Origin: an uncultured Bacteriovorax sp.
Lineage (GTDB): Bacteria; Bdellovibrionota; Bacteriovoracia; Bacteriovoracales; Bacteriovoracaceae
Length of the DNA stretch: 64,000 nucleotides
Direction: 5' to 3'
Assembly (NCBI GenBank): GCA_946482295.1
Contig: CAMLRB010000001.1
Coordinates: forward strand, 1 to 64,000
The notes beneath the pieces are model-generated. The model had not been told where the DNA came from. It saw nothing but the letters and a program-made list of their open reading frames with translations, and did no database searches. The stretch's first letter is position 1. Every line of letters starts with the position of its first letter. The translations under genes were made by a program, and so were the position numbers. Below are positions 1 to 64,000 of the stretch, piece by piece.

Positions 1-260
1 AAATCCTTTGCTTTAAATGTTTCAAAAAAGATGTAAAGTGGAATTAGACCATCTCTCAATGATACCGTTTTATTCTTTTCAACTTCCTTAAAATCATGTC
101 CACCAAACAAAAGCACAGGTGAATGATTTCCAAAAAACTCCTGTGAGAATGGTGACAAGTAATGCAAATAAAGATCGTCTTTAAAATCATTACTTTGTTT
201 TTTATTAAGGTATGTATTTTTGATGAGCTCAAAGCCCCATTGAACATATTGATCTGTCAT
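1..260 (-). CDS. Partner protein of unknown family, N-terminal part only (unit A)
   Basis: The gene starts at ATG 260-258 and runs off the left edge, so 86 codons are visible. It overlaps the stop of the upstream glycosyltransferase gene by 4 bases (ATGA), which implies translational coupling. The visible part closely resembles the N-terminus of the 331-residue protein encoded at 1598-2593: both share an LSPF segment near residue 37, LLFGG near residue 50 and RDGLIPL near residue 70. I do not recognise the family and see no signal peptide or membrane segment. The repeated pairing with a glycosyltransferase suggests the two proteins act together, for example in acceptor binding; that is inference. 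The truncation is caused by the window edge, not by a mutation. Confidence 0.8.
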   Translation of the reverse strand, partial: MTDQYVQWGFELIKNTYLNKKQSNDFKDDLYLHYLSPFSQEFFGNHSPVLLFGGHDFKEVEKNKTVSLRDGLIPLYIFFETFKAKD

Positions 261-1597
261 AGGTCCCACTTATTCTCTGTATTGCCAGAGATGTAATGTT
301 GGTAAACTTCATTATAAAAGGTGTCACTGGAGGGTGTCAGTTGCTTGCTTAGTTCTTTCCAAACCTTTACTGACCAAAATTCATTGGAATAATATCCAAG
401 CGACCATTTAAATCCGCTAAATACTGAGTATGGTTTTTTCAAAATAGCTTCAAGCTTTGGTGTTGAACCTATAATTCCAAACTCTGATATAAAATCTTTC
501 GCCCTACGCTCACGGATATTATTATCTATTTCAACGCTAAATTTTTTATAAAAATTGAGAAGAGTTCCAACTTTTAATAAATGCCCGTAGGGAGTGAGCT
601 TAACACTCATCAAATAACAATCCCATTTAGGATTAGCGAATGACGAGTAGCCTCCCCAGTCAGTCAACAAGCTAGGTAGCCCACAACTTAGTGCTTCAGC
701 AGGAGACATACCATAATCTTCATCATGATAAAGGCTTAGGCTCACAAACATATCTGCACCATTCTTCAACAACCTTAATTCTTTTTTTCCTTGGTGACCA
801 AAAAAGTGAATGTTTTTTCTACATCCGGGATCAAGTGTTTCCATTAGATTGTTTATTTTGGCAAATAAGTATCCTTCGCGGGTCCCAACCCCCATGAACG
901 TTGCACCTATATCATCAAACGAACCTACAATCCAAAGATGGGCCTTTCCAGTTGAATACTTGTAAATTTCCTGGAATTCTTGCACGAGAACATCGACATT
1001 TTTTTGTAAACTTACTCGTCCACTATAAAGGATAACCCTCTCATCTAACTTTATCCCATATTTCTTTCTAGTTTGTTCACGCTCTTCTTCACTGAAGTAA
1101 TATTCACTTTCATTAACTGGGAATAAAAACTGCTCAAGTGTCGAGTCACTTTCTGAAAAGAAATTCATCAAACGTTTTTGAGATTCAGATGCCACAATAA
1201 ACTTAACTGGATGTCCTTTCAGTTTTTGAGAGAGTCTTTGCCAGTCAGATGCAAAAAAAGTGAAATCTCCGTAGACGTGGAAAACAAGAGGAGGAAGTTT
1301 GCTGTATTCGATATAAAATTCAAAATAAAGTAAGATCTTAGGCGGATTTGGAACATGATCAACCAGCACAATCTCCGAAAAATTCTCTTTTTTAATTAAA
1401 TCAACAAGTGATTCTATAATATTGTGTCCGTGAATAAATTCTTCTTTCAAGAACAATTCTGGAATATCAAAATAGGTAATCTTTGCACCCTTCTCTTTCA
1501 AATTTTCGTACGCCACTTGAAGATTTGGAGAGATTACTTTACAGCTACCCCATGAAGAAAGCTTTGAAGAACGAATTATAAGAATATTTTTTTTCAT
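257..1597 (-). CDS. GT-B glycosyltransferase, GT4-like (unit A)
   Basis: This 446-residue protein has the look of a cytoplasmic retaining GT-B glycosyltransferase. A donor-side loop SGRVSLQKN lies at residues 192-200, and the EX7E motif (E293 to E301, in EDYGMSPAE) is followed by an ALSCGLP segment, as in family GT4. The N-terminus is unusual: a short strand followed by SSWGSCKVISPNL at residues 14-26, also present in the paralogue at 2590-3921. A VYGDFT segment lies near residue 108. It has no signal peptide or membrane helix. The gene overlaps its downstream partner by 4 bases and sits 1 base after the upstream gene, so it is part of a minus-strand operon of two GT/partner units. The donor sugar and acceptor cannot be read from sequence; a peptide acceptor is suggested only by the adjacent RiPP-like operon. 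Confidence 0.85.
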   Translation of the reverse strand: MKKNILIIRSSKLSSWGSCKVISPNLQVAYENLKEKGAKITYFDIPELFLKEEFIHGHNIIESLVDLIKKENFSEIVLVDHVPNPPKILLYFEFYIEYSKLPPLVFHVYGDFTFFASDWQRLSQKLKGHPVKFIVASESQKRLMNFFSESDSTLEQFLFPVNESEYYFSEEEREQTRKKYGIKLDERVILYSGRVSLQKNVDVLVQEFQEIYKYSTGKAHLWIVGSFDDIGATFMGVGTREGYLFAKINNLMETLDPGCRKNIHFFGHQGKKELRLLKNGADMFVSLSLYHDEDYGMSPAEALSCGLPSLLTDWGGYSSFANPKWDCYLMSVKLTPYGHLLKVGTLLNFYKKFSVEIDNNIRERRAKDFISEFGIIGSTPKLEAILKKPYSVFSGFKWSLGYYSNEFWSVKVWKELSKQLTPSSDTFYNEVYQHYISGNTENKWDL

Positions 1598-2593
1598 TTA
1601 ATTCAGCTCAATATTTTTATAGTAACGCTTGATGTATGTTCCATACCATTTTTCCCAACCAGCTCCAATATTTCTTGGATTGGTCCCTTTTTCAATAATT
1701 TTTCTTAAATAAGGCAATTGTTGATCTGAAAGTGGATCAATATATTTGGGACAATTTTTTTCATCAAGCTTATATATTTTCATTCGGTGATATAAACTCA
1801 ATGGAATTGAATTCACTTCAACGAGAGGTTCTTTTTCTACTTCTGTCTTGAGCAAGCCAGCTCCTCGAGACAAGAACAAATGAAGCGGAAAAGTGTCTTT
1901 GATAAAATGACCTCTATTAATTTCACAATACATGGAATTTTTCAAATTTATTTCATTTTTCAATATCTGCCATTCAGGAAACTTAATATCCAGCTTAAAT
2001 TCTTTAAAAAGTATTTTGGCATATCCAAAAATATTTTCATCTTGCCATCTCCCCCACAAGTCAGTTCTCTTGTTGGGAAAATAACCAATAATCTCCATGC
2101 CATCGATATTCTTTTTGCCTAAAGATTTCGCTATAAACTCAATGTCCTCTGCAAACTCATCTGGATCGGCCAAAGTTTCGTTTGGACTTCCCATGATAAT
2201 TAATCTTTGTGGGGGATTTTTTTGTGAGTATGTCGTATTTGCGACAATATCATAATATGTGACAGATTCGCGCCATTCTTCTGGCACAATAAACCAAAGA
2301 TCTTTATGAATCATCAGTTTAACTTTTTCTGGCTTAAGTGTGTTATCTCTGAAAAACATTGATAAAGGGATAAGACCATCACGAATTGTCCAAAGATTCT
2401 TTTTCATAAGTTGGGCCACATCAACTCCACCAAACAACAATGCTGGATTTGTTGGTCCAAAATATTTTTCAGCAAATGGACTAAGATAACTTAAGTAAGT
2501 TCTTTCTTGATCAGTAATCGTTTCAGTATTATTTAAATAATAGTTTTGAATGAAATCATAACTCCACTGAACAATTTCTTTTTGCTTTGTCAT
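1598..2593 (-). CDS. Partner protein of unknown family, full length (unit B)
   Basis: This is a 331-residue protein that I do not recognise. It lacks a signal peptide and obvious membrane segments and is rich in Trp and Tyr. Segments shared with the partial gene at 1-260 are LSPF (37-40), LLFGG (52-56) and RDGLIPL (71-77). Its C-terminal half holds FPEWQI and, further on, FPLHLFLSRGAGLL. Both have weaker counterparts (FSEWKI and VFNVLLANGAELE) in the 163-residue protein at 5813-6304, so all three are probably one family, the last one shortened. The start ATG at 2593 overlaps the stop of the glycosyltransferase at 2590-3921 by 4 bases, so the two are very likely made together. Function is unknown; an accessory, acceptor-binding or carrier role for the glycosyltransferase is a guess. 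Confidence 0.8.
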   Translation of the reverse strand: MTKQKEIVQWSYDFIQNYYLNNTETITDQERTYLSYLSPFAEKYFGPTNPALLFGGVDVAQLMKKNLWTIRDGLIPLSMFFRDNTLKPEKVKLMIHKDLWFIVPEEWRESVTYYDIVANTTYSQKNPPQRLIIMGSPNETLADPDEFAEDIEFIAKSLGKKNIDGMEIIGYFPNKRTDLWGRWQDENIFGYAKILFKEFKLDIKFPEWQILKNEINLKNSMYCEINRGHFIKDTFPLHLFLSRGAGLLKTEVEKEPLVEVNSIPLSLYHRMKIYKLDEKNCPKYIDPLSDQQLPYLRKIIEKGTNPRNIGAGWEKWYGTYIKRYYKNIELN

Positions 2594-3921
2594 TTCTCAG
2601 TTCCTTCCAGGGCAGAGATATAATTCTTGTACACATTAAAATAAAAACTACGGCGATCTGGATTCAAAAATTTATTTAACTTACTTTTTGACCAGTTCAT
2701 ACTAAGAGCATTTGAGTATTGCTCTAAATACCAGTTGAAGCCAGAAAAAGGAGTGATATCTTTTTGCAATATCTGCTGAAGCATTGAAACATTAGTTTTG
2801 ATTGAAAAGCATTTTTGAAACTCAAGGGCACGATCGACTCGAGACTCTTCAAGTTGCATTTTATTTTTTATAATTTTTGAAAAAAAGTTGGAGATTTCAT
2901 CAGTATCAATTTCCAAACCAAACTCTGTGATATCGACATTCACGAGATCACATATCCATTTATTTGAGTTGGCAAAAGAATTGTAACCTCCCCAGTCTGT
3001 TAACAATGACGGAAGTCCAGTGCTCAGGGCTTCAGCTGGTGACATTCCATAGTCTTCATCATGATAGAGGCTTAGACTAACGAAGCAGTCTGCACCCGCT
3101 TTCAGTTTTCTTAAATTGTTTTTTGATTGATGTCCTAGAAAATGAATATCATTTTTTATTTCTGGATTTAGACTTTGAAGCAGTAGTTGCATTTTATGAA
3201 ACATATATCCATGGAATGTGCTGTAACCTAAAAAATCTGCTCCTACATCATCAAATGCACCTGCTATATAAAGTTTGAGATTTGAATTTTTAGCTTTCTC
3301 GTCAGCAAACCGTCTGATCAAAGTATCAACATTCTTCTGCAAACTAATTCTTCCAGAATAAAGAATCATGAAGTCATCTCGACCTAGCTTCAATTCTTCT
3401 CTCGTTTCATTTCTTTCTTTCAAGCTATAAAAATAATCGTCTTCATTAACGGGAAAGCAAAGCTTGTGAACTGATGACTTAGAGTCTTCCAGAAAAAAAT
3501 TAACTAAACGCTTTTGGGAATCAGAAGCAACGATAAAACAAATTTGATGATCTCTTAACTCGTTATTGAGAAAAAGCCATTCCGATGCAAAATATGTAAA
3601 ATCTCCATAAATGTGAAAAATGAGTGGAGGTAGCTTACTCAATTGCATATGCAACGAGAGATGACCCAATACGCTGGATGGAACAGGAAGATGATCTATG
3701 AAGATGATTCGCTCAGGCTTCCATTCGATGATTTTATTTTTTAGTTTTTCAATTGATGAATGTTTCGAAGCCAATTCGGATTTTATAATTTCTTGCGGTA
3801 CACTGAACCACTCTATTTGATGATTTGTTAACTGAAGATATAATTCATGCAAGTTTGGTGAGATGACTTTGCAACTTCCCCAACTGGATTCATCCTGGCT
3901 CTTAATCAGCAACAGCTTCAT
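2590..3921 (-). CDS. GT-B glycosyltransferase, GT4-like (unit B)
   Basis: A 443-residue paralogue of the protein at 257-1597, alike along most of its length. It has SSWGSCKVISPNL at residues 12-24, IYGDFT near 104, SGRISLQKN at 189-197 and an EX7E motif E289 to E297 (EDYGMSPAE) followed by ALSTGLP. These are GT4 features of the GT-B fold. It is the first gene of the minus-strand operon. An AAGGA Shine-Dalgarno lies 7 bases before the ATG at 3921. It is divergent from the peptide operon starting at 4163, with 241 bases between the two starts. The near repetition of a GT plus partner unit indicates tandem duplication followed by divergence, so the two enzymes may add different sugars or act on different sites. 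Substrate is unknown. Confidence 0.85.
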   Translation of the reverse strand: MKLLLIKSQDESSWGSCKVISPNLHELYLQLTNHQIEWFSVPQEIIKSELASKHSSIEKLKNKIIEWKPERIIFIDHLPVPSSVLGHLSLHMQLSKLPPLIFHIYGDFTYFASEWLFLNNELRDHQICFIVASDSQKRLVNFFLEDSKSSVHKLCFPVNEDDYFYSLKERNETREELKLGRDDFMILYSGRISLQKNVDTLIRRFADEKAKNSNLKLYIAGAFDDVGADFLGYSTFHGYMFHKMQLLLQSLNPEIKNDIHFLGHQSKNNLRKLKAGADCFVSLSLYHDEDYGMSPAEALSTGLPSLLTDWGGYNSFANSNKWICDLVNVDITEFGLEIDTDEISNFFSKIIKNKMQLEESRVDRALEFQKCFSIKTNVSMLQQILQKDITPFSGFNWYLEQYSNALSMNWSKSKLNKFLNPDRRSFYFNVYKNYISALEGTEK

Positions 3922-4111
3922 TCACGTTCCTTATTCTAGTGACATACATTATCTCAATGAAGTCCTTGATAATTCCATCCTTTTTTTATTACGGACTTGG
4001 GGAGCGTCCATAAATACTGCCAATAGCCTACCATTTGAGTCGGACATCAATTGCCATCTATTGAATAGGGCCACACAACCTCAAGAAATCATTTGCCCAA
4101 ATATTGCACAT

Positions 4112-4139
4112 TTGTAAATTGGTGCATTTACATTATACT
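4112..4139 (+). promoter_or_regulatory. Putative promoter of the peptide operon
   Basis: A -35-like TTGTAA (4112-4117) and a -10-like TATACT (4134-4139) are separated by 16 bases and lie 24 bases before the precursor start codon. An AAGGA Shine-Dalgarno (4148-4152) is correctly spaced from the ATG at 4163. The same bases read on the minus strand give a perfect TATAAT (4132-4137), so the -10 could serve both directions, although I see no good minus-strand -35. Confidence 0.5.
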
Positions 4140-4162
4140 GAGATTATAAGGATAAGCATTTC

Positions 4163-4315
4163 ATGAAAAAAGAAGACGAAAATAGTCAACCAAATGGCAG
4201 TGACGAGGGGCAAATTGAAAAGCCATACTTCGGAACTTTAAAGCCTCTTACGGCCATTCAGATCATCAGTCTAATTGTTCCTTCGAGCCCAGTAGGGGCC
4301 GGTGCTTGCTATTAA
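4163..4315 (+). CDS. Putative RiPP precursor peptide
   Basis: A 50-residue ORF, too short for usual gene calling, with a good Shine-Dalgarno (AAGGA, 10 bases before the ATG) and a promoter-like sequence just upstream. The N-terminal 20 residues are hydrophilic and acidic (MKKEDENSQPNGSDEGQIEK), followed by PYFGTLKPLT and a hydrophobic stretch, then a small-residue C-terminus SSPVGAGACY. This leader/core layout, and its position one codon before a PqqD-like recognition protein, are what one expects of a ribosomally made, post-translationally modified peptide. The TAA is followed directly by the ATG of the next gene, so translation is coupled. Possible modification sites are the two Ser at 41-42, Cys49, Tyr50 and upstream Thr/Ser. 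No double-glycine cleavage motif or dedicated protease is seen. I recognise no named RiPP class; precursor status is inference from context. Confidence 0.65.
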   Translation: MKKEDENSQPNGSDEGQIEKPYFGTLKPLTAIQIISLIVPSSPVGAGACY

Positions 4316-4615
4316 ATGAAGTATGCAAATTTCTACCCTAAACTCGAAGCTCAAATTTTTCCCAGCAACACAAGTCGCGAAGAACTTTTTCTTTTTAATT
4401 CCAGTACCAATCGAGGTTTTTCACTTGATGGAGTTGCCGCTGATATTTGCAAGAAATTTACTGGCGATAAAAAACTCTCTGACATTGTAAGTGAAGTTGA
4501 ATCAGAACGAAAGTTAGTATCAGGACTTTTTAATAAAGAGATCGATGATCTTCTCAATGAATTGGAAAATTTCAAACTAGTGAGCTTTCACGAGGATCCA
4601 CAAAGCTCCACGTAG
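4316..4615 (+). CDS. PqqD-like RiPP recognition element protein
   Basis: A 99-residue protein with the PqqD/RRE layout: a beta-rich N-terminus with ELFLFNSSTNRGFSLDGVA (residues 23-41), then helices carrying ADICKKFTGDKKLSDIV (42-58) and a C-terminal winged-helix-like end with EIDDLLNELENFKLV (75-89). PqqD-family proteins are small chaperones that bind the leader of a precursor peptide and present it to modifying enzymes. The gene begins on the base after the stop codon of the 50-residue peptide and is followed 7 bases later by a glycosyltransferase gene, so the likely client is that peptide and the likely enzymes are those downstream. No radical SAM gene, the classic PqqD partner, lies in this operon; the nearest are HemW at 6872 and the cluster from 15381. 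Assignment is by pattern, not by search. Confidence 0.75.
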   Translation: MKYANFYPKLEAQIFPSNTSREELFLFNSSTNRGFSLDGVAADICKKFTGDKKLSDIVSEVESERKLVSGLFNKEIDDLLNELENFKLVSFHEDPQSST

Positions 4616-4622
4616 AGACTTC

Positions 4623-5816
4623 ATGCAAATAATTCTACTCACGTCCGAAGCTGATGATCAGGATAGTGTGACTAAGATAAGTCATAATCTCGCTCAACTT
4701 TATTCGAAGCTTTTTTCTAATATCAAGACAGTACCGATTGAGAGCGTTCGCTTAGACAAAAGCGCCATTCGCTACATAGTCATCCACCCACTTGTAGTAA
4801 CCCACCCCCTGTTTCATCAACTCTTAGAAACTTCAAACCCATTAAGCGAGTTTGTTTTTCATCTATTTGGTGACTATACAAGGAAGAGTTCCTTCTATTT
4901 GAAATTAGAAAATGCATTACTGGGTAAAAAGATAACTTGGGTAACGGCATCTACTAGTTTTAAAAAATTAGTTGAAAAAACTTTAAAACAGGCTTCAGTG
5001 TCGCTTCTCCCCTTCCCACTTGATCTCAATTCTTTTCAAGTATCAGAGAAGCTTCGTTTACAGACACGTGAGCAATTAGGTCTTCAAACCACAGACAAAC
5101 TATTTCTCTATAGTGGACGTCTCTCACCTCAAAAAAACATAATCCAACTTATTGAGGAATTCCACAACTGGCATGCCGAAAATCCTCGGTTTCATCTCGC
5201 TTTAATTGGTCATTTAGATCATTTTGAGAATCCAACTTTTTTCGAAAAAAAATACAGACCAGGAGAATATTTTTTTGAGTTATCAACTTTACTTAAAAAA
5301 CTTAATAACAAAAATATTCATATCATAGAGCACTCCACTCATTCGAAGCTTAATGCCTATTATAATGCTGCTGATCTCTTTATGAGTTTTTCTCTTTATC
5401 ATGATGAAGATTATGGCTATTCGCCGCTAGAAGCACTTGCATCCGGATGCCCTTGTCTCTTAACTCGTTGGTGTGGTTTTAAAGACACCTTGAAAGCAGC
5501 ATCGCAATTTGGCATTGGCAAAAAAATCGTGTTTGAGAACAATGAACTTAAATTTGAAAAAACTGATGTTCATTCACTAACAAATATTCTGCAAATTGAT
5601 CTCGCAGATCGCAGAAGACTGGCAAATACCATACACAACACTTTGGACTATTCCATTTTAGGCGATAGACTTCTTGAAATCTTAAACGAAGGCACGACCT
5701 TTAAAGGATTCACAGAAGAATTTAGCGCACTCGCCATAAACTTACTAACTCCTTCAATCCCACCTAACGAAAAACAATACGAACATTTTTATCATTCGTT
5801 TTGGAGTGAAGAGTGA
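4623..5816 (+). CDS. GT-B glycosyltransferase, GT4-like (unit C, in peptide operon)
   Basis: A 397-residue GT-B enzyme related to the two minus-strand glycosyltransferases but more diverged. It has SGRLSPQKN at residues 164-172, the EX7E motif E262 to E270 (EDYGYSPLE) and ALASGCPCLL after it, while the N-terminal GSCKVISPNL segment of the paralogues is replaced by VTKISHNL. SLYHDEDYG just before the motif is conserved in all three. It follows the RRE gene by 7 bases and overlaps the next gene by 4 bases (GTGA). It probably transfers a sugar onto the peptide or onto an intermediate on its pathway; this is inference from operon position. No signal peptide, so it acts in the cytoplasm. Confidence 0.85.
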   Translation: MQIILLTSEADDQDSVTKISHNLAQLYSKLFSNIKTVPIESVRLDKSAIRYIVIHPLVVTHPLFHQLLETSNPLSEFVFHLFGDYTRKSSFYLKLENALLGKKITWVTASTSFKKLVEKTLKQASVSLLPFPLDLNSFQVSEKLRLQTREQLGLQTTDKLFLYSGRLSPQKNIIQLIEEFHNWHAENPRFHLALIGHLDHFENPTFFEKKYRPGEYFFELSTLLKKLNNKNIHIIEHSTHSKLNAYYNAADLFMSFSLYHDEDYGYSPLEALASGCPCLLTRWCGFKDTLKAASQFGIGKKIVFENNELKFEKTDVHSLTNILQIDLADRRRLANTIHNTLDYSILGDRLLEILNEGTTFKGFTEEFSALAINLLTPSIPPNEKQYEHFYHSFWSEE

Positions 5817-6304
5817 AAATTAAAAAACATTTTTCAGCTGAAGTATTCTGGAAAAATGATTTTGAAAATTATTTCTGTCCCTTTTTTGAACAGCTCTTGA
5901 AAATGGAAGATCAGAACGTGCACTTTTACACTAAAAAGAACTCTAGATGCGCTAAAAAGCTATTAATTTATATTAACGAGAAATTTAATTGCTCAACACT
6001 TGAAAAACAGCATGATAATTTCGAAACTTACTATTACATTTCTTCTCTCGCCCAAGTATCAGAGTTTGAAAAAAAATCGCTTCAGTTATTTCCCCTTTCA
6101 CTGATTCTAAAAAAGTCTCATTTTTCCGAGTGGAAAATATTCAACCCGACACCATCTGTAAATGATTGTGTCGATCCAGTTTTTAACGTTCTCTTGGCAA
6201 ATGGAGCAGAGCTCGAAACTTTAAATTGTCCTCAAACGAAGTTAATATTTGAAGAGGATTTATCATTTCAACATGGTATTAGGATTTTTAAGAATGATAA
6301 TTAA
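5813..6304 (+). CDS. Short, diverged partner protein of unknown family (unit C)
   Basis: A 163-residue protein starting at GTG 5813, which overlaps the TGA of the glycosyltransferase gene. I do not recognise a named family. By eye its C-terminal half resembles the partner protein at 1598-2593: FSEWKI aligns with FPEWQI, and VFNVLLANGAELE with LHLFLSRGAGLL, while KKLLIYI may match PQRLIIM. If so, it is a shortened member lacking the N-terminal LSPF/LLFGG/RDGLIPL part, and the GT plus partner pairing occurs three times in this locus. No signal peptide or membrane helix is visible. Function is unknown; the conserved pairing suggests an accessory role for the glycosyltransferase. Confidence 0.7.
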   Translation: MKIKKHFSAEVFWKNDFENYFCPFFEQLLKMEDQNVHFYTKKNSRCAKKLLIYINEKFNCSTLEKQHDNFETYYYISSLAQVSEFEKKSLQLFPLSLILKKSHFSEWKIFNPTPSVNDCVDPVFNVLLANGAELETLNCPQTKLIFEEDLSFQHGIRIFKNDN

Positions 6305-6884
6305 GCTTGATCAAAAGATTGATATTAAAAAGCTTAAAGACTATTTAGAGTTCGTTAAAAAAACATATCCTCCTCATTTAAAACAAAACGGCGTTTGGGG
6401 CGGTTGGTCTATCACTTCAAGCGATGGCTCAATTCACGATGGCTGGCAAGCCGGTGAAAAAGTTAATGATCCAGAAGCTACGGCCCAAACAAAAAATGAT
6501 CTACTGGAGCTATTTACTAAGAATTCTTTCACAACACCGACGCCCTTATTTAAGAATTATATCCTTGAAGTAGTTCAACGAATTAAGGAGATCGATCCCA
6601 AAATTCAACTTTCAAGAATACGCATTGCTGTCTTAGCGCCTCACGATGAGACAGAAGCTTATTGGCACATTGACGGAGATCTTCGCGACAATGAAAAGAA
6701 ATTTAGATTGCACATCCCTATTATCACTAACGAAAAATGTTTTTTTGATTATGAAAACGAGAGACATCACCTAGACGCCGATGGATCAATTTACATAATA
6801 GATGTGAGCAAAAAACATAGAGCAGTCAATCTTTCAAACGAAAGTCGCTATCATCTCATTATGAACATTCACTATTCCAGATAG
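6294..6884 (+). CDS. Aspartyl/asparaginyl beta-hydroxylase-like oxygenase
   Basis: Using ATG 6294 gives 196 residues. AGGA at 6281-6284 lies 9 bases before it, and the start overlaps the upstream stop by 11 bases. ATG 6273 and TTG 6249 are possible longer starts. The C-terminal half has the double-stranded beta-helix hallmarks of the Asp/Asn beta-hydroxylase group of Fe(II)/2-oxoglutarate enzymes: H125-I-D127 as metal ligands, RLHIPI (138-143), a distal H175 in KKHRAVN, and R185 in ESRYHLIMN, which would bind 2-oxoglutarate. The N-terminal region has WGGWS near residue 35. In RiPP pathways such enzymes hydroxylate the peptide (CinX in cinnamycin), so the 50-residue peptide is the obvious candidate substrate here, though a free-standing role is possible. 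It is the last gene of the operon and converges with hemW, overlapping it by 13 bases. Confidence 0.75.
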   Translation: MIIKLDQKIDIKKLKDYLEFVKKTYPPHLKQNGVWGGWSITSSDGSIHDGWQAGEKVNDPEATAQTKNDLLELFTKNSFTTPTPLFKNYILEVVQRIKEIDPKIQLSRIRIAVLAPHDETEAYWHIDGDLRDNEKKFRLHIPIITNEKCFFDYENERHHLDADGSIYIIDVSKKHRAVNLSNESRYHLIMNIHYSR

Positions 6885-7984
6885 GAAAATAGATCGCTCA
6901 TAAGGGAATCGAGCATTAAAAATCCGTTGCTATTTAATCGTAAAAAATTAGGATCATAAGTTTTCAGATATCCCAGGGATTTCCATTTTCTGGAAACTTC
7001 ATCGAAGTGAGTAGGATGAGTGAAATCACTCCTGGACAAACCAATATCCGATCTTAAAGACATGTAGATTTTTTCCAGTACAAACTCTTTTTCAGTCAGC
7101 TTCTCTAACTCAACTTCCTCTTCTTGTGTTTTCCACTTATACCGAACTCTCTCTTCTGCTAAAAATCCTGTGGCTGAAGCTCCTAGCGCAGCGACTGTAT
7201 GCGAGCGCCAGTAGTTTAAATTATGTTGCGACTCTCTCTGTGGGAGTGAAAAATTGGAAACTTCATAATGATTAAAACCATTATTTTTTAAAAACTCTGC
7301 AGTCTTTAGATATTCATCATGAATCCAATCTTCATGAGGTAAAGTTGCATAGTGTTTATAATTGCTTTTAACTGTAAGAATGTAGACGCTAAAATGCTGA
7401 GGATTAAATTTTAAAACTTGCTTAAGTTCATCTTCAATATTTCGCCCTTGCTTATCAGAAGAGGGCAGGCCAAGCATAAAATCGACCGAAAAATTAGATT
7501 TTTTTTTAGAAAAAAATTCTAAAGTCTCGAAAACATCATCAACATTGTGGGTTCTATCAAGTAGTGGAAGTAACTTTCCATTCAACGTTTGCACACCAAT
7601 TGAAAAGCGATTAACCCCAATCTTTTCGAATTTTTCAATTCCTTTCTCTGTCCATGCTTTCGGATTTACTTCCAGGGTGAATTCACATTGTGGATCCAAC
7701 GACATTTTTCGATCGCGTAAAAACTGACCTAAAAATTCAGCACCACTTTCTCCCCACAAAGAAGGGGTTCCTCCACCAATGTAGAGGGTCTTTAGGGGCA
7801 CAAAAGAATAACCATACTCTTTGGTCAGGATTTCATGTCTTTTAAAACTTCTAATGAGAAACTGCTCAAAAAAATCCAAATCTGATTTGGATGCATCACT
7901 TTTGCGCTTAAAAAAATCGCAGTAATTGCATAGGTGCAAACAGAAAGGAAAGTGAATATAGAGAGAGTCTATTTTTTTTGTCAT
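6872..7984 (-). CDS. hemW: HemW-like radical SAM protein
   Basis: A 370-residue radical SAM protein of the HemN/HemW group. The N-terminus has YIHFPFCLHLCNYCDFF with the CX3CX2C cluster ligands C15, C19 and C22, the Tyr and Asp typical of the family, and GGGTPSLW near residue 72 for S-adenosylmethionine binding. A C-terminal HemW-type region follows with YEVSNF and a QHNLNYW segment. HemW is a heme chaperone, formerly called oxygen-independent coproporphyrinogen III oxidase-like. The length fits HemW, which is shorter than HemN. The gene stands alone on the minus strand, divergent from the M16 peptidase and convergent with the oxygenase. Participation in the neighbouring peptide pathway is unlikely, since HemW is a housekeeping protein. 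Confidence 0.85.
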   Translation of the reverse strand: MTKKIDSLYIHFPFCLHLCNYCDFFKRKSDASKSDLDFFEQFLIRSFKRHEILTKEYGYSFVPLKTLYIGGGTPSLWGESGAEFLGQFLRDRKMSLDPQCEFTLEVNPKAWTEKGIEKFEKIGVNRFSIGVQTLNGKLLPLLDRTHNVDDVFETLEFFSKKKSNFSVDFMLGLPSSDKQGRNIEDELKQVLKFNPQHFSVYILTVKSNYKHYATLPHEDWIHDEYLKTAEFLKNNGFNHYEVSNFSLPQRESQHNLNYWRSHTVAALGASATGFLAEERVRYKWKTQEEEVELEKLTEKEFVLEKIYMSLRSDIGLSRSDFTHPTHFDEVSRKWKSLGYLKTYDPNFLRLNSNGFLMLDSLMSDLFSYLE

Positions 7985-8025
7985 TTATCTCTAAAAATCA
8001 GTGAGGACATATTCCGTAAGAAGGC

Positions 8026-8031
8026 TATAAT
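8026..8031 (+). promoter_or_regulatory. Perfect -10 element upstream of the M16 peptidase gene
   Basis: TATAAT lies 36 bases before the ATG at 8067, in the 82-base divergent region between hemW and the peptidase. I see no good -35 at the expected distance. An AAAGGA Shine-Dalgarno sits just before the start codon. Confidence 0.4.
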
Positions 8032-8066
8032 GAACTTACCCAAAAGTTGGAGAAAAAGGAATCAAA

Positions 8067-10628
8067 ATGCAGCATCAACTTGTTACTCTTAAAAACAATC
8101 TAAAAACACTATTTGTTCACGCTCCTGGCTCGACAGCGGCAACTGTTCAAATGTGGTTTAGGGCCGGTAGTGCTCTTGAAAAATATGATCATGAAGGTAT
8201 CGCTCACTTTTTGGAACACATGTTCTTCAAAGGAACTGAAACACGCCCGGGAGCTCAAATTGCCTTCGAAGTTGAATCTTTTGGTGGTGAAATCAATGCA
8301 TTCACATCCTTTGATTACACATGCTATTACATCAACAGTCCGTCAGATAAACTTAAGGATTCTACTAATATTTTGATGGATATGGTTGCTAATCCTATGT
8401 TCAGAGAAGAAGATCTTATTCCCGAGCGCGGTGTTGTATTTGAAGAATTTCGTCGATCAATAGATAGTCCAAGCCAATTTGCTTTTGGAAAACTTCAAAA
8501 CTCTGCTTTTGATGGTCCCTATGCCCATCAAATTTTAGGCCGCGAAGATACTATTAAGAATTTTTCAATCGATCAGCTGAACTATTTTAGAAATAATTTC
8601 TATAACCTTTCGAATTCGATGTTGATTGTTGCTGGCGATTTATCAAATCGTGAAGAAATTGAAAAAGTAATCGAACAATATAAATTGCCTGAAGGACCAG
8701 AGAGCTCATTTCCAGAATTCGAGCTTAAAAGTAAACCCACTGTTGATGTTCACCAAAAAGAAGTTGGTATGGCCACACTGACTATGGTCTTAAAAGCACC
8801 ACATTACAATGAAAGAGAGGCCGCAAGTGAAGACTTGGCCATCAATTGTTTAGGATACGGAGAAACTTCTCGACTCTATAAAACACTCGTCCTAGATAAA
8901 ACCTTAGCAAACGTTGCTTCTGCTTCGACGATGTTTATGGCCCACGGTGGAGCCCACTTCATTCGTCTTGTCTTTCCTCATAAAAATATGAATGAAGTCC
9001 TTAAGCGTTTTTTACATACTGTGGAGACAGCGCTAAAAGATGGCTTGGCAGTAGATGAAGTTCAAAAAATTAAAAATCAATATCTCTCATCAAAAGTTTA
9101 CGAACTTGAATCAATTGAATCTTTTTCTTTTTCATTTGGTCATAGTTATGCTCAGAACGGAGATATTAAGTGCGAGGAAGAATTTATTGATAGGATTAAA
9201 TCCACTCATCCAAGCGCAGTAAACCATTCTTTGAAAAATATTTTCTCAAAAAACTTTCATTTAAGTCTTCAGCTTCCTAAGGAAGCAAACAGCGAACAGG
9301 CAAAAAAAACACTTAATCAGTTTCAAACTCAATTGGCTAAAATTCGCACAAATCTTTCAGCGAAAGCGACTAATAAATATAAAATTGAAACTTCTGATTA
9401 TGACCAACAAGTCAAACTAATCAAAATTAAACCTGGTATTTCGTTGGTATACCGTCGAAATGAAATGACTCCAACTTTTGTGCTTCAAGCTTATTTGAGA
9501 GGCGGTTTGACCGAAGAGACAGCTAAAAATAATGGATACTATCATTTCATTAGTTCGATGCTGACTAAGGGGCACAGTAAAATCAGTTACGAAAAAATTA
9601 AACAAGAGTTGGAAGAAAAATCTTCAAACATCAATGGATTTGCAGGTAAAAACGCCTACGGATTATTAGTGCATGGACTCTCAGAGCATTTCCTCAGTCT
9701 CTTAAAGCATTTTTCTGGCGCTCTCTTAAGGCCAGACATGCCCCAAAAGTATCTCAACCATGAAAAACAACTTTCATTAAGATCACTTGTTAATCAAAAA
9801 CAAGATCCGGTTAAACAATGCTTTAAGGAAGCGCAAAAGCTCTTTTTTGGAACGCATCCTTATGCTTTAAATCCTCTTGGAACTAATGAATCTATAAAAC
9901 AAGTTACTCAAAAAAAGATCTTAGATACACATAAGAAAAATCTAAAATCGAAAGAAATGCTCATTTCTTACTGTGGAGATGCTTCGCTGGAAGAAGTTTT
10001 AGAAAACTTAAAACCTCTTTTTGATGCACTACCGGCGAGAAAGAGCACAAAAGTTCAATTCAAGAAATACAAGTCTACAACTGGTGCTGAACGATTTATC
10101 AAGTTTGATCGTGAGCAAACTCAAATCTTCTATGGAATTCCTTGTGGAAAAATGGGTTCACCAGAAAACTTATATTTAAAGATGCTAACAACTCACCTCT
10201 CTGGTCAATCTTCGGAACTTTTTGTTGAAGTTAGAGACAAACAAGGACTTTGTTATTCTGCTCAGCCTGTTCATTTCTCTGCGATTGAAGGTGGCTACTT
10301 TGGAATTTACATGGCATCTGGGCATGACAAAGTCCCAAAAGCTCTGGTTGCGATCAAAGAACTGATTAACAAAATTAAAGAAAATGGCTTACCAGAAGAA
10401 GATTTTTTGAGAATCAAGACAATGATCAAAGGGCAGAATTTGATTAACGTTCAAACAAACGAAGATTACGCCAGCATATATTCAGTTCCAGTACTTCAAT
10501 CTCAAGGGCTGGATTATTACTATCGTGGAAACAATGAGATTGAAAATTTAAAGCACGATGATTTCCAAAAAAATATCAAAAAGATACTTTCTCAAAAATG
10601 GAACACGATCTTAGTTGGTAGAGAATAA
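8067..10628 (+). CDS. M16-family zinc metallopeptidase, two fused domains
   Basis: An 853-residue protein with two tandem M16 (pitrilysin/insulinase-type) halves. The N-terminal half has the inverted zinc motif HXXEH as H47-F-L-E50-H51 with a downstream Glu-rich segment GVVFEEFRR that supplies the third ligand. The second half, from about residue 460, lacks HXXEH and would be the inactive clamp half. It keeps the RDKQGLCYSAQP segment typical of the C-terminal domain. No signal peptide is seen, so it is probably cytoplasmic, although some relatives are exported without an obvious signal. M16 enzymes degrade short peptides and processed leader or signal peptides, so removal of a RiPP leader is conceivable given the locus 2 kb away, but nothing ties them. 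The gene stands alone and ends in a hairpin. Confidence 0.85.
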   Translation: MQHQLVTLKNNLKTLFVHAPGSTAATVQMWFRAGSALEKYDHEGIAHFLEHMFFKGTETRPGAQIAFEVESFGGEINAFTSFDYTCYYINSPSDKLKDSTNILMDMVANPMFREEDLIPERGVVFEEFRRSIDSPSQFAFGKLQNSAFDGPYAHQILGREDTIKNFSIDQLNYFRNNFYNLSNSMLIVAGDLSNREEIEKVIEQYKLPEGPESSFPEFELKSKPTVDVHQKEVGMATLTMVLKAPHYNEREAASEDLAINCLGYGETSRLYKTLVLDKTLANVASASTMFMAHGGAHFIRLVFPHKNMNEVLKRFLHTVETALKDGLAVDEVQKIKNQYLSSKVYELESIESFSFSFGHSYAQNGDIKCEEEFIDRIKSTHPSAVNHSLKNIFSKNFHLSLQLPKEANSEQAKKTLNQFQTQLAKIRTNLSAKATNKYKIETSDYDQQVKLIKIKPGISLVYRRNEMTPTFVLQAYLRGGLTEETAKNNGYYHFISSMLTKGHSKISYEKIKQELEEKSSNINGFAGKNAYGLLVHGLSEHFLSLLKHFSGALLRPDMPQKYLNHEKQLSLRSLVNQKQDPVKQCFKEAQKLFFGTHPYALNPLGTNESIKQVTQKKILDTHKKNLKSKEMLISYCGDASLEEVLENLKPLFDALPARKSTKVQFKKYKSTTGAERFIKFDREQTQIFYGIPCGKMGSPENLYLKMLTTHLSGQSSELFVEVRDKQGLCYSAQPVHFSAIEGGYFGIYMASGHDKVPKALVAIKELINKIKENGLPEEDFLRIKTMIKGQNLINVQTNEDYASIYSVPVLQSQGLDYYYRGNNEIENLKHDDFQKNIKKILSQKWNTILVGRE

Positions 10629-10630
10629 AT

Positions 10631-11167
10631 TTAAGAGACCTTCCGTTGCGGTAAAATTAACCACGGAAGGTCTTTATCACTTTCAGCTGAATACTTTTTT
10701 GCTACAAAATTCATGAGTAACGTCACATCACTGAAAGATTGTGCCATCATTTTGTAAAATGAAGGTATGTCATAAGCTGCGGGCATAAATGAGTTTAATC
10801 TCCCGTAAGCAATTACTCCCAAATCCTGATAATAGTTCACGTCAATAATCTTTCGATTAAGCGAATCAGCAAAATAACCACAAATGAGAAGCGAGGTTTC
10901 AGCAATATCTTTTAGAATTTGTTTTTGCTTTTCTTTTGGGAATTGGCTCGATTCTAAAAGTTTAATCCCCAGAATTTTTTCTTTTGCTTTGCCGTTAACT
11001 TGCTCAAAAAATTTTTCTGACACACCGTAATTATCCATGACAAGGCTTGAATAATAGATGGTCTCATTGGGCAATGGTCGAAGTGATTTTTTGTTAAATT
11101 CCTGAAGATGGTCGTAGAAAAAAACCTGTAAGCTACTTTCAAGGACGAGATCACTCTTTTGACTCAT
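10631..11167 (-). CDS. Conserved-looking protein of unknown function
   Basis: A 178-residue soluble protein, mainly helical in appearance, without signal peptide, membrane helix or a motif I recognise. The ATG at 11167 is preceded by AGGAGAAGTGTC, a good Shine-Dalgarno. It is divergent from the methylmalonyl-CoA mutase gene (111-base gap) and convergent with the M16 peptidase gene, ending 3 bases from it. Its last codons lie inside the inverted repeat 10635-10673 that could terminate both genes. Codon use resembles its neighbours, so there is no sign of transfer. No function is proposed. Confidence 0.75.
   Translation of the reverse strand: MSQKSDLVLESSLQVFFYDHLQEFNKKSLRPLPNETIYYSSLVMDNYGVSEKFFEQVNGKAKEKILGIKLLESSQFPKEKQKQILKDIAETSLLICGYFADSLNRKIIDVNYYQDLGVIAYGRLNSFMPAAYDIPSFYKMMAQSFSDVTLLMNFVAKKYSAESDKDLPWLILPQRKVS
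10635..10673. terminator. Inverted repeat, possible bidirectional terminator
   Basis: AGACCTTCCGT (10635-10645) pairs perfectly with ACGGAAGGTCT (10663-10673), and GGT/ACC can pair further inside. It starts 7 bases after the peptidase stop and covers the last codons of the minus-strand gene. T-runs after the stem are short in both directions, so the strength is uncertain. Confidence 0.5.
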
Positions 11168-11278
11168 GAGACACTTCTCCTAGAGATTCCCCACTGAATG
11201 ACAGGGCCATATTAAATTTTACTTCATTTACCATCTCTTCTAAAATGGAGGAAATTATTTCCCTACCAGGATTGATCA

Positions 11279-13423
11279 ATGTCATTGGAAAAAAACATAA
11301 ACGATTGGAAGAAGCTCGTTGAAAAAGAAACTAAAGGTAAGTCAGCAGAAGTTCTATCTTGGAACAGTCCAGAAGGTATTATTGTAAAGCCTCTTTATAC
11401 TAAAGCGGATATAGAAAAAATCGATTTCGTAGACAGCATGCCAGGCTTTGGCCCCTATGTTCGTGGCCCAAAGGCCACTATGTATACTGGAAGACCTTGG
11501 ACGATTAGACAGTACGCTGGTTTTTCAACGGCAGAAGAATCAAATGCATTTTATCGCCGATCACTCGCAGCTGGAGGACAAGGTGTCTCTGTTGCTTTCG
11601 ATTTAGCCACCCACAGAGGATATGATTCTGATCATCCACGTGTTAGTGGCGATGTTGGTAAGGCGGGCGTGGCCATTGATTCTGTTGAAGACATGAAAAT
11701 TCTTTTCGATGGAATACCACTCGATAAAGTTTCTGTTTCTATGACGATGAACGGTGCGGTACTACCTATTCTTGCGAATTATATTGTCGCTGCCGAAGAA
11801 CAAGGTGTGACACCAGACAAACTTTCAGGAACTATTCAAAATGATATCTTGAAAGAGTTTATGGTTAGAAACACATATATTTTTCCACCTAAACCTTCGA
11901 TGAAAATCATTGCAGACATTTTTGCTTACACATCTAAGCATATGCCGAAATACAATTCGATTTCAATTTCTGGTTATCATATGCAGGAAGCAGGAGCAGA
12001 CGCTGCTTTGGAACTTGCATATACTCTTGCAGATGGAAAAGAGTATATTGAAACAGCTCTTCGCTCAGGATTATCGATTGATGATTTCGCTCCTCGACTT
12101 TCATTCTTCTTCGGAATCGGAATGAATTTTTATATGGAGATTGCAAAACTTAGAGCTGCAAGACTTTTGTGGCATAAAATTGTTTCGAAATATAATCCAA
12201 CAAAAGAAGATTCAAAAATTCTCAGAACTCATTGCCAAACTTCTGGCTGGTCTTTAACTGAGCAAGATCCATACAACAACATTATTAGAACAACCGTTGA
12301 AGCCATGGCCGCGGTTTTCGGCGGAACACAATCGCTCCACACGAATTCATTTGATGAAGCCATTGCTCTTCCAACTGACTTTTCAGCTCGTATAGCACGT
12401 AATACTCAAATCATTCTTCAAGAAGAAACGAACATTACTAAAGTAGTTGATCCTTGGGGCGGCTCTTTCATGATGGAATCGCTCACAAAAGATATTTCAG
12501 ACAAAGCTTGGGCCATGATTGAAGAAATTGAAAAACTTGGCGGAATGGCGAAAGCGATTGAAACCGGGATGCCTAAACTCAACATCGAACAATCAGCTGC
12601 AAAGAAACAGGCTCGAATTGATAAGGGACTTGATACAATCGTTGGCGTCAACAAGTATCGCCTTAAAAATGAAGATGAAATAGAGATTTTGGAAATTGAT
12701 AACCACAAAGTACGTGAGAGCCAACTTAAACGACTAGATCATTTACGTCATAATCGAGATGATGCAAAAGTAATGGACGCTCTTCAGGCACTCACTCGTT
12801 ATGCTGAAACCGGCGAGGGAAATGCTTTGGAATTAGCCATCACTGCTGCTCGATTGAGAGCTTCAGTTGGTGAAATAACTTATGCATTAGAAAAAGTTTG
12901 GGGACGATATAGTGCTACTACTCAAACTGTCTCTGGAGTTTATGGACATTCATACGACATGAATAATGCACAGGAAACAAAGATGATTAAAGAAATGATC
13001 GAAGCCTTTATTGCGAAAGAAGGAAGAAGACCAAGAATTCTTATTTCCAAAATGGGCCAAGATGGTCACGACCGTGGAGCAAAAGTAGTTGCCACTGGCT
13101 TGGCCGACTTAGGATTTGACGTAGATCTTTCCCCTCTTTTCTCAACTCCACAAGAAGTTGTTAAACAGGCCATTGAAAACGATGTGCATTTTGTAGCATC
13201 GTCGTCGTTGGCGGCTGGACATAAAACTCTTATCCCAGAACTTGTAAAAGAATTAAAATCTCAAGGAGCTGATGACATAATTGTTGTCGCTGGTGGAGTC
13301 ATTCCTAAACAAGATTATGATTTTTTATTTAAAGCTGGTGTTAGTAGAATCTTTGGACCTGGAACAACTATTCCTTATTGTGCAGAAGAGCTGTTAAAAG
13401 CTTATCAGGAAAAACGTTCATGA
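11279..13423 (+). CDS. scpA: Methylmalonyl-CoA mutase
   Basis: A 714-residue mutase with both the catalytic TIM barrel and the C-terminal cobalamin domain in one chain, the usual length for the large subunit or homodimeric type. Near residue 60 it has [20 protein letters not shown], the CoA-binding entrance, then [20 protein letters not shown], and [16 protein letters not shown] near 223. The base-off B12 motif DXHXXG is D595-G-H597-D-R-G. It interconverts succinyl-CoA and R-methylmalonyl-CoA. The next gene, meaB, overlaps it by 3 bases, and the three propionyl-CoA carboxylase genes lie at 22614-26134, so the window encodes most of the propionate to succinyl-CoA route. No methylmalonyl-CoA epimerase is seen here. 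Confidence 0.95.
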
Positions 13424-14382
13424 AAATTGAGCTTGAAAAGCTTTTAAAGGGCGATAGAAGAACTCTCGCAAAATCTATTACATTAGTTGAGAGCTCACTC
13501 CCTGCTGATAACCTAGAGGCTCAAGAGCTACTTAAAAACGTGCTTCCCCATTCCGGAAAGAGTTTTAGAATTGGAATTACGGGTGTACCGGGTGTCGGTA
13601 AATCAACTTTCATTGAAAACTTTGGTCTTCACCTGATCGCTCAAGGCCATAAAGTCGCTGTATTGGCCATTGATCCAAGCTCTCCTTTATCCGGTGGATC
13701 TATTCTTGGTGACAAAACAAGAATGGAACTTCTCTCTCAAAATCCCCGTTCATTCATCAGACCTTCCCCTAGTTCAGGTTTTCTTGGAGGAGTTGCTCAA
13801 AAAACTCGTGAAAGTATTCTTCTTTGTGAAGCAGCTGGTTTCGATATCATCCTTGTTGAAACTGTTGGTGTTGGCCAATCTGAATACGAAGCTGCCGGCA
13901 TGGTTGATTTTTTTTCAATCCTTATGCTTCCAAATGCAGGCGACGAGCTACAAGGAATTAAAAAAGGCATCCTTGAATTGGCCGATGCAATCATTATCAA
14001 TAAAGCCGATGGTGAACTACTTCCTCTAGCATTAAAGGCTGAAGCCCAATACGGAAGTGCTATGGAATTCATAAAACCTAATACGAACTGGAAACCAAGA
14101 ACTGTTCATTGCAGCGCCTTGAAAAAAATCAATCTTGATAAAATATACGCAATGATGATGGAATACAAATCTCAAACTACTCTGAATGGATACTTTTCAC
14201 AAAAACGATTACTCCAGAATAAAAATTGGTTCAACAAATTGGTTCATGAATTGTTAGAACTCAAAATTAATTCAAATGAATCACTCAAAAAGAAAAAGCA
14301 AAAAATTGAAGATAATGTATGCACTGGAAGCAAACTACCATTGCAAGCAGCTAAAGAGTACATAGATCTGTTATTGGATTAA
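13420..14382 (+). CDS. meaB: Methylmalonyl-CoA mutase-associated GTPase MeaB
   Basis: A 320-residue G3E-family P-loop GTPase. The start is ATG 13420, which overlaps the mutase TGA and has AGGA 9 bases upstream; a longer in-frame reading inside the mutase gene has no such support. Walker A is GVPGVGKST (55-63), then [20 protein letters not shown], the switch segment ETVGVGQSE and the base-specificity NKAD. MeaB proteins gate loading of adenosylcobalamin into methylmalonyl-CoA mutase and protect it from inactivation, and the coupled gene order fits this. Confidence 0.93.
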
Positions 14383-14396
14383 TTGGTTATAAACAT

Positions 14397-15392
14397 ATGA
14401 AGTATTTCGCGATTATTTTTTCAATATTATTAACCACTTTGTTAACAGAAGTTGGGCTGAGAGTATCAGGCATAGTAAAAACTTATACTGAAATTAATTA
14501 TGATGGGAAGTATGTTTCAACTTTCCAAGTAGCACCTTTCCCAACTCATACCAAACATACTCACAAAACAATCGATTTTGATTTTCCTGATATTACTTTA
14601 AATTCGCTGTCTATAAGAAGCCCGGAAATTTCATCCAAACAAAAAAATGAATTGCGAATTTTATTTTTGGGTGATTCATTTACTTTCGGTGTAGGCGCAC
14701 CAGATGAAAAAACTGTTGCTGAACAAGTTTCAAAATACCTAAAAAGAGATTTTCCTAATCAACATATATCAATTATTAATGGCGGTATTCCAGGTGGGGA
14801 CATCGTTAGCGAAGTTGAGTTTTTTCATCGCAAGCTACATGTATATGAACCTGATATTATATTTTATTTTTTAAACACATCAGATGTTTTAGACATTTCT
14901 TCCAAAGGAGGATTTGAAAGATATAAAAGAAAAAATGATGAACTATCTATGATTGAAACAATCTGGAAGCATTCACACTTTTTCAGAGCGGTAATGAGAG
15001 TAGGTTTCAAATGGAATTGGGACTTAAGATCTCCAGAAGAAGTTGAGATTAACAATCAAAATGCAATTAAAACCATTGCAAAAACAGCAAGTGAATTTCA
15101 AAAAGAGTTACTAAAATCCAATAGACCTTTTTATATTTTCTTCCATCCTTATCCATATGAACTTCAATATGGTGTTAAAAATGTTGAATTAAAAAATGAA
15201 ATTACTAAATACCCCAATGTTTTATTTATAGATCTATTTGGTGATTTTGAAATTAATTTTAAAAATTTGAACATTGATCAATTTTCATATCCAAACGATG
15301 GACATTTCAATATTTACGGTTATGAAAAATTCGCTGAAATTGTATATCCAAAGGTAAAAGAAATCGTAAAAAAATATTCATTAAGAAAATAA
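14397..15392 (+). CDS. Membrane-anchored SGNH-family hydrolase
   Basis: A 331-residue protein with an N-terminal hydrophobic segment (about residues 3-20) that should anchor it so the catalytic part faces the periplasm. The SGNH blocks are visible: LFLGDSFTFGVG (90-100, nucleophile S94), NGGIPGGD (block II Gly), LNTSD (block III Asn) and NDGHFN with D301 and H303 near the C-terminus. Family members remove or transfer acyl groups on lipids, glycans or peptidoglycan. It follows meaB by 14 bases and could be read through from it, but it is more AT-rich and unrelated in function. Its end overlaps the convergent radical SAM gene by 12 bases. Substrate is unknown; a surface glycan ester is plausible given the nearby radical SAM and transferase-like genes. 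Confidence 0.75.
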   Translation: MKYFAIIFSILLTTLLTEVGLRVSGIVKTYTEINYDGKYVSTFQVAPFPTHTKHTHKTIDFDFPDITLNSLSIRSPEISSKQKNELRILFLGDSFTFGVGAPDEKTVAEQVSKYLKRDFPNQHISIINGGIPGGDIVSEVEFFHRKLHVYEPDIIFYFLNTSDVLDISSKGGFERYKRKNDELSMIETIWKHSHFFRAVMRVGFKWNWDLRSPEEVEINNQNAIKTIAKTASEFQKELLKSNRPFYIFFHPYPYELQYGVKNVELKNEITKYPNVLFIDLFGDFEINFKNLNIDQFSYPNDGHFNIYGYEKFAEIVYPKVKEIVKKYSLRK

Positions 15393-16667
15393 GTCGGTAT
15401 GCTTTTTAAGAAGATCATGAAGCTCTGGCAACTCTGATTCCATCTTAACGCCTTTGATGTTATCCATGTTTCCATTGATTCTTTTGAACAGTGAAAGTTG
15501 ATCAGAAGTATTTTTCTGGTTCATAAAGTTTAGGACTTGCAGAATATTTTCGGCCAAATATTTGTGTCTTTCAGGCAACTCATCTTTAAGTTCGTCATAG
15601 AGCTTCGTTAATCTTTCAGTTGCAACAACCTTTATCTCATCAGGTAACACGCTTGATTGTAGGTAACTAGGAATGTGAAGATTAATAAGATTTGCAGCAG
15701 GAACAACCTTTTTAAATTTCTTTAAATAAGCAAAAAGATTTGGCAGATCTAAAATGTTATAAATTTGTACCGTACAAGAAAGTAGAATTTCTTCCAGTTG
15801 ATATTTTTCTGCATTCTGATCAAGGAACGTGAGATTTCTATCTAGGACATCCCATTTTGAGGGATGGCGGATATAATCATTCACGGGACCAAAACCATCT
15901 ACGGAACAAAGTAATCGTACCGCTTTAAAACCTCTCCACAACTCAAGAATATTTTCAGGCAGTTTTGTGAGGTTTGTGTTGTAAGTAAGAGTAATATTTT
16001 TAGCGTACCCACTATCAATGCAGTACTTCAACATTCTCGCCATTTGAGGAGTGATGAGAGGTTCGCCACCCGCAAAGTGAAGATGTTCTGCATGTTCTAG
16101 TTTTTGTTTGAACTCTTGAAAGAGGTGATCTTTTTCGATCCAGTCGAAACTCTCGAGCTCTTTTCTTCGCTCTGGTGACATCATCTCATTGTCGATTTTG
16201 ACGTTATTCCATTCTTTTAACCACGCAGTCGATGAATGGGGTCCACACATACGACATTGTAAATTACATAGATTTCCTAAGCGATAATCAATGGATTTAA
16301 ATTTGACTGGGATTGTTCCGTCAGGCTTTGTCTGAAGAACTGATTCAACTATGACATGATCGTAATTTTTATTTTCGATCATTCTGCGACTTACGCCATT
16401 ATCCAATTCAGTGACCAAACAACGTGCGCAAACAGGATTCCATTTGCCTTCCATCATGTCTCTGCGGACTTTTTTCATGAATTCTGAATTCATGACTTCA
16501 TCTAGGCTGGGTTTGTCTTTGATATTGAAGTACTTACCATCGTTAGACTTGATAGCACGGTGATGTTCTTCGCTTGTACAGCATACCTGATAGTTTCCGT
16601 CACTATTCACGAAACTGTGAATCCAGGGAAGGATACAAAATGCTTTTTCGATTGGTTTTTCGTCCAT
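15381..16667 (-). CDS. Twitch-domain radical SAM protein (1)
   Basis: A 428-residue protein with an N-terminal auxiliary Cys domain and then a radical SAM barrel. The N-terminal part has FCILPWIHSF (C11), VCC (C29, C30) and CARC (C80, C83), a twitch/SPASM-like set for an extra iron-sulfur cluster. The barrel carries LCNLQCRMC (C134, C138, C141) and HFAGGEPLIT for SAM binding. This arrangement, with the auxiliary domain before the barrel, is typical of the family named twitch domain-containing radical SAM protein, for which I know no established substrate. It is the only minus-strand gene in this cluster, divergent from a relative at 16741 with 73 bases between, and probably acts on the same pathway. 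Confidence 0.85.
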   Translation of the reverse strand: MDEKPIEKAFCILPWIHSFVNSDGNYQVCCTSEEHHRAIKSNDGKYFNIKDKPSLDEVMNSEFMKKVRRDMMEGKWNPVCARCLVTELDNGVSRRMIENKNYDHVIVESVLQTKPDGTIPVKFKSIDYRLGNLCNLQCRMCGPHSSTAWLKEWNNVKIDNEMMSPERRKELESFDWIEKDHLFQEFKQKLEHAEHLHFAGGEPLITPQMARMLKYCIDSGYAKNITLTYNTNLTKLPENILELWRGFKAVRLLCSVDGFGPVNDYIRHPSKWDVLDRNLTFLDQNAEKYQLEEILLSCTVQIYNILDLPNLFAYLKKFKKVVPAANLINLHIPSYLQSSVLPDEIKVVATERLTKLYDELKDELPERHKYLAENILQVLNFMNQKNTSDQLSLFKRINGNMDNIKGVKMESELPELHDLLKKHTDLFS

Positions 16668-16740
16668 GCTTAACCTAAAATTGTCTTACGTTTTAATGAT
16701 TAACTATCAGTGCTAATTAGGCTAGTCTTAATTATAGTTG

Positions 16741-17988
16741 ATGGAGAAAAATTTGGAAAAAGAATTACAGGAATTGAAGGATTCCAAGACATTTTGTCTC
16801 ATACCTTGGATTCATCTTCACGTGATGCCTGACAGCTCCGTTATCCCATGTTGTGTATCTCCCTATGATAACGTCTACGGAAATGGAACAACACAAACAC
16901 TCAAAGAAATTTGGAATTCTGATAAATACAAAGAGCTAAGACAAAACATGTTAAACAACAAGCCGTCTACTGGATGTCAACGTTGTTATGTTTTAGAAAG
17001 TTCTGGTTTTGAAAGCATGAGAACATCAATCAATAAAAGATTTGAATCTCACCTAGATAAAGTTTTAGAAACGGCAGAAGATGGTTCATTGAACGCCGAT
17101 AATTTTGAATTGAAATACATCGATATTCGCTTTAGCAATTTATGTAATTTCAAATGTCGCGGATGTGGCCCCTCGCTCAGTAGCTCTTGGTACGAAGATC
17201 ATCAACTGTTGTTCAATTACAAATCAAACGAACAAAAAGTAAAAAGTGTTTCCATTCAATCACCAAACTTTTGGGAAGAACTTAAAGTTGCTATCCCTCA
17301 AGCCGAAGAAATTTATTTCGGCGGTGGAGAACCTCTCATCACCAAAGAACACTTTGAAGTTTTGAAGTTGCTTGAACAACAAGAGCGTTTTGATATGCGC
17401 CTGAGCTATAATACAAATCTAGCTCAGCTGAACTATGGCCAGCATAACCTGGCTGAAATTTGGTCTAAATTTTCTTTTGTTAAAGTTGGTATTAGTATTG
17501 ATGACTTTGGCGCTCGGGCAGAATATTTTCGCCATGGAACCAAATGGAAACTCATTGAAGAAAACCTTCAAAAACTAATGACGAATCATCCAACGGTCAT
17601 TCGCTATGTTAATTGCACCGTGAATATTATGAATGTACTCTACTTACCAGAGTTGTTCGACAAATTGGTAACGGCTAGAATTATATCTCCTGCTGACTTT
17701 AACATTAATTTGCTTCTTGACCCTGATGAATACTGTGTCCAGGTTCTGCCTGCTCATCTAAAAACTTTAGTAAAAAACAAATTAAACACATTTGTTCAGA
17801 CACTCATTAAGCGCGGTCCAATGTTTATTAAAGCTGCAAAAGATTTTGAAAACATCATCACTTTTATAGATGAAAAAAATAATAGTCATCTCTTGGGATT
17901 ATTTAAGCAAAATACACTCAAATTAGATGAGCTTAGAAAAGAATCATTCGCGACAGTATTTCCAGAGTTAAAAGAGTTAGTGGAATAA
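16741..17988 (+). CDS. Twitch-domain radical SAM protein (2)
   Basis: A 415-residue paralogue of the protein at 15381-16667. From ATG 16741 it has FCLIPWIHLH (C19), PCC (C37, C38), GCQRC (C79, C82), the radical SAM ligands LCNFKCRGC (C135, C139, C142) and YFGGGEPLIT. The start is uncertain: ATG 16741 has no clear Shine-Dalgarno, while TTG 16753 has GGAG 6 bases upstream and loses only four residues. It is followed by a nucleotidyltransferase-like gene 6 bases later and then two coupled radical SAM genes, so four genes form one operon. Function is not known; the shared fold with its divergent neighbour suggests a two-enzyme step on similar substrates. Confidence 0.85.
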   Translation: MEKNLEKELQELKDSKTFCLIPWIHLHVMPDSSVIPCCVSPYDNVYGNGTTQTLKEIWNSDKYKELRQNMLNNKPSTGCQRCYVLESSGFESMRTSINKRFESHLDKVLETAEDGSLNADNFELKYIDIRFSNLCNFKCRGCGPSLSSSWYEDHQLLFNYKSNEQKVKSVSIQSPNFWEELKVAIPQAEEIYFGGGEPLITKEHFEVLKLLEQQERFDMRLSYNTNLAQLNYGQHNLAEIWSKFSFVKVGISIDDFGARAEYFRHGTKWKLIEENLQKLMTNHPTVIRYVNCTVNIMNVLYLPELFDKLVTARIISPADFNINLLLDPDEYCVQVLPAHLKTLVKNKLNTFVQTLIKRGPMFIKAAKDFENIITFIDEKNNSHLLGLFKQNTLKLDELRKESFATVFPELKELVE

Positions 17989-17994
17989 AATTTA

Positions 17995-18855
17995 ATGAAG
18001 AATAAGATTTTTCATCATCTTCATCTTCTATTTTCAAAACTAAATTTTTTTCACATCTTTGTGGCCAAAACTTACAAATACGCTTTAGTACCACTCATTA
18101 CCTCGTACTTAAAATTTCGATTTCCTCATTTAAAGAAAGTAATCGTCAGAAATTCTCTTGCGGAAAAAAATAATTTTGATGCCTTCCTTTCTGACATAGA
18201 CCTAACTCTGATTATCGAAAACAAATCTGAAACCAAGCAAATTCTATTAACTTTTTTAAAGTTAAAAACAATTTTTATCATGCTCGATCAACCTGAAATT
18301 TATGAAGAGAATGAATATCAAAAACTTTCTGAACTATATTCAACATGGACAGCTGACTTCATTCGTTTCACATGGAATTTTCGTAAAATTAACTGGTCAT
18401 TAGCTGAACTTGAAAGTTCGAATAATGAAGCTGAAAAATTTAAAAAGCTTCGATCAATTAAAAAATCTTTGTCAAAAATATCCCATTTAACCGATATTAA
18501 AACTCCTTTTATTTTGCAAGATTTCTCATGCTTTACTCGATTTAAAAATCTTTCTCACCAAGATAACAAGACTATTTGTTATTGGTCTCAATATTTAGAA
18601 ACCTCTTCGGGAAAAGGTATCCAGCTACTCTTAGATGCGAACGAATTTAAGCTTTTAAATTCATTAATGCCGGGTGAACCGGTTGAAGTACGATTTAACA
18701 TCCCAGACGTCCTTCAAGTAAAGTCTGCTCTTCAATATCATGAACTTTATCTGAGTATGAACACTGTTCGATTAAGATCAGCGCTTAAAAAAGATATAAC
18801 TCCGTGGACAGAATGGATTGAACATTTGCATAAACAGTTAGGGATAAATTCATGA
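17995..18855 (+). CDS. Nucleotidyltransferase-fold protein, putative
   Basis: A 286-residue protein. Residues 48-74 (KVIVRNSLAEKNNFDAFLSDIDLTLII) resemble the polymerase-beta-type nucleotidyltransferase signature: a turn with Ser (N53-S54 in place of the usual Gly-Ser) followed by the metal-binding D67-I-D69. The rest is helical and not recognised. Such proteins transfer NMP groups to small molecules, proteins or RNA, but the altered Gly makes activity uncertain. The gene is 6 bases after the second twitch radical SAM gene and overlaps the next radical SAM gene by 4 bases (ATGA), which ties it to the pathway. It is AT-rich, like its neighbours. An inactive, substrate-binding relative is also possible. 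Confidence 0.55.
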   Translation: MKNKIFHHLHLLFSKLNFFHIFVAKTYKYALVPLITSYLKFRFPHLKKVIVRNSLAEKNNFDAFLSDIDLTLIIENKSETKQILLTFLKLKTIFIMLDQPEIYEENEYQKLSELYSTWTADFIRFTWNFRKINWSLAELESSNNEAEKFKKLRSIKKSLSKISHLTDIKTPFILQDFSCFTRFKNLSHQDNKTICYWSQYLETSSGKGIQLLLDANEFKLLNSLMPGEPVEVRFNIPDVLQVKSALQYHELYLSMNTVRLRSALKKDITPWTEWIEHLHKQLGINS

Positions 18856-19859
18856 AGCGATTACCTAATAAAGATCTCTTTTTTTGTGATGAAAATGGGA
18901 ACTATAGTATGCTTTCAACATCAGAAGCATTGAGTAAACGTTTGAACAAGTGGATAGGATGGAAGTGTTCGGCGGGCGTCTATAACTTACATATTACTGC
19001 TGACGGAAATATTTTTTCAGCAACTTGTAAAGTTGGCGGCTTACTTGGAAACGTTTTTGATTATGGTGTTGAGTTTCCAAAAGAGTGGATTAGATGTACC
19101 AAAACATGGTGCATGTGTGGATCTGACATGCGTTTGCTTAAAATGAAAGATACAGAAGCAATCACACTCGGCATTCCAACCCATTTCCAAGAAAACGTCG
19201 TTGAACCTAATTTGGTAGGCCCTGATGATCTCTATGAAAAACATCGTGTCCACCAGATTATAACATGGGATATTGGCAGAAGATGTAACTACAGCTGTAG
19301 CTATTGTCCTCCTTCGACAGCAAATAATTTTGAATCACATAAAACATTACAATCTCTCAAGCAAGCAGCGGATTTACTGCTCACTAAATTTTGCAAAAAA
19401 AATAATGCAAAATGGGTGTTTACAGGTGGTGAACCAACAATCAATCCTGCTTACTTGGATTTGATAAAATACCTCTCAAGTTTTCGCCAAGTTCTTCATA
19501 CTCAGAGTAATGGCAGTCGTGACCCTAATTATTTTTCTGAACTTATTCGTTACAGCTCTGTTGGTTTGAGCGTCCATTTTGAAGAATACAATGAAGAGCG
19601 ACTTCTTGATAATTGCCAAGCGATCATCAAAGAAAAGTTGGCGGATTCAAAGATTCAGAAAAACTGGTTTTCAATTCGCTTCATGGTATCTCCAGATGGA
19701 TTTGAGCGTGCTCGTTGTTTAAAAGAAAAGATTCAACAACTCCCAAACGCCGAAATGATTAATGCGATCAATATGTCCCCATTATATAGCCGCGAGAATG
19801 GAGAAGAACTCATGAAATACTCTCCTCAAGAGTTAGCTTCAATTGAGGAGCATGCTTAA
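18852..19859 (+). CDS. Radical SAM protein with N-terminal Cys-rich domain (1)
   Basis: A 335-residue protein. Residues 36-93 form a Cys-rich module: GWKCSAG (C39), a DGNIFSATCKVGG hairpin (C59), then RCTKTWCMCG (C82, C87, C89), probably binding an auxiliary iron-sulfur cluster as SPASM domains do, but placed before the barrel. The radical SAM ligands are RRCNYSCSYC (C145, C149, C152) followed by PPST, and FTGGEPTINP is the SAM-binding strand. The start ATG overlaps the previous stop by 4 bases and its stop shares one base with the next start, so translation is coupled. It is a paralogue of the next gene, about half identical by eye. Substrate is unknown. Confidence 0.85.
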   Translation: MKRLPNKDLFFCDENGNYSMLSTSEALSKRLNKWIGWKCSAGVYNLHITADGNIFSATCKVGGLLGNVFDYGVEFPKEWIRCTKTWCMCGSDMRLLKMKDTEAITLGIPTHFQENVVEPNLVGPDDLYEKHRVHQIITWDIGRRCNYSCSYCPPSTANNFESHKTLQSLKQAADLLLTKFCKKNNAKWVFTGGEPTINPAYLDLIKYLSSFRQVLHTQSNGSRDPNYFSELIRYSSVGLSVHFEEYNEERLLDNCQAIIKEKLADSKIQKNWFSIRFMVSPDGFERARCLKEKIQQLPNAEMINAINMSPLYSRENGEELMKYSPQELASIEEHA

Positions 19860-20854
19860 TGATAAAAGCAAAAAAACTTTTGATGTTTGTCGATCAAGAA
19901 GGAAATTTTTCAGAACATAACACTGAAGAAATACTCGCTTCAAAAAAAAATAATTGGAAAGGATGGAAGTGTTCAGCCGGTGCCAGTAATTTACATGTTA
20001 CGGCCGATGGAAATATTTATGGGGCCACTTGTAAGGTTGGAGGTTTTTTAGGAAACGTCTTTGATAGCGGTGTTCAATTTCCTGACCTTTGGGTCACATG
20101 TACAAAAGAATGGTGTATGTGCGGAGCAGATATGGCCATTCCGAAGTTTAAGCCTGACACTTCTTTAAAATCTCCTACTGTCACTTCAAGCTCGATGGTA
20201 GAACCTACGACAATTGGTTTCGCTAATCAGGAAAAGGCAAAATATTATCCACTAAGCATTACTTGGGACGTAGGAAGAAGATGCAATTATCAGTGCGAAT
20301 ATTGTCCTCCTTCGACTTCAAACACATACGAAGCTCATAAATCTTTTGGGTCGTTAAAATTAGCCGCAGATCAACTCATTCAAAACTTTTGTAAAATGAA
20401 TAAGGCTCAGTGGATTTTTACAGGTGGAGAACCAACTGTGAATCCAGCCTTCATTGAAATTGTTCGCTATCTAAGATCACTCGGTCACTACATTCTTGTC
20501 CAATCTAATGGGAGTCGTGACAGTGATTACTTTAAAGAGCTCATAGAATTAAGTCACGTTGGTTTAAGTGTGCACTTTTCACAATTCAATCGAGAAAAAT
20601 TCATCGATACCTGTTCAGGCATTATAGAGAAAAAGAAATCATTAAAAAATTATGAGAAAAAACATTTCTCAATTCGACTAATGGTCGAACCTGGAAAATT
20701 ACAAGAAGCTCGAGATTTGAAAAATAAGTTGAACGAGATTTCAGAGGGTGAGATTAATTCGATTGTCTTTAGTCCGCTCTATCAAAAACACTATGGTGAC
20801 CAGCTCATGGAGTATAAGGCCGATGAGCTGGCCGCGATATTAGCAAATTCTTAG
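19859..20854 (+). CDS. Radical SAM protein with N-terminal Cys-rich domain (2)
   Basis: A 331-residue tandem paralogue of the preceding gene, with all cluster ligands kept: C38, C58, C81, C86 and C88 in the N-terminal module, then C142, C146 and C149 in RRCNYQCEYCPPST, and FTGGEPTVNP. The two proteins agree in the SPASM-like module, in the barrel and in the QSNGSRD segment, and differ mainly in the linker around residues 95-130. Retention of every ligand in both suggests that both are active enzymes with distinct targets or successive roles. It is the last gene of the operon and converges with the small secreted-protein gene, overlapping it by 4 bases. Confidence 0.85.
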   Translation: MIKAKKLLMFVDQEGNFSEHNTEEILASKKNNWKGWKCSAGASNLHVTADGNIYGATCKVGGFLGNVFDSGVQFPDLWVTCTKEWCMCGADMAIPKFKPDTSLKSPTVTSSSMVEPTTIGFANQEKAKYYPLSITWDVGRRCNYQCEYCPPSTSNTYEAHKSFGSLKLAADQLIQNFCKMNKAQWIFTGGEPTVNPAFIEIVRYLRSLGHYILVQSNGSRDSDYFKELIELSHVGLSVHFSQFNREKFIDTCSGIIEKKKSLKNYEKKHFSIRLMVEPGKLQEARDLKNKLNEISEGEINSIVFSPLYQKHYGDQLMEYKADELAAILANS

Positions 20855-21195
20855 TCGTTACCTTTTACACAAGTGAGTCCTGGAAATTCTCTTACACCTG
20901 TTGGAGTAGACACTGTTACAATCCCTTTGAATTGATCGCCTGGATTAGCAAAGCTTGAATCTTTTACAACAAGTTTAAAAGTACCTGGAGGATTTGCAGT
21001 ATTACCAGAAACAATCGTATCGAAATTTACGACTGCATTTAAATTCGTAAGGTTTGTGTTGTAACCATTCCCAACAACTCTCATTGAAAGTGGATTAGCA
21101 GCAACTTCAAGATTAAAACCAGCACCTGAACAGCTGTAAAGTGAGGCAAATGATACTGAAGGAAGGATTGTAGCTAGAATTAATAATTTTTTCAT
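20851..21195 (-). CDS. Small secreted protein of unknown function
   Basis: A 114-residue protein when started at ATG 21195, which has GGGGA a few bases upstream; a longer reading from 21216 adds only seven unsupported residues. The N-terminus is a clear signal peptide (basic MKK, hydrophobic core, cleavage probably after VSFA at residue 17). The mature part is beta-rich and Asn/Gly/Thr-rich, with two Cys (C22 and one near residue 109) that could form a disulfide. No family is recognised. It is 10 bases downstream of another secreted-protein gene and probably in one transcript with it. Location is periplasm or outside the cell. Confidence 0.75.
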   Translation of the reverse strand: MKKLLILATILPSVSFASLYSCSGAGFNLEVAANPLSMRVVGNGYNTNLTNLNAVVNFDTIVSGNTANPPGTFKLVVKDSSFANPGDQFKGIVTVSTPTGVREFPGLTCVKGND

Positions 21196-21205
21196 TTTGA
21201 GTCCC

Positions 21206-22540
21206 CTATAAAGCAATTGTAATCACGTTATTTGAAAATGTAATGTCTTTCGAGATGAGATCTTTCTTTAAAAAATGCATTAAAAGTTTTACTGACGTAA
21301 TCCCTAATGGCAGTTTGGTATCAGTTACATTTAATATCAAATGTCTCTTCTGCTCATCAAGGCTCGCGCGTCCGTAAATACTCACTCGACTCGTAAAACC
21401 CAGAAATTTGATGTCGGCCTGAATAATGATGGCCCCGTTTTCAACACTGATAGCGATATTTTTATTTGAGCTGTCTTTTTTATCGTCCGGTCCGGTGCTT
21501 CTGACTTCAGCAATCGATGCACGCCCGTATTCAAGGCAGTCTCTAAGAACATGAGTGAGTTCAAGTAGATCGCTATCAGCATTCTTGCGACAGTTTAAAA
21601 GTGTGTTCGTGATGTGTGTTGAAGACTTAGGGTCTGACATGACTGCATTGTTAAGAGTGACGTAGAGAACTTTATCCTGAACGACGATGTTTTTCACATC
21701 AAGATTGAACTGTGAGTTTTCTTTCTTATCGATGAGATTTGCTTTCAGAGGATTTAAACGCATTTTATTCATGCATGGCTTTTTGATTTTTTCAAAATCT
21801 AACCCAACAAGATCTGCATCTTTCGCGCAGCTTAGAACAACATCACTTGCATTGATCGTATAGGAATCATTACTAACAGTAGTAGCTGTTGGAAGGTTCG
21901 CAAGAATTTCATTAGGTCGAATGTCGAAACTTCTGACCTTGGCCTTGATGAAAGTTTTATCAGCACCATCGATTCCTTCGTATTCAAGTTCTGCGAGCTC
22001 ATTTCCTGGTTGGTAAGTTCCATTCAAAGTCATAAAGCTAAAGCAGCTGCTCAAGATATCAGTTTGTATTGCACCGGTTTCTTTTACGGCCAGAGTATTA
22101 TTCTGACAGTAAAGGCGGAAACCTTTTAAGCGGACACTTGAATCAACATTAACAAAATTCATCGACTCTCCAGATAGGGCCAATTGGTTGTCGTCCATGA
22201 TGAATTTTGCGTTCGTGAGGTCTGTTTGTTTAACTGTATTGATCATGTTCGATTCTTCAATTCCAAAACCGAAGTTTCCAAATTGAGTCGTGAAACCCAG
22301 AAACGTCGGGCGAACGAAAATTTGTGAATCGAAATAATTATTCACGTTATTCACATTAAGAACGATTCCATTGTTAAGAACTGATGCTGATTTAAAAACC
22401 AGTGTTCCAGCTTTACCAACACCCTTAATTGGTCGAACGAAGTTTAATTTATCTATGGTGACGTCAAAGGATGTTTTAGGTTCTTCTGCGTAAGCAGAGA
22501 TAGCTAAAAGACAAAGGGCCAATGCACTTGATTTAATCAT
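21206..22540 (-). CDS. Secreted or periplasmic protein of unknown function
   Basis: A 444-residue protein with a signal peptide (hydrophobic core at residues 5-15, probable cleavage after SAYA at residue 18). The mature chain appears to be mostly beta strands with scattered Cys and DGADK-like turns, and no catalytic motif that I recognise. The GAGG Shine-Dalgarno lies in the 3' arm of a terminator hairpin (22547-22588) at the end of the carboxylase operon, and the start codon directly follows its T-tract. The gene is therefore either translated from readthrough transcripts or has a promoter inside the hairpin region. The downstream small secreted protein (10 bases away) may be a partner. Confidence 0.8.
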   Translation of the reverse strand: MIKSSALALCLLAISAYAEEPKTSFDVTIDKLNFVRPIKGVGKAGTLVFKSASVLNNGIVLNVNNVNNYFDSQIFVRPTFLGFTTQFGNFGFGIEESNMINTVKQTDLTNAKFIMDDNQLALSGESMNFVNVDSSVRLKGFRLYCQNNTLAVKETGAIQTDILSSCFSFMTLNGTYQPGNELAELEYEGIDGADKTFIKAKVRSFDIRPNEILANLPTATTVSNDSYTINASDVVLSCAKDADLVGLDFEKIKKPCMNKMRLNPLKANLIDKKENSQFNLDVKNIVVQDKVLYVTLNNAVMSDPKSSTHITNTLLNCRKNADSDLLELTHVLRDCLEYGRASIAEVRSTGPDDKKDSSNKNIAISVENGAIIIQADIKFLGFTSRVSIYGRASLDEQKRHLILNVTDTKLPLGITSVKLLMHFLKKDLISKDITFSNNVITIAL

Positions 22541-22588
22541 AAAAAAACCTCTTAAACCGACTCTTTATCAATGATCGGCTTAAGAGGT
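22541..22588 (-). terminator. Intrinsic terminator of the carboxylase operon, abutting the next start codon
   Basis: On the minus strand a 14-base-pair stem with one mismatch (arms 22547-22560 and 22575-22588) is followed by seven T (22541-22547) and then directly by the ATG of the gene at 22540. The 3' arm contains the GAGG Shine-Dalgarno of that gene, so folding would both end transcription and hide the ribosome site. Confidence 0.8.
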
Positions 22589-22613
22589 CTTCTAGTATGA
22601 AAAATTTACAGTC

Positions 22614-23126
22614 TTATTCTGGTTCTACTTCCATCATGAGAACACCGTTTTCAAGAGCGTCTCCGGCCTTCACGTGGATGGCCTTAACAGTTCCAGTCGT
22701 ATTCGACTTGATCTCGTTTTCCATTTTCATCGCTTCAAGAATCAGAAGAGTTTGGCCTTTCTCTACTTTTTGACCGACGTTAGCTAGGATTTTAACGACT
22801 TTTCCAGGCATTTGCGTGAATAGTCCACCTTCATCACCACCGCCTAAGCTCGACGGCTTATAACCGCGATAAAGCTTAAACACGCGATCAACGTTTAGAA
22901 GAATTGATGGAGAATCTTGGCGAGCAAGTTTATTCCAACGAATACCATCAGTAGATGCAAAGTATTGGTCAGCAAGTTTACGAACGAAGATTGTCGCCTT
23001 ATCAACTTCTTTATGGTCTTTGATTGTGCGGAATTCAAATTCAACCATCTCAGCCGCGTGAGCACGAGTCTTCACGAGGTCAATGATATATTCGTTTTTA
23101 TCGTTATCTATAAGATATGTTCTCAT
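22614..23126 (-). CDS. Biotin carboxyl carrier subunit of acyl-CoA (propionyl-CoA) carboxylase
   Basis: A 170-residue protein. The C-terminal 70 residues are a biotinyl domain with GQTLLILEAMKMENEI, where K134 is the biotin attachment site, preceded by MPGKVVKILANVGQKVEKG. The N-terminal 90 residues form the extra domain seen in stand-alone biotin carriers of propionyl-type carboxylases, which contacts the other subunits. Its ATG shares one base with the stop of the biotin carboxylase gene (TAATG), so the two are translated together. It carries CO2 from the biotin carboxylase to the carboxyltransferase. Confidence 0.9.
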   Translation of the reverse strand: MRTYLIDNDKNEYIIDLVKTRAHAAEMVEFEFRTIKDHKEVDKATIFVRKLADQYFASTDGIRWNKLARQDSPSILLNVDRVFKLYRGYKPSSLGGGDEGGLFTQMPGKVVKILANVGQKVEKGQTLLILEAMKMENEIKSNTTGTVKAIHVKAGDALENGVLMMEVEPE

Positions 23127-24559
23127 TACAACCCCATTCTTCTAGCTTCAATCCCGGCGATGACCTTATAGATTGAAATGAAGTCCATATCAGTATTCAC
23201 TTGCTCTTGTGGCTTTTCAGTACTGATGAAGTTTGTTGAATATTTTCCTTTAAGGAAAACTTCGTTTCTCATGATGACTTTATGAAGAGGAATGTTTGTT
23301 TTTAATCCTTCAATAAGAAGACCATCAAGAGCTGTTTTAATTTTTCTGATCGCAACTTCTCTGTTGATCCCTTTAGCAACTAACTTTCCAACCATGGGAT
23401 CAAAGTCTGGAGTAACGTTGAGTCCTTTATAAAGACAGTTATCGAAACGAATTCCTTGTGGGAAGTTTGTTTCACAACCAGTTACTAGTCCTGGAGCTGG
23501 AAGCATTGTGATTGGATCTTCTGCACAGATACGGCATTCAATAGCGTGACCTGTTCTTTTAATCCATTCCTGTGAAGGAATTCCAAGATCGTCACCGAAA
23601 GCTGATTGAATCATACAAACGATCAAATCAATACCTGTAATTTCTTCTGTGATTGGGTGCTCTACCTGAATACGAGTGTTCATTTCCAGGAAGTAAAATT
23701 CTTTATCTTCACCCATGATAAGTTCAACAGTACCTGCTGAATCATAGTTGATGGCCTTAGCAAGTTTTACAGCGGAATTACAAACGCGTTGACGAAGTTC
23801 TTCATCATCGCCAATAAACGGTGATGGAGCTTCTTCAACGATTTTTTGGTGACGACGTTGAATTGAACATTCTCTTTCGAAGAAATGGAAAACGTTTCCT
23901 TTTCTATCGGCGAGAATTTGCACTTCAATGTGGTGAGGGTTAACGATGTATTTTTCAACAAGAAGGTCACCGTTTTTGAAAGCAGCTTTTGCTTCACGAC
24001 CAACAGCTTCGAAGTTGTTACGAACATCTTGCTCGTTATGACAAACGCGCATACCACGTCCACCACCACCGGCAACTGCTTTAAGCAGAATAGGATATTT
24101 TATTTGGTTGGCGATTTTGATCGCTTCTTCAACTGTTGGAACTGCACCTGTTGATCCCGGAACAACCGGAATACCAACTTTTTGTGCGAATTCTTTTGAA
24201 ACGGCCTTATCACCCATAACTCTTACAGCTTCAGGATGTGGTCCAATCCAAGTAATTCCATTATCAACTAGAGCTTGCGAAAACTCTGTGTTCTCAGAGA
24301 GGAATCCGTATCCTGGGTGAACACCGTCGATTTTATACTTTTTACAAACATCAAGAATGTTTGGAATGTTGAGATAAGTTTCTGCGTTCGTCGAACCAGG
24401 AAGTCTTACCCATTCATCACAAACTTCTAAGTGTTTTGCTTGAACTTCGTTATCTGTCCATACACCAACTGCAGTGTGACCAAGTTCACGACATGCTTTC
24501 GCAATACGTGCAGCGATCTCTCCGCGATTGATAATTAAGATTCTTTTTTGTTTACTCAC
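23126..24559 (-). CDS. accC: Biotin carboxylase subunit of acyl-CoA (propionyl-CoA) carboxylase
   Basis: A 477-residue ATP-grasp enzyme. It has the N-terminal RILIINRGEIAARI (6-19), HPGYGFLSEN (81-90), the Gly-rich KAVAGGGGRGMR (160-171), and EMNTRIQVEHPITEE in the metal and bicarbonate site. It carboxylates biotin on the carrier subunit using ATP and bicarbonate. The accC symbol reflects the domain. Because it sits between a PccB-type carboxyltransferase and a separate carrier, it is probably the alpha subunit of propionyl-CoA carboxylase rather than of the fatty-acid enzyme. It starts 9 bases after the carboxyltransferase gene. Confidence 0.92.
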   Translation of the reverse strand: MSKQKRILIINRGEIAARIAKACRELGHTAVGVWTDNEVQAKHLEVCDEWVRLPGSTNAETYLNIPNILDVCKKYKIDGVHPGYGFLSENTEFSQALVDNGITWIGPHPEAVRVMGDKAVSKEFAQKVGIPVVPGSTGAVPTVEEAIKIANQIKYPILLKAVAGGGGRGMRVCHNEQDVRNNFEAVGREAKAAFKNGDLLVEKYIVNPHHIEVQILADRKGNVFHFFERECSIQRRHQKIVEEAPSPFIGDDEELRQRVCNSAVKLAKAINYDSAGTVELIMGEDKEFYFLEMNTRIQVEHPITEEITGIDLIVCMIQSAFGDDLGIPSQEWIKRTGHAIECRICAEDPITMLPAPGLVTGCETNFPQGIRFDNCLYKGLNVTPDFDPMVGKLVAKGINREVAIRKIKTALDGLLIEGLKTNIPLHKVIMRNEVFLKGKYSTNFISTEKPQEQVNTDMDFISIYKVIAGIEARRMGL

Positions 24560-24568
24560 ATCAGCCTC

Positions 24569-26134
24569 TTAAAGTTGAATGTTGCCGTGTTTGCGTTTCG
24601 GCTTTTCTTGTTTCTTATTCTTAAGTGCAATTAGGTATTCATAAACACGCTTACGTGTTTCTTCTGGAAGAATAACTGCATCTAAGAATCCAAGTTCAGC
24701 AGCACGATATGGGTTCGCAAATTTCTCTTCGTAGTCTGCGATCAATTGTGCTTTTTTATCGTCGAACGCTTTTCCTGTTAATCCTTCCAACTCTCCACGG
24801 TAAATGATGTTAACTGCACCTTCAGCACCCATAACTGCGATTTCAGCAGTTGGGTAAGCAAGGTTAACGTCAGAACGTAAGTGTTTTGAAGCCATAACGA
24901 GGTAAGCACCACCGTAAGATTTACGAGTGATGATTGAAATTAATGGAACAGTTGCTTCTGAATAAGCATAAAGAAGTTTCGATCCGTGTTTAATGATCCC
25001 GCCGAACTCTTGAACAGTTCCTGGTAAGAATCCTGGAACGTCGATCAAAGTTAAAAGTGGAATATCAAAAGCGTCACAAAAGCGAACGAAACGAGCTGCT
25101 TTTTCACTTGATGCGATATCAAGAACACCAGCAAGAACTGCAGGCTGATTGGCTACGATACCAATTTTAATTCCACCAACTGAAGCGAAACCTACGATGA
25201 TGTTTTTCGCGTAGTCTTTATGCACTTCTAAGAATTGAGCATCATCAACGATATCGAAGATGATTTCTTTCATGTCGTATGGTTTTTTTGGATTTGCTGG
25301 AACTGTTTCTTTGATTTTAACGTTGTCGCGGTAAACGATGTCTGAAGTATATTTCGCCGTCGCTTTTGTGAAGTTTGCTGGCGGAATATAACTTAAAAGT
25401 TCACGTACGCGTTCGAAACATTCATCTTCAGTGGCTACTCTAAATTGAGCCACACCTGATTTTTCAGCGTGAGCTGTTGCTCCACCAAGTTGTTCTTTTG
25501 TCACTTCTTCGTGAGTTACAGTCTTAATAACATCTGGACCAGTAACAAACATATAGGAAGTTTTATCAACCATGAAAATGAAGTCTGTTAGAGCTGGAGA
25601 ATAAACCGCTCCACCCGCACATGGCCCCATGATCAAAGAGATTTGTGGAATTACACCTGAGCACTTAACGTTGCGGTAGAAAATTTCGCCGTAACCAGCA
25701 AGACCTTCAACACCTTCTTGAATACGAGCTCCACCAGAGTCGTTAATACCGATCATGGGAATTCTGTTTTCAAGTGCGAAGTCCATGATCTTGCAAATTT
25801 TCTTAGCGTGAGCAGCTCCGAGAGCTCCTCCCCAACAAGTAAAGTCTTGCGAGAAAAGGGCAACTTTTTGTCCGTTAATTGAAGCGATACCTGTTACGAC
25901 ACCATCTCCAAGAAATTTATTATCGAGACCTAAGTTTTGATTCTTATGAATAACAAAACGATCGAATTCAAGAAATGATCCTGGATCAACTAATCTTTCA
26001 ATTCTCTCGCGTGCTGTATATTTACCTTGCTCGTGTTGTTTTTTAATTCTAGCTTCGCCACCACCGAGCTCCGACTCATGTCTGAGTTTTAATAAAAGCT
26101 CGCGTTTGCCTTCAAGCGTTTGCGTTTGATGCAT
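24569..26134 (-). CDS. pccB: Propionyl-CoA carboxylase, carboxyltransferase (beta) subunit
   Basis: A 521-residue carboxyltransferase with both crotonase-like halves in one chain, as in PccB. In the N-half, KYTARERIERLVDPGSF and INDSGGARIQEGVEGLAGYGEIF carry the CoA-binding Gly-rich turn. In the C-half, VDVPGFLPGTVQEFGGIIKHG-like segments are present (read here as LIDVPGFLPG then EFGGIIKHG), with RKSYGGAYLVM. It transfers the carboxyl group from biotin to propionyl-CoA, giving methylmalonyl-CoA for the mutase at 11279. It is first in the operon pccB, biotin carboxylase, biotin carrier. Its AGGAGG Shine-Dalgarno lies in a terminator-like hairpin, with the sigma-54 activator gene just upstream. 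Confidence 0.93.
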   Translation of the reverse strand: MHQTQTLEGKRELLLKLRHESELGGGEARIKKQHEQGKYTARERIERLVDPGSFLEFDRFVIHKNQNLGLDNKFLGDGVVTGIASINGQKVALFSQDFTCWGGALGAAHAKKICKIMDFALENRIPMIGINDSGGARIQEGVEGLAGYGEIFYRNVKCSGVIPQISLIMGPCAGGAVYSPALTDFIFMVDKTSYMFVTGPDVIKTVTHEEVTKEQLGGATAHAEKSGVAQFRVATEDECFERVRELLSYIPPANFTKATAKYTSDIVYRDNVKIKETVPANPKKPYDMKEIIFDIVDDAQFLEVHKDYAKNIIVGFASVGGIKIGIVANQPAVLAGVLDIASSEKAARFVRFCDAFDIPLLTLIDVPGFLPGTVQEFGGIIKHGSKLLYAYSEATVPLISIITRKSYGGAYLVMASKHLRSDVNLAYPTAEIAVMGAEGAVNIIYRGELEGLTGKAFDDKKAQLIADYEEKFANPYRAAELGFLDAVILPEETRKRVYEYLIALKNKKQEKPKRKHGNIQL

Positions 26135-26186
26135 AAAAAAAACCTCCTAAAGAAGGAGGCATTTTATACCGTCATTCCTTAGGAGG
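26135..26186 (-). promoter_or_regulatory. pccB leader: terminator hairpin overlapping the Shine-Dalgarno, with a competing arm
   Basis: Read on the minus strand, CCTCCT (26154-26159) and AGGAGG (26143-26148) form a short stem with a 5-base loop, followed by eight T (26135-26142) and the pccB ATG. AGGAGG is the Shine-Dalgarno. A second upstream arm CCTCCTAA (26179-26186) can pair with the same site over 8 bases. AAGGA (26176-26180) can pair with TCCTT (26153-26157), which would disrupt the first stem. This allows mutually exclusive folds. Confidence 0.55.
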
Positions 26187-26217
26187 CTATCTTATTCCGC
26201 GTCAATTACTTAAAAAT

Positions 26218-27783
26218 TTAGGCCGCTTTAACTCTTTTATCAAGGCCGTATTTATCAACTTTCATAATCAAGCTCGCTCTCGAGATATCGAGTTCTTTAG
26301 CAAGTTTTGATTTATTGAAATTGCATCGCTTCAAACCTTCACGAATCATCATAATCTCTAATTGTTCAAGAGCATCACGAAGCGTTCCTTCAGTATTTAC
26401 ACCTTTGAATGCTGGCTCAGCTGAAGCTCCCCAATCAAGAATACGCGCTGAAAGATTTGATGAATCGATAACTTTATCATCCCCAGCAAGAACAACAAGT
26501 CGCTCAACTTCGTTTTCAAGTTCACGAACGTTCCCTGGCCATGGGTAATCAAGCATCTTTTCCATACATTTTTTTGCAAATGTTTTTAACGCTTTTCCTG
26601 ATTCATCACATCTCTTCTTCAAGAAGAAATCCATCAACACTGGAATATCGTCATGACGTTCACGAAGAGGTGGAAGAGCAACGTTAATAACGTTAATTCT
26701 GTAATATAAGTCCTCACGGAACTCACCTTTCGCCATCATTTCTTTAAGATTTTTGTTGGTAGCTGCAACGATTCTCACGTCTACTTTTTTCGGAGCTGTA
26801 GCACCTACTGGTAGATATGTTCCTTCTTGCAATACGCGAAGAAGTTTTACTTGCATTGATAGTGTGGTATCCCCGATTTCATCCAGGAAGAGTGTTCCAC
26901 CGTTTGCTGTTTCAAATAGACCTTTTTTATCTTTCACTGCTCCAGTAAACGATCCTTTCACGTGACCGAATAATTCCGAATCAAGAAGGTTATCGTTAAA
27001 GGCTGAACAGTTAACAGCTAAGAACATTTTATCTTTTCTTGGTGAATAAAAGTGAATCGCTTTCGCAACAAGTTCCTTACCAGTACCGTTTTCACCATTG
27101 ATAAGAACTGATGATTCAGAAGAAGAAATCTTCTCAAGAAGAGAATAGATCGCTTGCATCTTTTTCGATTTACCAATCATCGCGTGGTAGCGATATTTCT
27201 CACCCACTTCTGAACTTAAAGCCTGGATTTGAGTTTCGCGTTTTGTGATTTCATCATGGAATGAAACCATCTCTTCCGCGACAAGACCTGTTAACTCTTT
27301 TACGTATTCAAGTTCACGCGGCCACATCTTCTTAATTTTTTCACACGCCATAACAGCATCTGCTTCTAGTGTTCCACATTCGATCATTTGTTTTTTGATC
27401 GCTTCGATGTCACCACTTGTTGCTGTATCAACTACGAATGGATAAACGAAAACTGCACCAGCGAATTCCCCTTCAATCTTTACTGGGAATGCTACACCTT
27501 TAACGTGTTTGAAATATGATTCGTAAACAACTAGATCTTCTTTACCAGATGAAAGTCTCTCCACCATCTTCTCTACATCTTCTGCTAAGAAGTCATGGCC
27601 GTAAGCAGATTGCATCTGTACTTTCATGAATGGACTCTTGAATGCATAATTTTTATTTGCATGATCTGACCACAGCTTTCCGTGTGAATCAGCATAGAAC
27701 ATTTCGACTTCGAACCATTTGCCTAAGATGCCTTCAAGTTTTTGAATAACGTGAAGTTTTCCCATATCTTGCCAATTAATCAT
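26218..27783 (-). CDS. Sigma-54-dependent transcriptional activator with unknown N-terminal sensor
   Basis: Started at ATG 27783, which has GGGAGAG 4 bases upstream, the protein has 521 residues; GTG 27840 would add 19. Residues 1 to about 200 are a sensor region without a motif I can name (it contains EMFYADSHGKLW and a GVAFPV strand). Then comes the AAA+ domain: GENGTGKE Walker A (230-237), GSFTGA (277-282, a variant of the GAFTGA loop that touches sigma-54), LFLDEIG Walker B (298-304) and PWPGNVRELEN. The C-terminus has a Fis-type helix-turn-helix (KSKLAKELDISRASL). It lies directly upstream of the carboxylase operon on the same strand and may regulate it, though no -24/-12 promoter was identified. 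Confidence 0.88.
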   Translation of the reverse strand: MINWQDMGKLHVIQKLEGILGKWFEVEMFYADSHGKLWSDHANKNYAFKSPFMKVQMQSAYGHDFLAEDVEKMVERLSSGKEDLVVYESYFKHVKGVAFPVKIEGEFAGAVFVYPFVVDTATSGDIEAIKKQMIECGTLEADAVMACEKIKKMWPRELEYVKELTGLVAEEMVSFHDEITKRETQIQALSSEVGEKYRYHAMIGKSKKMQAIYSLLEKISSSESSVLINGENGTGKELVAKAIHFYSPRKDKMFLAVNCSAFNDNLLDSELFGHVKGSFTGAVKDKKGLFETANGGTLFLDEIGDTTLSMQVKLLRVLQEGTYLPVGATAPKKVDVRIVAATNKNLKEMMAKGEFREDLYYRINVINVALPPLRERHDDIPVLMDFFLKKRCDESGKALKTFAKKCMEKMLDYPWPGNVRELENEVERLVVLAGDDKVIDSSNLSARILDWGASAEPAFKGVNTEGTLRDALEQLEIMMIREGLKRCNFNKSKLAKELDISRASLIMKVDKYGLDKRVKAA

Positions 27784-27883
27784 ACAACTCTCCCAAGAGT
27801 GAGGGGTTTTAAACACCCAAGTTGTAAAACTTTTCGGCACTTTCCGAAAAAACTTAACTAGACTGAAGAATTTTTTAACACAA

Positions 27884-28480
27884 TTAGTGGGATTCTACTT
27901 TGGTCGGCGTTGAAATTTCGCCATTTAGCCAAAAGTTTAGACGGGTAACATATGATTCTGCTAACCAATCCTGTGGGCCAATAAACTTATTGATGTGTTT
28001 CCCCTCTTTATTAAAGAGGAATGTCTCCGGCACTTTTAATGTACCTAATTGGTCCATTACTTTGTTATCTGTATCAATAGCGTATGTGACATTCTTTGGA
28101 ATGTTTGGAAAGCGGGCCAAATACTTCTTAATTTTAACAAGATCATCGTTCACAGCAACTAATAGAAACTTAATTCCAGTTTCTTTCAACTTATCTGCAT
28201 ATCCCAAAAACTCTGGCATTTCTTTTTCACAAGGAGCACACCATGTTCCCCAAACGTGAACAAACGTACCCATTGAGCCTTTATTGAAGTCGTGAGCTGA
28301 GATCCTAGCATTGGTATTCACATCAACCACAGAAAGGTTTGGAAGCTCTTTTAGAACGTGTGCATCAGCTGTGTTTGTTTCATCTGAATAATATTTTTTT
28401 CGCTCATATTGAGCATAGAGATAAGTGAGAAAAAGAAGTCCGAAGACGAGTGCGAATTTTGTAAAAAGATTAAAGCGCAT
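27884..28480 (-). CDS. TlpA/ResA-like membrane-anchored thiol-disulfide oxidoreductase
   Basis: A 198-residue protein with an N-terminal membrane anchor (residues 8-23) and a thioredoxin fold. The active site WGTWCAPCEKEMP has C81 and C84, and KVPETFLFNKEGK contains the cis-Pro. These proteins act on the periplasmic side, reducing thiols during cytochrome c maturation or helping redox homeostasis. The ATG at 28480 directly abuts the T-tract of the terminator that ends the ribosomal superoperon, and its GGAGG Shine-Dalgarno is the 3' arm of that stem. No cytochrome c maturation gene is adjacent, so the specific role is open. Confidence 0.85.
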   Translation of the reverse strand: MRFNLFTKFALVFGLLFLTYLYAQYERKKYYSDETNTADAHVLKELPNLSVVDVNTNARISAHDFNKGSMGTFVHVWGTWCAPCEKEMPEFLGYADKLKETGIKFLLVAVNDDLVKIKKYLARFPNIPKNVTYAIDTDNKVMDQLGTLKVPETFLFNKEGKHINKFIGPQDWLAESYVTRLNFWLNGEISTPTKVESH

Positions 28481-28507
28481 AAAAAAAAAGCCTCCACTAG
28501 GGAGGCT
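28481..28507 (-). terminator. Terminator of the ribosomal superoperon, abutting the next start codon
   Basis: AGCCTCC and GGAGGCT (28501-28507 and 28489-28495 on the minus strand) form a 7-base-pair stem with a 5-base loop. Nine T (28481-28489) follow, then the ATG of the TlpA-like gene at 28480. The GGAGG of the 3' arm sits 10 bases before that ATG and is its only Shine-Dalgarno candidate. Confidence 0.8.
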
Positions 28508-28527
28508 GTATAATAACTTTTTATTAA

Positions 28528-28884
28528 CTACTCTACCAGAGTGAAGTAGCTCATTTTTGCATTGTCACCAACACGTCCGTCAGCGATCTTTACAACACGA
28601 GTGTATCCACCTTTTCTAGTTTTGAACTTTGGAGCTACGTTAACAAATAGGTTTGTTACCGCGTTCTTGTCGTTCAACTTAGCGTAAGCAAGTCTTCTGT
28701 TGTGAACAGTGTCTTCCTTAGCAAGAGTGATTAGTTTTTCAACGTATCCTCTTAGGGCCATACAACGAGCATGTGTCGTTTTAATTTTCCCGTGATCGAA
28801 TACTTCAACAGCAAGGTTTCTGATGATTGCTGTTCTGTGAGCTGGCTTTACGCCTAATGTATATTTGTGATTACCGTGTCTCAT
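28528..28884 (-). CDS. rplQ: 50S ribosomal protein L17
   Basis: A 118-residue L17 protein with the family start MRHGNHKYTLGVKPAHR and the RNLAVEVFDHGKIKTTHARC segment. It binds 23S rRNA near the polypeptide exit tunnel. It is the last gene of the superoperon, 24 bases after rpoA, and ends 20 bases before a strong intrinsic terminator. Confidence 0.95.
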   Translation of the reverse strand: MRHGNHKYTLGVKPAHRTAIIRNLAVEVFDHGKIKTTHARCMALRGYVEKLITLAKEDTVHNRRLAYAKLNDKNAVTNLFVNVAPKFKTRKGGYTRVVKIADGRVGDNAKMSYFTLVE

Positions 28885-28908
28885 ACTTCCACCTAATTTT
28901 AAAAAATC

Positions 28909-29937
28909 TTAGTTTTTACCTACAGTCTTACCGTCTTGCATATCTTTCATTAAGCTATCAACTTTCATTCCAAGACCAAGACCCATGCTCGTAAGGATTT
29001 CTTTGATTTCATTCAAAGACTTTCTTCCGAAGTTCTTAGTTCTTAGCATTTCACCTTCTGTCTTCGAAACGAGTTCGTAGATATACTTAATGTTTGCATT
29101 CTGTAGACAGTTTGCTGAACGAACTGAAAGTTCAAGTTCAGATACTGGCTTAAGAAGCGCATTGTTTGTAGGTGAAGAGATAGCAACTGGCTTAGAATCA
29201 TGCTTAACAACTTGCTCTTCATCTTCGAAAGTTAAGAACACAGCAAGCTGGTCTCTTAGGATTTTCGCAGCGAAAGCGATTGAATCAGCAGGATTAATTC
29301 CAGAGTTTGTCCACACTTCAAGAGTCAATTTATCGAAGTCAGTTCTCTTACCAACACGAGTGTTCGTAACAGAGTAGTTAACACGGTAAACTGGCGAGAA
29401 AAGTGTATCTAGGTAGATCCATCCAACAGGTAGTTCATACTCGTCTTTGTTATCTACAGCAGTAACGTATCCTTTTCCGCGAGCCACTTTAAGTTCGATC
29501 TTAAGTGATCCACCAGAAGAGATGTTAGCGATAACGTGATTTGGGTTTAGGATTTCAACGTTAGCGTTTGTTACGATATCTGAAGCTCTTACTGGACCTT
29601 CTCCTGATTTCTCAAGAACAAGAACAGTGTCTTCTTTTCCAGAAATTTTGAAACGCACTTCTTTTAAGTTAAGAATGATTTCTGAAACTTCTTCTTTTAC
29701 GTTATTGATTGTGCCGAATTCATGTTCAACACCTTCGATTCTGATAGCAACAATTCCTGCTCCTTGAAGAGAAGAAAGAAGAACTCTACGAAGAGAGTTA
29801 CCAAGAGTTTGGCCGTAACCTCTCTCAAGTGGCTTTGCTACGAATTTTCCGTAATCATTTCTTAAGCTTTCGCTTTCAGCTTCTAGGGCTACTGGTCTAA
29901 TCATGCTATTCCAGTTTTTAGCTGTAAAATTATCCAT
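28909..29937 (-). CDS. rpoA: DNA-directed RNA polymerase subunit alpha
   Basis: A 342-residue alpha subunit. The N-terminal assembly domain has [17 protein letters not shown] near residue 37. The C-terminal domain, with [15 protein letters not shown] and [12 protein letters not shown], contacts DNA UP elements and activators. The start ATG has AAGGAG 8 bases upstream. It follows rpsK directly with a 24-base gap; the rpsD gene that often sits here is missing. Confidence 0.96.
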
Positions 29938-29961
29938 TTCAACGACTCCTTAAATAGGTAA

Positions 29962-30345
29962 TTAGACTCTTCTTCTCTTTGGTGCTCTACATCCATTGTG
30001 TGGAATAGGGCTTCTATCAGAAACAGATACGATTCTGATTCCTGCTCCAAGAAGAGCTCTGATAGCGTTCTCTCTACCAGCCCCTGGACCTTTCACTCGT
30101 ACTTCTACTGAGTTTAATCCGTGTTCAACAGCTCTCTTAGCAGCTTCTAGAGAAGCAGTTTGAGCAGCGAATGGAGTCGATTTTTTAGATCCTCTGAATC
30201 CTAGTTGACCAGCGCTTGCCCAAGCAAGTGCGTTCCCTTGAGGATCAGTGAACGTTACGATTGTATTATTGAACGAAGCTTGGATATGACAAATCCCGTG
30301 CGATACGTTCTTTTTTACTTTTTTCTTAACAACTTTTTTTACCAT
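29962..30345 (-). CDS. rpsK: 30S ribosomal protein S11
   Basis: A 127-residue S11 with a short basic N-terminus and the conserved [15 protein letters not shown] and [14 protein letters not shown] segments, ending in [13 protein letters not shown]. It forms part of the 30S platform near the mRNA exit. It lies between rpsM and rpoA with gaps of 18 and 24 bases. Confidence 0.95.
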
Positions 30346-30363
30346 ATAACTATCCTAAATTAA

Positions 30364-30747
30364 TTATTTAAGCGACTTGATTGATTTCTTACCAGCGATA
30401 GCAACTGCAGGACCTTTTCTCGTTCTTGCATTTGTATGCGTTCTTTGTCCTCTAACAGGAAGTGATTTTCTATGACGAACACCTCTGTAGCAGGCCATAT
30501 CTTTTAGTCTTTTGATGTTAAGACCGATCTCACGACGAAGATCCCCTTCAACCACGTGACCTTCTTCAAGGTGCTTTCTGATTGTTTGAACTTCTTCTTC
30601 AGAAATATCATTTGAACTTTTTTCTGGATCAATTCCAGATAGAGTTAAAACGTCCATCGCTACTTTTGGTCCAACTCCGTAAAGAGATTGAAGCGCGATT
30701 CTCATTGCTTTGTTTCTTGGAATGTCTACACCTAAAATACGTGCCAT
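30364..30747 (-). CDS. rpsM: 30S ribosomal protein S13
   Basis: A 127-residue S13 starting [13 protein letters not shown], with the helix-two-turn-helix [10 protein letters not shown] and the basic tail [23 protein letters not shown] that contacts the P-site tRNA and the subunit bridge. It follows rpmJ by 13 bases. Confidence 0.95.
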
Positions 30748-30760
30748 ATATTACCCCTAA

Positions 30761-30877
30761 TTATCCTTGTCTCTGTTTATGTTTTGGACTGCTTTTGCAA
30801 ACAACTCTTAAAACACCTTTTCTTTTGATAACTTTGCAATCTTTACAGATGACTTTTACTGAAGCTCTAACTTTCAT
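30761..30877 (-). CDS. rpmJ: 50S ribosomal protein L36
   Basis: A 38-residue protein starting [20 protein letters not shown] and ending KHKQRQG. The zinc-type ligands C11, C14, C27 and a His near residue 33 are all present, so this is the Cys-containing L36 form. It lies between infA and rpsM as in many bacteria. The gene is short, but sequence and position leave little doubt. Confidence 0.95.
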
Positions 30878-30897
30878 AAACTATATCCCCACTACAA

Positions 30898-31116
30898 CTA
30901 CTTACTTCTGTAAGTTATTCTACCCTTAGTTAAATCGTATTTGCTGATCTCAACCAGAACTTTGTCTCCTGGAAGGATCTTAATAAAGTGCATACGCATT
31001 TTACCGCTAATATGAGCGATAATAATGTGTCCGTTCGGCAACTTAACACGAAATTTCGTGTTCGGTAAAAGCTCAGTAACTTCGCCTTCTACTTCGATGA
31101 TATCTTTGTCAGTCAT
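30898..31116 (-). CDS. infA: Translation initiation factor IF-1
   Basis: A 72-residue OB-fold protein starting [13 protein letters not shown], with [27 protein letters not shown] core segments (here in two parts, [12 protein letters not shown] and [10 protein letters not shown]). It binds the ribosomal A site during initiation. It lies between adk and rpmJ. The methionine aminopeptidase gene that often sits between adk and infA is absent. Confidence 0.95.
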
Positions 31117-31189
31117 AATTCCCTAAAGCAGGTTGTATATCCTGATTTAAACCTATATAGCAAGTGCTATTTAGACCCAATTATTTTGT

Positions 31190-31828
31190 TTATCCAATAA
31201 CTTTTTCTAGTGCTGTCGTGACCGCTGACTCTTGCATAGAAGCATCAATTTCAACCAAGGCACCTTTAGATTTATAGAAAGCTAACATTGGATCAACTGT
31301 ATCAGCGAAAATTTTTAAGCGATTCGAAACGACTTCTTGAGTGTCGTCTTTTCTCTGCTTAAGTGAATCTTTCGCTCCACACTTGTCGCAAACATCAGCA
31401 ACGCGAGGGGCTTTTGTAGCGAGATTATAAATTTCGCCGCAATTGCTACACGTTCTTCTATTTACTACCCGGTCAATTAAAATTCCCAGGTCAATCTTAA
31501 AGTAAACCGCGAGGGTTTTTCTTCCTTGGAGAAGCTCTGCTTCGAGCATTTCTGCCTGAGCAATGTTTCGAGGGAACCCATCAAAAATATAGCTAACTTT
31601 GTCTACGTCGCAGTTGGCTTTTAAGAGGGCCATTACAGTACTATCGTCTACCAAATCGCCTCTAGAAATAATTCCTGAAACTTTCTGGCCTAATTCACTA
31701 CCTTTTGCAATTTCACTTCTCAGGAGATCGCCAGTTGAAATGTGCTTGAAGCCTTTTTCAACTAACTTCGCTGCCTGTGTGCCTTTTCCAGAACCAGGAG
31801 CGCCAAGTATGATCAAGTGAGGTTTCAT
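31190..31828 (-). CDS. adk: Adenylate kinase, zinc-lid type
   Basis: A 212-residue adenylate kinase with GAPGSGKGTQA (9-19) as P-loop, DGFPRNIAQAE in the core and a LID domain carrying four Cys (CSNC and later CDKC), so a structural zinc is expected. It interconverts ATP, ADP and AMP. It starts 3 bases after the secY stop and is followed by infA after 73 bases. Confidence 0.95.
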   Translation of the reverse strand: MKPHLIILGAPGSGKGTQAAKLVEKGFKHISTGDLLRSEIAKGSELGQKVSGIISRGDLVDDSTVMALLKANCDVDKVSYIFDGFPRNIAQAEMLEAELLQGRKTLAVYFKIDLGILIDRVVNRRTCSNCGEIYNLATKAPRVADVCDKCGAKDSLKQRKDDTQEVVSNRLKIFADTVDPMLAFYKSKGALVEIDASMQESAVTTALEKVIG

Positions 31829-31831
31829 TAA

Positions 31832-33142
31832 TTAAAACCTTCTATTTGGACCGTTATATTTTCCTTTACTCTTAAAGGCGGTCTCATACTTATCTGAATA
31901 CATGAATGTTTGTACGTTCAGCATAACTCTCATGGCAACACTCACCATAATCAGGAGCGAAGTTCCCTCAAAGCGGCTATGGCTTCCAGTTATAACAGAT
32001 GGAAGAATACAAACCACGATCAAGAAAAGAGCTCCAAAGAAAGTTACTCTATTAAGAACGAAATCTAAATAATCTTGTGTCTTTTGTCCTGGACGAATCC
32101 CTGGAACAAAAGCGTTATTTTTCTGCAACATCTCAGCAACTTTTTTAGTTTTGAACTGAATAGGGGCATAGAAAAATGACATATAAAAAATAAGAAGAGC
32201 GAAAACCAAGTTAAATAACAAATTCCCCGGCATTAAAGACTGGTGAATTGTATCAACGTAAGGCTTAAGTGGGCTCGTCGCTGGAACAAAATTAGCTAAA
32301 GTAGCAGGCGCAGCTAAAAGCGAGCTTGCTAAAATCGGAGGCATAACCCCGCCAGTATCTAGACGAAGTGGAAGATTTTGATTTCCACCATAAACTTGAT
32401 TATTCACAACTCGTTTAGCGTATTGAACTGGAATATTTCTAAACGCACTTTCGATATATGAAACAATGTAAAGAGAGATAACAATAATGGCTAAACTGAT
32501 TGCCAAGCTCCATCCTGAAAGTTCACCACTTCTGAAAAGCGTGACTTTTTGAAAGAACTCAGAAGGAAGCTCAACTGCAATACCAGTAAAGATAATGAGT
32601 GAAACACCATTTTCTAGCCCAAATTCCGTAATACGTTCACCTAGCCACAATAGGAACATAGTTCCACCGGCTAAAGTAATCATAGTAGTTAATCTAAAAA
32701 GCATTCCTGGCTCATTGATTAGCGGAACACCAGTTGGACTTCTTAAGCCTTCAAATACGGCTGCCATTCCATAACCTTGAATACAGCAGAGTAAAACTGA
32801 AGCATAACGAGTCCATCTCTGGATCTTCTTATGACCTTCGCTGTCTTCTTGCATTTCTTGGATTTGTGGAACAACTTCACCTAATAAGCTGAAGATGATC
32901 GATGTAGTGATATAAGGCATGATCCCTAGAGCGAGAACAGAGAATCTTTTGAAAGCACCACCGCTAAAAGTGTTTACTAGATCAAAAATTCCACCGCCGC
33001 CTTCAGAGAAGTATGAGGCTAATGCCGAAGCATTAACACCTGCAACAGGTACTTGCGCTGCTAGTCTGTAAACTAGCAGTAGCAAGAATGTATAAAAAAC
33101 GCGCTTCTTGAGTTCCTCTATCTTTCCTTGAGATGTAGCCAT
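31832..33142 (-). CDS. secY: Protein translocase subunit SecY
   Basis: A 436-residue integral membrane protein with about ten hydrophobic helices, the channel of the Sec translocon. Landmarks are VPVAGVNA near residue 31, GIMPYITTSII in TM2 and FVPGIRPGQKTQDYL near the cytoplasmic loop used by ribosomes and SecA. It lies between rplO and adk in the spc cluster; its partner secE is at 58169-58555. Confidence 0.95.
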   Translation of the reverse strand: MATSQGKIEELKKRVFYTFLLLLVYRLAAQVPVAGVNASALASYFSEGGGGIFDLVNTFSGGAFKRFSVLALGIMPYITTSIIFSLLGEVVPQIQEMQEDSEGHKKIQRWTRYASVLLCCIQGYGMAAVFEGLRSPTGVPLINEPGMLFRLTTMITLAGGTMFLLWLGERITEFGLENGVSLIIFTGIAVELPSEFFQKVTLFRSGELSGWSLAISLAIIVISLYIVSYIESAFRNIPVQYAKRVVNNQVYGGNQNLPLRLDTGGVMPPILASSLLAAPATLANFVPATSPLKPYVDTIHQSLMPGNLLFNLVFALLIFYMSFFYAPIQFKTKKVAEMLQKNNAFVPGIRPGQKTQDYLDFVLNRVTFFGALFLIVVCILPSVITGSHSRFEGTSLLIMVSVAMRVMLNVQTFMYSDKYETAFKSKGKYNGPNRRF

Positions 33143-33159
33143 TGGCGATTCTTCCTAAA

Positions 33160-33612
33160 CTAGTTAACCATTCCAGATGCATTCTTGATTGATTCAAGAG
33201 CTTTCTTAGAAAATTTTGATATTTCCTGAAATGTTAAAGCTTTAGTTAGAGGAATGCACCCAATAATTTTGATATTTAGGTTTTTATCTTGGCCAGATAG
33301 AAGTCCCTTAGTAATCAAAGTCTCTCTATTAACAATTTCGCCCTTAGCAAACTTAGCTTCGATATTCTCAAGAGTAACAACAGCGTACGCATCAGCGAAC
33401 TTCATGTTGTTAAATCCACGCTTTGGAAGTCTCATGTATAGAGGAAGGTTGTTACCTTCAAACCCTGATCTCACGTGACCACTTTTTCTAGCTTTTTGTC
33501 CCTTGTGACCTTTACCGGCCTGAGTACCTTGACCAGAACCTTGTCCGCGACCAAGTCTTTTTGTATTTCTATTAGCACCCTTTGGGCTTTGTAGATTATT
33601 CAACGTCAACAT
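33160..33612 (-). CDS. rplO: 50S ribosomal protein L15
   Basis: A 150-residue L15. ATG 33612 is chosen because GAGGA lies 9 bases upstream; the TTG six bases earlier is less likely. The Gly-rich basic N-terminus (RLGRGQGSGQGTQAGKGHKG) and GFEGNNLPLYMRLPKRGF are diagnostic. It threads into 23S rRNA and acts in late 50S assembly. Confidence 0.94.
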   Translation of the reverse strand: MLTLNNLQSPKGANRNTKRLGRGQGSGQGTQAGKGHKGQKARKSGHVRSGFEGNNLPLYMRLPKRGFNNMKFADAYAVVTLENIEAKFAKGEIVNRETLITKGLLSGQDKNLNIKIIGCIPLTKALTFQEISKFSKKALESIKNASGMVN

Positions 33613-33646
33613 ATACAATTTCCTCTATAACCTAACGAACAATTAG

Positions 33647-33835
33647 TTATTCTTTTACTTCCAACATGTGGATAATTTTTTTAACCATTCCTCTTACGCT
33701 TGGAGTGTTCTCAAGCTCAGAAGTTTGGCCAACTTTTCTTAAACCTAAACCGCGTACATTTGCCTGAACTTTTTCAGTTGTACCAGCTAGACCTTTAACA
33801 AGTTTAACTTTTAATTTTGAAGATGTTTTAGCCAT
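33647..33835 (-). CDS. rpmD: 50S ribosomal protein L30
   Basis: A 62-residue L30 with KVKLVKGLAG and RGLGLRKVGQTSELENTPSVRGM-like order (RGLGLRKVGQ, then TPSVRGMV). It starts 8 bases before the rpsE stop end and precedes rplO, the usual spc order rpsE, rpmD, rplO. Confidence 0.93.
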   Translation of the reverse strand: MAKTSSKLKVKLVKGLAGTTEKVQANVRGLGLRKVGQTSELENTPSVRGMVKKIIHMLEVKE

Positions 33836-33843
33836 AAAAATTC

Positions 33844-34449
33844 CTAATTATTTTTTGCTCTAAGACCTTTAACGTCTTTATCTCTTGCTTTAGCGATCGC
33901 TTCAACTGATCTCAACTCTTTTAGAGCTTTGAAAGTTGCTTTAACGATGTTGTGCGGGTTATTCCCACGAAGAGATTTTGTTAATACATTTCTAACACCT
34001 GCAAGTTCAAGAATTGAACGACAAGCACCAGCAGCCTTAACCCCAGTACCTTCTGCAGCTGGCTTGAAAAGAATTTTACCAGCATCAAACTCACCCATGA
34101 TTTCATGAGGAATTGTTCCATTATCAAGAGGAACTTCGATCATCATTTTGTAAGCTTCTTGTGTTGCTTTTCTGATCGCTTCTGGAACTTCCTTAGCTTT
34201 ACCAAGTCCGTAACCAACTTTTCCTTTTTTATCACCAACAATCATTAGAGCTGAGAAAGAAAATCTTCTACCACCCTTAACAACTTTTGCTACCCTGTTT
34301 ACAGCAACTACTCTCTCTTCAAGTTCAGTTCCTGTTCCAGGAGCTTTCTTCTTTGGAGGAGGTCCGCCGGCACCTTTTTTACCACGTGGGCCTTTTTTAT
34401 CGCCAGCTTCAGATTCGAATTCTTCAATTACAGAAATTTCTTCAGACAT
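33844..34449 (-). CDS. rpsE: 30S ribosomal protein S5
   Basis: A 201-residue S5. The N-terminal 40 residues are an acidic and then Gly/Lys/Pro-rich extension ([16 protein letters not shown]) not found in the shortest S5 proteins. The double-stranded RNA-binding part has [21 protein letters not shown] and [14 protein letters not shown]5 helps decoding accuracy and mRNA unwinding. Confidence 0.94.
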
Positions 34450-34457
34450 ATGATCTC

Positions 34458-34832
34458 CTAAACCTGTATTCCGCTTTCTCTAATACTTTGAACAAGTGCC
34501 GCGATTACGCCTGTATACTTATACCCAGCTCTATCAAAAACAGCAGCGTTCAGGTTATTTTTCTTCAGCATAGTAGCAACTTTTGCCCCAACTTTTTTAG
34601 CACCTTCGATGTTGCAGCTATCAGCCGCAGCTTCTTTTCCAAAAGTACTAACTGTGAACAAGCTTACTGATTTAGTGTCATCAATAACTTGAACTGAAAT
34701 GTGCTTGTTTGATTTCATAGCACAAATGCGAGGTCTCTCAGAAGTACCGCTGATTTTATTTCTAATCGTCAGTCTCTTTCTTTGTCTCTGCGCATCTTTC
34801 TTATTTACAACTTTACCGTATGGCTTTCTCAT
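34458..34832 (-). CDS. rplR: 50S ribosomal protein L18
   Basis: A 124-residue L18 with the basic start [40 protein letters not shown] and the C-terminal [18 protein letters not shown]. It binds 5S rRNA together with L5. It lies between rplF and rpsE. Confidence 0.94.
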
Positions 34833-34859
34833 ATTTTTTCCCGCTTAGTAATTACTTAC

Positions 34860-35402
34860 TTATTTACCTTTACCACCAGCTTTACCAGCTTTTCTAATAA
34901 TTGTCTCAGTCGTGTATTTAACACCTTTACCCTTGTACGGCTCAGGCTCTCTGAATGATCTAACTTTAGCTGCTACTTGACCAACTAGTTCTTTATTTGA
35001 ACCTTCGATATCAATCTGGTTCTTGTTAACCTTAGCTGTGATTCCAACAGGAAGTGGGAAATCAATTGAGTGAGAGTAACCTAAGCTCAATTGAAGTGTA
35101 GTTCCAGAAACTGCTGCTTTATAACCAACTCCGTTGAACTCTAGAGACTTTACGAAACCAGTACTAACACCAGTTACCATATTGCTAACCAAAGTACGAG
35201 CTGTACCCCATTGTGATCTTGCTTCCGCAGAATCATCAATTGGCTTTACCGTTACCGTTTTCCCTTCAAGAGTTACAGTTACGTTTTTATTAAATTTATG
35301 TGTCAAAGTGCCTTTAGCACCTTTTACAGTAATTAGGTCACCTTTGATAGTAACTTCAACTTTCTCAGGAACATTTACTGGATGTTTACCAATACGTGAC
35401 AT
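34860..35402 (-). CDS. rplF: 50S ribosomal protein L6
   Basis: A 180-residue L6 starting MSRIGKHPVNVPEKVEVTI, with the two repeated alpha/beta halves and the C-terminal PEPYKGKGVKYTTE segment that touches the sarcin-ricin region. It is followed by rplR 27 bases later. Confidence 0.95.
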   Translation of the reverse strand: MSRIGKHPVNVPEKVEVTIKGDLITVKGAKGTLTHKFNKNVTVTLEGKTVTVKPIDDSAEARSQWGTARTLVSNMVTGVSTGFVKSLEFNGVGYKAAVSGTTLQLSLGYSHSIDFPLPVGITAKVNKNQIDIEGSNKELVGQVAAKVRSFREPEPYKGKGVKYTTETIIRKAGKAGGKGK

Positions 35403-35413
35403 GACTTAAACTC

Positions 35414-35797
35414 CTACCAAACGTTGCAGAGAACTTCCCCGCCCACTTTATTTTTCTTAGCTTCACGAGAAGACATAACGCCTTTCGAAGTAGAAACAAC
35501 TGAAATCCCCAAACCGCTCATTACACGCTTGAAAGATGCATAGTCATTATATCTACGTAAACCTGGTCTTGAAACTCTACTTAGTCCAACGATTGCACCT
35601 TCTTTAAGAGCAACTTTGATTTTGATATCATTTGGAGCTTTCGCTACAATCTTGAAAGACTTGATATAACCTTCATCTTTTAGAACTTTACAAATGGCAG
35701 CTTTGATTTTACTAGCTGGAAATTCAACTTTTTCGTGACCAGCGCTGTTACCATTTCTAATGATCGTTAGCATGTTTGAAATTGGATCTGTTTGCAT
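35414..35797 (-). CDS. rpsH: 30S ribosomal protein S8
   Basis: A 127-residue S8 starting MQTDPISNMLTIIRNGN, ending with GLGISVVSTSKGVMSSREAKK and GGEVLCNVW. It binds helix 21 of 16S rRNA and in enterics also represses the spc operon through its mRNA. It lies between rpsN and rplF. Confidence 0.95.
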   Translation of the reverse strand: MQTDPISNMLTIIRNGNSAGHEKVEFPASKIKAAICKVLKDEGYIKSFKIVAKAPNDIKIKVALKEGAIVGLSRVSRPGLRRYNDYASFKRVMSGLGISVVSTSKGVMSSREAKKNKVGGEVLCNVW

Positions 35798-35817
35798 ATT
35801 TTCCTCTTAATTTCCTA

Positions 35818-36003
35818 TTACCAGCTTGACTTAGTTACGCCCGGAACCATTCCCTTAAGAGAAAGTCCTCTAAAGCACACTCTGCAAAGTTTAAACATTC
35901 TAATGAAAGCTCTTGGTCTTCCACAGTGTTCACATCTATTTCTATGTCTAACTTTAAACTTAGGTTTTTTTTCGTTTGCGATAATTTTAGCTAATCTAGC
36001 CAT
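35818..36003 (-). CDS. rpsN: 30S ribosomal protein S14, zinc type
   Basis: A 61-residue S14 of the short zinc-binding type: RCEHCGRPRAFIRMFKLCRVCF holds the two CXXC pairs in its 22 residues (CEHC and CRVC). Enteric bacteria have a longer, zinc-free S14 at this place, so the short form distinguishes this lineage. It lies between rplE and rpsH. Confidence 0.94.
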   Translation of the reverse strand: MARLAKIIANEKKPKFKVRHRNRCEHCGRPRAFIRMFKLCRVCFRGLSLKGMVPGVTKSSW

Positions 36004-36014
36004 TCATAACTCCA

Positions 36015-36554
36015 TTATTTTCTAAAAGGCATTCCAATCAATGTTAATAGCTCTCTTCCTTCATCGTTCGTCTGTGCAGTCGTCACGATAGAAATCCCCA
36101 TACCTCTGATTTTATCTACTTTATCGTAGTTGATTTCAGGGAAGATGATCTGCTCTTTTAGGCCTAATGTGTAGTTTCCTTTTCCGTCAAACCCCTTAGA
36201 AGAAACACCTCTAAAGTCACGTACACGTGGAAGCGAGATCGAAATCAATCTATCAAGAAATTCATACATCTTTTCGCCTCTAAGAGTAACAGAAGCACCA
36301 AGAGGCATTCCTTCTCTTACTTTAAAAGATGCGATTGAAGTTTTAGCTCTAGCTACAACTGGTTTTTGACCAGTAATTGCTGCTAAATCATTTACGATTG
36401 AGTCAACAACTTTAGAGTTTGATACTGCGTCTTTTGTTACACAGTTCACTACGATTTTTTCGATCTTAGGAATTCTGTGGACGTTATCATATCCAAATTT
36501 TTTTACTAGTGCTGGTACAACTTCTTTTCTGTATATGTCTTTCATTCTGCTCAT
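36015..36554 (-). CDS. rplE: 50S ribosomal protein L5
   Basis: A 179-residue L5 with [16 protein letters not shown] near the start, [19 protein letters not shown] and [15 protein letters not shown]. It binds 5S rRNA and contacts the P-site tRNA. It lies between rplX and rpsN. Confidence 0.95.
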
Positions 36555-36567
36555 ATAAATTCCCTAA

Positions 36568-36879
36568 TTAAATTACAGCGCCACACTTTTTAGAAACTCT
36601 CTGCTTTTTGTTATCTTTTCCAGCAGTGAACTTAACCTTTGTAGGTTTCTTAGTTTTTGGGCTGATTAAAGATACATTGCTTGCATGAAGCGGAAGATTC
36701 TTAGTAACGAATCCACCTTCTGGGTTTTGTTGGTTCGGCTTAACTGAACGCTTAACTTCGTTCACACCTTCAACAACAACTTTACTAGTCTTTCTGTTTA
36801 GAGAAAGAATTTTTCCTGTTTTCCCTGCATTGCTACCGGTAGTTACAACAACTTCATCATTAACTTTTAACTTTTTCAT
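36568..36879 (-). CDS. rplX: 50S ribosomal protein L24
   Basis: A 103-residue L24 with the KOW-type start KLKVNDEVVVTTGSNAGKTGKIL and the VVVEGVNEVKRSVKPNQ segment. It starts early 50S assembly. It follows rplN with a 23-base gap. Confidence 0.94.
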   Translation of the reverse strand: MKKLKVNDEVVVTTGSNAGKTGKILSLNRKTSKVVVEGVNEVKRSVKPNQQNPEGGFVTKNLPLHASNVSLISPKTKKPTKVKFTAGKDNKKQRVSKKCGAVI

Positions 36880-36902
36880 AAACTACAACCTACCTACAAC
36901 TG

Positions 36903-37271
36903 TTAAAGAACTTCTGGAGCGAGAGAACAGATCTTTGTGAAGTTCTTTCCTCTTAGCTCTCTAGCAACTGGTCCAAAAATACGAGTACCAATTGGCTCAT
37001 TAGCGTTGTTGATGATAACAACACTGTTTGTATCGAATTGGATGTATGATCCATCTTCTCTTCTGATTGGGTAAACAGTTCTTACGATTACTGCTTTTTT
37101 AACATCACCCTTTTTAACTTTACCGCCAGTAACAGCTTGTTGAACCGCTACTACGATAATATCTCCAATTCCTGCAGAAGTTCTTTTAGAACCCCCAAGA
37201 ACCTTGAAACATCTAACCATTTTTGCTCCAGAGTTATCTGCTACCTCTAGATTAGTTTGCATTTGGATCAT
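36903..37271 (-). CDS. rplN: 50S ribosomal protein L14
   Basis: A 122-residue L14 starting [17 protein letters not shown], with [17 protein letters not shown] and [18 protein letters not shown]. It sits at the 50S interface near bridge B8. It lies between rpsQ and rplX. Confidence 0.96.
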
Positions 37272-37282
37272 AACTTTATCCC

Positions 37283-37534
37283 TTAGTTAACTTTTAACAA
37301 TTCCCATTTCTTTAATTTCGAATACGGACGTGACTCGATGATTGTAACAGCGTCACCGATTTTAGCCTTAGAAGCTTCATCGTGTACGTGGTACTTCTTA
37401 GATGTACTTACGAATTTACTGTAAGCTCCATCTTTGAATCTTCTTGTAACTTTAACAACAATTGTCTTTTCGTTCTTATCGCTAACAACTGTTCCGTCTA
37501 GTGTCTTTTTGAATGTCTTTTTTACTTCGCTCAT
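37283..37534 (-). CDS. rpsQ: 30S ribosomal protein S17
   Basis: An 83-residue S17 with [19 protein letters not shown] and [24 protein letters not shown] 37534 (AGGA 9 bases upstream) is preferred to the TTG at 37540. It binds 16S rRNA early in 30S assembly. Confidence 0.94.
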
Positions 37535-37544
37535 TATCAATATC

Positions 37545-37736
37545 CTATTTGGTTAGCTGTTTGCTAAAAGTCAAAAGTCTAGCAATGTCTTTTTTAAGAA
37601 GTTGCTTTCTATGTGGCTTTTCAGTCCCAGAAACAGCAGCTTGGATCTTAAGAGTTAGAAGCTCTTTTTTAAGTTCAACAAGTTTTTTTCCAACTTCTTT
37701 TTGATTAAGTTTTTTTACGTCATCTAATGTGATCAT
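37545..37736 (-). CDS. rpmC: 50S ribosomal protein L29
   Basis: A 63-residue, two-helix L29 with VKKLNQKEVGKKLVELKKEL. It lies at the tunnel exit and forms part of the trigger-factor docking site. It follows rplP after 48 bases. Confidence 0.92.
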   Translation of the reverse strand: MITLDDVKKLNQKEVGKKLVELKKELLTLKIQAAVSGTEKPHRKQLLKKDIARLLTFSKQLTK

Positions 37737-37784
37737 AGTGTGTCCAAAAATAAATTTATGTCTGCGCCTTATTGCATCTTTTTC

Positions 37785-38204
37785 TTAATTCGACAAGGCT
37801 TCTTTCTTAACTATTTTAGTTTTTATAGGTAATTTATACATTGCTAGCTTTAGAGCATCTAAACTAACACCTTCTTCAAGGCCACCTACTTCAAACAAAA
37901 TTCTTCCTGGTCTAATAACTGCTACCCAAGTTTCTGGAGAACCTTTACCGCCACCCATACGAACTTCAGCCGGCTTTCTTGAAAGCGACTTATCTGGGAA
38001 GATCTTAATCCACATATTTCCACCGCGTTTCATTTTTCTTGAAATCGCAATACGTGCAGCTTCGATTTGTCTGTTTGTGATATATCCACAACCAGTTGCT
38101 TGAAGACCATATTCACCGAACACTAGTGTATTTCCGCGGTTAGCAGCACCAGTCATTCTTCCTTTTTGTTGTTTTCTAAATCTAACTCTTTTAGGACTTA
38201 ACAT
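37785..38204 (-). CDS. rplP: 50S ribosomal protein L16
   Basis: A 139-residue L16 starting [19 protein letters not shown], with [20 protein letters not shown] and [24 protein letters not shown] core. It reaches the peptidyl transferase region and is needed for A-site function. It lies between rpsC and rpmC. Confidence 0.95.
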
Positions 38205-38234
38205 GAGTAACCTCTATTTAAAATTCTATAAAAC

Positions 38235-38861
38235 CTATTTATAGATCTCGCCCTTATAAACCCAAACTTTAACGCCAATGATTCCGTAAGTAGTCATGGC
38301 TTCAGCTGTGTTATAGTCGATATCTGCTCTTAAAGTATGAAGAGGGACTTTTCTTTCAGCGTACCCTTCAGTTCTTGCCATCTCGGCACCACCAAGACGA
38401 CCTGAAGTTCTAACCTTGATCCCTTTTACACCAGCTCTGAATGCTGATTGCATAACTTTTTTCATTGCTCTTCTGAAAGCAACACGTTTCTCAAGCTGAG
38501 AAGCGATGTTTTCAGCGATAAGTTTTGCGTCTGCATCTGGCCTCTTAACTTCAGCGATGTTGAAAATTAAAGTTCCAGTAGTCATTTTTTTTAGGTCGTT
38601 ACGGATTTTTTCGATCCCTGTACCTTTTTTACCGATAGCAATTCCAGGCTTAGCTGTGTTTACGGTAACTTTAACTTGATCAGACGTACGTGAAATATCG
38701 ATGCTTGCTACAGCAGCGGCTTTCATGTTCTTCTCAATATAAGTTCTCATTTTTAGATCTTCGTGAAGAAGTTCAGCATATCTATCTTTGGCGTACCAGC
38801 TTGAGTGCCAACCTTTGATATAACCTAATCTAAAACCGTAAGGATGTACTTTTTGTCCCAT
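38235..38861 (-). CDS. rpsC: 30S ribosomal protein S3
   Basis: A 208-residue S3 starting [20 protein letters not shown], with the KH motif [14 protein letters not shown] and the C-terminal [15 protein letters not shown]. It lines the mRNA entry channel. The C-terminal tail is short, as in many non-enteric bacteria. It follows rplV by 10 bases. Confidence 0.95.
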
Positions 38862-38871
38862 TTATCCCTTC

Positions 38872-39207
38872 CTATGCTTCTTTTAAAACCACTGTAACGT
38901 GACTTGTTCTTTTTCTAATTTTGTAAGCGCGACCTTGAGCTCTTGGCATGATTCTCTTAAGCATTGGACCTTCATCAGTGAAGATAGTTCCAACTACTAG
39001 ATTATCTAGATCGTACTTGTTTGCTTCGTTAGCGATCGCAAGACCACTGTTGATTAGCTTTGTAAGTGCGATAGCAATTTCTTTCTTCTCACAAAATCTC
39101 AAGATTTTGATTGCTTCAGATGCTTTCTTGTTTCTAACAAGGTCGCAAACTTGTCTAATTTTTCTTGGTGCGATTCCAACGTTGTTTAATTTTACTTTAA
39201 CGGACAT
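38872..39207 (-). CDS. rplV: 50S ribosomal protein L22
   Basis: A 111-residue L22 with GIAPRKIRQVCDLVRNKK and the tunnel-lining loop PMLKRIMPRAQGRAYKIRKR-like segment. Mutations in that loop alter macrolide response in other bacteria; nothing unusual is seen here. It lies between rpsS and rpsC. Confidence 0.95.
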   Translation of the reverse strand: MSVKVKLNNVGIAPRKIRQVCDLVRNKKASEAIKILRFCEKKEIAIALTKLINSGLAIANEANKYDLDNLVVGTIFTDEGPMLKRIMPRAQGRAYKIRKRTSHVTVVLKEA

Positions 39208-39226
39208 AAGCCCCTCTCCAAATTAA

Positions 39227-39511
39227 TTATTTCTTAGCTACTTTCTTATCAGCGCCGTGGCCGTGGAAAGTTCTAGTGATAGAAAATTCACCAAGCTTAT
39301 GGCCAATCATGTTGTCAGTTACATAAACGGGAACAAATTTTTTCCCATTGTGTACAGCAAACGTGATCCCGATAAATTCAGGTACTACAGTTGAACGACG
39401 TGACCATGTCTTAATAACTTTGCTTGCTTTGTTGCTATCGTTTGCGATAGCTGCAACTTTCTTAAGCAAATGTGTATCAACGAAAGGTCCCTTCTTTAAT
39501 GAACGAGCCAT
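39227..39511 (-). CDS. rpsS: 30S ribosomal protein S19
   Basis: A 94-residue S19 starting [18 protein letters not shown], with [21 protein letters not shown] and [14 protein letters not shown]. It sits in the 30S head next to S13. It follows rplB by 15 bases. Confidence 0.95.
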
Positions 39512-39526
39512 CTTAAAACTCCCTAA

Positions 39527-40351
39527 TTACTTTCTTCTTTTTACGATAAATTTATCAGTTCTCTTATTCTTACGAGTCTTGTATCCACGAGTAGGTAATC
39601 CCCATGGAGTCACTGGGTGACGTCCACCTGAAGTTCTACCTTCACCACCTCCCAACGGGTGATCGACAGGGTTCATAGAAACACCGCGAACAGTAGGTCT
39701 GATACCAAGTTTTCTTGTGATACCAGCTTTACCGCGGTTTACTTTTTCGTGGTCTAAATTACCAACTTGTCCAATTGTTGCGCGACAGTTGCTTTTTACT
39801 CTTCTTAATTCACCTGATGGCATTCTTAGAAGAACGATTTCGCCTTCTTTCGCCATAACTTGAACATAAGAACCAGCTGAACGAGCGATCTGTCCGCCTG
39901 CACCTGGGTTAAGTTCAACGTTGTGTACAAGTGTACCAATTGGAATATCGCTTAAAAGTTTAGCGTTTCCAACTTTGATATCTGCTGATGCAGATGAAAT
40001 GATTGAATCGCCAACTGATAATCCCAATGGAGCTAGGATAAAGTTAGTTGCACCATCAGCATAAACGATTAAAGCGATGTTACATGTTCTGTTTGGATCG
40101 TAACAAATAGCTTTAACTGTTGCTGGAACTTCAAGTTTATTTCTTTTGAAGTCGATGATTCTGTATTTTTGTTTTACACCGCCACCATGGTGACGAGTTG
40201 TAATACGGCCGGCGTTGTTACGACCAGCTTTTGATTTTTTAACAGAAAGAAGGTTTGATGGAACTTCTACACCTTTAGTAAGGTCTTTAGAGTTCATTAC
40301 CTGCTTCTTTCTAAGCGTTGGTGTGACTGGTTTAAATTTTGTAATTCCCAT
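39527..40351 (-). CDS. rplB: 50S ribosomal protein L2
   Basis: A 274-residue L2. Core segments are [21 protein letters not shown] and, near the C-terminus, [18 protein letters not shown], whose conserved His is important for peptidyl transfer. It lies between rplW and rpsS in the standard S10 order. Confidence 0.96.
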
Positions 40352-40377
40352 AATTATTCCTTAAAAATCTTTAAAAA

Positions 40378-40668
40378 CTAGATTCCTTTGAAAAACTCAA
40401 TTTTTTGTCCTTGAGCAAGTTGCACAAGGGCTTTCTTATAAGAAGAAGTCTTCTTATGAGATTTAGCAGTTCTTTTTACTTTTCCTGGGATAACTGCAGT
40501 TTTTACACTTACAACTTTCACATCGTAGAAAGACTCAATTGCGTTTTTGATTTGATTCTTATTTGCTTTAAGATTCACAATGAAACCGTAGCGATTGTTT
40601 GCTTCAGTTGCGATTGCGATTTTTTCAGAAATAAGAGGTTTTACTAATACGTCGTTAATTGCAGCCAT
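40378..40668 (-). CDS. rplW: 50S ribosomal protein L23
   Basis: A 96-residue L23 with VLVKPLISEKIAIATEANNR and VNLKANKNQIKNAIESFYDV. It stands at the tunnel exit and is the main docking site for trigger factor and SRP. It starts 2 bases after the rplD stop. Confidence 0.94.
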   Translation of the reverse strand: MAAINDVLVKPLISEKIAIATEANNRYGFIVNLKANKNQIKNAIESFYDVKVVSVKTAVIPGKVKRTAKSHKKTSSYKKALVQLAQGQKIEFFKGI

Positions 40669-40670
40669 GA

Positions 40671-41288
40671 TTACACCAATTTGTTAGCAAGTTTTTCGAA
40701 AGCCTGCTTTTCCATAATTAAATTTTCATATTTAACAGCTTCGTAAACGCTCATGTTATCTACACCAAGTGCTTTCGCAGTAGCGATGTTTCTAGCAGCT
40801 CTGATTGCTAAGCTAGCAGAGTCGTTAGTAACGATAAGTGCGTTTAAAAGATTTTTTGACTCTAGAAGAGCGTACATCTCTTTTGTCTTACCAGTTGAAG
40901 TAAGAGTATCAACGATTGTTAATTTACCAGCTAGGTGCTTATCAACAAGAACTGACTTAAGTGCATTAAGTACAACTTTTTTGTTAACTTTTTGTTCGTA
41001 TGAACGTGGTTTAGGTCCGAAAACTGTACCACCACCTGGCATTAAAGGAGAACGTGTAGACCCTTGACGAGCATTACCAGTTCCTTTTTGCTTGAAAGGC
41101 TTCTTACCACCACCACGAACTTCTGATTTACCTTTTGTACAAGCATTTCCTTGTCTTCTTGAAGCAAGAGTTGCTTTAACAACTTGGTGAACCACTGGAA
41201 CGTTGATAGCGTCAGGAGCGAACTCAAGACTTACTTTTATTTTTTCTTTTGATTCAAATTTACTATTTAATACATTTAATTCTGTCAT
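40671..41288 (-). CDS. rplD: 50S ribosomal protein L4
   Basis: A 205-residue L4. The extended loop has GGGKKPFKQKGTGNARQGSTR followed by SPLMPGGGTVFGPKPRSYEQK; the loop reaches the tunnel constriction. In enterics L4 also represses the S10 operon. GAGG lies 6 bases before the ATG. Confidence 0.95.
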   Translation of the reverse strand: MTELNVLNSKFESKEKIKVSLEFAPDAINVPVVHQVVKATLASRRQGNACTKGKSEVRGGGKKPFKQKGTGNARQGSTRSPLMPGGGTVFGPKPRSYEQKVNKKVVLNALKSVLVDKHLAGKLTIVDTLTSTGKTKEMYALLESKNLLNALIVTNDSASLAIRAARNIATAKALGVDNMSVYEAVKYENLIMEKQAFEKLANKLV

Positions 41289-41309
41289 TTGCGACCTCTA
41301 CCTTGCGTC

Positions 41310-41963
41310 TTATGATTTTTTAAGAGCTTTAGATATTTTAATAAATCCTTCTTTAGCTCCAGGTACTGACCCTTTAAGGAGTAGGTAGCCTTTATCTAGA
41401 TTTACTTCAACAACTACGATGTTTTGTACTGTCTTTTTATCTGTACCCATGTGACCTGGCATTTTCTTGTTTTTGAAAACACGGCCTGGAGTAGCTCTGT
41501 TACCGATAGATCCCACTCTTCTGTGGAAGTGAGAACCGTGAGAAGCAGGTCCACCGCGGAAGTTATAACGTTTCATAACTCCGGCGAAGCCTTTACCTTT
41601 TGATTCACCTGTAACGTCTACATATGAACCAGCAGTGAAAGTAGCTACGTCTACTTCTTTACCAAGGTTTGCTGCATCTACTGCATCAGCTTTAATTTCA
41701 GAAAAATTTGTAACATTTTGAGAAACGCCAGCCTTAGCAAGGATACCCTTGTTTGGCTTATTAAGAAGAGCCTCGCGTTTTTCGCCGAAACCAACTTGGT
41801 AAGCGTTGTAACCATCTTTTTCAGTGGTCTTAACTTGTGTGATTAGGTTAGGGATTACTTTGATAACTGTAACTGGAATGTGGTTTCCGTTTTCATCAAA
41901 AACACGAGTCATTCCTGCTTTAACGCCATAAACAGCGTCTAAAGCGATCTTTGCATCAGACAT
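41310..41963 (-). CDS. rplC: 50S ribosomal protein L3
   Basis: A 217-residue L3. ATG 41963 is chosen because GGAGG lies just upstream; a GTG 12 bases earlier would include the Shine-Dalgarno itself. Diagnostic parts are VYGVKAGMTRVFDENG and GVMKRYNFRGGPASHGSHFH. It helps form the peptidyl transferase centre. Confidence 0.95.
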   Translation of the reverse strand: MSDAKIALDAVYGVKAGMTRVFDENGNHIPVTVIKVIPNLITQVKTTEKDGYNAYQVGFGEKREALLNKPNKGILAKAGVSQNVTNFSEIKADAVDAANLGKEVDVATFTAGSYVDVTGESKGKGFAGVMKRYNFRGGPASHGSHFHRRVGSIGNRATPGRVFKNKKMPGHMGTDKKTVQNIVVVEVNLDKGYLLLKGSVPGAKEGFIKISKALKKS

Positions 41964-42044
41964 TTTTTCCTCCACAGCATCACCCTAGTCTAAGGGATGC
42001 GTACATGGTTATTAATATTTAGTTCTAAAAGTTCGTATGTTTTA

Positions 42045-42353
42045 CTAGTACTTGATCTCTACGTCAACCCCAGAAGACAAATCCAACTTCATAAGTTGAT
42101 CAATTGTTTGCTGAGTTGGCTCGATGATATCAACAAGACGCTTGTGAGTTCTCATTTCGAACTGCTCACGCGATTTTTTATCGATGTGTGGAGAGCGAAG
42201 AACTGTGAACTTGTTGATTTCTGTTGGTAGAGGGATCGGTCCCGCTACTCTTGCACCTGTTTCTTTTGCAGTTTGAACGATTTCATTAACTGAAGTGTCC
42301 AAAAGCTTGTGATCATAGGCGCGTAGCTTGATTCTTAATCTTGTAGCTTTCAT
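42045..42353 (-). CDS. rpsJ: 30S ribosomal protein S10 (NusE)
   Basis: A 102-residue S10 starting [19 protein letters not shown], with [19 protein letters not shown] and [13 protein letters not shown]. Besides its ribosomal place it joins NusG and NusB in antitermination. It is the first gene of the S10 cluster, 85 bases after tuf, with a promoter-like sequence in that gap. Confidence 0.95.
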
Positions 42354-42385
42354 AATATACGTCGGTCCTTATTTTTGTTTTTGAC

Positions 42386-42414
42386 TTTTTATTTTGTATG
42401 CGGCCCTTTGTCAA
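42386..42414 (-). promoter_or_regulatory. Putative promoter of the S10 cluster
   Basis: On the minus strand a perfect -35 TTGACA (42409-42414) is followed after 17 bases by TAAAAA (42386-42391), a 4 of 6 match to the -10. It lies in the 85-base gap between tuf and rpsJ and would start transcription about 30 bases before rpsJ. Confidence 0.5.
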
Positions 42415-42438
42415 GCGACCGCAAACGTTTTTCTCAAA

Positions 42439-43629
<1,191 letters not shown>

Positions 43630-43653
43630 GATTGGTTTCTCCTTAAATAAAAC

Positions 43654-45741
43654 CTAAATATAAATACCTTTCTTTTCTAAAGTCGATTTAGCTAAATCTT
43701 GTGGCATTTCCACATAGTTTTTGAACTTCATAGTGAAGCTTGCTCGGCCTTGAGATTTCGATCTGAGATCAGTACTATAACCGAATAATTCTGCCAATGG
43801 AACTTCGGCAGAAATTAAATCTTTGTTCTGCTTAATTCCCATAGTGATGATCTTTCCACGTTTAGCATTAATGTCCGAGATAACATCTCCTGTATAGTCC
43901 TGCGGCGTGATAACTTCTAAATCCATAATCGGTTCAAGAAGTCTAACTCCAGCATTTCTACAGGCTTCTCTAAAAGCATTTGAAGCTGCAATCGCATATG
44001 CCACTTCACTCGATTCATTTTCATTGAATTCTGCTGACAATAAAGTCGCTTTAATATTCAAGAATGGGTATCCAGCGAGCATTCCACCAGGGGCCGTGTC
44101 CATAACGGATTTTTTGATAGAATCTATAAAGTTTTGTGGAAGAATTTTTGAATTAATTTTTGATTCAAACTGAACTCCAGCTTGGTAATCAGCCGGTTCT
44201 ACTTTTAAGCTAACCTGACCAAATTGGATTTTTCCTGCAAGCTCTTTATGGAACGTATTTTCACCTGTCGCACTTCCCGCAATACTTTCACGGTAAGAAA
44301 CTTGAGGTTTACCAACTCGAATGCCAACGTTGAATTCACGTTGTAATCGATCAGCGATAATTTCCAGATGCAACTCTCCCATTCCAAAAATGAGAAGTTG
44401 ACCTGTTTCTTGATTATTTTTAAAAGAAAAAGATGGATCTTCATTTTTCAACTGCTCGAGAGTTGAAATAAGTTTTTTCTCATCTGCAGCTGTCTTTGGC
44501 TCGATAGCAATCGAAATAACCGTTTCTGGAAATTCCATTAAGTCATAAACAATTGGTTTATTTTCAGTACAAAGAGTCTCACCTGTCGTTGTATCTTTAA
44601 AACCTGCTACTGCTACAATGTCCCCTGCAAAAGCTTCTTGCAGCTCTGTACGTTTATCCGCATGCATTTGGAAAATTTTATTAATTCTTTCGCGTTTCTT
44701 TTTGAGTGAATTGTAGACCGTTTGACCTGACTCTAATTTACCAGAGTAGATACGAACATAAGTTACACTTCCTACGAATGGATCCGTTGCAATTTTAAAA
44801 GCGATTCCGCTGAACATTTCATCAATTTCTGGCTTACGAATTTCTTCCTTTTCTGGATCTTTAACACTGTGGCCTTTTAACTCACCTCTATCAGTTGGAG
44901 ATGGAAGGTAATCAACAACAGCATCTAAAAGCGGCTGAATTCCTTTATTTTTAAACGCTGATCCACATAGAACAGGAATAAAAGATTTTTGAATTGTGGC
45001 CATACGAATGGCACTTTTTAACTCAGCAGCAGAGATAGTCTCTCCTCCGAGAAATTTTTCAGCCAGCGAATCATCGTAGTCGGATAAAGTCTCAATCAGT
45101 TCATCTCTATAGAGTGAACATTCATCGGCAATATCGGTAGGAATATCTTTAACTTCTACTTTAGAACCTAAACTTTCTGCAGGAAAAAAAAGCGCTTTCA
45201 TTTCGAGAAGATCAACCACACCTTGGAAGTTTTCTTCTGAGCCTATTGGCCATTGAATCGCAGCTGCTTTTTTATCAAGCTTCTCGCGAATTTCAGTAAT
45301 ACAGTTTTCAAAATTAGCTCCCATGCGATCCATCTTGTTGACGAAAGCAAGGCGAGGAACTTTATATTTATCAGCTTGGGCCCACACTGTTTCTGACTGT
45401 GGCTCCACTCCTGATACGGCATCAAATACACCAATGGCTCCGTCAAGAACGCGAAGTGATCTCTCTACTTCGATCGTAAAATCTACGTGGCCTGGAGTAT
45501 CGATGATATTGATCGTTTGTTTGTTCCAGCTACAAGTTGTAGCAGCGGAAGTAATTGTGATTCCTCTTTCTTGCTCCTGAATCATCCAATCCATCGTTGC
45601 AGTTCCATCATGAACTTCACCGATCTTATGGCTTTTTCCAGTGTAATAGAGGATTCTTTCAGTCGTCGTCGTCTTCCCAGCATCAATGTGGGCCATGATT
45701 CCGATGTTGCGAATTTTGTCGATTTGTTGCTTAGAACTCAT
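43654..45741 (-). CDS. fusA: Elongation factor G
   Basis: A 695-residue EF-G. The G domain has [54 protein letters not shown] and NKMDRMG, followed by domains II to V of normal length. It drives ribosomal translocation. The ATG is not preceded by an ordinary Shine-Dalgarno: upstream is a terminator-like hairpin whose GGGAG lies 19 bases before the start. Confidence 0.95.
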
Positions 45742-45746
45742 AGTTT

Positions 45747-45779
45747 AAAAATAAAAAGAGCTCCCACTGGGGGAGCTCT
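45747..45779 (-). terminator. Terminator or attenuator between rpsG and fusA
   Basis: AGAGCTCCC (45771-45779) and GGGAGCTCT (45757-45765) form a perfect 9-base-pair stem with a 5-base loop, followed by TTTTTATTTT on the minus strand. It lies 22 bases after the rpsG stop and 5 bases before the fusA ATG. Since fusA belongs to the same transcript in most bacteria, partial termination or regulation is more likely than a full stop. Confidence 0.75.
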
Positions 45780-45801
45780 CTAAAAAAGGTAAATTTAATT
45801 A

Positions 45802-46272
45802 CTACCATTTAAGGTGAGCGAAAGCCTTGTTAGCCTCAGCCATTTTGTAAACGTCTTCACGTTTCTTAACAGATCCACCACGGTTTTGTGAAGCATCGAT
45901 GATTTCATCAGCAAGCTTTTGAATCATTGTTTTACCTGATCTATCAGAAGCGTAATCACGTAACCAACGAAGTGCTAGTGATTGACGACGAGCTGGACGA
46001 ACTTCAACTGGGATTTGGTAAGTAGCACCACCGATACGGCGAGACTTAACTTCAACAGCTGGCTTAATGTTTGAAAGAGCTTTCTTGAAAACTTTTAGAG
46101 GTTCTTCACCAGTTTTCTCTTGAACTACTTCAAGAGCACCGTAGAAGATTTTTTCTGCGATTGATTTTTTACCACCGATCATCAAAGTATTGATGAACTT
46201 TGTGATAACGATGTCTTGGAACTTTGGATCAGGAAGGACTTCTCTGACGTCTGCTTTTCTTTTACGTGACAT
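45802..46272 (-). CDS. rpsG: 30S ribosomal protein S7
   Basis: A 156-residue S7 starting [18 protein letters not shown], with [20 protein letters not shown] and [18 protein letters not shown]. It organises the 30S head. AGAGGAG precedes the ATG. The gap to rpsL contains an inverted repeat that could be an S7-type regulatory site. Confidence 0.95.
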
Positions 46273-46311
46273 ATATACTCCTCTTCACTTCTTTCACCAT
46301 TGAAAGAAATT

Positions 46312-46347
46312 ACTCTCCCTGTACCGCCGGAACAATATAGGGAGTGT
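46312..46347 (-). promoter_or_regulatory. Inverted repeat in the rpsL-rpsG gap, possible S7 regulatory structure
   Basis: ACTCTCCCT (46312-46320) can pair with AGGGAGTGT (46339-46347) with one mismatch and an 18-base loop, in the 108-base rpsL-rpsG gap. There is no T-run after it on the minus strand, so it is not a terminator. In E. coli S7 binds mRNA in the same gap, but no detailed match was established here. Confidence 0.3.
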
Positions 46348-46380
46348 GTTAATTATTTAAGATTAAACTAGGGAACTAAA

Positions 46381-46755
46381 TTATTTTTTAGGTCTCTTAG
46401 CACCGTATTTAGAACGGCCTTGTCTTCTCTTATCTACACCAGTTGCATCTAGAGCACCACGGATTGTATGGTAACGAACCCCTGGTAGATCTTTTACTCT
46501 TCCGCCTCTGATGAGAACGATCGAGTGCTCTTGAAGGTTGTGTCCTTCTCCACCGATATATGAAGTTACTTCAAATCCTGAAGTAAGTTTAACTCTACAT
46601 ACCTTTCTCATCGCTGAGTTTGGCTTCTTTGGAGTCGTTGTATATACACGAACACAAACACCACGTCTTTGAGGACATGATTTAAGTGCTGGTGACTTAG
46701 TTTTCGAGTATTTATCCTCGCGACCCTTTCTGATTAACTGATTAATTGTAGGCAT
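46381..46755 (-). CDS. rpsL: 30S ribosomal protein S12
   Basis: A 124-residue S12 starting [13 protein letters not shown] at ATG 46755, with AGGAG about 9 bases upstream; the longer in-frame reading has no family support. [29 protein letters not shown] and the streptomycin loop with PGVRYHT are intact. It monitors codon-anticodon pairing. Confidence 0.96.
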
Positions 46756-46842
46756 TGTCCAACTGCTCCTTAGCTTTTTCCAACATTCGCAAATATAGCC
46801 ACTTTCTTTACCAAAAGAAAGTGGCGAGTTCAAGTTTTTTTC

Positions 46843-49800
46843 TTAAAATGATAACGATGCAGCTGTCGCTACTTCATCATCGTTCATCACAGCTTCGTAA
46901 TTTCTGTATCTAGGAATACCAGATCCAGCAGGGATTAGGCGACCCATAATTACGTTTTCTTTTAGACCACGAAGAGCATCTGACTTACCTTCAAGGGCAG
47001 CCTGAGTAAGTACTTTCGTTGTCTCTTGGAAAGACGCAGCAGAAATGAATGATTCAGTTGTTAACGACGCTTTTGTAATACCAAGAAGAAGCGGCATAGC
47101 TTCTACTGGTTTTTCGCCAGCAGCTGTTAATCTCTCATTCGTTTCATTCAGCTCAGCTCTCGTAATTGAGTCCCCAGTTACATAAGTTGAATCACCTGGA
47201 TTAGATACTTCAACTTTCTTCAACATCTGAGAAGCGATAACCTCGATGTGTTTATCATCGATCTTAACACCTTGAAGACGGTAAACTTCTTGGATTTCAT
47301 CTACGATATAACGAGCAAGTGCTTTAACACCAAGAACGCGAAGAATGTCATGTGGATTTGATGGTCCATCCATGATTGGCTCTCCAGCTCTGATATAGTC
47401 ACCTTCGTTAACAACAACATAACGTCCTTTTGGAACAACATATGTCATAGGATCTGAACCATCTTCTGGGCGAACGATGATTCTTCTATTTCCTCTCAAC
47501 TCAGTACCAAATTCAATTGTTCCTGAGATGTCTGAAATTTGAGCAGCGTTTGACGGCTTTCTTGCTTCAAAAAGTTCAGCAACACGTGGAAGACCTCCGG
47601 TAATATCCTTAGTCTTCGTTGTTTCACGTTGAAGTTTTGAAATCGCAGAACCAACGTCAACTTTGTCACCTTCTTGAACGATGATGTTTGCTCCTACCTG
47701 TAGACGGTAAGCTGCATATCTCTTCGTTCCTGGAACAAGTTGTGGTTGTCCATTTTCATCTACGATCACGATACGTGGTTGCAGAGAAGGGTTCTTTGAT
47801 TCAATAACAACTCTGTGTGAAAGACCTGTAACGGCATCCACTTGCTCATTGATTGTGCTACCAACGATTAGATCTTCGTATTTAACTGTACCTGAAACTT
47901 CAGTTAGAACTGGAATTGCGAATGGATCCCATTCTGTAATTCTATCCCCTACTGAAACTTCTTGGCCTTGCTTGAAGAAGATTTTTGATCCGTAAACAAC
48001 AGGGTATCTTTCTTTTTCAACACCACGAGCATCACGTACTACAACTTCCCCGTTTTTGTTCATTACGATGTTAACGCCTTCGTTGTTTGTTACGAATTGA
48101 ACGTTATCAAGGTGAATTACACCGGCCGTACGAACTTCAGTTTTGTTAACTTGAGCACCTGCAGTTGCAGTTCCCCCAACGTGGAATGTTCTCATTGTAA
48201 GCTGAGTACCTGGTTCACCGATCGACTGAGCAGCAATTACACCTACAGTTTCACCGATTGAAACAAGCTTTCCGCGAGCAAGGTCACGTCCAAAACAGAA
48301 AGCACAGAAACCATGTCTTTCTTTACAAGTTAGAACTGATCTAACTTTAATCTGGTCAACTTCCTTATCTTTAAGAACTTTTAAATCTTTTTCTGTGAGC
48401 ATGTAGTTTCTTGGGAAAACTTCAGCTCCGTTAGCATCTACAACCGCTTGAGCAGTTACACGGCCCATTGCTCTTTCAGCTACGTGCTCAACAACTTCAC
48501 CAGCTTCGATTCTTGATGTAAGCGTGATTCCGTCTGTAGCATTACAGTCTGTAGAACGGATAATACCGTCTTGAGCAACGTCAACTAGACGACGAGTTAA
48601 GTACCCAGAGTTAGCTGTTTTAAGAGCTGTATCTGCTAGACCCTTACGTGCACCGTGAGTAGACGTAAAGTACTCGAGTACTGATAGACCTTCACGGAAG
48701 TTAGATGTAATCGGAGTTTCAATGATCTCGCCAGATGGCTTAGCCATTAGACCCCTCATACCACCAAGCTGTCTGATCTGTTGAGTAGAACCTCTGGCTC
48801 CAGAGTCTGCCATCATGAACAGAGAGTTGAATGAAGGAGCGTTCATTTTTTCTTTCCCGTCGTCACTTGTGAATGACTGAGTAGAAATACGCTCGATAAC
48901 TACTTTAGTAAGTTTTTCGTTTGTTTGTGCCCAAACGTCGACGATCTTATTGTAACGTTCACCGTCTGTAATCGATCCTTCGTTGTACTCTTCAGTGATC
49001 TTTGCAACTTCTTTATGGGCGTCTGCAAGGATTCCTGCTTTTTCAGCTGGGATTGTCATATCGTGTACGTTGATCGAGATACCCGCTTTTGTAGCGTACT
49101 CGTATCCAAGTCTCATGATTGCGTCTGCAAGCATTACAGTTTCTTTCTCCGTACCAACACGGTATGCATGGTCAATCAATTTCCCTAGAGCTTTTTTCCC
49201 TAGGATTTGGTTGATGTCAGAGTACTTAAGACACTTAGGTACTGCATCCCATACGAACGTACGACCTACAGTTGTTTCAATCATTGCACCATCAATACGA
49301 ACTTTGATTGGAGCTTGAAGGTGAAGGTTACCTGAGTGGTAAGCAAACTGAGCTTCTTCTTTAGAAGCAAATACTTTGTTGTATCCACGTGCGAATGGAC
49401 GAATTCTTGTCATGTAGTACAGACCAAGAACGATATCCTGAGAAGGAACGATAATTGGCGTTCCGTCTTTTGGAGAAAGAATGTTGTTTGTCGACATTGC
49501 TAGAATACGACATTCAATTTGTGCTTCGATTGAAAGAGGAACGTGAACCGCCATCTGGTCACCGTCGAAGTCAGCGTTGAACGCTGTACACACGAGTGGG
49601 TGAAGTTGGATAGCTTTACCTTCGATAAGGATAGGTTCGAAAGCTTGAATACCAAGTCTGTGTAGAGTTGGTGCACGGTTAAGTAGAACTGGATGCTCTT
49701 GTACCGCTTCCTCAAGGATGTCCCAAACTTCTTGCTTTTGTTGGTCAACCATCTTCTTAGCAACTTTAATCGTTGTACAGTGACCTTTTTCAATTAGCTT

Positions 49801-50958
49801 GTTGTAAATGAATGGTTTGAAAAGTTCGAGTGCCATCAACTTCGGAAGACCACATTGGTGAAGTCTTAGTGAAGGACCAACTACAATTACCGATCGCCCT
49901 GAATAGTCTACACGTTTACCAAGTAGGTTTTGACGGAAACGACCTTGCTTACCTTTAAGCATGTCTGAAAGTGAACGAAGAGGACGCTTGTTAGCACCTG
50001 TGAACACTTTTCCACGACGGCCGTTATCGAAAAGAGCATCTACTGCTTCTTGAAGCATTCTCTTCTCGTTACGGATGATGATTTCAGGAGCGTTAAGTTC
50101 TTTAAGTCTTCTTAGACGATTGTTTCTGTTAATTACACGACGATAAAGATCGTTAAGATCTGAAGTCGCGAATCGCCCTGCCTCAAGTGGAACTAGTGGA
50201 CGAAGATCTGGTGGAAGAACAGGAATAACATCCATCATAAACCATTCAGGCTTATTTTCAGACTTAAGAATTGATTCAACAACTTTAAGTCTTTTGATTG
50301 TTTTTGCTCTCGCCATTTCAGTCGTAGCAGCGGCTAGTGCACGACGAAGTTCTTTGTTGATGATATCAAGGTCAAGCTTCTTAAGAAGTTCTTTAATTGT
50401 TTGTCCGCCCATTCCGGCTTCGAACTCAATCCCTTGCTCTTTTAGTTCTTGGTATTGTTGTTCAGAAATTACGCGACCAACTTCTAGACCACCGTCAACA
50501 TTGTCAGTAGCTGAAGAAGTTACAACGTAAGCTTCATAATAAAGAACTCTTTCAAGTTCTTTTAGAGTTAAATCAAGAAGAGCTCCCAAACGAGATGGAA
50601 GTGATCTTAGGAACCAGATGTGTGCAACAGGTGCTGCTAGTTCAATGTGACCTTGACGCTCACGACGAACTTTTGAAAGTGTAACTTCAACACCACATTT
50701 CTCACACACAACTCCACGGTGCTTCATACGCTTGTACTTACCGCAGATACATTCATAATCTTTGATTGGTCCAAAGATTTTTGCACAGAAGAGACCGTCT
50801 CTTTCTGGTTTAAAAGTTCTATAGTTAATTGTCTCTGGCTTCTTAACTTCACCAAATGACCATTCTCTGATTGTATCTGGAGAAGCCATTCTGATCGAAA
50901 CAGCTTCTACACTGATAGGATCTTTTGGTTTGTCAAAAAAGTTCAACAAGTCTTTCAT
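46843..50958 (-). CDS. rpoC: DNA-directed RNA polymerase subunit beta'
   Basis: A 1371-residue beta'. The N-terminal zinc finger has [19 protein letters not shown]. The catalytic loop [16 protein letters not shown] holds the Mg-binding Asp triad, and [16 protein letters not shown] is the second zinc site. Length is normal for a proteobacterial-type beta'. It follows rpoB by 87 bases and precedes rpsL, so rpoBC and the str genes form one block. Confidence 0.97.
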
Positions 50959-51045
50959 TTTATATTCCTTGTGAGATTAAATTTTTCTTAAGTAACCACT
51001 GCCAATAAATCGAGCGCAAACTTAATTGCGCCCAATTAAAACTTT

Positions 51046-54000
51046 CTAGCTAAAAGTATTTTCTTCTTCAGAATTCTCTTCAAGCTTGATGTCCAAACAA
51101 AGCGCTTGTAATTCTCTAATGAGAACGTTGAACGACTCTGGTAGACCTGGCTCAAGAACTTGTTCACCTTTAACGATCGATTCATACATTCTTGTACGGC
51201 CGATAACATCATCAGATTTTACAGTTAAGAACTCTTGTAAAGTATAAGCAGCTCCGTATGCCTCTAATGCCCAAACTTCCATCTCTCCAAGACGCTGACC
51301 ACCGAACTGAGCTTTACCACCAAGCGGCTGCTGAGTAACAAGTGAGTAAGGTCCAGTAGAACGAGCGTGGATCTTTTCATCAACAAGGTGGTGAAGTTTC
51401 AACATGTACATTGCACCAACTGTTACGTCTTCCGAGAATACGTCACCAGTTTTTCCGTCGAACAATGTTGTCTTACCAGACTTATCTAAATCTCCAAGCT
51501 CTAGCATTTCTCTGATGTCATCTTCCGAAGCACCATCGAATACTGAAGTAGAGAAACGAACACCCATTGAAAGTTGTTCAGCAACTTCAATTACTCTTTC
51601 GTCAGAAGCTTTTTTCAACCATTCTTTAACATCATCAGTTTTGTAGATTTTAAAGATGTAGTCTTTTAGCTCACTAACTTTTGCGTTCTCTTCCATCATT
51701 GTCTTGATTTTTTCGCCAAGACCACGACCAGCCCATCCAAGGTGAAGCTCAAGGAGCTGCCCGATGTTCATACGTGAAGGAACCCCTAGTGGGTTAAGAA
51801 CGATTTCGACAGGTGTACCGTCAGCAAGGAATGGCATATCTTCCGCAGGAACTACGTTAGAAATAACACCCTTGTTTCCGTGACGACCGGCCATCTTGTC
51901 ACCTGGCTGTAGCTTTCTCTTGATCGCTACATAAACCATAACTTTTTTAATTACGCCTGGAGGTAGCTCATCACCTTTGTGAAGTTTTGCAATTTCCTCG
52001 TTAGCTTTTTGGCGAACTCTTGTGATTCTGTTTCTTACGTCAGCGAAGTACTCAGAAAGTTTTTCTTCAAGAGCAGCTTCAAGAGGCAAGTAACCGATAA
52101 GTTCGAAAGGAATTGAAGCAAGGATTTCTCCAGTAACTGCTACACCTTTTCCAAGGAGTTCAGTAGCTCCGTCTTCTGAGATCAACTTGTCAGTTGTCTT
52201 AGCACCTTTGAACATTTCAGCGATTTTTTGGATTGCTGAAGTTTGGATCGCCTTAATCTCGATTCTTTCGTCACGACGGATTAGTGTCGTTTCGTGATCG
52301 ATGATTTCTTTTGAACGAGCATCTAGTTCAACTCCTTCACGAGTGTAAACTTTAGCGTCGATAACTGTTCCGCGAACTGATGAAGGTACGCGAAGTGAAG
52401 TATCTTTTACGTCGCCCGCTTTATCACCGAAGATAGCTTTAAGAAGTTTTTCTTCTGGTGAAAGTTGAGATTCACCTTTTGGAGTGATCTTACCAACAAG
52501 AATATCCCCTGGCTTAATGATCGCACCGACACGAATGATTCCGGCTTCATCAAGATCTTTTAGAGCTTCTTCAGAAACGTTTGGAATATCGCGAGTGATT
52601 TCTTCTTTACCTAACTTTGTATCGCGAGCTTCAATTTCAAAGCTTTCGATGTGAACAGATGTAAATACGTCTTTAGCTAGGATGTTTTCATTGATAAGGA
52701 TCGAGTCCTCATAATTGTATCCACCCCATGGCATGAACGCCACAAGTACGTTCTGACCAAGAGCTAAGTCACCTAAGTGCGTAGCTGGACCATCAGCAAT
52801 AACCATACCCTTAAGTACGCTATCGCCTTCTTTAACTAGAGCTTTTTGGTTATTACATGTGTTCTGGTTTGTACGCTGATATTTAGTCAACTTATAAACA
52901 TCTACTCCAGACTCACCTTCAGAGAATTTCTCTCTTTGGATAACGATACGGTTAGAGTCAACAAAGATTACTCTTCCTGATTCTTTAGCGTATACGATAG
53001 CACCAGAGTCACGAGCAATAATTTGCTCAACACCAGTACCAACGATAGGCGCGTCTGTTCTAACAACAGGAACGGCCTGTCTCATCATGTTCGATCCCAT
53101 AAGCGCGCGGTTAGCATCGTCGTGTTCTAGGAATGGAATAAGTGAAGTTGCGATCGAGATCATCTGAGTTGGAGAAACGTCCATCAGCTGAACTTCGTTT
53201 GCACTTACCATTGTAAATTCACCAGCAGAACGAGCAGCGATTTGATCGCCAACAAGTTTTTTACCGTTGATGTATTTAGCGTCCAACTGTGCAATTACTT
53301 TTCCTTCTTCTTCGAAGGCAGAGAAGTATTTTGGTGGTTGGATTGTCTTATCTTCATTGATGATTTGGTAAGGAGTTTCAATGAATCCGTATTCAGAAAC
53401 GCGAGCATAAGTTGCAAGAGAAGTGATAAGACCAATGTTTGGTCCTTCCGGTGTTTCTACCGGACACATTCTTCCGTAGTGAGTTCCGTGAACGTCACGT
53501 ACTTCGAATCCTGCGCGCTCACGAGTTAGACCACCTGGCCCAAGAGCAGAAAGTCTTCTCTTGTGAGTAACTTCTGAAAGTGGGTTTGTTTGATCCATGA
53601 ACTGTGAAAGCTGAGAAGAACCAAAGAATTCTTTTACAGCTGCAGCAACTGGTTTTTGGTTAACTAGATCGTATGGCATCATCGTTTCAATTTCTTGAAT
53701 GGCCATTCTTTCTTTAACTGCTCTTTCCATTCTTACTAGACCAACGCGGAATTGGTTCTCAAGAAGTTCACCAACAGCTCTTACACGACGGTTACCAAGG
53801 TGGTCGATATCATCTACTTTACCTTTACCGTTGTTAAGTTCTACGAGGTACATAACTGTCGTAAGAATGTCTTGTCTTGTAAGTACAGTTTCTTCAACTG
53901 GAATATTCATTCCGAATTTGTAATTGATTTTCATACGACCAACTTTCGATAGATCGTATTTGTCTTTATTGAAGAATAAGTTTTCGAAAAGAGTGTTCGC

Positions 54001-55176
54001 AGCCTCTAGAGTTGGAGGTTCACCTGGACGAAGTCTTTCGAAAATTTTGATAAGGGCATCTTCTTTCGTTTCTGTTTTATCGATAAGAAGAGTGTTTCTG
54101 ATTTGATCACCGTAGTTAATCATGTCGATGTAAAGAACTTGTACTTCTTTAACACCAGCTTTGATTAAATCGTGAATTTTTGCTTCTGAAAGTGCTTCGT
54201 TTGCTAAACAGATTACTTCACCTGTTTTTTCATTGAAGATATCTTCAGCAAGCACTTTACCTACAACTTCTTCTAGCTCAGCTGGAAGCTCAGTAATTTT
54301 TGAATCTTCCATTTTTTTAACAGAAGCTTTTGTATATTTTTTACCTTTCTTAACAATTACTGCACCTGATTTTGGATCAAGGATATCAGCGTTTGCTCTA
54401 GTTCCAACCATTAGGTTGAAATCAAGCTTGCGTGAGTATGAACCATCTTTATTGAAAGTAATTTTTTCCATTTGGTAAAATTCTTTCAAGAGATCAGCTG
54501 TTGAGTAGCCCATAGCTTTTAAAACTACAGATGCGTGAAGCTTTCTCTTACGGTCAATACGAGCAAAGAGAATGTTTTTGTGGTCGAATTCGAAATCTAG
54601 CCAAGAACCTCTGTGAGGGATGATTCTTGCTGAATATAGAAGTTTTCCAGAAGAGTGTTTTTTACCGTTATCGTGCTCGAAGATGATCCCTGGAGATCTG
54701 TGGAGCTGAGAAACGATTACTCTTTCTGTTCCGTTGTAAACGAAAGATCCTGTTTCTGCCATTAGAGGAATGTTACCTAGGTAAACTTCCTGCTCTTTTA
54801 CAGATGAAACAGTTCTTTGCTCAACACCGTCTCTATCAACTGATACGTCGAAGAATACGAGACGAACGACAACTTTAAGTGGTGCTTCGTATGAAAGGCC
54901 TCTTTGACGACACTCTTTCACTGTATATTTTGGTTCTTCAAGAGAGTAGCTTACGAACTCAAGTGATACCGTTTTATTAAAGTCATAGATTGGGAATACA
55001 GATTTAAAAACCTGTTGCAGGCCCGACACTGTTCTTTTCGCAGGTGGAATATCCTTTTGAAGAAATTCTTCATAAGAATTTACCTGCAATTTCATTAGAG
55101 GTGGAGTGTCAAGGACAGCTGGAGTATTTGAAAAGGTTTTGCGAAACCATTCGTTAGGTGAAAAAACCTGAGTCAT
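51046..55176 (-). CDS. rpoB: DNA-directed RNA polymerase subunit beta
   Basis: A 1376-residue beta. The rifampicin-binding region reads [20 protein letters not shown] followed by [20 protein letters not shown], the sensitive consensus. [20 protein letters not shown] and [13 protein letters not shown] near the active site are intact. It is separated from rplL by 141 bases that contain a strong terminator-like hairpin. Confidence 0.97.
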
Positions 55177-55242
55177 CGCGCTCTCCTAGAGAATCTTTAA
55201 GAAAATATTCTTAGAGTAAATTTATAAAAATCAAAAAAACAC

Positions 55243-55283
55243 AAAAAGGCATGAAGAGATTTGGCGTCTCTTCATACCTTTTT
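55243..55283 (-). terminator. Attenuator-type terminator between rplL and rpoB
   Basis: A 7 plus 9 base-pair stem with one mismatch (arms 55243-55259 and 55267-55283) is followed on the minus strand by a T-rich tract. It lies 35 bases after the rplL stop. Partial termination here, lowering polymerase relative to ribosomal proteins, is known at the same place in other bacteria. Confidence 0.75.
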
Positions 55284-55317
55284 TAGAAAACAAATTTATT
55301 TAAAATCAAAAATCAAA

Positions 55318-55686
55318 TTACTTAAGCTCAACCTTCGCTCCAGCACCTTCAAGAGTTTTCTTGATTGCTTCAGCGTCAGCTTTTGAAAGACCTTCTTTAA
55401 CAGTCTTTGGAGCACCTTCAACTAGATCCTTAGCTTCTTTCAAGCCAAGACCAGTGATTGTACGGATTTCTTTAATAACGTTGATTTTCTTGTCTCCACC
55501 GTCAGCAAGAACAACTGTGAATTCAGTTTGCTCTTCAACTGCAGCAGCTGGACCAGCAGCACCAGCTACAGCTACAGGAGCTGCAGATACACCAAATTTA
55601 GTTTCAAGTTCTTTAACTAGGTTAGCTAGGTCAAGAACTGACATTTTAGAGATGTGCTCGATTAATTGTTCATTTGTTACGCTCAT
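55318..55686 (-). CDS. rplL: 50S ribosomal protein L7/L12
   Basis: A 122-residue L7/L12: N-terminal dimer helices, an Ala/Val/Gly-rich hinge ([15 protein letters not shown]) and the factor-binding domain with [26 protein letters not shown] core (read KINVIKEIR, then [12 protein letters not shown]). It forms the stalk that recruits translation factors. It follows rplJ by 39 bases. Confidence 0.96.
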
Positions 55687-55725
55687 ATAAGTCTCCTATA
55701 AAATAAAATTTAAAAAAATTGTTAA

Positions 55726-56229
55726 TTAAGCTGGCAATTCGCCTTTTTCTTTCTTCTCATTGATTGCAAAAAGAACTCTAGCAAAAGCAGAAACAGGTGC
55801 AAGGAAAGTCGCTAGAAGAGTACCAAGCATTTGGTCTCTTGAAGGAAGATCTGCAAGTTGTTTTACTTGAGCTTTCGTTAACATTTGTCCGTCAAGAACA
55901 CCACCTTTAAGGTCTACTAACTCAAGGCTAGATCCGGCGTCTTTAAGACATTTTGCAACTGCAGCTGGATCATCAAATGCAAGTGCAATTGCATGTGGAC
56001 CAGCAAGGTTTTCGAACAAAGCAGCAGCTGGTGTACCTTCTGCAGCTTTTTTGAAAAGCGTGTTTCTTGTGACAATCATTTTTCCATTTGAGTCACGAAC
56101 AGCTTTTCGAACGCTAACGGCATCATTTGATTTAATACCGATTAGGTTTGTAAGAAAGATAGCCTTTGAACGTCCTAGATCTGCTTTAAGATCTTGGATG
56201 ATAGCTTCTTTCTCTGAACGACTAAGCAT
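55726..56229 (-). CDS. rplJ: 50S ribosomal protein L10
   Basis: A 167-residue L10 with the N-terminal rRNA-binding domain (MLSRSEKEAIIQDLKADLG) and a C-terminal helix that carries the L7/L12 dimers. GGGAGGA lies just upstream of the ATG. The 106-base gap before it probably holds the L10 autoregulatory leader. Confidence 0.94.
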   Translation of the reverse strand: MLSRSEKEAIIQDLKADLGRSKAIFLTNLIGIKSNDAVSVRKAVRDSNGKMIVTRNTLFKKAAEGTPAAALFENLAGPHAIALAFDDPAAVAKCLKDAGSSLELVDLKGGVLDGQMLTKAQVKQLADLPSRDQMLGTLLATFLAPVSAFARVLFAINEKKEKGELPA

Positions 56230-56335
56230 ATTATCCTCCCTTGTATTTCGGAGGGGGATTTCGGCAGGCTTTACTATTAAGCTCTGGGTAGGAACTTAAT
56301 AAACCGACTTTCTTCAACCCCTTCTTTTATTTTAA
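56230..56335 (-). promoter_or_regulatory. rplJ 5' region, candidate L10 leader
   Basis: The 106-base gap between rplA and rplJ can form several helices on the minus strand. It contains AGCCTGCCGAAAT, reminiscent of the internal-loop motif of L10 leaders, and CCCCCTCC that could cover the GGGAGG before rplJ. This is pattern resemblance only. Confidence 0.4.
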
Positions 56336-57037
56336 TTAAGCAACAGTGAAAGCTTCAGCTGTATCGATCTTGATCCCTGGGCCCATTGTCGTGCTTAAAG
56401 TAAGTGACTTAATGTAAGTCCCCTTAGCAGAAGCAGGCTTTGCCTTAACGATCGCTGAAACGATAGCTGTATAGTTTTGTTTTAATTGTTCAACAGTGAA
56501 CGAAGACTTTCCGATTGGAACGTGAACGATACCTGTTTTTTCTGTACGGTATTCAACCTTACCAGCTTTTTGTTCTTTAACAGCTGCTGCTACGTCAGTT
56601 GTTACAGTACCAAGCTTAGGGTTTGGCATTAAACCACGTGGTCCAAGAAGACGAGCTACTTTACCAAGCTTACTCATCATATCTGGAGATGCGATTACGC
56701 GGTCGAAGTCTAACCAACCACCAGCGATTTTTGTGATGATGTCGTCACCACCAGCGAAGTCTGCACCTGCTGCTGTTGCTTCATCAACTTTTGTTCCTGA
56801 AGTAATAGCAACTACACGTACAGTTTTACCTGTACCAGCTGGAAGAGCTAGAGCTCCACGGATCATTTGATCAGCGTGACGTGGATCAACTCCAAGTCTG
56901 AAAGCTAGATCAACTGTTTCGTCGAATTTTGTGTTTTTGATTTCTTTAGCCAGTTTAAGGGCTTCATCAGAAGAGTAGAGCTTAGTGTTGTCTACTTTCT
57001 TTGCTGCTTCTAAAAAACGTTTTGACGCTTTTTTCAT
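56336..57037 (-). CDS. rplA: 50S ribosomal protein L1
   Basis: A 233-residue L1. ATG 57037 is chosen because AGGAG lies 6 bases upstream; the ATG at 57043 directly touches the AGGAG. Landmarks are TKFDETVDLAFRLGVDPRH and LGPRGLMPNPKLGTVT. It forms the L1 stalk that handles E-site tRNA. Confidence 0.95.
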   Translation of the reverse strand: MKKASKRFLEAAKKVDNTKLYSSDEALKLAKEIKNTKFDETVDLAFRLGVDPRHADQMIRGALALPAGTGKTVRVVAITSGTKVDEATAAGADFAGGDDIITKIAGGWLDFDRVIASPDMMSKLGKVARLLGPRGLMPNPKLGTVTTDVAAAVKEQKAGKVEYRTEKTGIVHVPIGKSSFTVEQLKQNYTAIVSAIVKAKPASAKGTYIKSLTLSTTMGPGIKIDTAEAFTVA

Positions 57038-57096
57038 GTTCATCTCCTGCGGTCATTTCAGTTGGCGACTTGAGAGTCTCCCGCTCTATAAAGTTA

Positions 57097-57525
57097 TTAG
57101 TAATCTAGTTTCAATCCCATTGAACGGATTGATCCTTCGATTGTTCTCATTCCTGCTTCTTTTGTTCCAGCTGTAAGGTCAGCTTTTTTTGTTTCAACGA
57201 TTTCTTCAACAGTCTTCTTTGGAACTTTTTTAGCCATTACTTCCGTGCCTGGCTTTTGAGCTCCTCTTTCAAGCTTTAGCTTATCTTTTAGAAGGTAAGA
57301 AGCTGGAGGAGTTTTAGTTACGAATGTGAAAGATCTGTCAGAGTAAACTGTAATGATCGTTGGAAGTACAACACCATTTTGTTGTTGAGTTTTTGCATTG
57401 AAAGCCTTGCAAAATTCCATGATGTTTACACCTTTTTGACCAAGAGCTGGACCAATTGGTGGTGATGGGTTTGCTTTTCCGCCTGCAATTTGTAACTTGA
57501 TAAAACCTGTAACTTTCTTAGCCAT
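57097..57525 (-). CDS. rplK: 50S ribosomal protein L11
   Basis: A 142-residue L11 with [20 protein letters not shown] followed by [17 protein letters not shown], and a C-terminal domain ending [14 protein letters not shown]. It binds the GTPase-associated rRNA. It follows nusG by 32 bases. Confidence 0.96.
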
Positions 57526-57557
57526 ATAATACTCCTACAAAACCAACGACTATATTT

Positions 57558-58145
57558 TTATGAAACTTTTTCTACTTGTGAGAAATCCAACTCAACTGGA
57601 GTAGGTCTTCCGAAGATAGAAACGTTAACTTTAATCTTACCTTTTTCACTAACTGCTTCGATTGTTCCCACGAAGTTAGCGAATGGCCCTTCAATAACCT
57701 TAACTGACTCACCTTCTGCAAAGTTAATTGAAGTACGTGGCTTCTTAAACCCGTCTTCCATTTGCGAAGTCATGTAAGCCGCCTCTTCATTCGTGATAGG
57801 CGCTGGTTTATCGAGAGTTCCCCCAACAAAACCAGTAATTTTGTCAGTGCTTTTTACAAGGTGCCAAGTCTTATCATTCATGATCATCTTAATCAAGACG
57901 TAGCCTGGAAAAAACTTTTTCTTGATTGTCTTCTTCTTTCCACCGGCCGTAGTTACAAGAGTTTCCTCTGGAACCAAGATCTCAGCGAAGAGTTCAGTCA
58001 TCTTATGATTAACAATTCTCTCTTTAAGAGATTTTGTAACTTTGTTTTCTTGACCAGTTTGAGCTTTAGCAATGTACCACTTGAAGTCAGGTGTATCACC
58101 TTTTGCAAGCTCAATGTTTTCATATGAATTCTTTGATTCAGCCAT
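57558..58145 (-). CDS. nusG: Transcription termination/antitermination protein NusG
   Basis: A 195-residue NusG: an N-terminal NGN domain with WYIAKAQTGQENKV and FFPGYVLIKM, then a KOW domain with EGPFANFVGTIEAV. It binds RNA polymerase and links it to Rho or to ribosomal S10. It follows secE by 23 bases. Confidence 0.95.
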   Translation of the reverse strand: MAESKNSYENIELAKGDTPDFKWYIAKAQTGQENKVTKSLKERIVNHKMTELFAEILVPEETLVTTAGGKKKTIKKKFFPGYVLIKMIMNDKTWHLVKSTDKITGFVGGTLDKPAPITNEEAAYMTSQMEDGFKKPRTSINFAEGESVKVIEGPFANFVGTIEAVSEKGKIKVNVSIFGRPTPVELDFSQVEKVS

Positions 58146-58168
58146 AATTAAATTACCAATTGTAGTTA

Positions 58169-58555
58169 TTAATAAAGGAACTCTAAAACTTTCTGGAAAA
58201 TAAAATCCACCGACATAAAAATAGCAGCAACAATAACAAGCGCGATGGCAATACCGATCGTCATCTTTACGATTGTGTCTTTAGTTGGCCATACAACTTT
58301 TACGAGTTCATTGTAGACTTCTTCTAGGTAGCTAGATGTTTTTTCATTCTTAAGAATGTAAATGAATGTTCCAAAACCAGTTACGACACCAACAGCTTGA
58401 GTGATAAGTGAAAAGCTTGAAATTTTTGCTTCAAGATCAAACCAATCTCCGAGTTGTCTTATAAAAGTAGCCGCAACAAATCCTGCAAGAACAGCCGCAA
58501 TAACGACTAAAGCAGTGATCCATTTTTTTGAGTCTTCGCTCTTAATGATCGACAT
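58169..58555 (-). CDS. secE: Protein translocase subunit SecE
   Basis: A 128-residue SecE with three hydrophobic helices (about residues 13-31, 46-66 and 97-120), as in enteric SecE, and the conserved amphipathic ELVKVVWPTKD before the last helix. It stabilises SecY. It is followed by nusG, the standard pair. Confidence 0.92.
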   Translation of the reverse strand: MSIIKSEDSKKWITALVVIAAVLAGFVAATFIRQLGDWFDLEAKISSFSLITQAVGVVTGFGTFIYILKNEKTSSYLEEVYNELVKVVWPTKDTIVKMTIGIAIALVIVAAIFMSVDFIFQKVLEFLY

Positions 58556-58674
58556 AGATAACCTTTTTTAGCTGGATAAAAAAATTAGAGTCTAATACAT
58601 ATGCAAGAAAAAACCCAAAATGTCTATTGATTTTTCGTAATTGAATTTTTTGACGCTTTTTGTCGGAGTGAGAT

Positions 58675-58750
58675 TGGCGGGTGCAGTAGGATTCGAACCT
58701 ACAACCAAGTGATTTGGAATCACCTACTCTACCATTGGAGCTATACACCC
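58675..58750 (-). tRNA. trnW: tRNA-Trp (CCA)
   Basis: The minus strand folds as a 76-base tRNA: acceptor GGGTGTA with TGCACCC, anticodon loop TTCCAAA with anticodon CCA, T-loop TTCGAAT, discriminator G and an encoded CCA end. A terminator-type hairpin ends 7 bases before its 5' end. Confidence 0.95.
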
Positions 58751-58757
58751 ATCTTCG

Positions 58758-58786
58758 AAAAAAGTGGGCCGAAAGAATCGGCCCAC
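58758..58786 (-). terminator. Intrinsic terminator between tuf copy 2 and tRNA-Trp
   Basis: GTGGGCCGA and TCGGCCCAC form a perfect 9-base-pair stem with a 5-base loop (58764-58786), followed by six T on the minus strand (58758-58763). It stops 7 bases before the tRNA-Trp 5' end. Confidence 0.8.
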
Positions 58787-58833
58787 CTAGTTTTGTTTAT
58801 TACATCAAATTGGCGAACTCTTACTTAACCGGT

Positions 58834-58853
58834 AAAAACGCTTACGCGTTTTT
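58834..58853. terminator. A/T-flanked hairpin just after tuf copy 2
   Basis: AAAAACGC pairs with GCGTTTTT around a 4-base loop, 7 bases after the tuf stop codon. The T-run belongs to the stem, so it could work in either direction, but it is weaker than the next hairpin. Confidence 0.45.
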
Positions 58854-58860
58854 TCGCAAA

Positions 58861-60051
<1,191 letters not shown>

Positions 60052-60106
60052 TGGGCATTCTCCTTCTTCGTTTTTCTTTTGCGTAAAGAATTATATTTTT
60101 ATAGGG

Positions 60107-60133
60107 CTTATAACGGGTTCTAAATTAAGTCAA
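60107..60133 (-). promoter_or_regulatory. Possible promoter in the tRNA-Thr to tuf gap
   Basis: TTGACT (60128-60133) and TATAAG (60107-60112) on the minus strand are 15 bases apart, shorter than ideal. It lies 56 bases before tuf and may add to readthrough from the tRNA genes. Confidence 0.3.
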
Positions 60134-60172
60134 CAGTATGCCCTCGATCATCAGTACTGACAAGGGGAAAAA

Positions 60173-60247
<75 letters not shown>

Positions 60248-60327
60248 GAAGTTACTTTAACTATCGACAAGTTAAAATAGATGAAGATTAAAATTGTGTA
60301 AAGAAAAGTTGAAATTGAGGTAGAGAA

Positions 60328-60403
60328 TGGAGCGGGCGACAAGATTCGAACTTGCGACATCCACCTTGGAAGGGTGGCGCTCTACCAACTGAGCTACGCC
60401 CGC
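60328..60403 (-). tRNA. trnG: tRNA-Gly (TCC)
   Basis: 76 bases on the minus strand, acceptor GCGGGCG with CGCCCGC, anticodon loop CTTCCAA with anticodon TCC, T-loop TTCGAAT and encoded CCA. Confidence 0.95.
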
Positions 60404-60425
60404 ATAGAAAAACTTGGTAAGAAAA

Positions 60426-60511
60426 TGGTGGAGAGAGAAGGATTCGAACCTTCGAAGGTATAAACCGACAGATTTACAGTCTGTTGCCTTTGGCCGCTCG
60501 GCAATCTCTCC
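60426..60511 (-). tRNA. trnY: tRNA-Tyr (GTA)
   Basis: 86 bases on the minus strand with the long variable arm of a class II tRNA, acceptor GGAGAGA with TCTCTCC, anticodon loop CTGTAAA with anticodon GTA, discriminator A and encoded CCA. Confidence 0.95.
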
Positions 60512-60540
60512 TCTTTTCCAGCCCTCACTAGTGAGATAGA

Positions 60541-60616
60541 TGGAGCTGACTATAGGAATCGAACCTACGACCGTCGGTTTACAAAACCGATGCTCTACCA
60601 ACTGAGCTAAGTCAGC
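60541..60616 (-). tRNA. trnT: tRNA-Thr (TGT)
   Basis: 76 bases on the minus strand, acceptor GCTGACT with AGTCAGC, anticodon loop TTTGTAA with anticodon TGT and encoded CCA. It is the first gene of the tRNA-tuf operon. Confidence 0.95.
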
Positions 60617-60647
60617 ATACATTATCTAACCGCGATGCTAGGGGTAA

Positions 60648-60676
60648 TTTATAATCTCTTTGATTTTCAAAGGCAA
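60648..60676 (-). promoter_or_regulatory. Putative promoter of the tRNA-tuf operon
   Basis: TTGCCT (60671-60676) and TATAAA (60648-60653) are separated by exactly 17 bases on the minus strand, about 25-30 bases before tRNA-Thr (TGT). A second -10-like TAGATAAT lies nearer the tRNA. Confidence 0.5.
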
Positions 60677-60699
60677 TGAAAATTTTTAAATTTTTTTAA

Positions 60700-61464
60700 T
60701 CAAACTGATCCAAAAATTTTTTCCATCGCGATTGCCGCAGCGACAGATACGTTTAAAGATTTAATTTTCCCTGCGGGTTTGAATGAAATTGTCGTTTCAA
60801 CCACGCGACTGACAGCATGAGACATTCCAACATCTTCAGCACCAAGAACTAAACAAATAGATTTTTTTGAATCCAATGTTCCTAAATCACCTGAAGCATG
60901 TTCAGAAAGACCAATGCAGGTGGCACCAAGATCTTTTAATTTTGTAATTGTTTTGGGAAGGGCCGAGCAGCGAACAATCTTTACATGCTCAGTTGCTCCC
61001 GAGGCAATTCTTGAAAATCCAGGGCCAATTCCAAAGTTACCTTTTGCAGAAATGAGAATGGCATCTACTCCGTAAAACGCTGCTGTTCGCATGATAGCAG
61101 CTCCATTATGAGCATCAGTCACTTGATCGAGAGCGAGTATCTTCAGAGGAATTCGACTCTCAAGCTGCTGGTAAATCCAAGTTGGTTCAAGTATTTCAAC
61201 CGGGCTAACGAGCATATAAATTCCAGAAGGAACGCGCTGAAATTCTAAATCAAGATCACGATAAATCTTTTTCGCTTCTTCTTGAAGGGCATGACCTTCA
61301 AGCCAGCGAACTTTGTTTAAAGGAATGTCAGAATCCCGTAGGCCACTGCGCTTTTTGAATTCATGAAATCCTTCGTCTGTACAGACGATCTCAAAAACTT
61401 GGCGATGAGGATTTTTCAAAGCTTCGGCAATACTGTGAATGCCGACAATCATATCGTGGTCCAT
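60700..61464 (-). CDS. rlmB: 23S rRNA 2'-O-methyltransferase, TrmH/RlmB family
   Basis: A 254-residue SPOUT methyltransferase: an N-terminal substrate-binding part starting with IVGIHSIAEAL, then the knot with LDQVTDAHNGAAIMRTAAFYG, VLGAEDVGMS and SLNVSVAAAIAMEKI. RlmB methylates G2251 of 23S rRNA; a tRNA-targeting relative cannot be excluded. It starts 7 bases after proS on the same strand. Confidence 0.85.
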   Translation of the reverse strand: MDHDMIVGIHSIAEALKNPHRQVFEIVCTDEGFHEFKKRSGLRDSDIPLNKVRWLEGHALQEEAKKIYRDLDLEFQRVPSGIYMLVSPVEILEPTWIYQQLESRIPLKILALDQVTDAHNGAAIMRTAAFYGVDAILISAKGNFGIGPGFSRIASGATEHVKIVRCSALPKTITKLKDLGATCIGLSEHASGDLGTLDSKKSICLVLGAEDVGMSHAVSRVVETTISFKPAGKIKSLNVSVAAAIAMEKIFGSV

Positions 61465-61471
61465 GGGAATC

Positions 61472-63190
61472 CTATTGAAGTAGCGTTTTAAGCGTAGAAA
61501 TTAAGCTTTCACGCGTGACTTTTTTCACTTCGCCCGATTTACGGCAAATGATTTCTAATTCGCCAGAAGCACTAAAATCACGCTCTCCGAGGACTACTCG
61601 GTAAGGGAGCCCAAGAAGATCAGCGTCTTTGAATTTATTTCCAGGGCCAACGTTGCGATCATCGTAAATAACTTCAAGCCCAGCATTCATCATTTCAACA
61701 TAAATATCGTCTGCGATTTTTGCAAACTCTTCAGCTTTTACGATTGTGGCAAAGTAAACTTGGTAAGGAGCAATTGATTTTGGCCAGATGATTCCATTGG
61801 CATCGTGATTTTGTTCAATGGCCGCAGCAACAACTCTCGTTACGCCGATTCCATAACATCCCATTAAAGGAGTTACGAGTTTTCCATTCTGATCAAGAAC
61901 ACCTACTTTCATGTCTTTTGTATATTTGTCACCAAGTTGGAAAACGTGGCCAACTTCAATACCGCGTTTTTCTACGACAGAATGTTTCCCATCGAGTGTG
62001 AGGTCTCCTGCGCGTGCGAGACGAAGATCAGCTGTCTCAATTTTTTTCATGTCACGCTTAGGATTGAATCCTATAGTGTGCGCATCTTTTTTGTTCGCAC
62101 CGATAGTGTAACTAGCATCGAGATTGACGGCATTGTCGAAAATAATTCTAATATCGTCACTTAATCCTACTGGACCAATGTAGCCTTTCCAAAGCTTTGC
62201 CGTTTTTAATTGCTCTTCAGTAGCAGCAGTTAAGTGGTCACACTTAAGAAAATTATTCAATTTAATTTCGTTAACTGAATCGTCACCTAAAACCATAGCT
62301 AAAACGAGTTGCGATTTCTCTCCCGTAGTCGCGATGTAAACCATAGACTTTAAGCTTGTGTGTTGCTCAACGCCTAAAAATTTGCAAACCGATTCGATTG
62401 TTTCCATCTTCACTGTTTCAACTTCTTTCAATGGAACAATGTTCATGTCGAAAGTAGTTTTCGCACGAATCGTCTGCGCCTTTTCTACGTTCGCTGCATA
62501 TTTTGCTTCTGGTGAGTAGATAATAAGGTCTTCACCAGCATTGGCCACAACTTGAAATTCGTGCGTTTTAGAGTCAGATGAAGCCATAGCTCCACCATCC
62601 GCTTCAACAGGGATAAACTCGAGTCCTAGACGCGTAAAAATGGCGTTATAAGCGTTATACATATCCTGATAGCCTTCATCCAAGCTCGCCTTGTCGATAT
62701 GAAATGAATAAGCATCTTTCATTGTGAATTCACGCCCACGCATTAAACCAAAACGCGGACGAATTTCATCACGGAATTTTGTATTAATTTGATATAGGGA
62801 AACTGGAAGTTGTTTATAAGATTTCACCGTCTTTCTAAAAATATCAGTGACGGCTTCTTCATTTGTTGGCGAGATACAAAGATCGGCTTCTTTTTTATCT
62901 TTAAAACGAAGCATCAGTCCGCCCATCTTGTCCCAACGACCTGTTTCTTGCCATAACTCACCTGGAGTAACGACAGTCATTGTGATTTCGTAACTTCCAA
63001 TTTTGTTGAGCTCTTCACGAATGATGTTTTCAACTTTGCGGATTGAACGAAGACCCATTGGTAAATAATTATAGAGACCAGATCCAGACTTGTGGATGAG
63101 ACCTGCTCTAATCATGAGTTGGTGTGATGGAATTTCAGCATCAGCTGGAACTTCTTTATACGTTTGCCAAAAACCTTTCGTCAGTTTCAT
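61472..63190 (-). CDS. proS: Prolyl-tRNA synthetase, bacterial type
   Basis: A 572-residue class II synthetase of the bacterial type, with the YbaK-like editing insertion between motifs 2 and 3. Visible parts are GLYNYLPMGLRSIRKVENII, TNEEAVTDIFRKTVKSYKQLP, LMRGREFTMKDAYSFH (motif 2) and GCYGIGVTRVVAAAIEQ (motif 3). It charges tRNA-Pro. It lies 51 bases after lpxC and is followed by rlmB. Confidence 0.95.
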   Translation of the reverse strand: MKLTKGFWQTYKEVPADAEIPSHQLMIRAGLIHKSGSGLYNYLPMGLRSIRKVENIIREELNKIGSYEITMTVVTPGELWQETGRWDKMGGLMLRFKDKKEADLCISPTNEEAVTDIFRKTVKSYKQLPVSLYQINTKFRDEIRPRFGLMRGREFTMKDAYSFHIDKASLDEGYQDMYNAYNAIFTRLGLEFIPVEADGGAMASSDSKTHEFQVVANAGEDLIIYSPEAKYAANVEKAQTIRAKTTFDMNIVPLKEVETVKMETIESVCKFLGVEQHTSLKSMVYIATTGEKSQLVLAMVLGDDSVNEIKLNNFLKCDHLTAATEEQLKTAKLWKGYIGPVGLSDDIRIIFDNAVNLDASYTIGANKKDAHTIGFNPKRDMKKIETADLRLARAGDLTLDGKHSVVEKRGIEVGHVFQLGDKYTKDMKVGVLDQNGKLVTPLMGCYGIGVTRVVAAAIEQNHDANGIIWPKSIAPYQVYFATIVKAEEFAKIADDIYVEMMNAGLEVIYDDRNVGPGNKFKDADLLGLPYRVVLGERDFSASGELEIICRKSGEVKKVTRESLISTLKTLLQ

Positions 63191-63241
63191 GTATTGACCT
63201 TGGATAAAATAAATTGAATTGATGGTACACTAAAGTTTTAA

Positions 63242-64000
63242 CTATTGAAACGAGGGAGCAAGGGCCCTGGGCAGGGTGAAAGCTTCAACTGTTTCGCGCT
63301 CAAGAGAAGCGGCTGAAACAATTTCATAAGCAGATGGAGTCGCAAGAAGCTTGCGGCAAAGTAGATTGTGCAAGTTGTGACCTGATTTAAAAGTCGTAAT
63401 TTTTCCAGCAATTTCATATCCAAGAAGCGAGATATCACCAACTGTATCAAGGATTTTATGACGAACAAATTCATCCGCAAAACGAAGTCCTTCTGGATTC
63501 ACAACGCGGTAGTCATCTAAAACGATAGCGTTATCGAGAGATCCACCTTTGATCAGACCTTTTCTTTTAAGAGCATCGACATCTTTTAAAAGACCAAACG
63601 TGCGAGCGCGGCCAATTTCATTGATGTAGTTTTCACACGAGAATTCAAAAACTTTATTCTGAGTTTTAATTGTTGGGTGAGCAAACACAATTGTTGAATC
63701 AATGATAAGCTTTGATGAAGGCTCGATTTCAGCCCACTTGTCATCCACTTCAACACGCACTTTTTCAAGTACGATGAGAAACTTCTTCGATTTGTTCAAC
63801 GATGTAATTCCATTTTCTTTAAGCAAGAAAACGAAAGAAGCCCCAGAACCGTCCATAATCGGAACTTCTGGACCGTCGATTTCACAGTAGACGTTATCAA
63901 TTCCAAATCCATAAAAAGCTGACAGTAAATGCTCAACAGTGTGGATGGCATTCTGGCCACCACCGATGGTGGTATTGTTTTCTGTGGCCCCTACTGTTTC
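63242..64000 (-). CDS. lpxC: UDP-3-O-acyl-N-acetylglucosamine deacetylase LpxC, 5' end outside the window
   Basis: The reading frame is open from the window edge to TAG at 63244-63242, giving 252 residues of a protein that is usually about 300. The zinc motif HTVEHLLSA, GPEVPIMDGSGASF, NAIVLDDYRVVNPEGLRF and KILDTVGDISLLG and GHNLHNLL are all present, so the active site is complete. LpxC performs the committed step of lipid A synthesis, which shows a Gram-negative outer membrane. The missing part is the N-terminus only. Confidence 0.95.
   Translation of the reverse strand, partial: ETVGATENNTTIGGGQNAIHTVEHLLSAFYGFGIDNVYCEIDGPEVPIMDGSGASFVFLLKENGITSLNKSKKFLIVLEKVRVEVDDKWAEIEPSSKLIIDSTIVFAHPTIKTQNKVFEFSCENYINEIGRARTFGLLKDVDALKRKGLIKGGSLDNAIVLDDYRVVNPEGLRFADEFVRHKILDTVGDISLLGYEIAGKITTFKSGHNLHNLLCRKLLATPSAYEIVSAASLERETVEAFTLPRALAPSFQ

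What the first reader, a model, noticed from the sequence alone, without database searches (positions are those of the whole stretch)
4163..6884. A compact RiPP-like operon: small peptide, PqqD-like protein, glycosyltransferase, unknown partner, hydroxylase
Seen: a promoter-like sequence, a 50-codon gene with good Shine-Dalgarno, a PqqD-like gene beginning on the next base after its stop, then three coupled genes including an EX7E glycosyltransferase and an HXD...H oxygenase. Known: PqqD/RRE proteins bind precursor leaders; Asp/Asn hydroxylase-type enzymes hydroxylate RiPPs such as cinnamycin. Inferred: the operon makes a hydroxylated and/or glycosylated peptide of a class I cannot match. No radical SAM enzyme, protease or transporter lies in the operon, which differs from standard PqqD-associated pathways.
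Basis: partly seen in the sequence, partly recalled or inferred. Interest (0 to 1): 0.85.

Follow-up and report, generated by a model that had tools for sequence, protein, structure and literature searches.

The report
Modified-peptide pathway in Bdellovibrio relatives
A five-gene operon in a Bdellovibrio-like bacterium appears to make, oxidise and sugar-coat a tiny peptide of a family for which we found no description, and related genomes carry the same peptide with extra modifying enzymes, so its chemistry can now be tested.

Summary
The five genes are real and belong together. The 50-residue peptide is conserved: a profile search found 29 relatives; with the window they make 30 sequences that all end in Cys-Tyr, 28 of them with the strict leader motif FG-x-(L/I)-K-P-(L/M)-T-x-x-Q-I-I and 2 nearly so. 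Codon changes show protein-level selection. The order peptide / PqqD-like RRE / GT4 glycosyltransferase / unknown / Asp-Asn-hydroxylase-like oxygenase recurs in L001; L002 and L003 add a second oxygenase and two radical SAM/SPASM enzymes. The unknown 163-residue protein looks like a shrunken member of a glycosyltransferase-partner family. So the RiPP reading holds, but the absence of radical SAM enzymes is local: L001's genome, with the same compact operon, carries them on other contigs. Of 11 peptide-bearing genomes, the radical SAM enzyme rSp1 (E <= 1e-20) is found in the 8 with Cys-containing cores and not in the 3 with Cys-free cores, perhaps one lineage. Best reading: an undescribed RRE-dependent RiPP class, its Cys-Tyr end oxidised, its product glycosylated.

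The parts
4112..4139 (+). promoter-like TTGTAA-16-TATACT (chance level)
   Evidence: 10 sites found, 10.1 expected in the stretch scanned
4148..4153 (+). ribosome-binding site AAGGAT of the peptide gene
   Evidence: read from the sequence
4163..4315 (+). precursor peptide, 50 aa
   Evidence: 29 relatives, alignment A5, pN/pS
4229..4267 (+). conserved leader motif FGTLKPLTAIQII, proposed RRE-binding site (inferred)
   Evidence: F23 G24 T30 Q33 I34 I35 invariant in 30 rows
4301..4312 (+). C-terminal GACY, proposed minimal core (inferred)
   Evidence: A46, C49 and Y50 invariant in 30 rows; all 30 end in CY
4316..4615 (+). PqqD-like RRE protein, 99 aa
4623..5816 (+). GT4 glycosyltransferase, 397 aa, EX7E present by eye
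   Evidence: PF00534 E 9.6e-24
5813..6304 (+). 163-aa proposed glycosyltransferase partner (short relative of the U280/U331 family)
   Evidence: hhalign
6294..6884 (+). Fe(II)/2-oxoglutarate hydroxylase-like protein, PF05118, 196 aa
2590..3921 (-). divergent GT4 glycosyltransferase
   Evidence: same place in L002 and L003
1598..2593 (-). 331-aa protein paired with the GT4 (U331)
257..1597 (-). second divergent GT4 glycosyltransferase
1..269 (-). second U331-like protein, cut by the window edge

Best explanation
The operon is the core of an RRE-dependent RiPP pathway for which we found no description. Step 1: the 50-aa precursor is translated (supported by selection, not by a detected protein). 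Step 2: the PqqD-like protein binds its FG-x-LKPLTAxQII motif (inferred). Step 3: the 2-oxoglutarate oxygenase (and, in relatives, a second oxygenase and the SPASM enzymes rSp1 and rSp2) oxidises the C-terminal end, whose Cys-Tyr is invariant in the window's peptide set; rSp1 goes with Cys-containing cores (correlation shown, chemistry inferred). Step 4: the GT4 enzyme with its 163-aa partner glycosylates the peptide (inferred). Step 5: where rSp2 is present its HELTH domain could cut off the leader, and where a Wzm/Wzt-like ABC transporter is present it could export the product (both inferred; the transporter lies beside the peptide in only 3 of 13 loci). In the window organism these would have to lie elsewhere, as they do in the genome of L001.
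For: 29 peptide relatives, worst E 2e-5 in a listing open to E 10; 4 are seeds. One leader type is followed by cores GACY, TACY, SACY, SNCY, AACY, GPCY, CACACGGPCY, a Cys/Gly/Pro-rich run, SYGGY/SYGGGY and a long ...SPCW. Of 13 peptide loci, PqqD is the neighbouring gene in 10 and one ORF away in 1 (L148); GT4 and a partner-family protein are in 13; an oxygenase is in 12 (most loci were found through oxygenase or PqqD, so the PqqD and oxygenase counts are partly built in). PDB profile search for the PqqD family: of 4 hits at E <= 1 the best two are the RRE TbiB1 (5v1u, E 0.0074) and PqqD (3g2b, E 0.016). Oxygenase profile: the 4 best of 8 hits are beta-hydroxylases and proline cis-4-hydroxylase, E 2e-4 to 3e-3. 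rSp1 in 9 of 368 genomes, 8 of them peptide genomes; outside its 6 seed genomes, 2 of 5 peptide genomes (G001, G019) against 1 of 357 others (G189, E 1e-37). rSp2 in 7 of 368, all peptide genomes; outside its 5 seed genomes, 2 of 6 peptide genomes against 0 of 357.
Against: No product, no structure and no binding data. The window PqqD alone scores below Pfam's cut-off. The two peptide loci found without a PqqD or hydroxylase seed (L186 of G013, L187 of G019) have no PqqD beside the peptide: G013's lies about 20 kb away and none was found in G019. G350 gave no hit for either oxygenase family. No Asp or Asn lies in the window's proposed core, so the classical substrate of PF05118 is absent there. 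rSp1, rSp2, the second oxygenase and the Wzm/Wzt-like genes are not in the 64-kb window, and its genome is not held, so they may be lost. The Cys/rSp1 correlation rests on 11 genomes and may be a single evolutionary event.
Confidence: 0.75

Rival explanations
1. Cofactor-like product, working like mycofactocin: the terminal Cys-Tyr (or a few residues around it) is oxidised, cut out and glycosylated to give a small redox or metal-binding metabolite used inside the cell.
For: Short, nearly constant end in the Bacteriovorax-like set; PqqD-like protein, GT and oxidative enzymes parallel MftB, MftF and MftC (passages of PMC7491314; that MftB is PqqD-like is recalled); one strong peptide hit per genome in 10 of 11 genomes, two in G005; cluster kept near the same housekeeping genes in the window and five related loci.
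Against: The peptide does not end in Val-Tyr; no MftC in the operon; GT is GT4, not GT2; relatives have long and Cys-free cores, and three loci an exporter.
Confidence: 0.2
2. The peptide is a glycan-attached or surface-displayed tag: the GT4/partner pairs and, where present, the Wzm/Wzt-like transporter build and export a glycan, and the peptide is its acceptor or decoration rather than a free natural product.
For: Several GT4/partner pairs in many of the loci; Wzm/Wzt-like genes in L142, L143, L146, L147 and L185 (galactan-export models for L143, far below cut-off); S74-domain proteins with a similar FG leader beside or near other PqqD genes.
Against: Core variation and SPASM/HELTH enzymes are more typical of RiPPs; 10 of 13 peptide loci show no Wzm/Wzt-like gene in the fetched stretch; no signal peptide or anchor was looked for.
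Confidence: 0.15
3. Decaying remnant: the window operon lost its radical SAM enzymes and second oxygenase and no longer makes a finished product.
For: Compared with L002 the window lacks OX2, rSp1, rSp2 and a close rS_L002up (best match 26% identity).
Against: All five genes are open; the peptide is under strong constraint; the same compact operon occurs in L001, whose genome holds rSp1, rSp2 and OX2 elsewhere.
Confidence: 0.08

Closest known systems
Mycofactocin (MftA-F)
   Same: Short precursor ending in Tyr, peptide chaperone, glycosyltransferase, oxidative tailoring (passages of PMC7491314)
   Different: Ends Cys-Tyr not Val-Tyr; GT4 not GT2; a 2-oxoglutarate oxygenase in the operon instead of a radical SAM enzyme; no MftD or MftE counterpart among the scanned neighbours
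Pyrroloquinoline quinone (PqqA/PqqD/PqqE; gene roles recalled)
   Same: PqqD-like chaperone
   Different: No PqqE in the operon, no NCBIfam hit for the peptide; glycosyltransferase present
Cinnamycin/duramycin and lasso-peptide CanE hydroxylation
   Same: 2-oxoglutarate hydroxylase in a RiPP pathway (details recalled; titles seen in the reference list of PMC12636437)
   Different: No lanthipeptide or lasso synthetase in the operon; no Asp in the window's proposed core
Alpha-ketoglutarate-dependent dioxygenase joining Cys and Tyr (Xia et al. 2025, J. Am. Chem. Soc. 147, 26693)
   Same: An alpha-KG enzyme linking Cys and Tyr in a RiPP, an attractive precedent for this core
   Different: Paper not seen; known here only from one sentence and a reference in PMC12636437; its sequence family was not compared
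Fused radical SAM/alpha-KG-HExxH proteins (ChlBH)
   Same: rSp2 in relatives is also a SPASM-type enzyme with an HExxH tail
   Different: The rSp2 tails gave weak peptidase-type matches (BSP, DA1-like, flagellinolysin) and no HExxH hydroxylase model; the radical SAM half matches ChlB (9gm3, E 3e-14) less well than 8vpo (E 6e-19)
PapB ranthipeptide and HxsB maturases
   Same: Best-scoring NCBIfam models of rSp1 (PapB) and rSp2 (HxsB) of L002
   Different: Scores 60.7 against 340 and 90.5 against 370, far below cut-off

Membership tests
RRE-dependent RiPP pathway | Genetically encoded precursor with conserved leader and variable core | tested here: met
RRE-dependent RiPP pathway | RRE (PqqD-like) protein next to the precursor | tested here: met
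   adjacent in 10 of 13 loci (window included), one ORF away in 1, not in 2; profile similarity; the window protein alone 21.9 bits against a 23.4 cut-off
RRE-dependent RiPP pathway | Leader bound by the RRE | not testable with these tools
   structure prediction not available
RRE-dependent RiPP pathway | Modified peptide product | not testable with these tools
   needs mass spectrometry
PF05118 Asp/Asn hydroxylase-like | Profile score above cut-off | tested here: met
   34.7 bits against 22.6
PF05118 Asp/Asn hydroxylase-like | HxD...H iron triad and 2-oxoglutarate Arg (motif recalled) | tested here: met
   H125, D127, H175, R185 invariant in 26 rows
PF05118 Asp/Asn hydroxylase-like | Hydroxylates Asp or Asn | not testable with these tools
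   no Asp/Asn in the window's proposed core
Mycofactocin | Precursor ending in Val-Tyr | tested here: not met
   30 of 30 end Cys-Tyr
Mycofactocin | Radical SAM MftC in the operon | tested here: not met
   no radical SAM hit in the five operon proteins
Mycofactocin | GT2 glycosyltransferase MftF | tested here: not met
   PF00534 glycosyltransferase; MftF is GT2 (passage)
PQQ biosynthesis | PqqA precursor and PqqE | tested here: not met
   no NCBIfam hit for the peptide, no radical SAM enzyme in the operon
Lanthipeptide such as cinnamycin | Lanthionine synthetase in the cluster | tested here: not met
   no such domain in the nine scanned proteins of 257-7984

The most novel reading that the evidence does not exclude
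The phylum uses one FG-motif/RRE recognition system for two unlike cargoes: short RiPP precursors, as here, and 150-residue proteins in which an FGGI-x-EFNLEEI-type leader precedes a Peptidase_S74 chaperone domain. In the window branch this machinery makes a Cys-Tyr-derived, glycosylated micro-product from the last four residues, by a 2-oxoglutarate enzyme with or without radical SAM help.
Probability: 0.2. Interest if true: 0.88.

Novelty: new variant of a known kind. Interest (0 to 1): 0.7.

Why it matters
It gives a concrete, compact, testable RiPP system in a phylum known for predators, with natural variants that separate the roles of two oxygenases and two radical SAM enzymes. The Cys-containing versus Cys-free cores offer a direct test of what rSp1 does. 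It also gives a family to unknown proteins that sit beside GT4 enzymes throughout these loci.

Tried and rejected
A genuine PQQ or mycofactocin operon was rejected. Association of more distant hydroxylases with RiPPs: the 75 loci L006-L080 were scanned for PqqD or peptide profiles at E 0.01; none found. Viral contigs: 96 pattern matches, no relative. Plasmids: one weak match, annotated as a PqqD family chaperone, E 0.05, 27.6% identity. PHROGs (4 proteins) and PADLOC (6 proteins): no hits. The promoter was set aside as chance. In one search the 9 genomes with peptide hits at E 0.001-0.05 were left out of the peptide set as probable chance; I did not examine them one by one. Fisher p-values include seed genomes and related genomes and so overstate the case. 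Structure of the partner protein and of a tethered peptide-RRE model could not be computed.

Literature: searches returned nothing; 62 (15 of 30 listed), 63, 65 (10 of 70), 66, 69, 81 (12 of 32), 101 and 102 (10 of 129) returned listings; none of the titles or abstract starts that I saw describes this cluster. I read passages of PMC7491314, PMC7470986, PMC12710340, PMC8067016 and PMC9902471, and passages, the introduction and part of the reference list of PMC12636437; no whole paper. PMC8067016 says that RiPP clusters are present in its Bdellovibrionota groups and that clusters were called with antiSMASH (passages); their type was not seen, so such loci may have been counted before. PMC7470986 mentions RRE-glycosyltransferase fusions (passage), a different architecture.
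Full report
What is there. The window reads as a Bacteriovoracales-type chromosome: a named relative of the hydroxylase is from Bacteriovorax sp., and the closest loci, from Bacteriovorax and Bacteriovoracaceae MAGs, share gene order with it. The five genes at 4163-6884 are open and tightly packed: the PqqD-like gene starts right after the peptide's stop, the 163-aa ORF overlaps the GT by 4 bases and the hydroxylase starts inside the end of the 163-aa ORF. On the other strand, from 3921 down, lie a GT4 gene, a 331-aa protein (U331), a second GT4 gene and a second U331-like ORF cut by the window edge.

The peptide is a real gene. A profile of five orthologues found 29 proteins, the worst at E 2e-5 although the listing went to E 10; four of them are seeds. 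In the alignment of these with the window (30 rows) M1, F23, G24, T30, Q33, I34, I35, A46, C49 and Y50 are invariant. All 30 end in CY; 28 fit FG-x-(L/I)-K-P-(L/M)-T-x-x-Q-I-I and the other 2 depart at the K or P. Over the last 28 codons pS is 0.58-0.94, near saturation, and pN 0.06-0.22 in all 10 pairs of 5 sequences.

The neighbours. PqqD-like: E 2.2e-4 and slightly under the Pfam cut-off by itself; 7 of 8 family members, window included, match PqqD, best E 1.2e-9; of four PDB profile hits at E 1 or better the two best are the RRE TbiB1 and PqqD, with modest E-values of 0.007 and 0.016. Hydroxylase: PF05118 above cut-off, iron-triad residues invariant. Unknown 163-aa protein: its five-member profile aligns to that of seven ~280-aa proteins encoded beside GT4 genes in other loci (probability 88%, E 2.7e-6), and these align to the 331-aa family (98%, E 7.5e-15); the direct comparison with the 331-aa family is weak (37%). 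No PDB relative was found for the 331-aa family at E 5.

The same system elsewhere. L001 has exactly the window's order. L002 and L003 insert OX2, a second oxygenase distantly related to the first (hhalign probability 96%; none of 9 members hits an oxygenase family of Pfam; H182, D184, H236 and R248 invariant in 9 rows), and carry rSp1 and rSp2 after the hydroxylase. The best NCBIfam scores of rSp1 and rSp2 of L002 are for PapB and HxsB, far below cut-offs. rSp2 ends in a HELTH (in one case HELSH) domain; scanned alone, two of four such tails gave weak matches to peptidase family BSP (best 22.8 against a cut-off of 23.8) and two to DA1-like. Because a fused radical SAM/HExxH protein was shown by others to be a hydroxylase (introduction of PMC12636437), peptidase is only the likelier reading. 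A Wzm/Wzt-like ABC exporter lies in the peptide stretch of L143, L146 and L147 and beside rSp1 in L142 and L185; it was not found in the other 10 of 13 peptide stretches.

Thirteen peptide loci (window, 12 others from 11 genomes): PqqD adjacent in 10, one ORF away in L148, absent from the stretch in L186 and L187; GT4 and a partner-family protein in 13; HYD or OX2 in 12, neither in L148; rSp1 or rSp2 in 8. Ten of the 12 others were found through the hydroxylase or PqqD, so presence of those two is partly built in; the two found otherwise lack an adjacent PqqD.

Counts over genomes. Of 368 genomes that the tool puts in the phylum of L002's genome (Bdellovibrionota by my reading): hydroxylase profile 37 at E 0.001, of which G001-G005 stand out at E 1.1e-71 or better (next 1.6e-48); PqqD profile 40 at E 0.01; peptide profile 20 at E 0.05, of which 11 at E 1e-12 or better; rSp1 9 and rSp2 7 at E 1e-20. 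OX2: 10 of 11 peptide genomes (not G350) and 1 weaker hit (G032, E 3e-30) in 30 others, 41 examined. Circularity: most of these genomes supplied seed rows. Outside seeds, rSp1 was found in G001 and G019 of five peptide genomes (not in G010, G012, G016) and once in 357 others; rSp2 in G001 and G350 of six and in none of 357; OX2 in G001 but not in G350.

Core and enzyme. The eight peptide genomes with rSp1 have cores with Cys ending in CY or, in G350, CW; the three without (G010, G012, G016) end in SNSSYGGY or SNSSYGGGY. Fisher p 0.006, but the three may be one lineage. rSp2 was not found in G019, which has a CY core. I infer that rSp1 acts on core Cys.

Why radical SAM genes are missing in the window. 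G001, source of L001, has rSp1 beside Wzm/Wzt-like genes on contig C121 and rSp2 plus OX2 on C179. The window's genome is not held, so the same dispersal is plausible but unproven.

Verdict. An RRE-dependent RiPP pathway of a class I could not find described in the searches named. It works like mycofactocin in outline but is not mycofactocin. Interest is high because natural variants make the role of each enzyme testable; certainty about the product is low.

Noticed in passing
L209:8099-8557 +, L211:9219-9698 -, L215:7932-8366 -, L199:1818-2285 -, L155:1535-1990 -: About 150-aa proteins with a leader-like KK-(E/P)-Y-x-FG(G/E)I-x-(E/D)-(F/Y)-(N/S)-L start fused to a Peptidase_S74 chaperone domain; beside a PqqD-like gene in the first three, one gene away in L199, about 8 kb away in L155. 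Listed matches starting at or before profile position 12 occur in 17 of 40 PqqD genomes and 5 of 40 others, or 12 of 35 and 5 of 40 without the five seed genomes (counted from its truncated list).
   Followed up: partly
window 15381-20854; L152:15788-20003: Twitch-type and other radical SAM genes with an ORF that I took by eye for a nucleotidyltransferase; a block of similar order lies in L152 downstream of the mutase gene. Far from the operon, role unknown.
   Followed up: partly
window, L001, L002, L003, L186, L187: The peptide cluster stays near hemW, an M16 peptidase, methylmalonyl-CoA mutase and MeaB-like genes (last two named by eye) but sits at different junctions in different genomes.
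   Followed up: partly
L150:10879-12528 +: An rSp2 copy without the CxxxCxxC radical SAM motif that keeps HELTH, near a hydroxylase and a Cys-rich precursor.
   Followed up: partly
L143:2307-4631 +, L146:2630-4942 +: GT4 and U331 fused into one protein of about 770 aa, which supports that the two act together.
   Followed up: no
L149, L153, L108, L109: Other genomes hold diverged PF05118-like proteins, several in one stretch in L149, some beside radical SAM genes in L108, L109 and L153; their genomes gave no peptide hit.
   Followed up: no
L188:3537-8629 +: Neighbouring radical SAM-like ORFs, the last a distant rSp1 relative (G189), in a genome without a peptide hit.
   Followed up: no
window 42439-43629 - and 58861-60051 -: Two EF-Tu ORFs with identical 396-aa translation but not identical DNA, a common arrangement.
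   Followed up: no
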